Below, piece by piece: positions 1-42,723 of a stretch of 42,723 nt of DNA. Location: positions 1 through 42,723 of IMG/VR virus record IMGVR_UViG_3300042154_002579. The stretch is one strand, 5' to 3'. Made by a program: the position numbers and the translations under genes. Position 1 is the stretch's first letter; every line of letters starts with the position of its first letter. The notes beneath the pieces are model-generated. The model was given only the letters and a program-made list of their open reading frames with translations. It did no database searches and was not told the DNA's origin. Source of the stretch: a virus.

Positions 1-11
1 TTGCGCGTCAT
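1..11 (-). CDS. Start of a leftward gene cut by the window edge
   Basis: An ATG at 11-9 lies one base after the stop of the preceding leftward gene (TGA at 15-13), the same tight junction used throughout this operon. Only Met-Thr-Arg is visible, so nothing can be said of the product. Confidence 0.45.
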
Positions 12-12
12 G

Positions 13-372
13 TCAGAAGTCTCCGAGCAGATCGTTGAGGTCGAGAGTGGGCGTTGCGTTAGGTGTTGCCCCTTGAGGCAACGGAGTCCAGCCAAATTCG
101 CGTTCCGCCACGCCTTCGGGGTCTGCCAACCAGCGTGTCCAGAACGCTGCAAAACAATCCGCACGGATTGTTAGGACCTTGCGGGTCGAACGGTTGGGGC
201 CGGATGAGAAGAACCCGGAGATTTCGACTTCCGTGCCATCGCCTATCGGCGAGCAGTAAAGGCCGGGGATGATCGAGAGTCCACCGGGGTTCATGTCGGT
301 GCGGAACGCGGGGAGCCCGGAGATGCGTGGGCGCTCGGGCGCAAGGAAATGTAGAGGAGCAGTGTTTGTCAT
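13..372 (-). CDS. Unknown early protein, 119 aa
   Basis: I do not recognise this protein. It starts MTNTAPLHFL and ends DLNDLLGDF. The ATG at 372 shares its A with the TGA of the upstream helicase gene, which strongly suggests translational coupling and fixes the start, although the frame stays open further upstream. The N-terminal half is Pro/Gly-rich, the middle reads like a small beta-rich domain (GTEVEISGFF), and the acidic C-terminus DLNDLLGDF resembles the DDFADIF and DDLSDLF tails of two other leftward proteins here. Being last before the window edge and coupled to a helicase, it may act in DNA metabolism, but that is inference from position only. Confidence 0.75.
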   Translation of the reverse strand: MTNTAPLHFLAPERPRISGLPAFRTDMNPGGLSIIPGLYCSPIGDGTEVEISGFFSSGPNRSTRKVLTIRADCFAAFWTRWLADPEGVAEREFGWTPLPQGATPNATPTLDLNDLLGDF

Positions 373-1868
373 CACGAAAAATCCTTTAGGTTTGCCAGAA
401 TTAAAGTGTGCTTGGTGCGCGTTTCGAGCACGTATTGTAAGTTGTGCTCCTGTTTGATCTCGTCGTCTTTCTTGGCCCATTTGGAAGGGATGCGCCACGG
501 ATCGAGATGCACAACGGTATCCCATTCGAGGCCCTTTGCTTTGTGGCCTGTCGCGAGTGTGACGAGGCCGGAGTCCTTCGCGAACAAATTGTCAAGTTCA
601 GACACAAGGGCGCGGACTGTGCTGGGCGATCGGTTTTCGATCACCGACACAATACACTCATAACGATCTGTCACGGAGTCGATCTTGCTCGCGTCGTCGT
701 TCGCTTCCGCTTTTGATCGTTCGGTTTCAAACCAACTTTCGAGCTTTTGTTTGAAAACGTCGATGGTCGTTGATTGATCTGCGGAGAGTTTTTTGCAAAG
801 CGCCGAAAGACCACGGCCAATGTCACGACCGAGCATGTTCACGCCCATGCCTTGGCGCAGCAATTTGAAGGCCATGCTTAAAAGCGGCGCGTTGTTTCGA
901 CAGAGGATCGCAACGTCGCCTTGCGAAAGGTCTTCGATCTTGCTCCAATCCCACGGTTCGCCTCGCATAAATGTGTTGACGGAACCTTTCGGGTTGGAAG
1001 GCGCTGCACGGTAGTCCGGGGCGTGAATGTGTTGGCGCTCGACCACAGACTGCGGACAGCGGAACGTGGTGTTGAGCGGGAGTTCGATCCATTCGGATTT
1101 GAGGGTTTTGAGGTTGGTCATGCTGTTATGGTCTGCGCCGCGAAAAGCGTAGATGGCTTGGCGGGGATCGCCCACAACGATCAATTTACCAGCAGCCACT
1201 TTGCGGAGCATTTGGTGATTGAGGGGTGAAAGGTCCTGGGCCTCGTCAACCAGCACAATGTTGAAACGCGGGAACGCTCCCGAAAACACGACTGGGAGAT
1301 AAATTTGGTCGTCGTAAGAAATGCAGCCGTTCATTCCTTCTTCGATGGACGAGATGAGAACCCTGCGCGCAAGTTTGCGCTCGTCAGCGGTGAGGTTTAG
1401 ATCAAGTTCGTAGTCAAGTTTTTCCCATGTTTCGGGGGTGTCGGGAACGAGCGATTTGGCATGTTGGAATTGCGACGGGACGAGTCCGCGCTGCATCGCC
1501 ATGACCACAAGTGTGCGGATCGCTGACCATTCCCCTTTGCTTTCGGGAAAAGGTTTGAGCGCGTCAGTTGTGAGGCGTCCGATTTTGTTCGCGTCGATCA
1601 GCATTTTCTTTTTGTTGATCGTAAAAGACCATGCGCGATGGCCGAGGCCGTTCATGGTCATTACGCTGAAGTTTTTGGGAAAGCGTTTTTCTAACTCTTC
1701 CTTAATTTTCTTGTTGAAGGCGAGGGCAAGGGCTGGCTCGGGGGGCAAAGCCTTGGCGAGCATGGTGAGGGTTGTGGTCTTGCCGGTGCCTGCGAGCGCG
1801 TTTACCATGAGCGACTGAGGCTGCGTGGCCGCGTGAATGATGGCGGCTTGTTCGGGAGTTGGTTTCAT
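372..1868 (-). CDS. UvrD/Rep-type superfamily 1 DNA helicase, 498 aa
   Basis: This is an ATP-driven DNA-unwinding enzyme, probably acting in phage replication or recombination. The SF1 motifs appear in order: a Q-like motif TPEQAAI (4-10), Walker A ALAGTGKTTT (24-33), Walker B with VLVDEAQD (205-212), motif III GDPRQAIYAFRGAD (233-246), motif IV LNTTFR (265-270), motif V ATGHKAKGLEWDTVV (439-453) and motif VI QYVLETRTKH (478-487). At 498 residues it is shorter than cellular UvrD (about 720), as is common for phage copies, mainly through reduced 1B/2B regions. Motif VI reads ETRTK where cellular enzymes have ATRAK. It lies in the leftward early operon. The family call is secure; the exact pathway is not. 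Confidence 0.95.
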   Translation of the reverse strand: MKPTPEQAAIIHAATQPQSLMVNALAGTGKTTTLTMLAKALPPEPALALAFNKKIKEELEKRFPKNFSVMTMNGLGHRAWSFTINKKKMLIDANKIGRLTTDALKPFPESKGEWSAIRTLVVMAMQRGLVPSQFQHAKSLVPDTPETWEKLDYELDLNLTADERKLARRVLISSIEEGMNGCISYDDQIYLPVVFSGAFPRFNIVLVDEAQDLSPLNHQMLRKVAAGKLIVVGDPRQAIYAFRGADHNSMTNLKTLKSEWIELPLNTTFRCPQSVVERQHIHAPDYRAAPSNPKGSVNTFMRGEPWDWSKIEDLSQGDVAILCRNNAPLLSMAFKLLRQGMGVNMLGRDIGRGLSALCKKLSADQSTTIDVFKQKLESWFETERSKAEANDDASKIDSVTDRYECIVSVIENRSPSTVRALVSELDNLFAKDSGLVTLATGHKAKGLEWDTVVHLDPWRIPSKWAKKDDEIKQEHNLQYVLETRTKHTLILANLKDFS

Positions 1869-1888
1869 AACGACATATCCTTGCAGAT

Positions 1889-2131
1889 TTAAGCGATACG
1901 ATGAATAAGCAGGCCGAAGCCTTTTGTGTTGTGGGTAGATCGGACTGTTATTCTAAATCCAGGTTGATGTTTTTCGCGAAAGCGGCGAGCCGCGTTGTGG
2001 ACTTGTGTGGAGCAGTTCGGCCTCATGTCACGAGGGCAAGGCATGAAAAACGCATCCCCAATCTCCATGCGAAGAAAGGGGTATTGCGTGAGCGGCTCAG
2101 GCTTTTTGCCTTTCAAGATTTTGAATTGCAT
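1889..2131 (-). CDS. Small conserved-looking phage protein, 80 aa
   Basis: Starts MQFKILKGKKPEP at the ATG at 2131; the longer open frame upstream overlaps the HIRAN gene and is not needed. The pattern is a short basic N-terminus, then YPFLRMEIGDAFFMP, then a basic stretch with AARRFREK, and a beta-rich C-terminus. I have seen this layout (YPF..M..GDSFF followed by a polar helix) in many small phage proteins of unknown role, so I call it a conserved small DNA-metabolism-region protein without function. It sits 20 bases before the helicase start, likely in one transcript. Confidence 0.75.
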   Translation of the reverse strand: MQFKILKGKKPEPLTQYPFLRMEIGDAFFMPCPRDMRPNCSTQVHNAARRFREKHQPGFRITVRSTHNTKGFGLLIHRIA

Positions 2132-2141
2132 GGTGCGCTCG

Positions 2142-2576
2142 TCAAAGGTTGAAGATAACCGCAGGCTGGCCCGAGCCTGTAAACGACAGTTTGCACGGGA
2201 AACCACTCCATAGAAAACCTTCTCCTGAAACCGCAGCATCTTCGTTGTGGCCTTCGATTATCATGGCGACTCGTTCTTGGTGGATCGCAGCGTGTTCTTT
2301 TGCGAGATAGCCAAGCTGCCAAAAGCGTTGGGAAAGAAGGTCTTCGAGGTTTCCACCGTTCGCGGGGAGCGTGGCCTCGAGTTCCTCTTTTGCGTCGGGC
2401 GAGAGGTGTGAGGCATCGAACCAGACCGCGACGGCGTTGGGGTCGTAAGGGTTAGACGGCTCGGGGCGAAGTTCGAGCGTGTAACCGGCGGGAAGAGATT
2501 GAATGATCGTCTTCGCCGGGGGGCGGAAATGTGCGCCGACGAGAGGGACGACGAAGGTATTGGAGTTGGAAAGCAT
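2142..2576 (-). CDS. HIRAN-domain protein, 144 aa
   Basis: HIRAN domains bind DNA ends or 3'-OH termini and usually sit on SNF2 helicases such as HLTF/Rad5; free-standing copies are found in phages and bacteria. Seen here: VVPLVGAHFRPPA (9-21), then LELRPEPSNPYDPNAVAVWFD, the NPYDPNAVAV signature of the fold, and later LGYLAKEHA, matching the family's GYLP/GYLA strand. It carries no helicase or nuclease domain of its own. It lies two genes from the SF1 helicase, so a role as a separate DNA-end adaptor for replication or repair is reasonable but inferred. Confidence 0.8.
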   Translation of the reverse strand: MLSNSNTFVVPLVGAHFRPPAKTIIQSLPAGYTLELRPEPSNPYDPNAVAVWFDASHLSPDAKEELEATLPANGGNLEDLLSQRFWQLGYLAKEHAAIHQERVAMIIEGHNEDAAVSGEGFLWSGFPCKLSFTGSGQPAVIFNL

Positions 2577-2612
2577 GTGGCACCTTTCGGGTTTGCGGTT
2601 TGGGGTTTGCGG

Positions 2613-2837
2613 TTAGTTTAGAGTCGTGCCTTGCGGCGCGGGGTTAAAGCCGTCGATCAGCATGTTCATCATGTCGATCTGATTTTCAGTCGATACGTTT
2701 GAAATGGAGCATATTTTGAGGCCGCCGGGCATGTCGAAACCTGCGACAACCATACAAGGATGATCCTGGAGAATTTCGCGAGCAGCGTCCATAGCGCGTT
2801 GCATAAGGGCGCGCTGCTCGTTGTCGTCATGCGTCAT
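2613..2837 (-). CDS. Unknown early protein, 74 aa
   Basis: Unrecognised. The ATG at 2837 overlaps the end of the upstream gene by 11 bases. The N-terminal 25 residues are a charged amphipathic helix (NEQRALMQRAMDAAREIL), followed by a short beta-rich segment (CMVVAGFDM, LKICSIS) and a Met-rich helix (IDMMNMLIDGF). It looks like a small folded alpha/beta protein. No catalytic or metal motif is visible. Confidence 0.7.
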   Translation of the reverse strand: MTHDDNEQRALMQRAMDAAREILQDHPCMVVAGFDMPGGLKICSISNVSTENQIDMMNMLIDGFNPAPQGTTLN

Positions 2838-3156
2838 ATTTCGCTCTTTCGGCTGGAGTCATGTTTGTGTATTCCGCAGCAATGTTGAAACCTTTTTGCA
2901 TAAGGTCAAACTCTTTGTTCATGGCTTCGCGCCATACGTCGAGAAGTTTTGCGGGAGGCACTTCGCCACATTCCAAACGTGCGGAGCAATAAAGCATGAG
3001 GAAGGCTGCAGACATGGATGATGATGCGACGACTGCGAGCATGGAAGGCTGTCGTCCGAATGTGTCGCAGATGCGGTTGATGGACTCGATTGTTCGGTCG
3101 TATGCGAGCTTTTGCACGTCTCGTTTTATGTGCTTTGGGATGTCGGGGTCAGTCAT
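2827..3156 (-). CDS. Unknown early protein, 109 aa
   Basis: Unrecognised, mostly helical. A hydrophobic stretch around residues 39-58 (MLAVVASSSMSAAFLMLYCS) could be a membrane segment or a buried helix; the flanking charges do not decide it. The gene overlaps both neighbours (8 bases upstream, 11 downstream), which supports it being real and co-translated. Confidence 0.7.
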   Translation of the reverse strand: MTDPDIPKHIKRDVQKLAYDRTIESINRICDTFGRQPSMLAVVASSSMSAAFLMLYCSARLECGEVPPAKLLDVWREAMNKEFDLMQKGFNIAAEYTNMTPAERAKYDA

Positions 3157-3364
3157 GTTTGCACTCTGTGAGTTTTTGTTCGATGAATTGAATGATCTCG
3201 TCGATTTCGACGGGGGTGAAGCGGGACGCTTTGCCTTTGGCGTGTAGGTTTAGTTTGCGAGTCCAGTGGGCGAGGAGTTGGCGTAGGATCGGTGCTATGT
3301 GTTGCGGGGGATAGTGAGCGCACAAGGCGCTCACTTCTTTCAGAATGTCATCGACGCGACTCAC
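3149..3364 (-). CDS. Unknown early protein, 71 aa
   Basis: Unrecognised helical protein starting MSRVDDILKEVSALC, with a basic central part (HWTRKLNLHAKGK) and a C-terminal helix IDEIIQFIEQKLTE. Its ATG overlaps the stop of the upstream gene (ATGA junction). The basic middle could contact nucleic acid, but nothing specific supports it. Confidence 0.7.
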   Translation of the reverse strand: MSRVDDILKEVSALCAHYPPQHIAPILRQLLAHWTRKLNLHAKGKASRFTPVEIDEIIQFIEQKLTECKHD

Positions 3365-3636
3365 GCGACTTCCTCGGGGGCAGAGAGCAACGGGAGGTTG
3401 AGGGTTTTGGCGACGGTCTTGGAGTTCATCAGGGTGTCGAATTTTTCGAAAGCGAGGCGCAAGGCTTCGTCCCCGTCAGCAGCGTTGCAGCGCACTTTGA
3501 TTTCCGTCCCGTCGTTGTCAACGGTGATGCTGCATCCCCAGCGCTCAGGCGTCTCGGTGTAGCGATAGTTGTTGCGAAGCAGCGCGACTTCAGCGTTGAA
3601 AGCGTTAAGTTTGGCGAAGATCTGGGAAAGGGTCAT
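3361..3636 (-). CDS. Unknown early protein, 91 aa
   Basis: Start chosen at the ATG at 3636 (MTLSQIFAKL) because AGGAG lies about seven bases upstream; the open frame extends to 3678 without a better site. It shows an N-terminal helix, then a two-strand segment (CSITVDNDGTEIKVRC) and a helical end. Similar in size and style to the product of 4368-4580, which also has a beta segment followed by a D-E-A-F/L-R-L helix, so the two may be distant relatives. Confidence 0.72.
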   Translation of the reverse strand: MTLSQIFAKLNAFNAEVALLRNNYRYTETPERWGCSITVDNDGTEIKVRCNAADGDEALRLAFEKFDTLMNSKTVAKTLNLPLLSAPEEVA

Positions 3637-3701
3637 TTTGATTGCTCCTGCGTGATAGGTGTTAGGTGTTAGGCACATTGTGGATTGAGTAGCAGATGGG
3701 G

Positions 3702-3718
3702 TTAGCCCGTAGGGCTAA
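3702..3718 (-). terminator. Hairpin overlapping the stop of the 3715 gene
   Basis: TTAGCCC at 3702-3708 pairs with GGGCTAA at 3712-3718 across a three-base loop. The stop codon of the 3715-4086 gene (minus-strand TAG, plus 3715-3717) lies inside the stem. No T-run follows on the minus strand, so this may slow transcription, process mRNA or protect the 3' end rather than be a full terminator. Confidence 0.45.
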
Positions 3719-4086
3719 AATTCAAAGTTCGGGTCGTTGAACAGTTCCTCCATGTCTTTCAGTTTTTCGGTGAGAGGTTTGCGTGCAAAGCGTTCCTTCT
3801 CGGCGCGTTCGCGGGCGCGTTCGGCTTTTGCTTCGGCGTTGGGGTCACGAGCCCAGGAATTGACGACATGCTGGATCGGCATGGTCGGGCCTGCTATGCG
3901 GTGCGGCTGGGTTGCCCCGGCCATCTCGCGTTCACGCAGGACTCGCATGAGCGCTGCCATGCCTCCGGGTGTGGCGGGGAAGGAAAGCTCTTGCGTGTAG
4001 CCTTTTGTGGCGCGGAGTTGGAGGTAAATGAAATCGCCTTCTGAGTAGATGGCGGTGGCAGCGTGGAACGGGGCGGTTCGTGACAT
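3715..4086 (-). CDS. Unknown early protein, 123 aa, charged C-terminus
   Basis: Start at the ATG at 4086 (MSRTAPFHAATAIY), preceded by CGGAG. Residues 1-60 are beta-rich (IYSEGDFIYLQLRATK); residues 80-123 form a highly charged helix rich in Ala, Arg and Glu that may be a coiled coil, ending NDPNFEF. First gene after a 97-base gap with a minus-strand TATAAT, so it may head a sub-operon. No family recognised. Confidence 0.72.
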   Translation of the reverse strand: MSRTAPFHAATAIYSEGDFIYLQLRATKGYTQELSFPATPGGMAALMRVLREREMAGATQPHRIAGPTMPIQHVVNSWARDPNAEAKAERARERAEKERFARKPLTEKLKDMEELFNDPNFEF

Positions 4087-4130
4087 GGCAGGCTCCGAGG
4101 TAACGTAGGGTAACAGGGGACAACTCACAT

Positions 4131-4136
4131 ATTATA
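4131..4136 (-). promoter_or_regulatory. Consensus -10 (TATAAT) for the leftward genes from 4086
   Basis: The minus strand reads TATAAT about 45 bases before the 4086 start. The -35 is weak: TTGCAT is 20 bases upstream and CATTTT is 17. This is a candidate internal promoter of the leftward operon, supported by a perfect -10 only. Confidence 0.4.
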
Positions 4137-4183
4137 GTCGCACAACGGGCGGGAAAATGCAACAAAAAAGTCCACGGCTGCGA

Positions 4184-4366
4184 TCATTCGTCGTAAATAA
4201 TGGCCCGATACAATCCTTTCGGACAAATCGCTTTCCGAGTCTCGTCGTCCCAGAGGCAAAAATACGAAAATATCAACGAGCCATAAATCAGCGTGTAAGC
4301 CGCGATTGAAAAGAAAAGCCACGCCATGAGAAAAGCTGAAAGCGTGAACAATGCAGCGAATAGCAT
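4184..4366 (-). CDS. Small two-helix membrane protein, 60 aa
   Basis: Residues 1-38 are almost entirely hydrophobic (LFAALFTLSAFLMAWLFF, then AAYTLIYGSLIFSYFCLW), giving one long or two closely spaced membrane segments, followed by a polar tail DDETRKAICPKG. Likely an inner-membrane protein. In a leftward early operon it is less likely to be the holin and more likely to act on the host membrane or exclude other phages, which is inference. Its start lies one base after the upstream stop. Confidence 0.72.
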   Translation of the reverse strand: MLFAALFTLSAFLMAWLFFSIAAYTLIYGSLIFSYFCLWDDETRKAICPKGLYRAIIYDE

Positions 4367-4367
4367 G

Positions 4368-4580
4368 TCAATAATCCTTTTCTTCGAGCGGACGGAGGTG
4401 GAGTTCCACTTTGCCGGGAGTGAGGCAAATGATCTGCGCCCAGAAGTTTTGGGGTTTGTATGCGCGGATCAAGTCGAACGCCTCGTCCATGTCCGCGCAG
4501 TTGAATGTCAGGGTTTGGCGCTTGCCCTCTGGGTTTAGAGGTGCGGAGATGCAGTCATCGGTCACGGTAATAATCCTCAT
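4368..4580 (-). CDS. Unknown early protein, 70 aa
   Basis: Start taken at the ATG at 4580 (MRIITVTDD); an in-frame ATG at 4598 is possible. It overlaps the end of the upstream gene by 26 bases. The protein has a beta hairpin (QTLTFNCADMDEAFDLIRAY) and a C-terminal strand pair (GKVELHLRPL). Unrecognised; it resembles the 3361-3636 product in secondary-structure layout. Confidence 0.68.
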   Translation of the reverse strand: MRIITVTDDCISAPLNPEGKRQTLTFNCADMDEAFDLIRAYKPQNFWAQIICLTPGKVELHLRPLEEKDY

Positions 4581-4878
4581 CTGGATAGGAGTCCTCATCT
4601 TCGCCCCACTCCCCGATGTAATCAAGGATCGCGTCGTCAACTGCGCGATGAGTTGCAAGGAGTTCGAGCAGCGCGCCAGTTGCTTTGAAGAGCGGGGCGT
4701 CCGGTTTGTCTGGGTCGTCGAGTTTGAGATGGATCGAGTTGACTTCCCATTCCGGGTCGTCTCCCTCGTAGCAATCCTCCGGCGGGCCGTAGAGTTGGGG
4801 TTTGGTGCCGGGATGGGTTAAAGTCCAGTCGATGTCGAGGATGAAATCGTGGCCCATGAAATAAAGTCCGGTCTGCAT
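4555..4878 (-). CDS. Acidic unknown protein, 107 aa
   Basis: Start at the ATG at 4878 (MQTGLYFMGHDF). The protein is strongly acidic, with DDPEWEV in the middle and a tail GEWGEDEDSYPDEDYYRDR dense in Asp, Glu and Tyr. Such acidic small early phage proteins often mimic DNA or sequester basic host proteins, but nothing here identifies a target. The open frame upstream to 4986 overlaps the next gene and lacks a good ribosome site. Confidence 0.7.
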   Translation of the reverse strand: MQTGLYFMGHDFILDIDWTLTHPGTKPQLYGPPEDCYEGDDPEWEVNSIHLKLDDPDKPDAPLFKATGALLELLATHRAVDDAILDYIGEWGEDEDSYPDEDYYRDR

Positions 4879-4882
4879 GATT

Positions 4883-5116
4883 TTAGCCTTTCGAAGGAGC
4901 AAACATGATGCTGCTGGAGTATCCATCGCAGAGGGGGAACGATCGCTCTTTGATGCCGGAAGCGAGCAGTCCTTTGCGTAGGTCATCGAAAACGCCGCGA
5001 GGTGAGAGGGATGGATCGCCTCCGATGTTGTTGCATACGAAGGCCAGCACTTCAGCTTCGTATTCGGAGATAGTTATGGTGACTTCGATGGCTGTAGCTT
5101 GAGAAGTGATTTTCAT
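4883..5116 (-). CDS. Unknown early protein, 77 aa
   Basis: Begins MKITSQATAIEVTITISEYEAEVLAFVCNNI. The segment TISEYEAEVLAFVCNNIGG, followed by a Leu-rich helix, is a pattern seen in many small phage early proteins of unknown function. The ATG at 5116 is 60 bases past the previous stop. No motif beyond this. Confidence 0.7.
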   Translation of the reverse strand: MKITSQATAIEVTITISEYEAEVLAFVCNNIGGDPSLSPRGVFDDLRKGLLASGIKERSFPLCDGYSSSIMFAPSKG

Positions 5117-5168
5117 GTTGGGACTCCGTGTTGAGGGGTAGAACCGCAGGTGCGTGGAGGTGAAAGGG

Positions 5169-5186
5169 GTTGCCCGCTAGGGCAAC
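5169..5186 (-). terminator. Hairpin with the stop codon in its loop
   Basis: GTTGCCC at 5169-5175 pairs with GGGCAAC at 5180-5186. The four-base loop contains the TAG stop (plus CTA 5177-5179) of the 5177-5593 gene. On the minus strand the stem is followed by CCCTTTC, so termination would be weak. Confidence 0.45.
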
Positions 5187-5593
5187 GGCCAGACGTAGGG
5201 AAGGTCGGGGCTTTCGATCCATCCAAACTGGCGATAGTGTTCGGGTAATTTGCGAAGCAAATTGGAGCGGTGGGATGCGTGGAAGTCGGCGTTGCCGAGC
5301 CATTTCGGGGGTGAAACGGCTTCGCCGTTTGGCATGTGTGCGGCGATTTTGGCAGCGCATGTGTCGTTGAACCCGCGTTTTTTCCATTCATCACATATCG
5401 CCAGACCATACAAAACGAGGTGGGCGATGTGGCCGCGCCACATTTTGACTGCGGGATGGTTTTGCCAACCATAAGAGGGATTGGTGAGCGCGTTGAGGAT
5501 TTGCAGCGTTTCGACGCGCTGCTTTCCAAGTCTGCGATTGTCGAGAGATCGGGCGGACATGGGGAAGTCGCTGTAAGGTAAGAAGGTTTGCAT
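5177..5593 (-). CDS. MSMEG_6728-like putative pyrimidine-dimer DNA glycosylase, 138 aa
   Basis: The MSMEG_6728 family is annotated as related to T4 endonuclease V, which excises UV-damaged pyrimidine dimers. Family marks visible in order: MQTFLPYSDF at the N-terminus, RSLDNRRLGKQRVETLQILNAL (18-39), GWQNHPAVKMWRGH (about 46-59), then the C-terminal part HASHRSNLLRKLPEHY and PYVWPLP. The full-length pattern from the PY start to the PYVWP end is intact. Start at the ATG at 5593 with GGAGG nine bases upstream. Likely repairs phage DNA or processes host DNA; biochemical activity of the family is poorly tested. Confidence 0.78.
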   Translation of the reverse strand: MQTFLPYSDFPMSARSLDNRRLGKQRVETLQILNALTNPSYGWQNHPAVKMWRGHIAHLVLYGLAICDEWKKRGFNDTCAAKIAAHMPNGEAVSPPKWLGNADFHASHRSNLLRKLPEHYRQFGWIESPDLPYVWPLP

Positions 5594-5595
5594 GG

Positions 5596-5790
5596 TCAGC
5601 CTCCTGAATAAGAGTTGCGTAAAAGCCATTGGCGTTCGGCCTCGTTGTCGAGACATTCTTGCAGATCGGAGATGAATTGTTCGAGATCCAGCCTCTCGTC
5701 TTTTGTGATTTTGAAATTGGGGTTTTGCAGGTTGGCGACGAGAACGCGAATGGCTGTTTGCGCGCCGTCTGGGTAAAGTTCTGCGATCAT
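5596..5790 (-). CDS. Unknown early protein, 64 aa
   Basis: Starts at the ATG at 5790, which overlaps the upstream TGA (ATGA junction). Helical and acidic: ERLDLEQFISDLQECLDNEAERQWLL suggests a short coiled coil or a helix-loop-helix. Its end carries the GGAGG used by the glycosylase gene two bases downstream. No family recognised. Confidence 0.7.
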   Translation of the reverse strand: MIAELYPDGAQTAIRVLVANLQNPNFKITKDERLDLEQFISDLQECLDNEAERQWLLRNSYSGG

Positions 5791-5960
5791 TCTGAGTCCT
5801 CCATGATGTAGTCGATGAATGTGGAGCGGCGGAAAGTGCTGGATGCAGCCGCACAAACGTCTGCGATGTTGTTGACGAGCAGTTTGAACGCGAGAGGGTT
5901 CATATGCTGGCGGGATTCACGGAGCGCCTTTGCGAGTGCTATGAAATGTTTCTTGCTCAT
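5787..5960 (-). CDS. Small phage protein of the MSKK-F-ALA type, 57 aa
   Basis: Reads MSKKHFIALAKALRES at the N-terminus and ends STFRRSTFIDYIMEDSE. Small proteins with this opening and a Phe-Arg-x-x-x-F end are common in the early regions of many phages and have no assigned role. The stop overlaps the next gene's ATG (ATGA). Confidence 0.7.
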   Translation of the reverse strand: MSKKHFIALAKALRESRQHMNPLAFKLLVNNIADVCAAASSTFRRSTFIDYIMEDSE

Positions 5961-5963
5961 GGT

Positions 5964-6251
5964 TCACCAAGTGTAGTTCTGGGTTTTGAGAATGTCTCTA
6001 AGTTCCTGCTTGATGCGCCTTGCGTGTTCTCCGCGCCATGTGGCAGCGTTTGCCAGGAAGTAGGCCACAACGCTGACGCCAGAATCCAGGCCATACATTT
6101 CTCCGATCTGGTTGAGCGAGCGCATGGCGTATATGTAAGGGAAAGCCGCAAAATGCGGCTTGGGCCAGTTTTGGCGTATGTCCGCAGCGATGATGTAGAG
6201 GGGGCGGTGCCTTTCGGCTGGAGCGCCTTCGGCGGGAGATGTCTGAGTCAT
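5964..6251 (-). CDS. Unknown early protein, 95 aa
   Basis: Start at the ATG at 6251 (MTQTSPAEGAP), one base after the upstream stop; the longer open frame to 6479 runs through the next gene. The protein is helical after residue 18, with a basic C-terminal helix (RRIKQELRDILKTQNYTW). Unrecognised. Confidence 0.7.
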   Translation of the reverse strand: MTQTSPAEGAPAERHRPLYIIAADIRQNWPKPHFAAFPYIYAMRSLNQIGEMYGLDSGVSVVAYFLANAATWRGEHARRIKQELRDILKTQNYTW

Positions 6252-6252
6252 G

Positions 6253-6543
6253 TCATTCGTCCGAGGTGATGGGCAGGGCGGACTGCATGGTGGCGATCCA
6301 GATGGTGAGGTCGTCGATTGCCATTGCAGCCTGGGTTCGTTTGTATTTGGTGTTTGTGATCTCGCCCGCAGCGCGCAGCATGTTGGTGATGCCCATGCCG
6401 CGAGTTGGGATGACCTGCCCGTTGGTTTTGATGTAGAGCTGCAGGGCGGAGCGCAGTGAGCGGGCGCGGAAGTATGCAACAGCGTCGGGGCCGGAATAGC
6501 TGACTGCGCCAGATTTGCCGATGTGAATTGATGACTCTGACAT
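6253..6543 (-). CDS. Unknown early protein, 96 aa
   Basis: Start at the ATG at 6543 (MSESSIHIGK). Residues 10-45 (VSYSGPDAVAYFRARSLRSALQLYIK) followed by a basic middle region and a helix-turn-helix-like stretch (GMGITNMLRAAGEITNTKY) resemble small phage DNA-associated proteins. No confident domain call; a DNA-binding role is only a suggestion. Confidence 0.7.
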   Translation of the reverse strand: MSESSIHIGKSGAVSYSGPDAVAYFRARSLRSALQLYIKTNGQVIPTRGMGITNMLRAAGEITNTKYKRTQAAMAIDDLTIWIATMQSALPITSDE

Positions 6544-6554
6544 GGGACTGCCTG

Positions 6555-6770
6555 TTAGTTGGAAATGGTCTGGATGACGAAGCGGCGGTTGTCTCGCACA
6601 AGCCACTTGGTGCCGCGCCAGACGTTGATGGCTGACGCGACTGGCCAGAGTGGTGTTTGGAAGCGAAAACGCTTTCCAGCGCGTGTGCGGCCAGTGACGA
6701 GGTAGAGGTCGCCGGGGGCGGGAGTCCAGACAACTGCGCCGTTGGGGGAGCGGGTGAGAGGGGATTGCAT
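6555..6770 (-). CDS. Unknown early protein, 71 aa
   Basis: Mostly beta-strand: LYLVTGRTRAGKRFRF, then INVWRGTKWLVRDNRRFVIQ. It looks like a compact basic beta-barrel of about 60 residues. No motif identifies a family. Neighbours lie 11 and 33 bases away, so it is in the same transcript. Confidence 0.68.
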   Translation of the reverse strand: MQSPLTRSPNGAVVWTPAPGDLYLVTGRTRAGKRFRFQTPLWPVASAINVWRGTKWLVRDNRRFVIQTISN

Positions 6771-6803
6771 GGTTTTGGCTCCGTTGGTGAAAGGGGACGA
6801 TCG

Positions 6804-7040
6804 TTAGAGCGTCGGGGTGATGAAAATGCAGATGGGGTTGTTGACTAAATCCAGACGTAAAAGATCGCCCCAGTCTGTTGTGCGGTGACGGCAGGGAGAA
6901 AGGCCCAGAGCCTTTTTGGCTCGGCGGATTAGGGTTTGGCTTGTGGCGTCAGCGGGCGCGTCGATTTCGACTCGATGCACCCAGCAGTAGTTGGCTTCGC
7001 CTCCGAAAGTATCGGTCATTTCGACTGAGTAACGGCACAT
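6804..7040 (-). CDS. Small phage protein, FGGEANY type, 78 aa
   Basis: Start at the ATG at 7040 with GGAG upstream. MCRYSVEMTDTFGGEANYCWVHRVEID is a pattern I have seen in many unrelated phages' early regions (small proteins with FGGEANY), always of unknown function. The C-terminal half has a basic helix RRAKKALGLSPCRHRTTDWGD. Cys and His residues are scattered and do not form a clear zinc motif. Confidence 0.73.
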   Translation of the reverse strand: MCRYSVEMTDTFGGEANYCWVHRVEIDAPADATSQTLIRRAKKALGLSPCRHRTTDWGDLLRLDLVNNPICIFITPTL

Positions 7041-7077
7041 GGTAGGGCTCCAGGTTTGGGGGTGCAGAGGTGCAGAA

Positions 7078-7308
7078 TTAGAGTGTGGGGAAAGCGCCGG
7101 AAAGCTGCGTCCAGAAGCAGGACAGCATAACGTCGTGTGAATAGCCTGCGTCCTCGAACAGGCGGATCTCCTTGTCGAGATCGAGTGCATCGTCACCCTG
7201 GATGAAAAGGTCGGAGCGAGAGATGCGATTGTAAAGAGTGTAAGCTGATCCATTGCCGTGGGAGTAGAGGTGGAAATGGTCTGTGGTGATGGAGAGGCTG
7301 GTTTGCAT
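7078..7308 (-). CDS. Unknown early protein, 76 aa
   Basis: Begins MQTSLSITTDHFHLYSHGNGSAYTLYN and continues with an acidic segment (GDDALDLDKEIRLFED). Mixed alpha/beta, probably a small soluble protein. The ATG at 7308 is preceded by AAGGAG. No family recognised. Confidence 0.68.
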   Translation of the reverse strand: MQTSLSITTDHFHLYSHGNGSAYTLYNRISRSDLFIQGDDALDLDKEIRLFEDAGYSHDVMLSCFWTQLSGAFPTL

Positions 7309-7328
7309 GGGAAGGCTCCTTGCAGATG

Positions 7329-7646
7329 TTAGAAAAGGTCTGAGAGGTCGTCAGCGGTGATGACTGCGACAGCTTTGCCACGCTTGGTGGTTACGCGCTG
7401 TGCAGCGTCTTGGACGGCTGGATGATCAGCGCCCCAGATGTTGCGGAGGTTCGCGAGGTAACGCTTGTGCGCCTCGGCAAAGCCAGAAAAGTGGTCGTTG
7501 TAAGAGGCAGGCCAGAGGTTTTCGGGGAAGTCTTGGAAGAGCTTGCGGGTAGCCGCAGGCTGCGCGTCGTAATAGGCAAAGAGCTGGGCTTTGTCTTTGC
7601 GGATTGTCTGCTGGTAGCGGTTGCGGGAGTTGTTTGTGGCTGGCAT
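7329..7646 (-). CDS. Unknown early protein, 105 aa
   Basis: Helical, with a basic N-terminus (NNSRNRYQQTIRKDK) and a C-terminal ADDLSDLF that echoes the acidic tails of the 13-372 and 9130-9684 products. First gene after the 105-base control region 7647-7751, so likely the first gene of the main leftward operon when that region's promoter is used. Function unknown. Confidence 0.7.
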   Translation of the reverse strand: MPATNNSRNRYQQTIRKDKAQLFAYYDAQPAATRKLFQDFPENLWPASYNDHFSGFAEAHKRYLANLRNIWGADHPAVQDAAQRVTTKRGKAVAVITADDLSDLF

Positions 7647-7751
7647 TGCAAGAGTCCTGACTGCGCTGGTGCAGTGTGCGGGGTTGCGTCTGGATGACGA
7701 GTGAAAAACAAATCACCCGTCATCCTTTTGTTGCATATAATGGGCCTAAGG
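7647..7751 (-). promoter_or_regulatory. Control region of the leftward operon: box plus TATATG
   Basis: On the minus strand AGGCCCATTATATGC runs from about 7748 to 7734, joining a TGGGCCTAAGG box (plus 7741-7751) directly to a TATATG -10. The -35 is poor (TTTTGG at 17 bases). Further down lies the hairpin at 7692-7725. I read this as a regulated promoter for the genes from 7646 leftwards. Confidence 0.5.
7692..7729 (+). terminator. Hairpin with T-run, plus-strand orientation
   Basis: GGATGACG at 7692-7699 pairs with CGTCATCC at 7718-7725, with GTG/CAC pairs further in and a loop of about ten bases, followed by TTTT at 7726-7729. As a terminator it acts on plus-strand transcripts. For the leftward transcript it would be a leader hairpin without a T-run. 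Confidence 0.55.
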
Positions 7752-7904
7752 TCAATCCAAAAAACGTCGAGCGGTTGAAGGATCGGCGGCGATTAAAAGC
7801 TCCAAAAAGTCAGCGTATCGGTGCTGGTTTGCTTCTCGCATCAGTTTAATAGCGAGTCTCAAAACGGCGCGGAGATGGATGATTGTATCGTCTTTGGCTG
7901 ACAT
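7752..7904 (-). CDS. Small unknown protein, 50 aa
   Basis: ATG at 7904-7902 shares its A with the TAA of the upstream gene, indicating coupled translation. The protein reads MSAKDDTIIHLRAVLRLAIK and ends AADPSTARRFLD: two short amphipathic helices, basic overall. No relatives recognised. Its stop lies one base from the TGGGCCTAAGG box. Confidence 0.6.
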   Translation of the reverse strand: MSAKDDTIIHLRAVLRLAIKLMREANQHRYADFLELLIAADPSTARRFLD

Positions 7905-8587
7905 TAGAAAACTCCTTCGTCGTCAGTTGGAAGGCCGAGGTGAATTTTGTGGTCGAGTGAAAGGGGCTCGTCGTCGTTGTAGAGGTCTGGAAACGGCGCG
8001 GGTTGGCCGAGAGCAGTCCAGGCTTGGTTGATTGCGTGTTTTTGGTCAGCGAGTTCAATGTTCATGTGTTGGGAAAGCTGGCGATCGGAGAGGGTTTTGT
8101 TGTAGCGAGCTGCTGCGCCGTAGTGGGTTGGGGTTGCAGGTATTGGGTCTTTGGGGACTGCGAGAACAGTGGATTTGTCGAAGTATTGTGAAAAGCCTTC
8201 TGGCGTTTTTGTGCCGATTGCGGCAGGCGCGGTTTTGCCGGGGGTGAGATATTCGGCTGGAGGAGCTTCGCCGGGAAGGAGTTTGTAGGGTGTTGGAGTG
8301 GCGTGGCGTTTTGCGCGATTGCGGAGCATTTGACGAGTATTGCGCTGCGCGTTGAGTTTGAAATGAGCGTTTTCGTTCGCGAGAATTTCGAGCGCCTGCG
8401 GATTGATGGTGATGAGGTTGGTGATGGCCTGGATGGTTTGGATGGTGGAGAGGAGTTCATCGGGAGTTGGTTGAGGTGGGAGGGCGCGGATTGCGTCGGA
8501 GATGTTGCGGTGGGTGGAGAGAAGTAGGTCTTTGAAATCGCTGGATATTTTGAGGAGTGCGAGCATTCGGGTTTGTGATATTGCCAT
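7904..8587 (-). CDS. Unknown early protein, 227 aa
   Basis: Unrecognised. Residues 1-80 are helical and Leu/Ile-rich (LLKISSDFKDLLLSTHRNIS and TIQTIQAITNLITI). Residues 90-105 are basic (RQMLRNRAKRH); the second half is Pro-rich and looks loosely folded, ending GLPTDDEGVF. First gene leftwards of the origin-like region 8588-9129, and therefore probably among the earliest made. A DNA-associated role is possible from the basic patch, not shown. Confidence 0.72.
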   Translation of the reverse strand: MAISQTRMLALLKISSDFKDLLLSTHRNISDAIRALPPQPTPDELLSTIQTIQAITNLITINPQALEILANENAHFKLNAQRNTRQMLRNRAKRHATPTPYKLLPGEAPPAEYLTPGKTAPAAIGTKTPEGFSQYFDKSTVLAVPKDPIPATPTHYGAAARYNKTLSDRQLSQHMNIELADQKHAINQAWTALGQPAPFPDLYNDDEPLSLDHKIHLGLPTDDEGVF

Positions 8588-8648
8588 GGAAAGGGCTCCT
8601 TTGGCGATGTGTTAGGGTGAACAATGCACCCGTTGTATCACGCGGATG

Positions 8649-8667
8649 AGTCCGTGCATATAAATCA
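8649..8667 (+). repeat. 19-bp inverted repeat, left arm
   Basis: AGTCCGTGCATATAAATCA. Its exact reverse complement is at 8902-8920. TTGT-T-TC also recurs about 17 bases before each copy, so the conserved unit may be a promoter (TTGTAT, 18 bases, CATATA) or a protein-binding site. Confidence 0.8.
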
Positions 8668-8783
8668 AGTGGGTGTTGCTCGCGTTTTTGGGTTATGGGT
8701 GGGTTTAAGGTTGTGGGTGGGATAGCTGGGGGCCTAGTTGACATTCGATTTTTAAAAAAAAATATATAATTAAGGAGTTAAAA

Positions 8784-8829
8784 GGGCTCTAACCTTTTAA
8801 AATATATATTTAGAGAAAAGGTTAGGCCC
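8784..8829. repeat. AT-rich inverted repeat
   Basis: CTAACCTTTT (8788-8797 region) and AAAAGGTTAG are a perfect 10-base inverted pair separated by 17 A/T-rich bases. GGGC/GCCC extends the arms outward past a one-base mismatch. It could form a cruciform or serve as a paired binding site; half of each arm is the TGGGYYTAAC box. Confidence 0.7.
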
Positions 8830-8839
8830 ACAATATACT
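8811..8839 (+). promoter_or_regulatory. Box-containing promoter candidate, rightward
   Basis: TAGAGA (8811-8816), a 17-base spacer holding GGTTAGGCCCA, and TATACT (8834-8839). AGGCCCACAATATACT matches the late promoter's AGACCCATGATATACT at 13 of 16 positions. A mirror-image box with TATAG (minus strand, 8860 down to about 8842) faces it. No rightward gene follows within 1.2 kb, so it may make a non-coding or primer RNA, or act mainly as an operator. Confidence 0.45.
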
Positions 8840-8901
8840 GGCTATAGAGTGGGTTTAAGGTTAAGGCCACCATTGCCGTCCCAGAGGGCGTAAAGGGTAG
8901 G

Positions 8902-8920
8902 TGATTTATATGCACGGACT
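8902..8920 (-). repeat. 19-bp inverted repeat, right arm
   Basis: Exact reverse complement of 8649-8667. Read leftwards it has TTGTTT upstream and CATATAAAT within it, so it could be the promoter for the 8587 gene. Confidence 0.8.
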
Positions 8921-8966
8921 GATTGCCGGGAAACAATGCCGGTAACATCGCCGCTGCCGCTCTGCC

Positions 8967-9040
8967 ACCATTTCCCTACCATTTCTCCTGCCACCATTTA
9001 CCATTTCTCCAACCATTTGCTGACCATTTTCCTACCATTT
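8967..9040 (+). repeat. Seven direct ACCATTT repeats (iteron-like)
   Basis: Copies begin at 8967, 8978, 8993, 9000, 9012, 9023 and 9034. Four of the six start-to-start distances are 11 or 12 bases, about one helical turn, so a bound protein would sit mostly on one face. ACCATTG near 8868 may be a degenerate eighth copy. Confidence 0.8.
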
Positions 9041-9091
9041 GAAATCAGCGAAAAAATTTAGCATCTGGTCGTGATGGCAAAACGCAGAGCC

Positions 9092-9124
9092 AAAAAAGCC
9101 CCGCCAGAATGACCCGGCGGGGCT
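9092..9124 (-). terminator. Rho-independent terminator of the 9130-9684 gene
   Basis: On the minus strand AGCCCCGCC (plus 9124-9116) pairs perfectly with GGCGGGGCT (9105-9097) over a 10-base loop, followed by TTTTTT (9097-9092). Strong and directly after the stop codon. It separates this gene from the leftward operon beyond the origin-like region. Confidence 0.92.
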
Positions 9125-9129
9125 GTTGA

Positions 9130-9684
9130 TTAGAATATATCTGCGAAATCGTCGGACTGTTTCGCTGCTTTGCGCTTGCGGTCGGAAAATTCCTTTTCGA
9201 CTGCGGCAGCGAATTTTGCGTTTTGCAAGGCATTGGCAAGGAAAGTCTCAAACGCCTCCTTTTCCTCCGGCTTGCTGCGCTTTGGCAGCGCTTTGCCTTT
9301 TGCTTTGGCGACATTCTCCAAAAGCTCGATAGCAATAGCGCGGCGCATTTTATCATCGTCTGACATGCGCGGGGACGAGGCGCGACTCTTGCGTGCGACT
9401 CCCGAAACAATGCTTTCAAACATTTCTCGTTGAATCGCCGCGCAAATTTTCGCGGCTGTTTCCTCGTCCCGACCGCCGCCAGTTATGGCGAGGCGGTTAC
9501 ATTCGGCGGCAATATCGTCATCTGACCAAGGGTTAGCCCCATTGCCCATAATACCTGCCTTCACCCCCGCAATCGAGTTCTTGATTGCCGTCGAAAATCC
9601 CAACTGCATAAGATGTGCGATGGAATTTTCAGGAAGGTTAGCGCTGTTGACGTTAAAACCGGCGAACGAAAGATGATACGACAT
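9130..9684 (-). CDS. Unknown early protein next to the origin-like region, 184 aa
   Basis: Unrecognised. MSYHLSFAGFNVNSANLPENSIAHLMQLGFSTAIKNSIAG forms the N-terminal part; the middle is helical, and residues 130-184 are highly charged and Lys/Arg/Glu-rich (PKRSKPEEKEAF, SDRKRKAAK), ending DDFADIF. The basic helical C-terminus fits a DNA-bound protein. It has its own strong terminator and its own palindromic control region, so it is a monocistronic unit beside the ACCATTT repeats. That position suits an initiator or a regulator, but no domain confirms either. Confidence 0.75.
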   Translation of the reverse strand: MSYHLSFAGFNVNSANLPENSIAHLMQLGFSTAIKNSIAGVKAGIMGNGANPWSDDDIAAECNRLAITGGGRDEETAAKICAAIQREMFESIVSGVARKSRASSPRMSDDDKMRRAIAIELLENVAKAKGKALPKRSKPEEKEAFETFLANALQNAKFAAAVEKEFSDRKRKAAKQSDDFADIF

Positions 9685-9703
9685 AACATTGACTCCATGT
9701 TAT

Positions 9704-9749
9704 GCCCTATCGGGTTTTACGATTTCAAACAGCAAGAACCCGGTAGGGC
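9704..9749. repeat. Long inverted repeat upstream of the 9684 gene
   Basis: GCCCTATCGGGTT (9704-9716) and AACCCGGTAGGGC (9737-9749) are inverted copies with one mismatch, 20 bases apart. In the 9684 transcript's leader this would fold into a 13-pair hairpin about 20 bases before the ATG. Confidence 0.65.
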
Positions 9750-9753
9750 TCAA

Positions 9754-9774
9754 ATCGAATCGAATTGATTCGAT
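9754..9774. promoter_or_regulatory. 21-bp palindrome, operator-like
   Basis: ATCGAATC (9754-9761), centre GAATT, GATTCGAT (9767-9774). It abuts a TGGGTTTAAGG box at 9774-9784. Typical size and symmetry of a dimeric repressor site. Confidence 0.6.
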
Positions 9775-9791
9775 GGGTTTAAGGTAACAGA

Positions 9792-9818
9792 AAAAAACTG
9801 CATTACAAGCGGTTTTTT
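9792..9818. terminator. Bidirectional terminator
   Basis: A six-A run then CTGC pairs with GCGG then a six-T run across a seven-base loop (9802-9808), giving a ten-pair stem with T-runs on either strand. It isolates the leftward and rightward control regions from each other. Confidence 0.75.
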
Positions 9819-9993
9819 CGTTTTTTCAAAAAAAAAGTTAGGCCCATTTGTCAACTCGTCACACATGCGCGAAAGGCGATGGGGTGGGGGATATATAGCG
9901 GCGACTCGTTTCGTGCATGGGCGGGCGTTTTTGGGGCGTTTAAGGGCTATGAAAGAAAATCGCGCCAATGTGTTTTTTCTTGCTTTGGGGTAA

Positions 9994-10022
9994 TTGACAC
10001 GGTGGGCCTAACATGAAATAAA
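9994..10022 (+). promoter_or_regulatory. Promoter candidate before the 10070 gene
   Basis: TTGACA (9994-9999), 17 bases, then AATAAA (10017-10022), with the TGGGCCTAAC box lying in the spacer. The -35 is perfect and the -10 weak. A protein on the box would block or assist polymerase here. Confidence 0.4.
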
Positions 10023-10069
10023 CGGGCATACCCGAAACGGGTAGGGCTTTTTGACATTGTGAGGAACCA

Positions 10070-10216
10070 ATGACCGTTCATGAACTGGTGACAGCGCTTT
10101 TGGACATGAACCCGGACGCGCAGGTATATGTGAAAGGGCCAGCTTTTGAGGAAGAAGGGCTGACCGACCCCAAACTGAAAATTATAGGAACTGGGGATTA
10201 TATTTGGATTGAATAA
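10070..10216 (+). CDS. Small unknown protein, 48 aa
   Basis: First rightward gene. Reads MTVHELVTALLDMNPDAQVYV and ends TGDYIWIE. The opening T-V-x-E-L-x-x-x-L-x-x-x-x-P-D-A-x-V is a pattern common to small phage proteins of unknown role. GAGG lies six bases before the ATG. Followed at once by a perfect stem-loop. Confidence 0.65.
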   Translation: MTVHELVTALLDMNPDAQVYVKGPAFEEEGLTDPKLKIIGTGDYIWIE

Positions 10217-10218
10217 AC

Positions 10219-10238
10219 GCTGGGGCAAATGCCCCAGC
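10219..10238 (+). terminator. Perfect stem-loop after the 10070 gene
   Basis: GCTGGGGC, loop AAAT, GCCCCAGC: eight pairs with no mismatch, two bases after the stop codon. No T-run follows, so it may be a weak terminator or a 3'-end stabiliser. Confidence 0.6.
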
Positions 10239-10387
10239 TATCCGACCGCAAAAGCTGCCAAGCGCCAGATGCCGGGGGACTGGCCCAGCGGGGGATTGGA
10301 GTAATGCTTTGCCGAACCCACATTTGTCTGAGCGAAAAATAAAGTGATGGGTCTATTTCACGACTTTCCCCCTTGCCCTTGCAGTAA

Positions 10388-10416
10388 TTGCCAAGCAGTC
10401 AGACCCATGATATACT
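10388..10416 (+). promoter_or_regulatory. Sigma70-type late promoter
   Basis: TTGCCA (10388-10393), exactly 17 bases, TATACT (10411-10416), with TGA just before the -10 as in extended -10 promoters. It lies 35 bases before the small terminase gene and nothing interrupts the long rightward gene set that follows. AGACCCA in the spacer matches the phage box seen at 8824; an inverted ATGGGTCT sits upstream near 10347. Confidence 0.75.
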
Positions 10417-10450
10417 CAGTCCAAGATGGTGTTAACCCCTTGGAGCCAGC

Positions 10451-11314
10451 ATGTATATCGCCCCGCCCGGAAAAGGCCGCAGACCCGCCCCGATCACCTA
10501 CGGGGTGCCACGGCACCTCTCGGAAGCCGACATCGCCTCGATGTGGGATCACATGGGGAGCGGGCAAAAGGGGGTGCCGCGGATCAAAACGCTCCGCTAC
10601 AACCACCATCTGCTGGCGAAAGCGGTGGCCTCGGGCAAAAGCCTGCTGGAATGTTCAAACCTCTGCGGCCTCACCGTGGCCCGCATCTCTGACCTCAAAA
10701 ACGACCCAGCCTTCCAAGAACTGGTAAGTTTCTATGCAGAGGAACTGAACGAGGTTTACGTGGACGTGCATCAACGCATGGCCGCGCTTGGCACCAGCGT
10801 GCTCGAAGAACTTCAGGAGCGTTTCGAGGCGGAGCCAGAAAAGTTCACGAAGCGCGAACTTATGGACCTGTTCACGACCATGGCCGATCGCAGCATCGCC
10901 ACGGCCAAGGGCGGACCCAACCCTCAACAGGTGATCGCAACTGGCAACGGTGCGGGACTCGCACTCCAGATAAACTTTGTTTCTCCCGCATCAGGCGAGC
11001 CCGAAACCCTCGACGCAACCCTCATCCCCGCACCTCAAACCCAGGCGCCCGCGGCTCTGCCCACATTCGCACAAGACGAGCGCGAAGTGGTCAGGTCCCC
11101 TCTTGCCGAGTCTTTCGGCTTTCCCCCCGGTATCGACATTGACGGGGAGCCTATCGTCCCCCACACTCCCGTTCCAGTCCCGACCTCTGCCGAAATCCAA
11201 CAGGCGCGATTTGACGCGACGGGCGAGGCGGTCGCAAAACGGGAAGCGGACGCAGCGGCGCGGGACGCACTTCGCGCAGAATACATGGCGAAAGGGCGAA
11301 ACCATCATGGCTAA
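10451..11314 (+). CDS. Terminase small subunit (TerS), 287 aa
   Basis: TerS recognises the packaging site on phage DNA and hands it to the large subunit. Residues 45-80 (LLAKAVASGKSLLECSNLCGLTVARISDLKNDPAF) read as a helix-turn-helix of the type at TerS N-termini, followed by a helical oligomerisation part to about 155 (ELNEVYVDVHQRMAALGTSV). The remaining 130 residues are Pro/Ala-rich with a final charged helix, longer than usual. Being first in the late region fits. The large subunit is 10 kb away, which is unusual. Call is by motif and position, moderate confidence. Confidence 0.72.
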   Translation: MYIAPPGKGRRPAPITYGVPRHLSEADIASMWDHMGSGQKGVPRIKTLRYNHHLLAKAVASGKSLLECSNLCGLTVARISDLKNDPAFQELVSFYAEELNEVYVDVHQRMAALGTSVLEELQERFEAEPEKFTKRELMDLFTTMADRSIATAKGGPNPQQVIATGNGAGLALQINFVSPASGEPETLDATLIPAPQTQAPAALPTFAQDEREVVRSPLAESFGFPPGIDIDGEPIVPHTPVPVPTSAEIQQARFDATGEAVAKREADAAARDALRAEYMAKGRNHHG

Positions 11315-11582
11315 AACCCCAGCGTGGCAACGGGCCGAAGGCAAAAACCCAGCGGGGGGCCTGAACGCCAAAGGGCGCGCGTCTTATAACGCGAAAGCGA
11401 AAGCCGAGGGCAAACCGGGGCTAAAACCTCCCGCCCCGCACCCCAAATCTGAAGCGGAAGCTGGACGGAAAAAGTCATTTTGTGCCCGGATGTCTGGGAT
11501 GAAGAAAAAGCTCACGAGCGAAAAGACAGCCCGCGATCCGAACTCGCGGATCAACAAATCGTTAAAAGCGTGGAACTGCTGA
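11307..11582 (+). CDS. Small Lys-rich phage protein, 91 aa
   Basis: Starts at the ATG at 11307, overlapping the TerS end by 8 bases. It reads EGKNPAGGLNAKGRASYNAK, then RKKSFCARMSGMKKKLT, then DPNSRINKSLKAWNC at the end. This block order (GKNP-GGLNAKGR, KSFCARM-GMK, DPNSRINK-L-WNC) is shared by a widespread family of short phage proteins near terminase or structural genes, with no known function. Strongly basic, so it may associate with packaged DNA. Confidence 0.8.
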   Translation: MAKTPAWQRAEGKNPAGGLNAKGRASYNAKAKAEGKPGLKPPAPHPKSEAEAGRKKSFCARMSGMKKKLTSEKTARDPNSRINKSLKAWNC

Positions 11583-11583
11583 G

Positions 11584-11748
11584 ATGACTTCGCACAAAAA
11601 AGAGGTGTGGGAAAAACCCCGGCCCAAGGCGTTAGGCAAGCCCAAAGCCCTCTCTGCAAAGCAAAAGGCGGGCGCGAAAGCTGCAGCGAAAGCGGCGGGG
11701 CGGCCTTATCCGAACCTTGTGGACAATATGCGGGCGAGCACGAAATGA
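11584..11748 (+). CDS. Small Lys/Ala-rich basic protein, 54 aa
   Basis: ATG at 11584 right after the previous stop; ends RPYPNLVDNMRASTK with its TGA overlapping the endolysin ATG. About a quarter of residues are Lys, with AKAAAKAAG-type runs resembling histone H1 tails. Possibly a DNA-compacting or virion-internal protein; not recognised as a family. Its presence shows that the endolysin start is at 11745, not further upstream. Confidence 0.7.
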   Translation: MTSHKKEVWEKPRPKALGKPKALSAKQKAGAKAAAKAAGRPYPNLVDNMRASTK

Positions 11749-12317
11749 ACGAGGCGTATTTTTTCGAGCGAGTCCGCAGGGCGGTTTTCGGCGGGCGGCT
11801 AACGGCCCGTCAGGTGGACGGCATCAACCAGATCCTTGCTTATCGCGAGGCCAAATGGCCGAAAATGTCCGACGCCGAACTCGCATACCTGCTCGCCACT
11901 GTCGTGCACGAAACGGCGTTCGAAATGCAGCCCATTCGCGAGCGGGGCGGACAAAAATACCTGCAATCAAAGCCTTACTTCCCGTTTTATGGCCGAGGCC
12001 TCGTGCAAATCACCTGGGAACGCAATTACAAACTTTTCAAAGTTGATCCGGCGGATAAGGCGCTGGAATGGCCGACTGCGCTCGACATTGCCTTTCGGGG
12101 CATGGTGCTGGGCATGTTCACGGGCAAGAAACTGTCGGATTACATCGGCCCCGGCAAGTGCGATTACGTGGCGGCGCGGCGCATTATCAACGGCAAGGAC
12201 CGCGCCCGCCTGATCGCGGGATACGCTCGATCTTTTCAGGACGCCCTCAAACAGGCCAATCAGACCGTGGCCGCGCCCTCCGCGCCTGCGGCTCTACCAG
12301 TGAAGAAGTCCGCTTAA
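11745..12317 (+). CDS. Endolysin, chitinase class I (GH19)-like, 190 aa
   Basis: GH19-type phage lysins cut the glycan backbone of peptidoglycan at the end of infection. Seen: VVHETAFEMQPIRERG (54-69), with Glu57 in the HET motif as the likely catalytic acid and Glu66 as a possible second acid; then FYGRGLVQITWERNY (81-95), the family's substrate-cleft signature; and helices to about 170. The Ala/Pro-rich tail (176-190) is probably unstructured. No signal peptide, so release should depend on a holin. The ATG overlaps the TGA of the upstream basic gene. Followed by lysis-type membrane proteins. Confidence 0.9.
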   Translation: MNEAYFFERVRRAVFGGRLTARQVDGINQILAYREAKWPKMSDAELAYLLATVVHETAFEMQPIRERGGQKYLQSKPYFPFYGRGLVQITWERNYKLFKVDPADKALEWPTALDIAFRGMVLGMFTGKKLSDYIGPGKCDYVAARRIINGKDRARLIAGYARSFQDALKQANQTVAAPSAPAALPVKKSA

Positions 12318-12503
12318 ATGTCCGCTTCAACGAAGGGGCGTGAAATGCTGCAAGAGGCTGTAAGATTTGTGATTTGCGCCATGCTGGCGTGTTTGGTGCT
12401 GTTCGGGACGGCTATGCTGCTGGCCGGATGCCAAAGCACTCATGATGATGCGAAGTTTGTGGAATGCTGGCTACGGGACGGCACGTCCCGTCCGTGTAAC
12501 TAG
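12318..12503 (+). CDS. Small lipoprotein in the lysis cassette, 61 aa
   Basis: A hydrophobic stretch (VRFVICAMLACLVLFGTAMLLAGC) ends in the lipobox LLAGC, followed by about 20 polar residues with two more Cys. It should be lipid-modified and held in a membrane after signal peptidase II. The ATG at 12318 abuts the endolysin stop; an in-frame ATG at 12345 has a better ribosome site (AGGGG, six bases) and would give 52 residues. Could be a second o-spanin-like protein or a host-surface lipoprotein. Role not established. Confidence 0.7.
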   Translation: MSASTKGREMLQEAVRFVICAMLACLVLFGTAMLLAGCQSTHDDAKFVECWLRDGTSRPCN

Positions 12504-12533
12504 GCGGGCTGCCTTAACCTTTTGGAGAGTAAA

Positions 12534-12707
12534 ATGTTTACGAATTGGATGACGACACTGCCGGGAATTTTTACGTTGATTTCGGTTTTGGCTCATGCGT
12601 GGCAGACGAAAGACATCAACTGGGTTGATCTGCAGAACGCGCTGATCGGCGTTGGTCTTTTGGCGGCGAAAGATTGGAACGTCACTGGCGGGACGAAGGG
12701 TCAGTGA
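12534..12707 (+). CDS. Small membrane-associated lysis-region protein, 57 aa
   Basis: Reads MFTNWMTTLPGIFTLISVLAHAW, then a helix LQNALIGVGLLAAKDW. One hydrophobic segment at about 8-22 and a weaker one at 37-47. This PGI...W.D..N.L.G.GL..AKD layout is common in phage lysis cassettes beside Rz genes and is sometimes annotated as holin-like. TGGAGAG precedes the ATG. Its TGA overlaps the next gene's GTG. Confidence 0.7.
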   Translation: MFTNWMTTLPGIFTLISVLAHAWQTKDINWVDLQNALIGVGLLAAKDWNVTGGTKGQ

Positions 12708-12940
12708 TCCCCGCGCTTTTGACCGTGCTGGGCGCTTTGTTCAGCGCGGTCGGGAAGATTTTCGAGTTCCTCTACGCTCGAAATCTGGCAAATGCGGGAA
12801 AAGTGCAGGAGCAACTGGATGCGCTTAGACGCCAAGTCAAAGACGCGCAGATCGCCGTCGCGGCGCGGGAAGCTGTGCGGGCTTCTATTGCTGCCAACCC
12901 TGACGGCGTGTCAGACGACGACCCCTTTAGACGGGACTGA
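12704..12940 (+). CDS. Rz-like i-spanin, 78 aa
   Basis: Spanins fuse inner and outer membranes in the last step of lysis. The start is the GTG at 12704 overlapping the previous TGA. Residues 2-22 (IPALLTVLGALFSAVGKIFEF) form the membrane anchor; residues 30-65 (AGKVQEQLDALRRQVKDAQIAVAAREAVR) are a coiled-coil periplasmic part. Short for the family but with the right topology, and the Rz1-like lipoprotein is encoded in another frame within it. Confidence 0.75.
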   Translation: MIPALLTVLGALFSAVGKIFEFLYARNLANAGKVQEQLDALRRQVKDAQIAVAAREAVRASIAANPDGVSDDDPFRRD

Positions 12941-13100
12941 TGCGACGCAAGGGGTGTCGTTTTGTCAGGCGGCTCGGGCGATTTACTATTCAAAGCACGA
13001 CACGCCCCCGACGATTGCGCAGATCAAAGAGCATAACGCAGTCGGCATGGCGCTGAAATGCGGGTGGCTTCCAGCCAACAAGCAAAAGGTGTCGAAATGA
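12819..13100 (+). CDS. Rz1-like o-spanin lipoprotein, 93 aa
   Basis: Overlaps the Rz-like gene in the +1 frame, the classical Rz/Rz1 arrangement. The ATG at 12819 has AGGAG at 12807-12811. A basic N-region leads to LCGLLLLPTLTAC, a lipobox with Cys near residue 33, then QTTTPLDGTD and a soluble part ending ANKQKVSK. The C-terminal half (FCQAARAIYYSKHDTPPTIAQIKEHNAVGMALKCGW) is a helix-rich domain seen in many phage o-spanin-like proteins. Longer than lambda Rz1. Expected in the outer membrane's inner leaflet. Confidence 0.78.
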   Translation: MRLDAKSKTRRSPSRRGKLCGLLLLPTLTACQTTTPLDGTDATQGVSFCQAARAIYYSKHDTPPTIAQIKEHNAVGMALKCGWLPANKQKVSK

Positions 13101-13384
13101 TTGAAGATGGCTTTGCGGCTGCGGAAGATTATTTGACGCTGCATTTTAGTCGCGAAACAGCGATAGGTTTGGTGGATAGACTTCGCCGGGAAAATGTGCA
13201 ATATTTCAAGGTGAAAGATATTTTTCGGGCAGCAAAAATGGAATATCGGCAGTTCACGGGAGCGGAACAGGTTGTGCTGCTGGTGCGGGCAAGTAACGGG
13301 CTGATTATCGCGGACGGGTATGAATTTGTTTGTGAGGCGTGGCTGGAAAATAAAGAAAAGTTGATTGCGTGTAAGATTGTTTAG
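13097..13384 (+). CDS. Unknown protein, 95 aa
   Basis: ATG at 13097 overlaps the o-spanin TGA (ATGA). Alpha/beta pattern: helices at 3-28, then FKVKDIFRAAKMEY, a strand QVVLLVRASNGLIIADGYEFVCEAWL and a polar end. No membrane segment or catalytic motif. Not recognised. Position links it to lysis or to the first fibre protein that follows 14 bases on. Confidence 0.68.
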   Translation: MIEDGFAAAEDYLTLHFSRETAIGLVDRLRRENVQYFKVKDIFRAAKMEYRQFTGAEQVVLLVRASNGLIIADGYEFVCEAWLENKEKLIACKIV

Positions 13385-13398
13385 GAAAGGGATGAAAG

Positions 13399-14274
13399 AT
13401 GACATTTCCGCAACCGTTCGACTTTGGGAAGCGCCTGCAGGATGGGCAGGATTTGGACGGGGCGCTGGCGAACCCGGTGTGGTCGTATAGCAGGCCCCTG
13501 ACGGCCACGATAGGCGGGACGCGGGCGACGAGCACGAAGATCACTGAGGCGATTGCGAATGTCGCGACGGTCGGGGCGACGGGCGCAGGCGTGACTTTGC
13601 CGGTGGCGCTTCCGGGTAAAGTCGTGCTGGTTTACAATAATTCCGCCACGGACATGCGGGTTTTTGCGGACGGCGGGTCAGCAATCGACGGCACAACGGG
13701 CGATGTGGGGATTTCGCAGCGCGCAAGCACGGCGTGTTTGTTTGTGGCGCAGGAACTTCGGAAATGGACTTACTCGTTTATTCCGATTTCGTTGGCCCCG
13801 TCAAGCGATTACATATCCGCGTATGACACGACAATCCAGCCAGCGGTTCCCCCGGCGACGGCGGCGAATGAACAGATTATGACGTTCAACACGGTGGACT
13901 CGTCGTTGGGCATTAGCATTGTGGGGGGCTCGCAGATCACTGTCACGCGAGCGGGAGTTTATAATCTGCAGTTCTCTGCGCAGTTTGATAAAACGGACTC
14001 CGGGCAGGACACGTTTGAAATTTGGCTGAAAAAGAACGGGCAACCGTTGGCGTGGTCGAACACGACGAGTGATGCGAACAATAATAACGCGAAAGTCGTG
14101 GCGGCGTGGAATTTTGTGCTGCCGTTGGCGGCAGGGGATTTTTTGGAATTGGCGTGGTGGTCGCTGGATGTGAATATGAGGTTGTTTGCACAGGCAGCGC
14201 AACCGGCGGTTCCGGGCGTGAGCCCTGCGCGCCCCGCGATCCCGTCTGTGATTGTGACGATGCAAGGAGTTTGA
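13399..14274 (+). CDS. Fibre/knob protein with docking domain and C1q-like jelly roll, 291 aa
   Basis: Two domains. Residues 1-130 are a copy of a domain also found at the start of the 18277 spike and as the whole 32938 protein (shared RL-DG-x-L, LANPVW and VFADGGSAIDGTTGDVGI patterns). Residues 150-291 (GGSQITVTRAGVYNLQFSAQ, FEIWLKKNGQPLAWS, VAAWNFVLPLAAGDFLELAWW) read as a C1q/TNF-like trimeric beta jelly roll often found in phage receptor-binding knobs. Probably a virion surface fibre attached through its N-domain. Function inferred. Confidence 0.78.
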   Translation: MTFPQPFDFGKRLQDGQDLDGALANPVWSYSRPLTATIGGTRATSTKITEAIANVATVGATGAGVTLPVALPGKVVLVYNNSATDMRVFADGGSAIDGTTGDVGISQRASTACLFVAQELRKWTYSFIPISLAPSSDYISAYDTTIQPAVPPATAANEQIMTFNTVDSSLGISIVGGSQITVTRAGVYNLQFSAQFDKTDSGQDTFEIWLKKNGQPLAWSNTTSDANNNNAKVVAAWNFVLPLAAGDFLELAWWSLDVNMRLFAQAAQPAVPGVSPARPAIPSVIVTMQGV

Positions 14275-14275
14275 T

Positions 14276-14437
14276 ATGCCCGCGAAAAGCAAAGCGCAAG
14301 CAAAACTCATGGCGATGGTGGCGCATGACCCGAAGGCTGCGAAGCGGTTGTGCATCCCGCAGAGCGTGGGCAAAGAATTTGAGGTTAAAGGCAAAGGTGC
14401 GCTCAAGCGATTGCCCGCAAAAGTGAAGAAGAAATGA
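14276..14437 (+). CDS. Small basic protein, MPAKSKAQ type, 53 aa
   Basis: The opening MPAKSKAQAKLMAMVAHDP matches the PAKSK-x-Q-x-x-L-M pattern of short phage and bacterial proteins similar to DUF3008. The rest is Lys-rich (KGKGALKRLPAKVKKK). Starts one base after the fibre gene's stop and ends in an ATGA overlap with the next. Function unknown. Confidence 0.72.
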   Translation: MPAKSKAQAKLMAMVAHDPKAAKRLCIPQSVGKEFEVKGKGALKRLPAKVKKK

Positions 14438-14643
14438 CTCGGTATCGGCTTGGAGTGTTTGAAGGGCTGCTGGAAATTGAAGCGGTGGAAAGCGGCCCTT
14501 TTCCACTCCGGGCGTATGGGTTTTTGCAGTTTTCCCCGAAAGATCATCCGAACGGCGAATTGATGCTGGAGGTGAGGGGAAAGGAAATCTGGGTTTGGGT
14601 TGCGGAGAAAAGACATGGCGAAGATGCAAACAAAAGCGTGTAA
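14434..14643 (+). CDS. Unknown small beta-rich protein, 69 aa
   Basis: Reads MTRYRLGVFEGLLEIEAVESG, then LRAYGFLQFSPKDHPNGELMLEVRGKEIWVWV. Almost all beta strand, possibly a small barrel. ATG overlaps the previous TGA; its end overlaps the next gene by 29 bases. Not recognised. Confidence 0.65.
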   Translation: MTRYRLGVFEGLLEIEAVESGPFPLRAYGFLQFSPKDHPNGELMLEVRGKEIWVWVAEKRHGEDANKSV

Positions 14644-14758
14644 GAACGGCAAAGCGATGGGCGGGGGCGATGCGAAAGGCAAAGCTGTTGCGGTTAAAGC
14701 GGCGAAAAAGGCTGGAATGAAAATCGGTGAAAAGAAAGCGCCTTACGCGAAGGGATAA
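14615..14758 (+). CDS. Small Lys/Gly-rich basic protein, 47 aa
   Basis: MAKMQTKACKNGKAMGGGDAKG, then KAAKKAGMKIGEKKAPYAKG. About one in four residues is Lys. It shares the style of the other short basic proteins in the late region, a recurring feature here. No function visible. Confidence 0.6.
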   Translation: MAKMQTKACKNGKAMGGGDAKGKAVAVKAAKKAGMKIGEKKAPYAKG

Positions 14759-14760
14759 AG

Positions 14761-15231
14761 GTGTATCATCGCGCAGTGGTCGGGCTGGTTTATGCGGCGA
14801 GGTGTTTGCGCCCCGCCCATATCCCGAAAAGCAGGCCGAAAGGGTCGAAAGCGGCAGGCTTGCGCTATGAAAAGGCGTTAAGCGCGGCGATCCCGCGAGC
14901 GGAACACGGGCAGTGGTTTGAATTTAAGGATTTGAACGGGCCTGGACATTGCCAGATGGACTTGATTATTGAAGGGCAAAAGCGGATTGTGGTGATTGAA
15001 TGCAAGTTGACTGATGTTGACCAAGGCATGAGACAGCTGCATGAATTGTATTTTCCGATTGTGGAGAAGGTCTGGCCGGATAAAAAGCCTCTTGGGATCG
15101 TGGCCGCGAGACATTTAAGCAAATGCCCTGATACAAAACTGGTCGAAACCAGCTTGAAGGGGGCGATTTTGCGGGCGGAAACGCAAGGCGTCATCCCGGT
15201 GCTGCATTGGATGGAGCGAATGCCGATTTGA
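14761..15231 (+). CDS. PD-(D/E)XK-type nuclease-like protein, 156 aa
   Basis: Residues 65-83 read QMDLIIEGQKRIVVIECKL: Asp67, then Glu80-Cys-Lys82 at the end of a strand, the metal-binding core of PD-(D/E)XK nucleases. RYEKALSAAIPR (35-46) supplies the preceding helix and GMRQLHELYFPI (89-100) the following one. Start GTG at 14761 with AAGGG eight bases upstream. Such enzymes in phages trim or resolve DNA or degrade host DNA. Its placement among lysis and fibre genes is odd and suggests a moron-like cargo or a packaging-linked nuclease. Confidence 0.75.
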   Translation: MYHRAVVGLVYAARCLRPAHIPKSRPKGSKAAGLRYEKALSAAIPRAEHGQWFEFKDLNGPGHCQMDLIIEGQKRIVVIECKLTDVDQGMRQLHELYFPIVEKVWPDKKPLGIVAARHLSKCPDTKLVETSLKGAILRAETQGVIPVLHWMERMPI

Positions 15232-15248
15232 CGGCGAAAGGTGGGCAA

Positions 15249-15368
15249 ATGTTACCGCCAGACTGGGAATTTTTCCTGTATTTCGCTATCCGGCTGGTTG
15301 GGCTGGGAATTGTGACGATTGTTTTGCACAATGTTTTGAAATTGGTGTTAGGTCAGAGCCATTTTTGA
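15249..15368 (+). CDS. Single-span membrane peptide, 39 aa
   Basis: MLPPDWEFFLYFAIRLVGLGIV and on to NVLKLVLGQSHF. One membrane segment at about 8-27. Strong ribosome site (AAAGGTGGG) just before the ATG. Could be a holin-type or antiholin-type peptide; no evidence beyond topology. Confidence 0.6.
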   Translation: MLPPDWEFFLYFAIRLVGLGIVTIVLHNVLKLVLGQSHF

Positions 15369-15491
15369 CTATTTTTAGAGGCAAAAAGCATTGACGGCTT
15401 GCGGCAAAGGGGCCAGTATGCTCGCAGGCCAAGGCCCGTAAGCGCCTCGGGCAGCATACGCTTAGAAGGCGGCGCTTGCGCCGATGAGAAA
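15369..15491 (+). promoter_or_regulatory. Non-coding stretch with nested hairpins
   Basis: GTATGCT (15416-15422) and AGCATAC (15453-15459) enclose GCCCG/CGGGC (15434-15438 and 15448-15452). A weak promoter-like TTGACG (15391) then CAGTAT at 17 bases precedes them. It may be a leader or processing site for the fibre genes. The frame of the next gene is open through part of this, so an upstream start is not excluded. Confidence 0.35.
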
Positions 15492-15764
15492 ATGGCAAAT
15501 GGCAAGAACAGCGGAAAAGTAATTGCGGAACGCCCGCTCCGTGGCGTGAACACAAGCCGCACTCAGCACTCGACGGAATATAAATACGACGAGAAGACTG
15601 GGACTTTCGGCAAAGAAGCTCGCAAGGGCAATGCAAATTATCAGGCCCCGGACAGATTTGTGCCGGGAAATCCTGATTTTGAGTCTGGCGTCACCCAGAA
15701 TGTTGGAAATCCCGTGCAGAGTGACGGACTGCGCGGAGCTATCTCGCTCATAAGAGGCAAATGA
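15492..15764 (+). CDS. Unknown hydrophilic protein, 90 aa
   Basis: Starts MANGKNSGKVIAERPLRGVN at 15492; an upstream TTG at 15399 is possible but would cover the hairpin region. Polar throughout, rich in Asn, Gly, Lys and Thr (EYKYDEKTGTFGKEARKGN), with no hydrophobic core, so probably extended or partly disordered. Its stop overlaps the next gene's start. Confidence 0.6.
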   Translation: MANGKNSGKVIAERPLRGVNTSRTQHSTEYKYDEKTGTFGKEARKGNANYQAPDRFVPGNPDFESGVTQNVGNPVQSDGLRGAISLIRGK

Positions 15765-16393
15765 TGAAAAAGGTTGCTCTTGTCGGCGGACTGCTTGCGC
15801 TTCTGGGTGCGGGCTCCGCCTATGCTGCTGGTCAGTTTCCGGGTTATCCGCTTTCTACGTCCCCGCTGACTGGTTTTGAATACATCCCTGCGGACACGGG
15901 CGCTGTTGCGTCTGGCGCGAGCTTCACGGGCTCGATTTCTGGAACGACGCTGACGGCGACGAGCATCACCGGCAATATTTATGTCGGACAGAACATCGTT
16001 GGCGCGAATGTCGCTCCGGGCACGGCGATTGTGTCGGGTTCGGGCGGAACGTGGACTGTTAGCGTTTCGCAGACCGTCGCTTCGACTGCGATGACTTCGG
16101 GTGGCGGCGGCGTCAATCCGCAGACCGAAATGATCCAGGTTCAGCAGCTGCGTTCGTATGTGCTGTCGGCTGGTGGTTCGGTTTCGACCTACATCAAGCT
16201 GCCGTCTTCGACGATTGCGGCGCTGCCGACTTGCGATGCGACGACGCTGGGTTCGCTGGCGACCGTCACGAATGGCACGGCGTATGGCACCGGCACGTAT
16301 GGCTCGGCTGTTAGCGCGACGGGCGCTGTTTCGCGCACGGTTATGTGCACGAACACTGGCGGCGCGACGACTTATGCGTGGGCGTATAACTAA
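15761..16393 (+). CDS. Signal-peptide-bearing beta-rich protein, 210 aa
   Basis: MMKKVALVGGLLALLGAGSAYAAGQ is a textbook Sec signal peptide (MKK, hydrophobic core, AYA before the cut near residue 23). The mature part is Gly/Ser/Thr-rich beta structure (GSISGTTLTATSITGNIYVGQNIVG) like fibre or beta-helix proteins. Virion proteins normally lack signal peptides, so this may be a secreted or surface protein made during infection, or a fibre component exported on purpose. Followed by a strong terminator. Confidence 0.7.
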   Translation: MMKKVALVGGLLALLGAGSAYAAGQFPGYPLSTSPLTGFEYIPADTGAVASGASFTGSISGTTLTATSITGNIYVGQNIVGANVAPGTAIVSGSGGTWTVSVSQTVASTAMTSGGGGVNPQTEMIQVQQLRSYVLSAGGSVSTYIKLPSSTIAALPTCDATTLGSLATVTNGTAYGTGTYGSAVSATGAVSRTVMCTNTGGATTYAWAYN

Positions 16394-16402
16394 GAATTGC
16401 GC

Positions 16403-16428
16403 GAGGGGCCTAGTGCCCCTCACCTTTT
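16403..16428 (+). terminator. Rho-independent terminator
   Basis: GAGGGGC, loop CTAGT, GCCCCTC, then ACC and TTTT. Seven perfect pairs; AATTGC and GCAATT extend the base of the structure. Ends the transcript after the signal-peptide gene. Confidence 0.85.
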
Positions 16429-16461
16429 AGGCAATTTGCTTGAAGATTTGAGGAACAGATC

Positions 16462-16737
16462 ATGGCGATCACCCCTGACGCAAAAATGTATGATTATCAG
16501 ACGGGCGTGGCGACAAAGCTCGTTCCGATGTCTGATGGACAGGGCACTTATGCCCCGGCGGTTGTGGCGTTTCAGCCGTTAAGTCCTGCGGAATACGATT
16601 ATATCTCGTGTTCTTACACGGGAAGCAATTTAACGACTGTGGTGTATAAGTTGGGTGGGGCGAGCGGCACGATAGTCACCACGTTGACGATGACGTATGA
16701 TGGTTCGGGTAATCTGCTGACCGTGACGCGGAGTTAA
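16462..16737 (+). CDS. Small fibre-region protein, 91 aa
   Basis: [20 protein letters not shown], then strands [19 protein letters not shown] and [17 protein letters not shown]. All beta, with the YDGSGNL-type repeats of phage tail fibres. Sits four bases before the next fibre gene. Probably a fibre subunit or adaptor; not assigned to a family. Confidence 0.7.
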
Positions 16738-16741
16738 AATC

Positions 16742-17728
16742 ATGGCATGGGTTTTCAATCCGTTCACAGGGACGTTTGATTATTCGACTACTCCGGCAAG
16801 CGGAGGAGTTACGACGTTTAGCGCGGGAACAACTGGACTTACCCCTGCTGTCGCGACAAACGGGGCGATTGTGCTCGGTGGAACGCTGGCCGTTACGAAT
16901 GGCGGCACGGGTTTGACGACTTTGGCGGCAGGGCGCATTCCGTATGGAAATGCCACAAGTGCTTTTAATTCGTCAGCCACGTTTGTTTTTGATGGCACGG
17001 TGTTAGCTGTCGGATATACGCCGTTTGCGTGGGTGGGAAAAGCTGTCCAAATTGGAACTTTGACCGCTGTTGCGCAGGCATCTTCCGGCGCAGCATTGCA
17101 TACTTTTAACTGTTATCAAAACAGTGCCGGTAATTATATTTACAACTCCACAGCGGCTGCTGCGAAGTATGAATGTGGGTTGAATGGCACGGCAACCCAT
17201 GCTTGGTTTATTGCAGGCTCAGGCACTGCGGGTAATGTTGTTAGTTTTACGCAGGCATTGACGCTAGATGCTTCTGGCCACCTTGGACTGGCCGCAACGC
17301 CGAATGCTTGGTCCACCGATTACAAGTCATTGGACATTGGCATAAGCTCTTCATTTTATGGGCGTGTAGCCACTAAATCCACTGGATTTTCCGAAAACGC
17401 TTACAGAAACACTGCCGGTAACTGGATTTATAAAAATACTGACTACGCAAGCCGAAATGAAACCGGAAGCGGTGGTTTTCAATGGTACACCGCACCCTCC
17501 GGCACCGCAGGAAATACCGCCACATTTACGCAGATAATGACGCTCGACGCGAACGGCAATTTGCTAGTGGGCGTTACCAATGCTGCCACAACTTCCGCTA
17601 AGACCATCAACATCTCGAACGGCACCGCGCCAACAGCCAACATTACAGGCGGCATTTTGTATGTTGAAGCAGGTGCTCTGAAATACCGTGGTTCTGGTGG
17701 AACTATTACGACACTTGGCGCAGCATAA
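16742..17728 (+). CDS. Tail-fibre-like repeat protein, 328 aa
   Basis: N-terminus [14 protein letters not shown], then [26 protein letters not shown], the usual shaft motif of phage fibres. Two internal repeats: [16 protein letters not shown] through [13 protein letters not shown], and [16 protein letters not shown] through [13 protein letters not shown]. The end ([26 protein letters not shown]) is the common final strand block. No peptidase-type intramolecular chaperone end is visible. Likely a trimeric shaft on the virion surface. Confidence 0.8.
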
Positions 17729-17737
17729 GGAATTATC

Positions 17738-18064
17738 ATGGCTAACACCTACACTTGGCTCATCTCGGCACTTGAGTGCTATCCTGAACAGGACGGCAAG
17801 GAAGATGTTGTGTTCACCGTCCATTGGCGTCGTCAGGCGACGGACGGCACTTACAATGCCGGCATCTATGGCGCGCAGCCCGTGACGCTTGATCCCGAAG
17901 CGCCGTTCACGCCTTACGCTGCTTTGACTGAAGAGCTGGTCATCGGCTGGCTTGAAGATGCTTTCGGCCCTGAACTGCTTTCGGCGCAGGTTGAGGCGCT
18001 TGACCAGCAGATTGCTAATCAGATCAATCCGCCCGTGGTGAGTCCACCGCTGCCGTGGGAATGA
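17738..18064 (+). CDS. Conserved fibre-neighbour protein, 108 aa
   Basis: MANTYTWLISALECYPEQDGKEDVVFTVHWRR is the hallmark opening of a small phage family found next to fibre genes (resembling what I recall as DUF7936), function unknown. The middle has TPYAALTEELVIGWLEDAFG and the end is Pro-rich (NPPVVSPPLPWE). Preceded by AAGGAA. May be a fibre chaperone or tip protein; not shown. Confidence 0.78.
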   Translation: MANTYTWLISALECYPEQDGKEDVVFTVHWRRQATDGTYNAGIYGAQPVTLDPEAPFTPYAALTEELVIGWLEDAFGPELLSAQVEALDQQIANQINPPVVSPPLPWE

Positions 18065-18082
18065 GTGTGGAAGGAGCCAAAA

Positions 18083-18265
18083 ATGGAAAAGTTGATTAAA
18101 ATTGAATTGACCATTGCAAAATGGAATGTGGTGATGAAGGGTGTAGGAAATCTGCCGTTCGTGGAAGTTTCTGAGATTATCGCGGAAATGAAACAGCAGG
18201 CTGATCCGCAGTTGCTGCCGGAGGGAATGCAGACCCCGGAAACGTCAGAAGTTCAGCCTTCGTAA
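18083..18265 (+). CDS. Small unknown protein, 60 aa
   Basis: Start at the ATG at 18083 with AAGGAG at 18071-18076. MEKLIKIELTIAKWNVVMKG, then a helix VSEIIAEMKQQADPQLL and a polar tail. The opening beta-helix style is shared by small proteins of fibre clusters. Not recognised further. Confidence 0.65.
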   Translation: MEKLIKIELTIAKWNVVMKGVGNLPFVEVSEIIAEMKQQADPQLLPEGMQTPETSEVQPS

Positions 18266-18276
18266 AGGAATAAAAG

Positions 18277-20805
18277 ATGACGACGCCTGATCCGTTCGCC
18301 CCTGGGTATCGACTGACTGACGGAAATCAGTTGAATGATCGAGTTGCAAATCCGCAATGGTCTACGACTTCAAGTCTGGCGGCGAAAGCGGGTGGAACGG
18401 TTTTAACGTCGTCAAAGATCGTTGATACTGTTACGCAGATCACAGCGGCGTCCGCTCCGAATGCGGGTGTGGTGATTGAACAGGCGCTTCCGGGGCGGCT
18501 GCTGTGGATCGTGAATGATGCTCCGAATACTGTCGTGGTGTTTGCGGAAGGCGGATCGACGATTGACGGAGTTCCGGGTGATGTTGGTATTTATCTGGGC
18601 GCTGGGGATAGTGTTTATTTCATCGCCACAGATGTGAATACGTGGCAATCGTTTGCTGCACTGCCTGTTGGTGGATTGAATGGCGTTGTTAATATTATAA
18701 CGAATATTGCGGCACTTCAGGCGTGGAATAAACCGGCGGCTAATAGCCCTGAAATTTTTGCGCTGGTTTATAACACGGTGTTGGGCGATGGCGGTGGACT
18801 TTTCTATCTTGACGCTGCGGATCATACGACGCCGGATAACGGCACGACTGTGATTGTGGATGCGCAGGGTAATCGCTGGAAACGTGAACTTGTTCAAGCG
18901 ACTTATATCGCAAATACTCCGGCAGGCAATATCGCAGCGACGACGGTGCAGGGCGCGCTTAACGAACTTGACACGGAAAAAGTGTCCTATGCTGCGCTGG
19001 CGGCAAGCAGTGGGTCTTCGCTGGTTGGATATACGCAGGGTGGCGCTGGCGCTGTTACGGAAACAGTGCAGACTAAACTACGTCAAAGCGTGAGTGTTGA
19101 TGACTTTGGTGGAAACGGTAATGGCGTTGCGAATAATACTGCAGCGTTTGCGGCGGCGATGGCAGCTTCCACGTCGGTGTATGTGCCAGTTGGAACTTAT
19201 GCGATTGGCTCGTATATTACGCTCCCGGCGAATACTAAGTTGTATGGCCCCGGCACGATAAAAGCCGCAGCGGGTTATGCTGATAATTTCTTAGTGCTGT
19301 TGAGTGCGAACTCGACGCTGGAAGTGAATAAACTAGACGGCACGGGGATGCCGGTTCCGGTGGCGGATTGGACTGGCGGTGGTGCAGGGCTCGTTAGATC
19401 GCCGATCGGTAGTGCTGTTTTTGTGAATGGAGCAGTCGGTTCTTCAGTTGACAACGTGACTATTCGGAATGTGACGTTCACAAATTTTCCGAGCGGCCCT
19501 GTTTGCACGTTTTATGCGGCTAATCTTCTCGTTGATGGCTGTCTGGCGCTCAACTCACAGACCGCTGTGGCGACGAAACCGAATGCGGTGTTTAATATTC
19601 AAAGTTCGAACCATGTTCGACTGGTGAATAGTCACGCGCAAAATTATAACGTGAAGGTGTTTTATTTCGGAAATTGTTATAATGGATTGATGCAAGGCTG
19701 CGCCTGCACGTCTGCGAGTATTGCTTGGCCGGGATTTTCCGCATCGCACTATATCTCTGGTGGATTTTCCCATGTCATTTCGGGATGTCAGAGTGAATAT
19801 TCGTTTGGCGTGAAATTAACGCAGACGAGCGATGTCGCTGTAGTTGGATATACCAGCCTTAATCCGGCATACGGTGGAATGATTATTCAGTCTTCAACCG
19901 ATATTGAGATTAGTAATTGTTTGTTTAGACTCACGCCGACTGGCGGCGCGGATACGCCGTATGGGATTGGATTTGTTGCGCCGCAGACTGAAAGCGATGT
20001 TCGCCGCGTTACCGTATCCAACTGCAATATCATATATGCCTCGCCGGGAACGTCGATAAATAATTCCGGTTTCCTTTTCCAGTTGGTTAACGACTCGGCA
20101 CCGCCGGTAGGATTGACGGTAAATATCGACGATATTCAGATTAATAACTGCACCGTCACGTCGCCGTATGTCGGAGTAAAGATGGACCCGTTTACTGGAA
20201 CCTGGACAAGTGGCACGATTTCGAGAGTGAAGATTAATAATTGTTCGATTTATAATCCTGTGCTGTATGGCATTTTGTCGTATTGTGCGAGCTTGGAAGT
20301 AAGCGGCTGTCTGATGCAGGGTATGGGTGCGGGAGTTACGCAGCCATTGGCGGCCCTTTATACCCAACCGAATGATACGCTCGCGTATTTGCGGGTTGTG
20401 AATAACATAACCCGTGCGGTGGATGCGGCTACAGTTCATTGGGATATTGCACAAGGTGGCAGCGCGAATAACGGTAAATTTGCTACGATAGAGTTTAGCA
20501 ACAACCACGCAGATTATGGCACATATTGTATGCGCTATGATGGAGGTCTTGCGGGATCGACTTTGAACACGTTTGTTGTTCAGAATAATATCGGCAGTTT
20601 CCAAAGCGCGGCTGATGCGATTTCTATGACGATGATCCCGGCCCCTGGTAACACATTTTCCGTCTGCCTACAGGGCAATTCGCTCGTTGATTCAGCGGCA
20701 AGGCGGAATTTGAAAGTTATTAATTCTGCCGCGATCACCAATATTGTTGATGGCGGTGCGACTGGTAATAACGTCAACACCGGCCAGCCGGTTTATGTCC
20801 CGTAA
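18277..20805 (+). CDS. Tailspike with docking domain and beta-helix, 842 aa
   Basis: Residues 1-130 are the second copy of the docking domain (GYRLTDGNQL, VANPQWS, VFAEGGSTIDGVPGDVGI). Residues 165-200 hold VLGDGGGLFYLDAAD, an adaptor block also seen in the 29616 spike. From about 265 (RQSVSVDDFGGNGNG, then AAMAASTSVYVPVGTYAIGSYITLP) a pectate-lyase-3-like right-handed beta-helix runs to about 800, as in P22 gp9-type spikes that bind or cut host polysaccharide. Catalytic residues cannot be chosen by eye. Placed far from the other spike gene. Confidence 0.85.
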   Translation: MTTPDPFAPGYRLTDGNQLNDRVANPQWSTTSSLAAKAGGTVLTSSKIVDTVTQITAASAPNAGVVIEQALPGRLLWIVNDAPNTVVVFAEGGSTIDGVPGDVGIYLGAGDSVYFIATDVNTWQSFAALPVGGLNGVVNIITNIAALQAWNKPAANSPEIFALVYNTVLGDGGGLFYLDAADHTTPDNGTTVIVDAQGNRWKRELVQATYIANTPAGNIAATTVQGALNELDTEKVSYAALAASSGSSLVGYTQGGAGAVTETVQTKLRQSVSVDDFGGNGNGVANNTAAFAAAMAASTSVYVPVGTYAIGSYITLPANTKLYGPGTIKAAAGYADNFLVLLSANSTLEVNKLDGTGMPVPVADWTGGGAGLVRSPIGSAVFVNGAVGSSVDNVTIRNVTFTNFPSGPVCTFYAANLLVDGCLALNSQTAVATKPNAVFNIQSSNHVRLVNSHAQNYNVKVFYFGNCYNGLMQGCACTSASIAWPGFSASHYISGGFSHVISGCQSEYSFGVKLTQTSDVAVVGYTSLNPAYGGMIIQSSTDIEISNCLFRLTPTGGADTPYGIGFVAPQTESDVRRVTVSNCNIIYASPGTSINNSGFLFQLVNDSAPPVGLTVNIDDIQINNCTVTSPYVGVKMDPFTGTWTSGTISRVKINNCSIYNPVLYGILSYCASLEVSGCLMQGMGAGVTQPLAALYTQPNDTLAYLRVVNNITRAVDAATVHWDIAQGGSANNGKFATIEFSNNHADYGTYCMRYDGGLAGSTLNTFVVQNNIGSFQSAADAISMTMIPAPGNTFSVCLQGNSLVDSAARRNLKVINSAAITNIVDGGATGNNVNTGQPVYVP

Positions 20806-20818
20806 TTTGGAGAAAACA

Positions 20819-21052
20819 ATGCCAATGCACCCAGATCATTCGACGCCCGATCTTGTTGGGGCATTGTTTACGACGACAAATGAAAAGGTAGGAGGGGTTG
20901 TTGCGGGGGCGGCGATAACGTCACCGATGTGGTTGCAACAGATAAAGCCGTATTCAGATGTCGCGGCGATTTTCGTCCCGATTTTGGGTTGCATTTATCT
21001 GACGTTGCAGATTACGTTTAAGTTGTGGGATCGGACAAGAAAGGAAGACTGA
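20819..21052 (+). CDS. Holin-like membrane protein, 77 aa
   Basis: Hydrophobic segments at about 24-40 (KVGGVVAGAAITSPMWL) and 48-68 (VAAIFVPILGCIYLTLQITFKL), with a charged tail WDRTRKED: the layout of class II holins, which make the hole that lets endolysin out. It is 8 kb from the endolysin and just before the terminase genes. TTGGAGA precedes the ATG. Holin is the best reading, topology-based only. Confidence 0.65.
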   Translation: MPMHPDHSTPDLVGALFTTTNEKVGGVVAGAAITSPMWLQQIKPYSDVAAIFVPILGCIYLTLQITFKLWDRTRKED

Positions 21053-21053
21053 T

Positions 21054-21227
21054 ATGAAAAAGTGTTGTGACCATAAACGCCCGGATCGTGAAAGTCATGT
21101 TATGGGCATGAAGCATGACATGGGTAAACTGATGTCTGCGAAGGCGAACAAAGGCGGTATCGCCCCGAATACGCAGCAGAAAGAATTGAAAAGTCTGAAG
21201 TCCAGCAAGCAGCCGGGAGGTAATTGA
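21054..21227 (+). CDS. Small basic Cys/His-containing protein, 57 aa
   Basis: MKKCCDHKRPDRESHVMGMKHD, then Lys-rich helices (KELKSLKSSKQPGGN). The CC-x-H cluster might bind metal but too few ligands are present to be sure. Starts one base after the previous stop and carries GGGAGG for the next gene. Confidence 0.6.
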   Translation: MKKCCDHKRPDRESHVMGMKHDMGKLMSAKANKGGIAPNTQQKELKSLKSSKQPGGN

Positions 21228-21228
21228 T

Positions 21229-21396
21229 TTGGCGAAGGGCAAAATGACGATGGCTGAGTGGGAACGCTCGCCGATGGACAAGAAAAAGGACGCAGCGCTC
21301 AAGAAAAAGGGCGTGAAAGAAGGCTCTGCCAAGGACAAGGCGATGGACAAAAAGGGCCTTGCTGCTTACAATGCCAAGGTCGGCAAGAAGAAATAA
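21229..21396 (+). CDS. Small Lys-rich protein, MTMAEWE type, 55 aa
   Basis: TTG start at 21229 with GGAGG eight bases upstream; an ATG at 21244 would give 50 residues (MTMAEWERSPMDKKKD). The M-T-M-x-x-W-E-x-S/T opening followed by D-K-K repeats is a common short phage pattern. The end LAAYNAKVGKKK echoes RASYNAKAK in the 11307 product. Strongly basic; unknown role. Confidence 0.62.
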   Translation: MAKGKMTMAEWERSPMDKKKDAALKKKGVKEGSAKDKAMDKKGLAAYNAKVGKKK

Positions 21397-21419
21397 GCCC
21401 ACTACGGATTGCGTATAAG

Positions 21420-22784
21420 ATGGACTTAACCGCACAAAATGCAAAAGTGATTGAGTGGCCGGAAAAGCTGCAATGCTTGTTCTGGCCGCAGGTCAATGGT
21501 TTGCCTGTGCGTTATCGAGTTTTATATGGCGGTCGTGGTGGCGCGAAGTCATGGGGAATTGCGAGGGCACTGGTGCTGCTTGCGGCAAAAAAGACCCTTC
21601 GCATTCTCTGTGCTCGTGAATTACAAAACTCAATTCGTGACTCGGTGCACAGAGTTTTAAGTGACCAGATTGATCTTTTAGGACTGCAAGGTTTTTATCA
21701 GATCGAGCAGGCAAGAATTTATTGCCCGTCTACAGGCTCGGAATTTTCTTTCGAGGGCATTCGAAACAATGTCACGAAGATTAAGTCATATGAAGGTGTG
21801 GACATTTGCTGGGTGGAAGAAGCGAATAAAGTCACGAAGACCTCGTGGGACGTGCTTATTCCGACGATCCGTAAGGAAGGTTCTGAAATCTGGGCTTCGT
21901 TTAACCCGGAGCTTGAGAGCGATGATACGTATGTGAGATTTGTGCTGCAGCCGCCGAAGAACGCGATTGTGCAGAAGATTTCATGGCGCGATAATCCGTG
22001 GTTTCCGCAGGTTTTGAAGCAGGAAATGCTCGATCTTAAAGTCCGCGACCGCGATGCGTATTTGCATGTGTGGGAAGGGGAGTGCCGAAAAAGTCTGGAA
22101 GGAGCGGTTTATGCGGACGAACTTCGTGACTGCGCTGAAGAAGGTCGTATCACACACGTTCCTCACCATTCTAGCTCTGCTGTTAATTTGTATTTCGATC
22201 TTGGCCGGTCAGACAGCACGGCAATTATCTTCGAGCAATACGTCGGAATGCAACGACGAGTCGTGGACTTTTACGAGAATCGACTCAAAGGGCTAGATCA
22301 TTACATTCATGTGCTGCGCACACGCAGGGGCTCCACGGGCGAACTTTATGACTATGGTATCTGCTGGTTGCCGCATGACGCTCGGGCCAAGACATTAGGT
22401 TCGAAGAAGTCGATAGAAGAGCAGATGCGTGATGCGGGTTTTCAGGTTCGGATCGTGCCGAGGTTGAGCAAGTTCGACGGGATTATTGCGGCGAGAAGCA
22501 TTTTCCCGACATGCTGGTTTGATGCCGCAAAATGTGAGAAGGGGCTTTTACACGCTCTTCGGCATTATCATTACGAAGAAAACCCCGTGACTGAGACGTT
22601 CAGCGCGGAACCTGTGCATGATTGGTCGTCTCATGCTGCTGACGCTTTTCGATACATGGCTATTGCCTCGAACGAAGGCGGATCGGATGGGCGCAGTCGT
22701 AAGGTGGCGGGGGCGCTAAAGCGTCAAAGCGGGTTAATGGGTAAGCTGCAGAATTTGGGCGAAAGCCTGGGATGGATGGGATAA
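21420..22784 (+). CDS. Terminase large subunit (TerL), 454 aa
   Basis: The packaging motor: ATPase plus nuclease that drives DNA into the prohead through the portal. Walker A GGRGGAKS (37-44), Walker B with acidic end VDICWVEEA (127-135), coupling-type SFNP region (160-163), then the RNase-H-like nuclease with Asp260 (YFDLGRSDST), His319-Asp320 (LPHDARAK) and Asp408 (HAADAF). Of the PBSX/Terminase_3 type. Start at the ATG at 21420; the open frame upstream is the shadow of the small basic gene. The portal gene begins at the very next base after the stop. Confidence 0.95.
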   Translation: MDLTAQNAKVIEWPEKLQCLFWPQVNGLPVRYRVLYGGRGGAKSWGIARALVLLAAKKTLRILCARELQNSIRDSVHRVLSDQIDLLGLQGFYQIEQARIYCPSTGSEFSFEGIRNNVTKIKSYEGVDICWVEEANKVTKTSWDVLIPTIRKEGSEIWASFNPELESDDTYVRFVLQPPKNAIVQKISWRDNPWFPQVLKQEMLDLKVRDRDAYLHVWEGECRKSLEGAVYADELRDCAEEGRITHVPHHSSSAVNLYFDLGRSDSTAIIFEQYVGMQRRVVDFYENRLKGLDHYIHVLRTRRGSTGELYDYGICWLPHDARAKTLGSKKSIEEQMRDAGFQVRIVPRLSKFDGIIAARSIFPTCWFDAAKCEKGLLHALRHYHYEENPVTETFSAEPVHDWSSHAADAFRYMAIASNEGGSDGRSRKVAGALKRQSGLMGKLQNLGESLGWMG

Positions 22785-24986
22785 ATGGCACGGCAAGCAG
22801 TTGACAGCGATAAATTCCAGAAAGTCCTGAAACGTGCGCAAGAGCGTTTTAAGCGTTGCGAAGGCTGGGAAAGCTACGCCCGCAGATTGTTCATGGATGA
22901 CATTCGTTTTGCGAATGCGGACGCTGACAATAAATATCAGTGGCCGACGCGCATGTGGAATGATCGGCAGCGCGATGAGCGTCCTGCCTTAACGATCAAC
23001 AAGACCCGTCAGCATAATCTGAACATCATTAACGATGCGAAGATGAATAAGCCGGGAATTAAGTATCGTGCTGCTGGTAATGGTGCGACAGCGGAAAGTG
23101 CTCGAATTTGGGACGGAATCGCGAGACACATTGAGTATCAGTCAAATGCCCCGGCGCACTACGATTACGCCACGCGCTTTCAGGTCGAAGCTGGCATCGG
23201 CTATCTGCGTGTCAACACGGACTACGTGGACGAGAACTCGTTCGATCAGGAAATTTATATCACGAGTATCGCAGACCCGCTGACGGTTTATATTGACCCG
23301 GACGCGAAGGCTCCGGCGAAAGAAGATGCGCGCTTTGCGTTTATCTTCGAAGACATGCCGAAAGATTTGTTCGACCAGAAATATCCGCAGTATAAGCAGT
23401 TTGCTGGGCAGGAAGTTCTTGTTGGCGAAAAAGGCTGGTATGACGAGGACCATGTTCGCGTTGCGGAATATTTTGAAGCGGAAGACGTGAACGATGAACT
23501 GCTGATGTTCGATGGTCCGAATGGTCAGCCAATGACGCTTATGGCCTCGGACTTGCGGAAGGTCGATCCGAAAAGTAAAATTTTTGATGATCCCCAGACC
23601 CGTAAACGTGACGTGACTCGCCGTGTGATCCATTACCACTTTATTGTTGGTAATCATGTGGTGCAGGAAGAAGAAAAGGTTTGGATTGGCAAGACCATTC
23701 CGATTATTCCAGTTGTTGGTGAGGAAACGATTATTGAGGGAAGGCTGGACCGTAAAGGTCACACCCGTGCGTTAAAAGACCCTCAGCGTATGTATAACTA
23801 TTGGGCGTCTGCTGCAGTAGAATACGGAGCCTTGCAGTCCAAAACTCCATGGATCGTTGGAGTGGAAAGCGTAGAAGGCTTTGAGGAATACTGGGCTACG
23901 GCGAATCGCCAAAATCATGCGTATCTGCCTTATAAGTCTGTTGGAGATGATGGTAAGCCTTTGCCTCCACCTTCTCGTATTGAACCACCTGTGCCGTCGC
24001 CGGTCGCGCTAAAAGGCATGGAAGTGGCGAATGTTGAAATGCAGATGGTTTCCGGGCAATACGAAAACCAACTGGGTATGCAGGGAAATGAACGCACGGG
24101 GAAAGCCATAGCCGAAAGGCAACGGCAGGGAGATCGTGCGACTTATCATTTTATCGACCATCTGGCGATTGCTATTCGGCAGGTTGGTAAGATCATTCTT
24201 GATCTCGTGCCGAAAGTTTACGACACCAACCGTGTTGTGATGATTTTGGCTGAGAACAATGAGAGTCTGGAAGTCAAGCTCGATCCGCAGTTGCAGCAAG
24301 CGCATATGCTGGAATTGAATGAGAATAATGAAGTGATCGGGCGGGTGCTGAACCCGGCGGTCGGAAGTTATGAAGTGCTGGCTGATGTGGGTCCGGGCTA
24401 TGCGACGAGACGTGAGGAAGCGTTTAATGCGCTGACTCTGATCCTGACGCAGAACCCTGCGCTGACGAGCGTTATTGGCGACATCATGTTCCGCGCTGGC
24501 GACTTCCCGATGGCGGAAGAAGCGGCAGAGCGTCTGAAGCGCATGGTTCCCCCGCAGGCGCTCGGTCAAGGCCCGTCGCAAAACGAGCAGATGCTTGCCG
24601 CACAACTTCAGCAGATGCAGCAGGCCCTTCAAGCCTCTATGGATGAGTTGGCGAAGGAAAAAGGCAAATCCCAGGCGAGACTCGAAAAAAGAGAGGTCGA
24701 GGTTTACGACGCGATCACTAAACGTCTGGACATTCTACTCAAGAATGTGGGAATGTCGCCGCAGCAGAACGCGCAAATTACCGATCAGGCTGTGCAGGAA
24801 AGCACCGAAGTCCCGATCAGCGATACCTACGAAGGGCACGAAGATCAGATGCCGGGACGGCAGATGGCGTTGCCGCTTGAGGATCACGAAATGCCAGAAG
24901 GCGCGTTTCGTGGAGAAGATGGACATGCTTATGCGCCACACCCGGAAATGCCCGGAATGATGGCCCGCGTTACGAAGGAGAGTTGA
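22785..24986 (+). CDS. Portal protein, P22 type, 733 aa
   Basis: Forms the ring at one head vertex through which DNA enters and leaves, and the base for the tail. Length is close to P22 gp1 (725). Marks: an early helical part with WPTRMWNDRQRDERPALTIN, the stem/wing segments with YITSIADPLTVYIDPDA, and GRLDRKGHTRALKDPQRMYNYWAS, a typical P22-portal block. The C-terminal 110 residues are a Gln-rich coiled coil (AAQLQQMQQALQASMDELAKEKG), as in the P22 barrel, then an acidic His/Met-rich end. Directly downstream of TerL. Confidence 0.93.
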   Translation: MARQAVDSDKFQKVLKRAQERFKRCEGWESYARRLFMDDIRFANADADNKYQWPTRMWNDRQRDERPALTINKTRQHNLNIINDAKMNKPGIKYRAAGNGATAESARIWDGIARHIEYQSNAPAHYDYATRFQVEAGIGYLRVNTDYVDENSFDQEIYITSIADPLTVYIDPDAKAPAKEDARFAFIFEDMPKDLFDQKYPQYKQFAGQEVLVGEKGWYDEDHVRVAEYFEAEDVNDELLMFDGPNGQPMTLMASDLRKVDPKSKIFDDPQTRKRDVTRRVIHYHFIVGNHVVQEEEKVWIGKTIPIIPVVGEETIIEGRLDRKGHTRALKDPQRMYNYWASAAVEYGALQSKTPWIVGVESVEGFEEYWATANRQNHAYLPYKSVGDDGKPLPPPSRIEPPVPSPVALKGMEVANVEMQMVSGQYENQLGMQGNERTGKAIAERQRQGDRATYHFIDHLAIAIRQVGKIILDLVPKVYDTNRVVMILAENNESLEVKLDPQLQQAHMLELNENNEVIGRVLNPAVGSYEVLADVGPGYATRREEAFNALTLILTQNPALTSVIGDIMFRAGDFPMAEEAAERLKRMVPPQALGQGPSQNEQMLAAQLQQMQQALQASMDELAKEKGKSQARLEKREVEVYDAITKRLDILLKNVGMSPQQNAQITDQAVQESTEVPISDTYEGHEDQMPGRQMALPLEDHEMPEGAFRGEDGHAYAPHPEMPGMMARVTKES

Positions 24987-24987
24987 G

Positions 24988-26400
24988 ATGGCTTACTGGG
25001 ATGAAGTGCTCGGCAATGTGCCGGAAGGTTTAATGGGTTCCGCGCAGGGCATGTATGATGTAGCCACAAATCCTCTCCAGGCTGCGCAGGGTGTTGGTTA
25101 TTATGCAATGCACCCGCAAGAGGCAGCAGCTCGTGCTTATGGGCATTATGCCAGACGTTATAAAAATTTGCCGACTGCGATGGAAACATTTCGGCAGAAT
25201 CCTGTAAGTGTTGCGGAGGACCTTTTGCCTCTGGCGGCGCTGAGAGGACTTGCAAAAAAAGGTGCAAAAGCTGGGGCCAAAAAAGGAGCGCAGGAAGCGG
25301 CTCGCCGTGAAATTGCAGGGCCTGCGGCTATCGAAGGGGAAGTGCTTCCCCCTAGACCGCAAATTGGCTATATGCCCCCGGAGCCTGTTCCGGCTGCGCC
25401 GTATTATCGCAATGTCCCGCCGGAAATGGGCACGTCGATGCGTCCGATGACGCCGTTCCAGCAGAACCAAGTCGGCCTTTCGACTGGGCGGTTTGGTATG
25501 CAGGGTTATGCGCCGGAAATGGCTGTCACGGACTTTGAGTCGTATGCTCCGGGTGGCATGGGCCGCACGACTACTGGTCCGACGCCGATGAACAAGTTCG
25601 ATCAGAACATGATGGACGCTTATCGCCGTGGTCGAATGAGCACAGGTGCTTCACGCGGAATGTATGGCGAATACACTCCGGAGGAAATGGGCTCCGCAGT
25701 TGCGCCGTATCGGCAGGGTGGACTGGTTTATGAGCCTGTCGGCCCGCAGGGTGCAGCTCCTCGTCAGATTGGCGGTCCGCAGGGTGCGCCGCGTTTGGGC
25801 TATGAGCGAGGCCCGATTGAGGGTGAATGGTCGGAAGTCTATGGCATCGGTGGCCCGCAGGGTCGTCCGGGTTATGGCGGCGAAACGTCGATGGGTTCTC
25901 GCATGGCTGCGGGGGCATATCCCTATGTCTCAAATGCTGGACGCGGAGGGCTGCCGTGGGGCACGATGGCCGGAATTGGTGCCGCTGGTGCAGCTTTTCC
26001 AATGGCGATGGATTATTTTTCGAATAATCCATTGCAGCCTACAAATGCGCCGGAAGCTGCAGCTCTGCATCCGACTTTCCATGGTCAGATGGGGCCAGTG
26101 GAATTGCCGAGCGAACGCCGAGTTGCGCAACTTCCGCCTTTAGATATTTATTCACGTCGAGGGGGCGCTGCTGCGGCTCCTTCCGCACCGACAGGTAAAT
26201 CACAAAAAGGAGCAAGAGGTGCTGGACAGAAGGGTGCACCGTTGCCGCCAACTCGCCCGGAAGAATATAATGCAGGTCAGTTTGAACCTAACCTGAATTA
26301 CCAGTTTACTGCTGCGCTTGATGCGTTATTTGGACAGCGAGAAGCCAAACGTGGCCGCAACACTCAAGAATATTACGCCACAAACCCGTGGCCGTATTAA
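24988..26400 (+). CDS. Gly/Pro/Tyr-rich virion-region protein, 470 aa
   Basis: Not recognised as a whole. Residues 1-100 (NVPEGLMGSAQGMYDVATNPLQ, then YARRYKNLPTAMETFRQNP, ending in an Ala/Leu helix) look like the helical modules of phage internal or ejection proteins. Residues 120-320 are low-complexity with GPQGAAPRQIGGPQGAPRLG-style, collagen-like repeats and many Met/Tyr. A short hydrophobic helix at 325-345 (MAGIGAAGAAFPMAMDYF) could be a membrane segment. It sits between portal and scaffold, where P22 has nothing of this size. Perhaps an internal virion protein. Confidence 0.7.
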   Translation: MAYWDEVLGNVPEGLMGSAQGMYDVATNPLQAAQGVGYYAMHPQEAAARAYGHYARRYKNLPTAMETFRQNPVSVAEDLLPLAALRGLAKKGAKAGAKKGAQEAARREIAGPAAIEGEVLPPRPQIGYMPPEPVPAAPYYRNVPPEMGTSMRPMTPFQQNQVGLSTGRFGMQGYAPEMAVTDFESYAPGGMGRTTTGPTPMNKFDQNMMDAYRRGRMSTGASRGMYGEYTPEEMGSAVAPYRQGGLVYEPVGPQGAAPRQIGGPQGAPRLGYERGPIEGEWSEVYGIGGPQGRPGYGGETSMGSRMAAGAYPYVSNAGRGGLPWGTMAGIGAAGAAFPMAMDYFSNNPLQPTNAPEAAALHPTFHGQMGPVELPSERRVAQLPPLDIYSRRGGAAAAPSAPTGKSQKGARGAGQKGAPLPPTRPEEYNAGQFEPNLNYQFTAALDALFGQREAKRGRNTQEYYATNPWPY

Positions 26401-26403
26401 CAG

Positions 26404-26422
26404 AAGGGGGAACTTCCCCCTT
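26404..26422 (+). terminator. Hairpin after the 24988 gene
   Basis: AAGGGGG and CCCCCTT with a five-base loop, four bases after the stop. No T-run follows; probably a partial terminator or RNA end protector before the scaffold and coat genes. Confidence 0.5.
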
Positions 26423-26441
26423 CACACTATAGGAGCCAAGA

Positions 26442-26774
26442 ATGTCAAGAGAGCCGTTGATTAGGTTGCCGGGAAAAGGCGCACATGCCCATAAACTGGT
26501 GGCGAAAACTGCGATGGAAATGGCGCAGGAAGTCTATGAAAAGAATGCTGGACGCTCAAACGATTTTTATGAAAAGTATCCAGATCGTGAAGCGTATGTT
26601 TCAAGTTGCTGGGCGCTTTATCTTGATGCTGCTAGGACCACTTTGACGCAGTTATTGACTACGAACATGGATGACAACTTGAAGCAAGAGATATATGATG
26701 CCTTGGTGAAAGACGCTACGTTGCGTCGAGGACGTGAGGGCGTCCTTCAAATGAAACACGGTGCAGGAGCCTAA
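26442..26774 (+). CDS. Unknown helical protein, 110 aa
   Basis: MSREPLIRLPGKGAHAHKLVAK, then helices MEMAQEVYEKNAGRSNDFYEKYPDREAYVSSCW and LTQLLTTNMDDNLKQEIYDALVKD. AGGAG at 26431-26435. Small helical proteins just before scaffold genes are frequent in P22-like phages with no assigned role; it could help assembly. Two bases separate it from the scaffold gene. Confidence 0.7.
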   Translation: MSREPLIRLPGKGAHAHKLVAKTAMEMAQEVYEKNAGRSNDFYEKYPDREAYVSSCWALYLDAARTTLTQLLTTNMDDNLKQEIYDALVKDATLRRGREGVLQMKHGAGA

Positions 26775-26775
26775 C

Positions 26776-27546
26776 ATGAAAACTTTGATGCTGAATTTTT
26801 GGGAAGGCGCGATGCGCCAAAGTGACGGAGAGCAGGGCGCGGCACCGCCAGAGGCACCAGCCGCTGTCGAGGCTCCCGTTGTGGCCGATGCTGGTCAAGA
26901 AACGGTAGCAGATAGCGTTCCCCACGATGCTGCTCCCGATGAAAGCTCTGCGAAACCCCCGCAGGGCCTGCTTGACCGCATCGGCCAGCTTACTCGCCAA
27001 AAGCGTGAACTTGAAGAACGACTGCAGCAGGTTCAATACTATCAGCAGCCGCAGGCTTATGAACAGCCGCAGGATGCTGGTTACGATCCTCGCACCGTGC
27101 AGTTGGAAATTCACCGGCAGGCCCAGGAACTCGCCAAACATCAGGCTTGGAAAGATACGACTGACAAGATTTGGAATGAGGGCCTGAACAAGTTTGGCGA
27201 TTGGGCTCCGCAGCTTAACAACATGGCTCAGATTTTAGGTGGTATTCCGACCACGCTGACAGAAGCTGCGATTGAAACTGGAAATCCGCAGGACGTGCTT
27301 TATCATCTGGCAAAGAACCCTGATGAAGCAGCGCGGATTGCGATGCTTCCGCCGACAAGGCAGGCGGTGGCGGTCGCAAAATTAGCGAGTGGATTGAACG
27401 CACCGAAACGTGTTTCGTCTGCTCCTCCGCCCATTACTCCGAAAGTGCAGGGTATTGGGTCTGCTCCGGCGACCCTTGACGATCCCAACATTTCTATGGA
27501 AGAATGGGCAAGATTACGCAACGAGGCAACTCGTCGCAGAAGGTAG
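26776..27546 (+). CDS. Scaffolding protein candidate, 256 aa
   Basis: Scaffold guides coat assembly and leaves or is degraded. Evidence is architecture and place: an acidic Ala/Pro-rich N-terminus (AAPPEAPAAVEAPVVADAG), a coiled coil (RIGQLTRQKRELEERLQQVQ, then Gln-rich), a helical middle and a strongly basic C-terminus (WARLRNEATRRRR) that would bind coat, as in P22 gp8. It directly precedes the coat gene. No sequence signature is needed or expected in this family. Confidence 0.8.
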   Translation: MKTLMLNFWEGAMRQSDGEQGAAPPEAPAAVEAPVVADAGQETVADSVPHDAAPDESSAKPPQGLLDRIGQLTRQKRELEERLQQVQYYQQPQAYEQPQDAGYDPRTVQLEIHRQAQELAKHQAWKDTTDKIWNEGLNKFGDWAPQLNNMAQILGGIPTTLTEAAIETGNPQDVLYHLAKNPDEAARIAMLPPTRQAVAVAKLASGLNAPKRVSSAPPPITPKVQGIGSAPATLDDPNISMEEWARLRNEATRRRR

Positions 27547-27707
27547 GCGGGATCACCTTACGATCCCCCCTCTCTGGCCGCAGGGTAAGTGGTCTGGGCT
27601 GGCCCGACAAAGTGACGGACGCGGGCACCGTCGAAACGCAGAGGACTCCCTCCTGCTTTTGGCTTTTGAACAGCGCGTCCGCGCACTTACTAGGAGGGCC
27701 GTAGGCC
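27547..27707 (+). promoter_or_regulatory. 161-base leader of the coat gene
   Basis: The only sizable gap among tightly packed virion genes. It contains GGGATC/GATCCC around a seven-base loop just after the scaffold stop, then a second hairpin (GTC-T-GGG, loop CTGG, CCC-GAC) and ends with AGGAGG ten bases before the coat ATG. Suggests an RNA structure or processing site that raises coat synthesis. No clear sigma70 promoter was found. Confidence 0.5.
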
Positions 27708-28919
27708 ATGTCGAATACAATTCTTACAATTAACATGATTACCCGTGAGGCCGTTCGCCTCTGGGTCAATACCAACTCGTTCCTGCAGCATATCGACACG
27801 CAGTATGACGATCAGTTCGCCATTACCGGCGCGAAGATCGGCCAGAGCCTGCGTATCCGCCTGCCGAACGACTACACCGTTCGCACGGGTCCGGTCGCGC
27901 AGATTCAGGATACGGCGGAAACCAGCACCACGCTGACGCTCGCCACCCAGAAGGGCGTTGACGTGTCGTTCAACTCTGCCGAGCGCACGATGTCCTTGGA
28001 CGATTACTCCAAGCGCATTCTTGCTCCGGCGGTGAACAATCTGGTCGGCGCGGTTGCGGCGGACGTTATGTCTGGCGTTGAAGGCGGCGTTTCGAACCTT
28101 GTTGGCAACTTTGACGCTGCTGGCAATCTGCTGCGTCCGACGCTCGACACTTGGCTGCAGGCTAAGGCGCTGTTGTCCTTGCGTTCGGCCCCCACGGATA
28201 ACCGCAAGTTCATTCTTGATCCGGTTTCCATGGCCCGCACGGTGCAGAACCTGTCCGGTCTTCTCAATCCTGCGACGGAAATCTCCGAGCAGTATCGCAA
28301 GGGTGAAGTTTATAACGCGATTGGCTTCGACTGGTTCGAAGATCAGACCGTTATTAAGCACACGACTGGCACGTATGTCGCTGGTGTTTCTCCGACCGTC
28401 AACGGTGCGAACCAGACGGGCACGAGCATCAACATCACGATTGGCGCTTCGTCGTTCACCGTTGGCGACATCATCACCTTTGCTGGCGTGAACGCGGTCA
28501 ACCGCATCACCAAGGTTTCGACGGGTGAACTGCAGCAGTTCGTTGTGACGAGCTACGCTGGCGGTGTGCTGGGTATCTATCCGGCTATCGTTCCGCCGTC
28601 CGGTGGTAATCCGGTTCAGTATCAGACGGTTACTGCTTCGCCTGCGAACGGCGCGCAGATCAACAGCCTGACGCTGACGGGCACGGTTTATCGCAAGAAC
28701 CTTGCGTTTATTCCCGATGCCGTCACGATGGCGACCGCCGATCTGGAAATGCCGAAGAACATGCAGGAAGTCGCTCGTGAGCGTATGGACGGCGTGTCTC
28801 TCCGTATGGTCACTGGCTTCGACATTAAGTCGGATCAGTTCATCACCCGTCTGGACGTTCTTTACGGTTATCTCTGGGTTCGCCCGGAGTGGGCCGTGGT
28901 TGTCGCGGACATCATCTAA
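27708..28919 (+). CDS. Major capsid (coat) protein, P22 gp5 type, 403 aa
   Basis: Main shell subunit with the HK97 fold plus an inserted domain. P22-coat marks: an N-terminal MITREAVRLWVNTNSFLQHI, DDQFAITGAKIGQSLRIRLPNDYTVRTG (33-60), a helix EYSK-like SLDDYSKRILAPAVNNLV, and the C-terminal DMEMPKNM-like stretch (DLEMPKNMQEVARERMDGVSL) ending LDVLYGYLWVRPEWAVVV. The central segment (about 225-330) corresponds to the P22 inserted domain. Length is near P22 gp5 (430). Ends in a strong hairpin terminator, giving its own mRNA 3' end. Confidence 0.93.
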   Translation: MSNTILTINMITREAVRLWVNTNSFLQHIDTQYDDQFAITGAKIGQSLRIRLPNDYTVRTGPVAQIQDTAETSTTLTLATQKGVDVSFNSAERTMSLDDYSKRILAPAVNNLVGAVAADVMSGVEGGVSNLVGNFDAAGNLLRPTLDTWLQAKALLSLRSAPTDNRKFILDPVSMARTVQNLSGLLNPATEISEQYRKGEVYNAIGFDWFEDQTVIKHTTGTYVAGVSPTVNGANQTGTSINITIGASSFTVGDIITFAGVNAVNRITKVSTGELQQFVVTSYAGGVLGIYPAIVPPSGGNPVQYQTVTASPANGAQINSLTLTGTVYRKNLAFIPDAVTMATADLEMPKNMQEVARERMDGVSLRMVTGFDIKSDQFITRLDVLYGYLWVRPEWAVVVADII

Positions 28920-28928
28920 TCGCAAAAA

Positions 28929-28956
28929 GCTGGGGGCTTCGGCCCCCGGCATCTTT
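28929..28956 (+). terminator. Terminator after the coat gene (UUCG loop)
   Basis: GGGGGC (28932-28937), TTCG, GCCCCC (28942-28947), extended by C-G and G-C pairs around one T-G, then ATCTTT. Very stable but with a short T-run: likely partial termination that leaves coat mRNA abundant and lets some polymerase through. Confidence 0.85.
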
Positions 28957-28969
28957 AAGGAGCATGGAA

Positions 28970-29296
28970 ATGGCTAAAACAAGACAGCAGTATCTCGGTG
29001 TTTACGAGAATATGGATTTCCCTGATTATAAGTTTGAGGAATATCCGAAAGTTGTTGGTTATCGGGACGAGAAAAAGACGATCCCGATTATTGTTGGGAA
29101 CGCGAAAGAGGAAGTGGAATTTATCACCACTGGTTCTCCGGGCGCGCATATTTCCCGAGAAGATGAACTTCAGGCTGAACTTGATCGTAAGGCTATGGAG
29201 TTGGAAGTTGCGAAAAAGCAACTTGCGGAACTCAAGGCAGGACAGGAAAAGGCGAAAGCATCTTTGCCGCTCCCTGCTGGTAAAAAAGAAGGTTAA
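28970..29296 (+). CDS. Unknown virion-region protein, 108 aa
   Basis: Start at the second ATG (28970), with AAGGAG seven bases upstream; the ATG at 28964 is too close. Residues 1-60 are beta-rich with many charged residues (QQYLGVYENMDFPDYKFEEYPKVVGY), residues 65-100 a coiled coil (EDELQAELDRKAMELEVAKKQLAEL). Lies directly after the coat gene, where minor capsid or decoration proteins often are. Not recognised. Confidence 0.7.
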   Translation: MAKTRQQYLGVYENMDFPDYKFEEYPKVVGYRDEKKTIPIIVGNAKEEVEFITTGSPGAHISREDELQAELDRKAMELEVAKKQLAELKAGQEKAKASLPLPAGKKEG

Positions 29297-29301
29297 GAAG
29301 T

Positions 29302-29333
29302 TTGGTGGTTTGAAATATAACCACCAACTTTTT
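29302..29333 (+). terminator. Rho-independent terminator
   Basis: TTGGTGGTT (29302-29310) pairs with AACCACCAA (29319-29327) over an eight-base loop, then C and TTTTT (29329-29333). Second terminator within 400 bases after the coat gene. Confidence 0.85.
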
Positions 29334-29348
29334 GTATAAGGCGAGACG

Positions 29349-29603
29349 ATGGGATCGAAAGTTTCAAGACAACAGTTTCTTGCGGCAGCGGCTGCAAACG
29401 GAAACGCTGAGACTTTCTTTCAAGCCGTGTCTGCGGATAAAGCCAATCCGAATTGGATACAATACAATTCTGCGGTTTGCATCAGCAACACGGACTCTCT
29501 TGCAAGTCTGTATCAAGTTCTATTCGGACTTGATGACATGAACATGATAGAATTTTTCCAGCAAGCTGCGAAGTTGCCTGGTGGAAATAAAAGCTGCAAT
29601 TAA
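29349..29603 (+). CDS. Stand-alone paralogue of the gp4-like N-domain, 84 aa
   Basis: MGSKVSRQQFLAAAAANGNA then ETFFQAVSADKANPNWIQYN. It aligns without gaps to residues 1-80 of the 31932 product, about 38 of 80 positions identical by hand count (VSRQQF, FQAVSADKA-P-W-Q-N, A-C, TD-LA-L). Helical, no membrane part. As the partner domain is fused to a tail accessory protein, this one probably also sits at the head-tail junction or competes for the same site. No known family recognised. Confidence 0.75.
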   Translation: MGSKVSRQQFLAAAAANGNAETFFQAVSADKANPNWIQYNSAVCISNTDSLASLYQVLFGLDDMNMIEFFQQAAKLPGGNKSCN

Positions 29604-29615
29604 AGGATTGGTGAA

Positions 29616-31916
29616 ATGGTCGCTCCGACGCAGATCAGTTTAGGCATAGATCAGGCCACGCAGCAGATTTATCTGAATACTGCGGGGGTTTGGAACCCTA
29701 TTGAACTGCCTGTTGGCGTTGCGCTGTTTGCCGATCTAGCTGCTTTGCCCCCAGTGTCGGGTGAAGTCGTGACTGTGGCAGGATATAATGTTGTCGGTGA
29801 TGGCGGAGGCGGGCAATTTTATGGCGTGACGGGAGCGCCTGCTGGCACTTATGTCGATAATGGCGGCACAATCATTTTACCGACTGGTGGTGATGGATCG
29901 GCAGCATGGTTGCGAGTGTATGACGGTAATTTGAATGTTAAGTGGTTTGGAGCAGTTGGTGATGGAGTTGCCGATGATGCAGCTGCCATTCAACTTGCTG
30001 TAGATGCGTTGCCTACTGACGGGACATTAGAATTTCCGCAAGGAACTTATGTCCTAACTTCTTCTAGCACTACAACGTCTGCGGTTGTGTTTGCGGGAAA
30101 ATCAGGAATTACGCTTCTAGGTTACGGAGCGACTATCAAAGGAACTGCGACTCGAGTTAAGTCGTATTTTGATTTTTCGTCCACCAGCGGTGTGAAAATT
30201 TTTGGTTTCAACTTTGATATGATGTTTGGAACTTTGGCGCAGTATTTTGGCGCTGATTATCCGACAAATTACAATGTTGCGGTTTATACTGCTACATCTG
30301 CGACAAACATTGAAGTGTATTACTGCTCTTTTGAAAATCTTTATACAAATGCGGTGTATTGTTATAGTGCTGCTGGATCGCTGATTGTCGATCATTGCCA
30401 GTTTACGTCACCTGCACAAGATCAGGGATATAACTGTCAGCACATTCAAGCGGTGACGTGGCAGAATATAAATGTCACTAACAGCACTTTCTTGAACACC
30501 CCGTTTCCGACTGCATCTGTCGGGGTGCCATCTATCTTGTTAGCAGCTATCACTGGCGAAGTGTTGGTTGCGGATAACAATATAGATCACTCTGGTCGTG
30601 ATAATACTTTTAGTCATCGACTTGGAGCTATCGACTTTTATCAGAGTGTGCCGAAATTCACCGTTCGTAATAATGTTGTTACGAATTGCGCTGAATCCAT
30701 CATGCGAATTGACTCAGTGAAAGAAGGTCGTATTGACGGCAATTATTTCACAATCGCTGGAAATGCTACGCTTAGTTATAACGGCATTTACTTGCAAGGT
30801 TATTATGCAGGTTCTTGCGAAAATATTGTCATTTGTAACAATGTGCTCGAAGACCCCTTTAATCGCCTTGGGGTTGGAATTTCTGTGCTTGCTTATAACT
30901 GGCAGCAACCTTCGAAAAATATCGAAATTTATTCGAATGTGATTAGCGGAGTTGATACTGCCTTTTTGGTGTATAATGCTTTCCAGAATATTGCATTCCG
31001 AAATAATAATGTGTTCGGGTTCAACAGTCGTATTACTGTTGGAATGACTTATACGCCTCCAGATACTGTATATGGGGTTGGTAATGAAGCCACGGGAGCC
31101 ATGGAAAATCTCGTAATCGAAGGAAACTCTGTGAATGGGGCTGCTTCGATAAACGTAAATCAAGTTGGTTTTCAGGGATATGCTTCTACGCCATATTCGC
31201 AGACTGGCGCTGTTGCCGTCACGATTGACGCACCGTATCAGACTTTTGTGGTTGGCAGTTCTGTGGCTCTTAGATTTTTCAAAACAAGCGGCCCTGATCC
31301 GGTGCCGGTGAGTGGCACATATGTGGTGGCAAGCATGATTGATGCCGGTTTGGCAACTGCCGCTTTTACTGTTACATCTGGATTGGCTGGGACTTCTGCG
31401 GGTGTTGTGGATGTTGGTTTTCGTGGAACTATAAATGATATATCTGTTAAAAATAACAGAATTATCGGAACAGGTTTAGTAGGATCAATAGGTGTGTATA
31501 TTGACGGGCTGGGGCCAACTGTAACCGCATTCGCATATCTTGAAGGCAACAAAACTATCAATCTTTATACTCATTATTTTGTGCGAAATACTTATCGCAC
31601 AGATTTATTCCACAATGCAGCTGGCGGTTCCTTCACTAATTATTTTTATGATGGTGGCGGAAATAATTATGTGCAACGAAGATTTAATTCTGTTTCGCAG
31701 GAAAGACGGCAGGGCACAGCAGTTCTTGTTGCAGGCACTTGCACTGTTATAACTGCTGAAATTTTAGCGGGCGATACGGTGATTGTTTCCAGAGGCACGG
31801 CTGGCGGCGTGTTAGGCAACTTGTCGGTTAGCAATATTGTGGCTGGAACTTCTTTCGACATTGATTCCAGCAGCGCCACAGATACTTCGACTGTTTTTTG
31901 GGAAATTGTGCATTAA
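29616..31916 (+). CDS. Tailspike, pectate-lyase-like beta-helix, 766 aa
   Basis: N-terminal 60 residues (TQISLGIDQATQQIYLNTAGVWNPIELP) form a small head, then VVGDGGGGQFYGVTGAPAG adaptor, then VKWFGAVGDGVADDAAAIQLAVDALPTDGTLEFPQGTYVL, the classical start of Pectate_lyase_3 beta-helices. The helix runs to about 660 with N-N/V-T-N ladders; the final part (ILAGDTVIVSRGTAGGVLGN) is a beta-rich end domain. Expected to bind or cleave surface polysaccharide. It lies between coat and tail accessory genes, an uncommon place. Lacks the docking domain of the 18277 spike. Confidence 0.85.
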   Translation: MVAPTQISLGIDQATQQIYLNTAGVWNPIELPVGVALFADLAALPPVSGEVVTVAGYNVVGDGGGGQFYGVTGAPAGTYVDNGGTIILPTGGDGSAAWLRVYDGNLNVKWFGAVGDGVADDAAAIQLAVDALPTDGTLEFPQGTYVLTSSSTTTSAVVFAGKSGITLLGYGATIKGTATRVKSYFDFSSTSGVKIFGFNFDMMFGTLAQYFGADYPTNYNVAVYTATSATNIEVYYCSFENLYTNAVYCYSAAGSLIVDHCQFTSPAQDQGYNCQHIQAVTWQNINVTNSTFLNTPFPTASVGVPSILLAAITGEVLVADNNIDHSGRDNTFSHRLGAIDFYQSVPKFTVRNNVVTNCAESIMRIDSVKEGRIDGNYFTIAGNATLSYNGIYLQGYYAGSCENIVICNNVLEDPFNRLGVGISVLAYNWQQPSKNIEIYSNVISGVDTAFLVYNAFQNIAFRNNNVFGFNSRITVGMTYTPPDTVYGVGNEATGAMENLVIEGNSVNGAASINVNQVGFQGYASTPYSQTGAVAVTIDAPYQTFVVGSSVALRFFKTSGPDPVPVSGTYVVASMIDAGLATAAFTVTSGLAGTSAGVVDVGFRGTINDISVKNNRIIGTGLVGSIGVYIDGLGPTVTAFAYLEGNKTINLYTHYFVRNTYRTDLFHNAAGGSFTNYFYDGGGNNYVQRRFNSVSQERRQGTAVLVAGTCTVITAEILAGDTVIVSRGTAGGVLGNLSVSNIVAGTSFDIDSSSATDTSTVFWEIVH

Positions 31917-31931
31917 GCGCAGGGGTAAAAC

Positions 31932-32933
31932 ATGGCAGTAACAGTTTCACGTCAGCAATTTTTCGAGGCTGTTGCTCAACAGGCGAGCCTTGAAATTTTG
32001 TTTCAAGCGGTTTCGGCGGATAAAGCTGACCCGTCGTGGGTGCAGTTTAACGCTGCGACTTGCGTTGCAGAAACAGATGCTTTGGCGTTGCTGGCGCAGA
32101 CGACTTTTGGATGGACGGCTGCGCAGCTTACCGCTTGCTTTGCCTTGGCTGAAACTCTGCCGGGATCGACAAGTTGCTGTGGCGCGACTGTCCCTACGCC
32201 TTTTTCGTCTTACACAGCTTTGGACATTATCAATCTGGCGTATAAAGACGCTGGTGTGCTCGGCGTTGGTCAGACGCTTTTGGCTGAAGACGTGAACGAC
32301 GCGCTTATCCGCCTCAACATGATGATCGCACAGTGGCGTATGAAACGCTGGCTGATCTGGCATCTTGTCGATAAAAGCGTGGTGAGCACGGGAGCGCAGA
32401 GTTACACTGTCGGTCCTGGCTGCGATATTGATGTGTCGGTTCGCCCGGATAAACTTGAAACTGCGTATTTCCGCATGTTGGCGGGCTCGAACAATTCACA
32501 AAACGTGGATTACCCGCTTCAAATTTTGTTCTCATACGAGGACTACGCGAGGATCACGCTGAAAAGTCTGGTGTCGTTTTCGCAATGTATCTTTTATGAC
32601 TCCGCGTGGCCGGTTGGGCGCATTTATCCTTGGCCGCTTCCGCAGGCAAACCTTTACGAAGTCCATATCGTGCTCAAAGACGTGTTGAGCATGTTTGATA
32701 ATTTGACTTCGTTGTATGTGTTTCCGCCGGAATATCTCGCTGCGATCCATTACAATCTTGTGATACGGACGCGCGCCGCTTATCGCCTGCCGCCTGACCA
32801 AACGTATGAAGGGTTAGCTGCAGATGCGCTCCAAACAATTCGGTCTGCGAATGCGCAGATACCGAGCCTTGTGATGCCGGATAACTTGGTCCGTCCGGGC
32901 GTCTATAATATTTACTCGGACCAGACGAGGTAA
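31932..32933 (+). CDS. P22 gp4-like tail accessory factor with extra N-domain, 333 aa
   Basis: gp4 closes the portal after packaging and starts tail assembly. The gp4-like part begins about residue 94 (YTALDIINLAYKDAGVLGVGQTLLAEDVNDALIRLNMMIAQWRM) and runs to the end (LPPDQTYEGLAADALQTIRSAN). P22 gp4 is 166 residues, so both the core and the 90-residue front are longer here. The front is paralogous to the 29349 protein. SCC at 81-83 marks the linker. ATG at 31932 after AGGGG. Confidence 0.87.
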   Translation: MAVTVSRQQFFEAVAQQASLEILFQAVSADKADPSWVQFNAATCVAETDALALLAQTTFGWTAAQLTACFALAETLPGSTSCCGATVPTPFSSYTALDIINLAYKDAGVLGVGQTLLAEDVNDALIRLNMMIAQWRMKRWLIWHLVDKSVVSTGAQSYTVGPGCDIDVSVRPDKLETAYFRMLAGSNNSQNVDYPLQILFSYEDYARITLKSLVSFSQCIFYDSAWPVGRIYPWPLPQANLYEVHIVLKDVLSMFDNLTSLYVFPPEYLAAIHYNLVIRTRAAYRLPPDQTYEGLAADALQTIRSANAQIPSLVMPDNLVRPGVYNIYSDQTR

Positions 32934-32937
32934 TATC

Positions 32938-33333
32938 ATGGCTATCCCGAATCGTTTTCAGTCTGGTTTTCGTCTTGAAGATGGTGATGCGATTAACAAA
33001 GCGTTGGCTACTCCGCAGTGGCAGACGAATTATGGTATCACTGCTTTGGCTGGCGGTGCGCGTAATTCTTCTACACCTGTTCTGGTGCTCGGTGCGAATA
33101 CGGTTACGACTGTTGCGACGGCGGCTGACAGCGTTGTTCTTCCGGTAGCGGTTGCAGGCAGCGTTGTGTGGCTTCGTAACGCTGACGCTGCGGACGCTGT
33201 GCAGGTGTTTGCCAATGGTTCGGACACGATCAACGGCACGGCGGGCGCGACTGGTATCAGCGTTGCGAATAGCAAAACTGTGCTGTTTGTCGCCGCTACG
33301 AACAACGTGTGGTTCTCGCTGCTTACCGCGTAA
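32938..33333 (+). CDS. Stand-alone docking-domain protein, 131 aa
   Basis: The whole protein equals the N-terminal domain of the 13399 and 18277 products: FRLEDGDAINKALATPQW near the start and VFANGSDTINGTAGATGI near residue 100, ending FVAATNNVWFSLLTA. Beta-rich. Placed between the gp4-like and gp10-like genes, so it is likely a structural part of the tail hub, and the fibre copies may use the same fold to attach. Identity is by hand alignment. Confidence 0.75.
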   Translation: MAIPNRFQSGFRLEDGDAINKALATPQWQTNYGITALAGGARNSSTPVLVLGANTVTTVATAADSVVLPVAVAGSVVWLRNADAADAVQVFANGSDTINGTAGATGISVANSKTVLFVAATNNVWFSLLTA

Positions 33334-33342
33334 GGGTTTAAG

Positions 33343-34758
33343 ATGCCTCAGATTCAGTTAGTTCAAGGTGCGTATGAAGCGCGAAGCGTTATCGCTAACG
33401 CCCAGCGTTGCATAAACTTATACCCGGAACTAAACACGAAGGACGCTGAGGTTCCTTATACGCATTACTGCACTCCAGGGCTGGTGACGCTTACGCAAGG
33501 AAATGTTGCGGAAGTGCGCCAGCTCTATACAGCAAGCAATGGTTTGCTTTTTGCGGTCATCGGTGACACTGTTTATTATGTGCCGGATAGTTTTGTGTTG
33601 CAGCCTTTGGGCAACATCGCTACGCAGTCTGGCCAAGTCAGCATGTATGATAATAAGATCACGCTGATTGTTCTGGATGGTTCGCTTTTTGGCTGGAGTG
33701 TGGATTTGGGCACTCTGGCATTTGCGCCGTTTAGCCCTGCGGAATTTCTAGGCGGAAATCAAATCCGCTACATCGACACGTTCCTTGTGTCGAGCACACA
33801 GAATGGTAACATTCAGTCGAGCAACTCTGGGTTGGAAACTTATCCGGCCCTTGGCTACGCCACGATCTCTGGCGATGCGGACCAGTTGCAAATTATTGAC
33901 GTGGTGCATAAAGAAATCTGGGCTTTCGGTCGGCGGACTACGGAAGTCTGGAGTAATGTCGGGACTTACCCATTTCCTTTTGCTCCGATCCCCGGTGTGT
34001 TTTTGCAGCATGGAATTGCTGCGCAACGGTCGCTGGCGAAATGGGGCCTGAATATTTTCTTCTTGTCGCAGGATAATAACGGCGAAGCGTTGGTGATGAT
34101 GGGCACAGCTTACAAGGCTGACATCATCTCGACTCCTGCGATCAGCGATGCCATCGGTGGATACGAAACGATCAGTGATGCGATCGGTTTCACGTATCAG
34201 CAAGGGTCGCACATTTTCTATGTGCTGACTTTCCCCTCTGCCGATCATACTTGGGTTTACGATTTGTCCACGCAGCTTTGGCATGAGCGGGCCTGGCTCG
34301 ACAACAACGGGGCGTTGCATCGTCACCGGGCGAACTGCGTTGCGTTTGCTTACGGCAAAACGATCTGCGGCGATTGGCAAAACGGAAAACTCTACAACTG
34401 GGACCTGCACACCTATACAGACGACGGCGCGGCGATTTTGAAGTTGCGGTCTTTCCCGCACATTGTCAGCAGTCTGGATCGTATTAGCTATCGACAATTC
34501 ATGGCCGATATTGAAGTCGGCACGGAGCCGATCCCCGGCATCAATCCGCAATTAACGCTGCGTTGGAGCGATGATCGTGGAGTGACGTTTGGAAATGGTG
34601 TGCATCAGTCTTTGGGCAAAGGCGGTCAATACAAGGCAATCCCATCTTGGAACAGATTAGGGTTCGCCCGTGACCGCGTATTTGAATTATCATGGACTGC
34701 CGCTTGCGCCTCGGCGTTAAATGGTGCATTCATTGATGTTGAGAAGATGGAGACGTAA
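33343..34758 (+). CDS. P22 gp10-like packaged-DNA stabilisation / tail hub protein, 471 aa
   Basis: gp10 forms the ring below gp4 in the P22 tail. Length matches P22 gp10 (472). Opening QLVQGAYEARSVIANAQRCINLYPELN is the family's signature (S-x-x-A-x-Q-x-x-I-N-x-Y-P-E). The rest is repeated beta-blades (TSNGLLFAVIGDTVYYV, HKEIWAFGRRTTEVWSN, HTWVYDLSTQLWHER), a propeller-like fold. Follows gp4 as in P22. Confidence 0.92.
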   Translation: MPQIQLVQGAYEARSVIANAQRCINLYPELNTKDAEVPYTHYCTPGLVTLTQGNVAEVRQLYTASNGLLFAVIGDTVYYVPDSFVLQPLGNIATQSGQVSMYDNKITLIVLDGSLFGWSVDLGTLAFAPFSPAEFLGGNQIRYIDTFLVSSTQNGNIQSSNSGLETYPALGYATISGDADQLQIIDVVHKEIWAFGRRTTEVWSNVGTYPFPFAPIPGVFLQHGIAAQRSLAKWGLNIFFLSQDNNGEALVMMGTAYKADIISTPAISDAIGGYETISDAIGFTYQQGSHIFYVLTFPSADHTWVYDLSTQLWHERAWLDNNGALHRHRANCVAFAYGKTICGDWQNGKLYNWDLHTYTDDGAAILKLRSFPHIVSSLDRISYRQFMADIEVGTEPIPGINPQLTLRWSDDRGVTFGNGVHQSLGKGGQYKAIPSWNRLGFARDRVFELSWTAACASALNGAFIDVEKMET

Positions 34759-35010
34759 ATGCTACGTGCTCTCGTCCCTAACTCTTTGAAAAACTTAATT
34801 CAGCCGGACGGATCAATTTCGCGCCAGTTGCAGTTGCTTCTTTCCGCACTTGTTCAAAACACTGTGCCGACGACGCAAGATGCAACCACTGGAGCGCCCT
34901 TGGCGGGGGCGGTATTGCTGCCCGACGCCGCGCTTATTCCGAATGGCTGGACACAGATCGACACAATCGTGATAGGTGCTAACACCTACAAAGTAATCAC
35001 GCTGGTTTAG
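34759..35010 (+). CDS. Small unknown tail-region protein, 83 aa
   Basis: ATG follows the gp10-like TAA directly. MLRALVPNSLKNLIQPDGSISRQLQLLLSALVQNT is helical; the C-terminal half is beta-rich (WTQIDTIVIGANTYKVITLV). It occupies the P22 gp26/gp14 position but is far shorter than gp26 (233) and shows no needle-like heptads. Not identified. Confidence 0.7.
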   Translation: MLRALVPNSLKNLIQPDGSISRQLQLLLSALVQNTVPTTQDATTGAPLAGAVLLPDAALIPNGWTQIDTIVIGANTYKVITLV

Positions 35011-35019
35011 GAGAGTATT

Positions 35020-35907
35020 ATGGACCCTTTGACTATGGGACTTTTGTATGGAGGGGGATCGTTACTCTCCGGTGTTGGCGGAATGTTGGGCTCGCAGACG
35101 CAGGCTAATGCAGCGCGATCTGCCGGTCAGATGGGATGGCTCGGCTCGGTTCTAGCAGCAAATGCTGCGGAAACTGGTTATGGCCGTGCAAAAGAAGCAC
35201 TTTCTCCATATGCGATTGCCGGTTCTAAGTCCCTTGGCATCCTTACCGATGCTTTAACTGGCACAGGCGCGTTAAAAGCTGGTATCGGTGGTGGCGGCAA
35301 CACTTTAATGTCCACCTTTGCTCCGACTCAGCAGCAGTTGGAAGGAACTCCGGGTTATCAGTGGGCTCGGGAACAGGCGCTTGGCGGTATGGCGAATACT
35401 GGCGCAGCGCGTGGGATGGGGCTTTCCGGTAATGTCATTCAGGACATTGGAAAAACTGCCACGGGTCTAGCATCTCAGACTTTTCAGCAGCAGCTTCAAA
35501 ATTACATGCTGCAAAATCAGCAAGCCTTTAACATGCTGTTTGATCCGGCAAAAATGGGCCTGGGCGCTGCTGGTAGTATTGCAAATGCCGCGACAGGAGC
35601 GGCTGGACAAATTGGTAGTGCAGCTATGGGTGCAGGCAATGCACTGGGTCAAAGCATTTATAATGCTGGCACATCGCTTGGTGCAGGAACAAATGCTCTC
35701 TTTGGCGCGGCGGGATCGGCAATGCAGGTGCCTTATTTGGCATCTCTTTATTCAAAGCGTAATGATCCCTCTCCTGCTGCCAGCAGCAGTTCCACATTTA
35801 CACAAATGCTGCCTGACTTTTTGCGATATGGTTTCGGGAGTAGCGGTAATTTACCGTCAAATGTAGTAGGCGGCCTGGGTGATCGCCCAATCCCGACTTA
35901 CTACTAA
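35020..35907 (+). CDS. Ejection protein candidate (gp7 position), 295 aa
   Basis: Gly/Ala-rich helical protein: LLYGGGSLLSGVGGMLGSQTQANA, a block ALSPYAIAGSKSLGILTDALTGTG, then STFAPTQQQLEGTPGYQWAREQALGGMANTGAARGMGLSGNVIQDIGK, which is a frequent phage DNA-injection-protein motif. Long amphipathic Ala/Gly helices suit membrane passage on entry. Larger than P22 gp7 (229) but in its place and with the same composition. AGGAGAG before the ATG. Confidence 0.78.
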   Translation: MDPLTMGLLYGGGSLLSGVGGMLGSQTQANAARSAGQMGWLGSVLAANAAETGYGRAKEALSPYAIAGSKSLGILTDALTGTGALKAGIGGGGNTLMSTFAPTQQQLEGTPGYQWAREQALGGMANTGAARGMGLSGNVIQDIGKTATGLASQTFQQQLQNYMLQNQQAFNMLFDPAKMGLGAAGSIANAATGAAGQIGSAAMGAGNALGQSIYNAGTSLGAGTNALFGAAGSAMQVPYLASLYSKRNDPSPAASSSSTFTQMLPDFLRYGFGSSGNLPSNVVGGLGDRPIPTYY

Positions 35908-35925
35908 GAAGGTTTGGAGAATAAG

Positions 35926-37461
35926 ATGGCTGACGGAATTACTTACGCGGCTCCGGTCGCCGGACAAAACACGCAGAACCCGCTTCAAAATATGCAGCAG
36001 ATGCAGGCTATGGGCCTTCGCGCTGCGGAGATGGAACGGACGCAACAGGCGACTGAACAGCAGGCGATGTCGTTTGCTGGCAAGCAGGCGCTTGGTGCGA
36101 TCATGCAGAAGCATTTCAATCCTGAAAATGGCGAGTTCGATCACGTCGGGGCTTTTGGTGATTTAGCCTCCCACAAAGAACTTGCGCCAGTTTTAGCTGA
36201 ATACATGCCCACATTGTTACAAATGCCGGGTGTGCAGGCTGACTCTTTGGATAAACAATTAAATCATCAACTGCATCTTACTGAAGCAAACTCCAGATTA
36301 AGTGCAGATGCGTTTAATAAATTGCAGGTTGGCGGGGCAGACCCGTCCGCTATTGCAACTGATCTTGTCGCACAGCAAGCACGAATTGGATATATTGACC
36401 GCAAGCAGTTGCCTGCATATACAGCGCAATTAGTTGATCTTGCAAAAAAGAATCCAAAAGCCTTTCAACAGCAATTATATTCTTCTGCGCAATTCGGAAA
36501 AGAAGCGCAAGAATCGCTGCAGCGCACTAAATCTGATCTTGGGTATCTGAGAGAAGAAGTTGATACATATGGGCAGGACCCAAATGATTTTGCAACTTAC
36601 GGTAAAAAAATAACGATGCCTCGTTTTATGGCTGGCACTGTATCTCCTATTTTGCAGAATGTGTTAGGAGAACAACAGATGCCAGCCCAACAGGATGCTA
36701 CGCTCGGTGGGTCGGCTCCTCCTACCGGCGGTGTAGCTAGGCAGGGAGAGTCACCCTCGGCTCTCCCTGCCGGTCGTCTTGCTGAAGCTCCTACGAGTTT
36801 TACGCGCGAACAAGAAGCGCAAAAACCTGAAAGTGCTTGGGGGAAAATGCGAGAAAGCATCGGTGAGGAGGCTGATGGCGCTGCGGCATCACAGCAAGCC
36901 ATTACAGAAACACGCTCGTTGATTAATGATCTACAAAATCTCGGTAAAACCGGCACAGGGCCAACTGCGAAAATACGAGCACAGGCTGTTAAGTTGTTAA
37001 ATGAGACTCAAGGGCTGTTGGACAATTTGCCAGAAAAATCGCCTTTGAAAAAATTGGCAATTCCTTTCTTCGAATCTGCCAGTAAAGCTGTAGCGGGGTC
37101 GGATGATCCAAGCAAATGGGTTGGAGCGGCGGAAGCTCTAGAAAAACTTGGAGCTATTACCGCTATTGGCGGTTTGCGCCGAGCCGTTGGGTCTGGAAAT
37201 AAAGTCACTCAACAAGAAGTGATGAAATTTATTGATATTTTCCCTGGGCTCACATCTTCTCCGGGAGGTGTGAAACGAATGCTCGATTATATGGAAAAGG
37301 TGAATAAATCTGTGCTAGAACGTCAGAAATTTTTCAACTTTTTCGAACGAGAAAACAGGGGACACCGCACTAAAGGTTTTAATCCAAGTGTGTTTGATGA
37401 AGAATGGAATGAAATTCTTCGCAAAAGCGGCGCAATAAAGTTTGAGCAGCAAGGAGAATAG
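35926..37461 (+). CDS. Ejection protein candidate (gp20 position), 511 aa
   Basis: Start at the ATG at 35926 with TTGGAGA as ribosome site; the TTG at 35914 is inside that site. Mostly helical and Gln/Ala-rich (QNPLQNMQQMQAMGLRAAEMERTQQA), with a Pro/Ser linker near 265-300 and a second helical part (SLINDLQNLGKTGTGPTAKI). No enzyme motif. Second of three ejection-type genes in P22 order (7, 20, 16). Family not recognisable by motif; call is from position and composition. Confidence 0.7.
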   Translation: MADGITYAAPVAGQNTQNPLQNMQQMQAMGLRAAEMERTQQATEQQAMSFAGKQALGAIMQKHFNPENGEFDHVGAFGDLASHKELAPVLAEYMPTLLQMPGVQADSLDKQLNHQLHLTEANSRLSADAFNKLQVGGADPSAIATDLVAQQARIGYIDRKQLPAYTAQLVDLAKKNPKAFQQQLYSSAQFGKEAQESLQRTKSDLGYLREEVDTYGQDPNDFATYGKKITMPRFMAGTVSPILQNVLGEQQMPAQQDATLGGSAPPTGGVARQGESPSALPAGRLAEAPTSFTREQEAQKPESAWGKMRESIGEEADGAAASQQAITETRSLINDLQNLGKTGTGPTAKIRAQAVKLLNETQGLLDNLPEKSPLKKLAIPFFESASKAVAGSDDPSKWVGAAEALEKLGAITAIGGLRRAVGSGNKVTQQEVMKFIDIFPGLTSSPGGVKRMLDYMEKVNKSVLERQKFFNFFERENRGHRTKGFNPSVFDEEWNEILRKSGAIKFEQQGE

Positions 37462-37463
37462 TC

Positions 37464-39860
37464 ATGGTCGATCTTGAAAATACATGGCTAGAAATGTATG
37501 GAAAAGGGGGTCAAAAAGCTGCTCCCCCGGCAAGTGGCGCACCTGCGGAGACGCCCGTTGCTCCGATGAGTGATACAGAACGCACTTGGCATGAAATGTA
37601 TGGCAAGTCTGTTCCGGCGCAATCAGCAACTACTGCTCCGCCTCCTCCTACTTCCACACCTATGGAAGCAAGAGCGATTGAGGCGTCAAAGCAAGGCAAA
37701 AAACACTGGAATGTGAATGAAGCCTATAGGGGCAGCGAAGATCCGGCACGAGCGCAATACAATAGCTTAATTCAACTCGGCGCTTCACCCAAAGAAGCGT
37801 TGTTTTTGACCGGCGCCGCAGCTTCTGAAAGCAATTTTGATCCAACTGCCGTGCACGATCAAGGCACTGGTTACGGCCTTTACGGACACAGACTTGATCG
37901 TTTAACTGCTATGCGAAAATTTGCTGGCACGGAATATCCGTCGCAAATACAGCAAAATGCTTTTGCCTTGCAGGAACTTCGTTCTCGTCCTGAATGGGAT
38001 ATGATTAATAATGCGAAAAATGCAAGAGAACTTGCTATCGCTCAAATGCACTATGAACGTCCTCAAGGCTATACCCCGTCTGATCCGACAGGTGGATTAA
38101 ATTTTGCTGGACGTTTAGGGACGCTTAATAAATTTTCGTCGTTTATGGGTGAAGGCGAAAAGATTGCTCCCGGTGAATTGGCTCCTGAGTGGGGGGCCAT
38201 GCAATCTGCTGCGAGTGGCGCGGCGTTTGGTTTTGGCCCGCAGATTCGAGCTGCTTATAAAGCGGGAGGTTTATCTGGACCTCAATATGAAGCCTATTTG
38301 CACGATCTTCAACGGCAAGAACAACTATATAAAGAGCAAAATCCGTTGTCTGGTTATGGCGCGGAAGCTGTTGGCACAATGGTTTCGCCCGGAATGTTAT
38401 TGCGTGGGGCAAAAGTTGTGGCTCCGTTTGCTGCTCCGTATCTTGCGCCAATTACATCAAGAATAACTGGATACTTGGCTCCAAAAGTTGCGCCAGTTAT
38501 TACTGCGGCGGAACCCTATTTGCAAACTGCTGGTGAATTGTTAGGACCGACTGGGGTTGCAGGAGTCGAAGGCGCTGGGCAGGCTGCGCTTCAAACTGGA
38601 CTTGAAGCTGGTAGTCAGGCACTTGGCGGAACACTTGGGGATACTGAAACTCCTTTCGCAGAGCAGTTTAAAAGAAATGTTTTGACAGGAGGTGTGCTTG
38701 GTGCAGGCCTGAGTAAAGCATTGACACCTAAAGCTGGTGGGGTGTTTGCTCCTGAATGGGAAGGGAATGCACGCGCTCTCGGACAAGCGGCATTTGATAA
38801 ATATAAAATCCCCGTCAGTCCGGGCCAATTTGCGAAGGGTGAGGCTAAACAATTCTTTGAAAAAACTGCATCGCAAGGAAATCTTGACGCTCAAGCTAAA
38901 CGCTATTCAGAAGAATTGGCGAAAAGCATTGGTGCAAAAGATTTAACGCCTGCAGGTTGGGATGCTGCAAAAAAAGCAGCGGGTAAAGAATATGATACGT
39001 TTGCAGCTTCTGTTGGAACATTAGCGCCCACGCCAACAGCTGGACGGAAGTTCTATGACATTTACACTTCTGCGTATGGCATCCGCGATCCAAATATTCG
39101 AAACACTGTCATGGATATTCTTACAAAAATTGGAGATGATTTAAGAACTGGGCGCATGAACGGCACCATGTATCGGAATTATGTAAAGAGCGGAGAAATT
39201 ATCGACAACAAACTTTTAGGCCTGGATAATGCCACTAAAAAGCATTTTGGTGGAAAAATCCGAGATGCGCTCGATACTCTTGTGCGGGATAATTTTCCTG
39301 CTGAAGCTGATCAGCTAATCGCTTTGAACTCTCGTTATCGCGATATTAAAACTTTGGAAAAATTGACAACCACAAGTGGGATTGTTAATCCAAAAGCTGT
39401 GGCGAAAAAAGTTAAAAGCAAGGGGGCGTCCGCTAACTCTCCGTTGCAAGAACTTGGTCCAATCGGTGAGTTTTTGCCGAAAGTTAATGAAGCGGGTGAA
39501 GCCGTTATGAAAAAGCCCGCTGAAACTGGCGTGATGGCGGCTCTTGGAAGATATGGCATGTATGGCGGCGGTTATGCCTATCTTGCATCCGAGTTGCCCA
39601 TAGTGAATTCGTTCCTTCAGGCGGGTGGCCCATTATTTGCACAAGCAGTGCCTTATGCTGCGGGCGGAGTAGCTGCCGCAGGGGCTACAATAGCTGGCAA
39701 ACGGGCGTTGACTGAGTTAGCTTCTCAACCTGAATGGATGAAGCGCGCCATCTTTGAACAAAAAGTTGGAAAAACTATGAAAACTGGTGCGAGAAAAGCT
39801 GTGAGGCCGCTGCTTCATGCGGGAATTAGTTATAATCCTTTGACTGGAGTTCAAGAATGA
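37464..39860 (+). CDS. Ejection protein with phage tail lysozyme domain, 798 aa
   Basis: Residues 95-225 form a Phage_lysozyme2-like (PF18013 type) domain: YNSLIQLGASPKEALFLTGAAASESNFDPTAV with Glu122 in ASESNF as the likely catalytic acid, then GTGYGLYGHRLDRL. It would open peptidoglycan for DNA entry. Two short repeats at the front, ENTWLEMYGK (5-14) and ERTWHEMYGK (39-48), are joined by Pro/Ala linkers. The remaining 550 residues are long helices with hydrophobic Ala/Gly parts (VVAPFAAPYLAPI), fitting passage through the envelope. It is in the P22 gp16 position but longer (gp16 is 609). Confidence 0.85.
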   Translation: MVDLENTWLEMYGKGGQKAAPPASGAPAETPVAPMSDTERTWHEMYGKSVPAQSATTAPPPPTSTPMEARAIEASKQGKKHWNVNEAYRGSEDPARAQYNSLIQLGASPKEALFLTGAAASESNFDPTAVHDQGTGYGLYGHRLDRLTAMRKFAGTEYPSQIQQNAFALQELRSRPEWDMINNAKNARELAIAQMHYERPQGYTPSDPTGGLNFAGRLGTLNKFSSFMGEGEKIAPGELAPEWGAMQSAASGAAFGFGPQIRAAYKAGGLSGPQYEAYLHDLQRQEQLYKEQNPLSGYGAEAVGTMVSPGMLLRGAKVVAPFAAPYLAPITSRITGYLAPKVAPVITAAEPYLQTAGELLGPTGVAGVEGAGQAALQTGLEAGSQALGGTLGDTETPFAEQFKRNVLTGGVLGAGLSKALTPKAGGVFAPEWEGNARALGQAAFDKYKIPVSPGQFAKGEAKQFFEKTASQGNLDAQAKRYSEELAKSIGAKDLTPAGWDAAKKAAGKEYDTFAASVGTLAPTPTAGRKFYDIYTSAYGIRDPNIRNTVMDILTKIGDDLRTGRMNGTMYRNYVKSGEIIDNKLLGLDNATKKHFGGKIRDALDTLVRDNFPAEADQLIALNSRYRDIKTLEKLTTTSGIVNPKAVAKKVKSKGASANSPLQELGPIGEFLPKVNEAGEAVMKKPAETGVMAALGRYGMYGGGYAYLASELPIVNSFLQAGGPLFAQAVPYAAGGVAAAGATIAGKRALTELASQPEWMKRAIFEQKVGKTMKTGARKAVRPLLHAGISYNPLTGVQE

Positions 39861-41218
39861 AAAAGGTAAGTGGAGCCCTTGCGGCCTTTTTGTATAGCAC
39901 ATCTGCACTCTGGGGCGCGACCTTGCTGCCTAACGGGCAACAGCAATTCGTCGATGCGACGGGCAAGCCCTATGCTGCTGGCAAGGTGTATTTCTACAGC
40001 AATTACCCGACATGCACGGTTCTGAAAAATACTTATCAGAATGAAGCTGGGACGCAGCTTAACACGAACCCGATTATTCTGGATGCTGCGGGTCGTGCCA
40101 CGATTTTTGGTTCGGGCGCGTATTGCCAGGTTTTGAAAGACGCGAACAATAACACAATCTGGACGAAATATACGTCTGATACGTCGTCTGCGAGTAATTT
40201 GGGATGGGGTGGGACGAGTGGCGGAACGGCTAACGCCCAGACCGTGACGGTTTCGGCCTTTTCAAATGTGAATGGACAGACTTTTTACTTCAAAGCTGGC
40301 GCTACAAACACGTCTGCCTTAACGCTTACAGTCAACGGCGGTTCTGCGATTAGCGTGGTGCGTGATACGCCGACCGGAACGGTTGCGCTGACGGGTGGTG
40401 AGGTGGTGTCGGGCAACATCATCGGCGTGACCTATGACAGTGGCACAGGTGTTTTCCATCTTGTGACCAACAACTCACGGCTGTTTGGTTATGCGAATGC
40501 GGTGCCTGCTGCCATCACCATGGACCTGAACGCTTCAAGTTCGCACGTCGTGAACGTCACAGGGTCTGGCGTCAGCATTTCAAGTTTTGGCGCAGGCGGT
40601 GCGTCTGCGGCTGCGAACACGATTTTCTTTCTGCAGTTTAACGGCACGAACACTGTCGTAGCTGGGGCGAATATCACCACGCCGTCTGGTGGTAATATTG
40701 TTGTGTCGAGTGGCGCGTCTTTGACTGTGTTGTATCAAGGCGCAAACTCTTGGCGAGTGCTGCAAGTCACTGGCGGTTCGAGCAGTGCGATTGGGCAAAT
40801 TGCCGCATTTGCGACAAGCACTTGTCCGACTGGCTGGCTAAAAGCAAACGGAGCCACTCCTGCGCAAGCGACTTATCCAGGTTTGTATGCGGCTATCGGC
40901 ACGACTTGGGGACCGGCGGCTGCGGGCAACTTCACGCTTCCTGATTTCCGTGGAATGTTCCTGCGCGGGATCACCGATGGCCGTGCAACTGATCCGAATG
41001 GCGGGGCTCTTACAGCACAAGCCCTTGCTGCTTTTGTGGACGATCAGTTTGAAAGCCACACACACACTTATACCGCAGGAGGGTCTTCGACGATTGCCCT
41101 TTCGGCAGGCGGTGTTCCAGTCAATCAGTCGGCACCTTCTAGCACAAATACTGGCGCAACTGGCGGAACGGAAACAAACCCGAAGAACGAAGGTGTGCTT
41201 TACTGTATTCAGTATTAA
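39857..41218 (+). CDS. Collar-type tail fibre with signal-like N-terminus, 453 aa
   Basis: ATG overlaps the previous TGA. Residues 1-22 (MKKVSGALAAFLYSTSALWG) look like a Sec signal peptide, rare for a virion protein. Residues 25-115 (LPNGQQQFVDATGKPYAAGKVYFYSN, NPIILDAAGRATIFGSGAYCQVLKD) are the common phage fibre head-binding-type domain. Residues 313-375 (CPTGWLKANGATP, FTLPDFRGMFLRG) are a phage tail collar domain, and the end is a Ser/Thr/Gly-rich tip with HTHTY. Last gene of the rightward set, at the P22 gp9 position. Confidence 0.87.
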   Translation: MKKVSGALAAFLYSTSALWGATLLPNGQQQFVDATGKPYAAGKVYFYSNYPTCTVLKNTYQNEAGTQLNTNPIILDAAGRATIFGSGAYCQVLKDANNNTIWTKYTSDTSSASNLGWGGTSGGTANAQTVTVSAFSNVNGQTFYFKAGATNTSALTLTVNGGSAISVVRDTPTGTVALTGGEVVSGNIIGVTYDSGTGVFHLVTNNSRLFGYANAVPAAITMDLNASSSHVVNVTGSGVSISSFGAGGASAAANTIFFLQFNGTNTVVAGANITTPSGGNIVVSSGASLTVLYQGANSWRVLQVTGGSSSAIGQIAAFATSTCPTGWLKANGATPAQATYPGLYAAIGTTWGPAAAGNFTLPDFRGMFLRGITDGRATDPNGGALTAQALAAFVDDQFESHTHTYTAGGSSTIALSAGGVPVNQSAPSSTNTGATGGTETNPKNEGVLYCIQY

Positions 41219-41237
41219 GCCCACTTGATAGCTAGTG

Positions 41238-41260
41238 CGGGGTGGGATTAACCTGCCCCG
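41238..41260. terminator. Hairpin at the convergent gene junction
   Basis: CGGGGTGGG (41238-41246) pairs with CCTGCCCCG (41252-41260), two wobble pairs, around a five-base loop. The stop codon of the leftward gene (plus TTA 41248-41250) lies in the loop. It separates converging transcripts; T-runs are missing. Confidence 0.55.
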
Positions 41261-42438
41261 TGCATTTCCCTAGCCAGCGGAACGTAAGTTTCTGTCCCCG
41301 CTTGACGCTGAATAATCCCCGCCTTTTCCATTAAATTCATAATACGCTCCGCTTTTTCGGCGGGAGTGCGCTGTGATAAAAACCGTAAGATTGTTGCCGC
41401 AGCAATCGGGGCGCGGTGCTTCACATAAATGCTGAATAAATACTGAAATGTTTCTTCGATCACTTGATCGTCGGAGCGCATAATCATGTCGCGGAAGATT
41501 TGCGGCATCAATTCTTCAATCTCAAGCAACCAGCCTCTCGCCCGTTCGACATCTTGCATTCGAATAGCGAGTTCTTCGCCGCGAGCCATGGCGGAAGTCA
41601 TCGCGAGTTTAACGGCAAAGATTGTTCCTCGACGTGGAATGTAGTTGGCGAGTTTCGGATGATCGGGAACTGGTCCCCATTTATCTTTGCGCCAGCGCTC
41701 CATGTCCGCAATAGCTTTCGCGTCCCATTTCATTTCGCCGTAATAGTCTGCGCAGGCATCTAACTTTTGAACAAGTTTTTTCTGCTCCGCGTCCATGTTT
41801 TTGTATTCGCCAAACAGCGGGACATCGGGCATGGACGAGGAATAGACCATTAAAAGGCGAGAGGTCCAGCCCATTGTCCATGCGGCCTCGGGAAGCAACG
41901 TCGCCAAGAAACCGGGCTGTGATCCGACGAGCAGCGTGGTCATGGGATTGTGAATTTCAATCGGGTCTTTCAAACTGTGGCGGCGTTCCTCACGGTATGT
42001 TGCTTTGTGGTCGAACAACTCGTTAATGATGGACAGAAAGTTTAGATCGTGAGCGTTAATAAAAACCCCTAGCTCTGCGGCGAAGACGAACAGGTGGTTG
42101 TAATCGAGGACTCCAGAATTGTTGGGTTTGAGCACTGATCGTGCCGACCGACCCAGCGCGTCAATGTATGAGGCGGCTGTCACGCTGTTGGGCGCGATGT
42201 GAAATTTCTTCGTGGCCTTGAGCAGCGCTTCGGCAGGGTTGATCGCTTGCGATTTGCCGATGCCCGGAGGGGCCACGAGCATTGTGTAGAGGTTCGCATA
42301 TTGCGGACCTGCTTTTGTCATGCACCAAACACGTTTTTCTAACGCGCCAGAAAGCGTGGTGATCGCCGCCCATTTACGGAAAATTTCTGGTGACGGGCGC
42401 TCGTCAGTGAACGCCACAAAAGAATCAACAAAGTCCAC
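41248..42438 (-). CDS. P-loop NTPase, DUF3987-like replicative helicase candidate, 396 aa
   Basis: GTG start at 42438 with AGGGAG six bases before it. N-terminal SFVAFTDERPSPEIFRKWAAITTLSGALEKRVW is the usual entrance of this family, followed by Walker A APPGIGKS (56-63), then a Walker-B-like strand LFVFAAELGVF with Glu, and a sensor region TTLLVGSQPGFLATLLP followed by WTSRLLMVYS. The C-terminal 90 residues look like a winged helix (ILRFLSQRTPAEKAERIMNLM). DUF3987/RecA-like ATPases replace DnaB-type helicases in many phages. Adjacent to DNA polymerase, consistent with replication. Confidence 0.82.
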   Translation of the reverse strand: MDFVDSFVAFTDERPSPEIFRKWAAITTLSGALEKRVWCMTKAGPQYANLYTMLVAPPGIGKSQAINPAEALLKATKKFHIAPNSVTAASYIDALGRSARSVLKPNNSGVLDYNHLFVFAAELGVFINAHDLNFLSIINELFDHKATYREERRHSLKDPIEIHNPMTTLLVGSQPGFLATLLPEAAWTMGWTSRLLMVYSSSMPDVPLFGEYKNMDAEQKKLVQKLDACADYYGEMKWDAKAIADMERWRKDKWGPVPDHPKLANYIPRRGTIFAVKLAMTSAMARGEELAIRMQDVERARGWLLEIEELMPQIFRDMIMRSDDQVIEETFQYLFSIYVKHRAPIAAATILRFLSQRTPAEKAERIMNLMEKAGIIQRQAGTETYVPLAREMHGAG

Positions 42439-42473
42439 CCCAGGCTCCCTGCATTTCTAAAAGCAAATTGCTA

Positions 42474-42723
42474 TTAAAGTTTTTGTGAGAGCAGAGGTGT
42501 TCTTCTGCGCTCGTCCTTTTTGTTTTTCCACTTAGCCAAACCATCGGGATTGGAGTCTGGGTCGAAGTTGCCCCAGTTCCATCCGACTTTCGCTTCGCCG
42601 GGGACGACTAACTGATGACCGTCTTTTTCAAATGCGAGATCGAAATGTGAAAGAGCCTCGGAGATGATGTCAACTTCGTTAAGGTGTTCGGGGTATTGAA
42701 AGTAAAGAGCGTCGTGGACTTGG
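42474..42723 (-). CDS. Family A DNA polymerase, C-terminal end only (partial)
   Basis: 83 residues up to the stop (minus-strand TAA at 42476-42474); the rest is beyond the window. QVHDALYFQYPE at the very edge is polymerase motif C, with the catalytic Asp in VHD. VVPGEAKVGWNWGNF is the usual phage family A ending (V-P-x-E-x-K-x-G-x-N-W-G). A polar basic tail KNKKDERRRTPLL follows. Copies phage DNA together with the neighbouring NTPase. Motif C reads HDA where cellular enzymes have HDE, a substitution tolerated in phages. Confidence 0.88.
   Translation of the reverse strand, partial: QVHDALYFQYPEHLNEVDIISEALSHFDLAFEKDGHQLVVPGEAKVGWNWGNFDPDSNPDGLAKWKNKKDERRRTPLLSQKL

Follow-up and report, generated by a model that had tools for sequence, protein, structure and literature searches.

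What is the function of a short sequence box that recurs in the control regions of an uncultured virus? Is it a promoter element, the binding site of a regulator, or something unrelated to transcription? The window considered here is a whole IMG/VR contig (G000, 42,723 bp) and belongs to a tailed phage with a recognizable head module. The leftward arm (minus strand, 9684 to the left end) contains a gene for a helicase and small early-type genes; TerS, terminase and structural genes lie in the rightward arm (10070-41218). The left-arm gene calls are imperfect, the window gene 7904-8587 having been missed by the caller and put in by hand. Related TerS proteins are encoded by 15 IMG/VR contigs, one of which, G001 (54,714 bp), is near-identical to the window and longer. 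In a distant relative, L052, gene 9130-9684 has a homologue (L052:4727-5284) whose orientation with respect to TerS is reversed. No near relative of the window was found in the phage collection searched, and a search of a bacterial genome collection, aimed at the host, returned no TerS relative.

The recurring box is real. The initial annotation had listed an 11-mer, TGGGTTTAAGG, at 8700, 8850 and 9774, together with the variants TGGGCCTAAG at 7741 and TGGGCCTAAC at 8821 (minus), 9837 (minus) and 10003, and all of these are present; the half-site consensus is RTGGGYYTAASNT. Exact copies of TGGGYYTAAG number four in the window against 0.27 expected from shuffles, and those of TGGGYYTAAS number seven against none for the reversed control pattern, all seven being located between genes within 7741-10012, that is, in about 5% of the window. 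Exact copies also occur in 13 of the 15 related records (about 70 in total, against 4 matches to the control pattern), where they cluster in the same control regions as in the window. The 73 exact sites collected for a matrix reduce to 56 non-redundant ones, of which 53 are intergenic or in an unannotated locus, and the matrix built from 53 non-redundant sites reads R-TGGGYYTAAS-N-T. When trained on the relatives only, without the window, it gives nine top matches in the window (0.57 expected). All nine matches are intergenic, with non-coding DNA amounting to 12.5% of the window. Altogether there are about ten strong boxes here, in both orientations.

Boxes are also combined into a larger unit, a 39-bp dyad GTTARRCCCA-N19-TGGGYYTAAC with the palindromic centre ATACTSAGTAT. 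Inverted half-box pairs of the form CCCA-19-TGGG (score at least 17 of 20) are found in 53 copies; the 57 other spacings used as background average 1.5 copies and never exceed 6. Symmetrizing 31 non-redundant copies gives GTTARRCCCA-YYNKATACT-S-AGTATMNRR-TGGGYYTAAC as consensus, the full site being written GTTARRCCCA-YYNKATACTSAGTATMNRR-TGGGYYTAAC. The 19-bp centre is a palindrome in its own right (4.29 of 9 pairs, against 2.28 ± 0.23 in shuffles). The window has five dyads (Table 1), intergenic except for the right arm of the one at 21392; there are about six per genome, and the relatives have one more copy upstream of an early gene. Since the four-letter half-box scoring weighs degenerate arms alike, the weakest dyads, those at 3668, 10398 and 21392, rest on a position conserved in the relatives and not on score. 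Among the inverted pairs proposed earlier, 8821/8850 is significant, with exactly 19 bp between CCCA and TGGG, but 9774/9846 and 10347/10401 have no special spacing; 10401 in fact pairs with a degenerate box, TGGTGTTAAC, at 10427. The pairs 3668-3706, 21392-21430 and 41214-41252 had not been listed.

Table 1. Boxes, dyads, putative promoters and genes of the window, in order of position.
Feature	Position	Strand	Remarks
Degenerate dyad GTTAGGCACA-19-TGGGGTTAGC	3668-3706		Between leftward genes 3361-3636 and 3715-4086
Putative leftward promoter of gene 7329-7646	7727-7755	-	TTGACC-17-AACAAA; single box 7741-7750 inside spacer
Single box TGGGTTTAAG	8700-8709	+	Upstream of leftward gene 7904-8587
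Compound dyad GTTAGGCCCA-19-TGGGTTTAAG	8821-8859		Abuts third half-box GTTAAGGCCA at 8860-8869
Putative leftward promoter of gene 9130-9684	9774-9808	-	TTGTAA 9803-9808, 16-bp spacer, TACCTT 9781-9786
Single box TGGGCCTAAC	9837-9846	-	Second site upstream of gene 9130-9684
Putative rightward early promoter	9994-10022	+	TTGACA-17-AATAAA; spacer holds box 10003-10012
Degenerate dyad GTCAGACCCA-19-TGGTGTTAAC	10398-10436		Putative late promoter upstream of TerS (TTGCCA 10388-10393, TATACT 10411-10416)
TerS	10451-11314		Rightward arm
Degenerate dyad AATAAGCCCA-19-TGGACTTAAC	21392-21430		Right arm is the called TerL start codon and first codons
TerL	21420-22784		Head module
Portal	22785-24986		Head module
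Major head protein	27708-28919		Head module
Compound dyad ATTAAGCCCA-19-TGGGATTAAC	41214-41252		Convergent-gene gap; arms contain both stop codons
Leftward-arm proteins with acidic-hydrophobic-F tail (examples)	Window 9130-9684, 7904-8587, 7329-7646, 3715-4086, 13-372; G001 3578-3874, 4485-4958

Does the dyad act as DNA or as RNA? An RNA hairpin was considered and rejected: there is no covariation between the dyad arms, and, because the arms lack compensating changes, the dyad is taken to be a DNA site. An Rfam search of 7000-11000 gave nothing at gathering score. The bare 20-bp palindrome TGGGYYTAASSTTARRCCCA was also tried as a universal operator. It is enriched inside the clade (20 copies against a mean of 1.4, score at least 17); however, all four exact matches to it in the viral collection fall on contigs that have no clade genes, and it is therefore regarded as a secondary geometry.

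The single boxes appear to sit inside conserved promoters of the sigma70 type, as assigned from sequence and conservation. In the relatives, the promoter of gene 7329-7646 is kept as TTGACS-TTAGRCCCA-N5-TGC-NAYAAA, with the box held in its 17-bp spacer. The rightward promoter, aligned by position across the relatives, reads TTGACA-N3-box, the box again lying within a 17-bp spacer and in the opposite orientation to that at gene 7329-7646, and its -10-like hexamers vary in quality (AATAAA, TACCTA, CATTAT). The TerS promoter in most relatives has the form TTGCNN or TTGTAA-17-TATACT with an eroded box in the spacer, and box 9774-9783 probably overlaps the weaker -10/+1 of gene 9130-9684. Adjoining this last box is an inverted repeat (9753-9773), the sequence of which differs among relatives with the pairing kept, which points to a hairpin where the 9130-9684 transcript would start. 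The rightward early promoter would drive a single small ORF (10070-10216), and different small ORFs occupy this place in relatives, as in a slot for variable cargo.

How, then, do the boxes relate to the -10 sequences to which they had been said to be joined? Such -10s are present at 8824, at 10401 and on the minus strand at 7748, and the one at the TerS promoter is conserved, but this does not hold for every site. The box with a nearby -10 (TTARRCCCA-N3-TATACT) could in principle form a promoter peculiar to the phage, recognized by a phage sigma factor or by an activator substituting for the -35; box-N3-TATACT is found at 8821 and 10401 and at similar sites in relatives, and the symmetric dyad centre looks like two divergent -10 elements. 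We consider this unlikely. Unlike the motifs of a phage sigma-factor promoter, the box stands at variable distances from, and in either orientation to, the -35 and -10; in the rightward promoter, which has a TTGACA, the box is turned the other way; and in relatives L016 and L021 this TTGACA is retained and the box is lost, so that the box does not belong to the core promoter. In addition, several dyads have no -10, and one of them lies between convergent genes, which counts against a promoter role because no promoter is needed there. Varying offset and orientation, together with loss of the box where the -35 is kept, indicate the behaviour of an operator. Thus the earlier idea of a phage-specific promoter/operator system survives in its second half, as operators of leftward and rightward genes that are conserved, intergenic, placed on promoters and essentially restricted to a clade, and not in its first, in which the box and the -10 form the promoter.

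Another possibility is that the dyads are not transcription operators but sites of replication, packaging or recombination, such as origin repeats, resolution sites or module-boundary sequences. The boxes at 8700-8860 flank a conserved AT-rich tract beside ACCATTT repeats, an origin-like arrangement, and dyads stand at module boundaries, the convergent gap included. Against this are the single boxes within promoters, the number of about six dyads per genome, and the finding of a tyrosine recombinase (PF00589) in none of five near-complete relatives by a search that was positive in 14 of 14 controls and that a very diverged fold could escape; we regard it as very unlikely. The origin-like region itself (8739-9041) consists of an AT-rich block, GTTGACATTCGATTTTTAAAAAAAAATAT, near-identical in several relatives, followed by about seven ACCATTT repeats; in the clade of L016, L018 and L021 the box and the AT-rich part lie instead between the 9130-9684 homologue and TerS. 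Upstream of TerS, about 85 nt of non-coding sequence (10272-10357; GGGGGACTGGCC...GTAATGCTTNGCC...GGTGATGGRYCTA) are strongly conserved in all 13 aligned sequences and may be a cos/pac site; this block includes the box-like TGGGTCTA at 10347.

If the sites are operators, is the protein that binds them encoded by the phage or by its host? The bare dyad geometry, scanned for in 2.9 million viral contigs, was found in 32 stretches, 22 of which share protein families of the clade; the other 10, without such families, are about the number expected by chance on a rough estimate. The dyad is essentially restricted to one phage clade. Of the stretches from a scan with TTGACANGATGGGYYTAAC, four were chance matches and not relatives. 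The near-confinement of the dyad argues against binding by a host regulator or by a host nucleoid or replication protein that the phage exploits or suffers, as one would expect such a factor, if common, to serve unrelated phages of the same host too. A host protein seems improbable to us for this reason, even with no clearly orthologous regulator gene found across both clades and with candidate helix-turn-helix proteins that differ between them.

These candidates are visible only in the relatives, the window contig stopping short of the region: about 12 kb of G001, the candidate regulator gene included, are missing from it. In each of four of the five near-complete relatives a single gene matches the GerE model, always in the same early-arm neighbourhood, with E of 5e-5 to 2e-4 per genome, which is below the Pfam curated cut-off. 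Helix-turn-helix genes of this kind lie at 5820-6233 (minus) in G001 and at 6107-6328 (minus) in G014, and G001 also encodes a basic protein at 5110-5652. The protein is 127-137 aa long in clade 1 and 71-73 aa in clade 2; the clade 2 form also weakly resembles DevR/DosR (E = 0.0025), and the scores that link it to regulators of the GerE/LuxR type, including DevR/DosR, lie below curated cut-offs. The proteins of the two clades are dissimilar (28-29% identity in alignment), and the box is the same in both. An AlphaFold model of the small GerE-type protein had no Foldseek match. The TGGGY half-box may be reminiscent of the G-rich dyad sites of GerE and DosR, and we know of no lux-box geometry that matches the paired spacing of 19. 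This GerE/LuxR-type helix-turn-helix gene of the relatives' early arm is thus a weak candidate for the regulator. Gene 9130-9684 was considered as well, and its model is all-helical, with no significant Foldseek or family match.

A further peculiarity of the early arm is an acidic-hydrophobic-F tail resembling the C-terminus of SSB (DDFADIF, DDLSDLF, DDELF, LLGDF, PNFEF), common to several unrelated early protein families and found in 40 of 289 early-arm proteins against 0 of 430 late-arm proteins. The proteins bearing it may share a binding partner.

How does this arrangement compare with known phage systems? The nearest in logic is SPBRE of Bacillus phage SPbeta, an element repeated in various intergenic regions of one phage that was found in silico and later shown to be bound by the master repressor MrpR (PMC10516654). 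SPBRE is a 15-bp motif and MrpR has a tyrosine-recombinase fold (PMC10516654); in contrast, that fold family was found in none of the five near-complete relatives here, and no lysogeny genes were seen in the phage. The stoperators of L5 and other cluster A phages are 13-bp asymmetric sites that lie at promoters and in narrow gaps between genes and are proposed to halt both initiation and elongation (PMC9283540, PMC6550527), and the present half-site, RTGGGYYTAASNT, is likewise short, asymmetric and located at promoters and in small intergenic gaps. However, the sites of L5 number more than 20, most of them point the same way with respect to transcription, and a monomer binds them (PMC9283540, PMC6550527), whereas the strong boxes here number about ten and take either orientation, and their inverted pairing at spacing 19 is strongly enriched. 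In the AimR operator a homodimer binds two hexameric inverted repeats separated by 25 bp (PMC8270828); widely spaced inverted half-sites are common to both, but the half-site and the spacing differ, and the present dyad has a conserved palindromic centre and many copies. By analogy, the box system may work like SPBRE/MrpR or the L5 stoperators; it is assigned to neither, because at least one defining feature of each was tested and does not hold here.

On balance, and with some reserve, we think it probable that the boxes serve as operators for a single sequence-specific DNA-binding regulator, itself most likely encoded by the phage, with a genome-wide regulon. That a single regulator serves the sites, as had been suggested, is supported as probable by their conservation, intergenic location, promoter positions and near-restriction to the clade, and is the most economical reading for a protein that would recognize an asymmetric half-site. 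This regulator probably represses or roadblocks. Bound to a single half-site within -35 to +1 of an early promoter, it would occlude RNA polymerase; a dimer or pair of dimers would bind the 39-bp dyad at unit boundaries, repressing initiation at the TerS promoter and the origin-like region and acting at the convergent gap and the TerL start as a roadblock or insulator that halts elongating polymerase. The suggested switching between leftward and rightward gene sets does not follow from the sites: early and late units both carry them, which alone does not account for temporal switching. A more specific proposal, tentative and in our view doubtful, is that the dyad has two uses for a phage regulator not described before, whose half-site would be bipartite (TGGGYYTAAS outside, ATACT inside): single half-sites would repress promoters, and the full dyad would serve as a two-way roadblock or insulator at unit boundaries, in a lineage apparently without tyrosine integrase.

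For an uncultured clade to which no isolate in the searched phage collection is close, a control map can thus be read from the sequence alone, showing where units start and end and the sites expected for one regulator. To our knowledge, few systems of dispersed phage operators are known. With a fixed 19-bp paired geometry and copies at the terminase genes and in the convergent gap, the choice between repression and roadblocking becomes testable.
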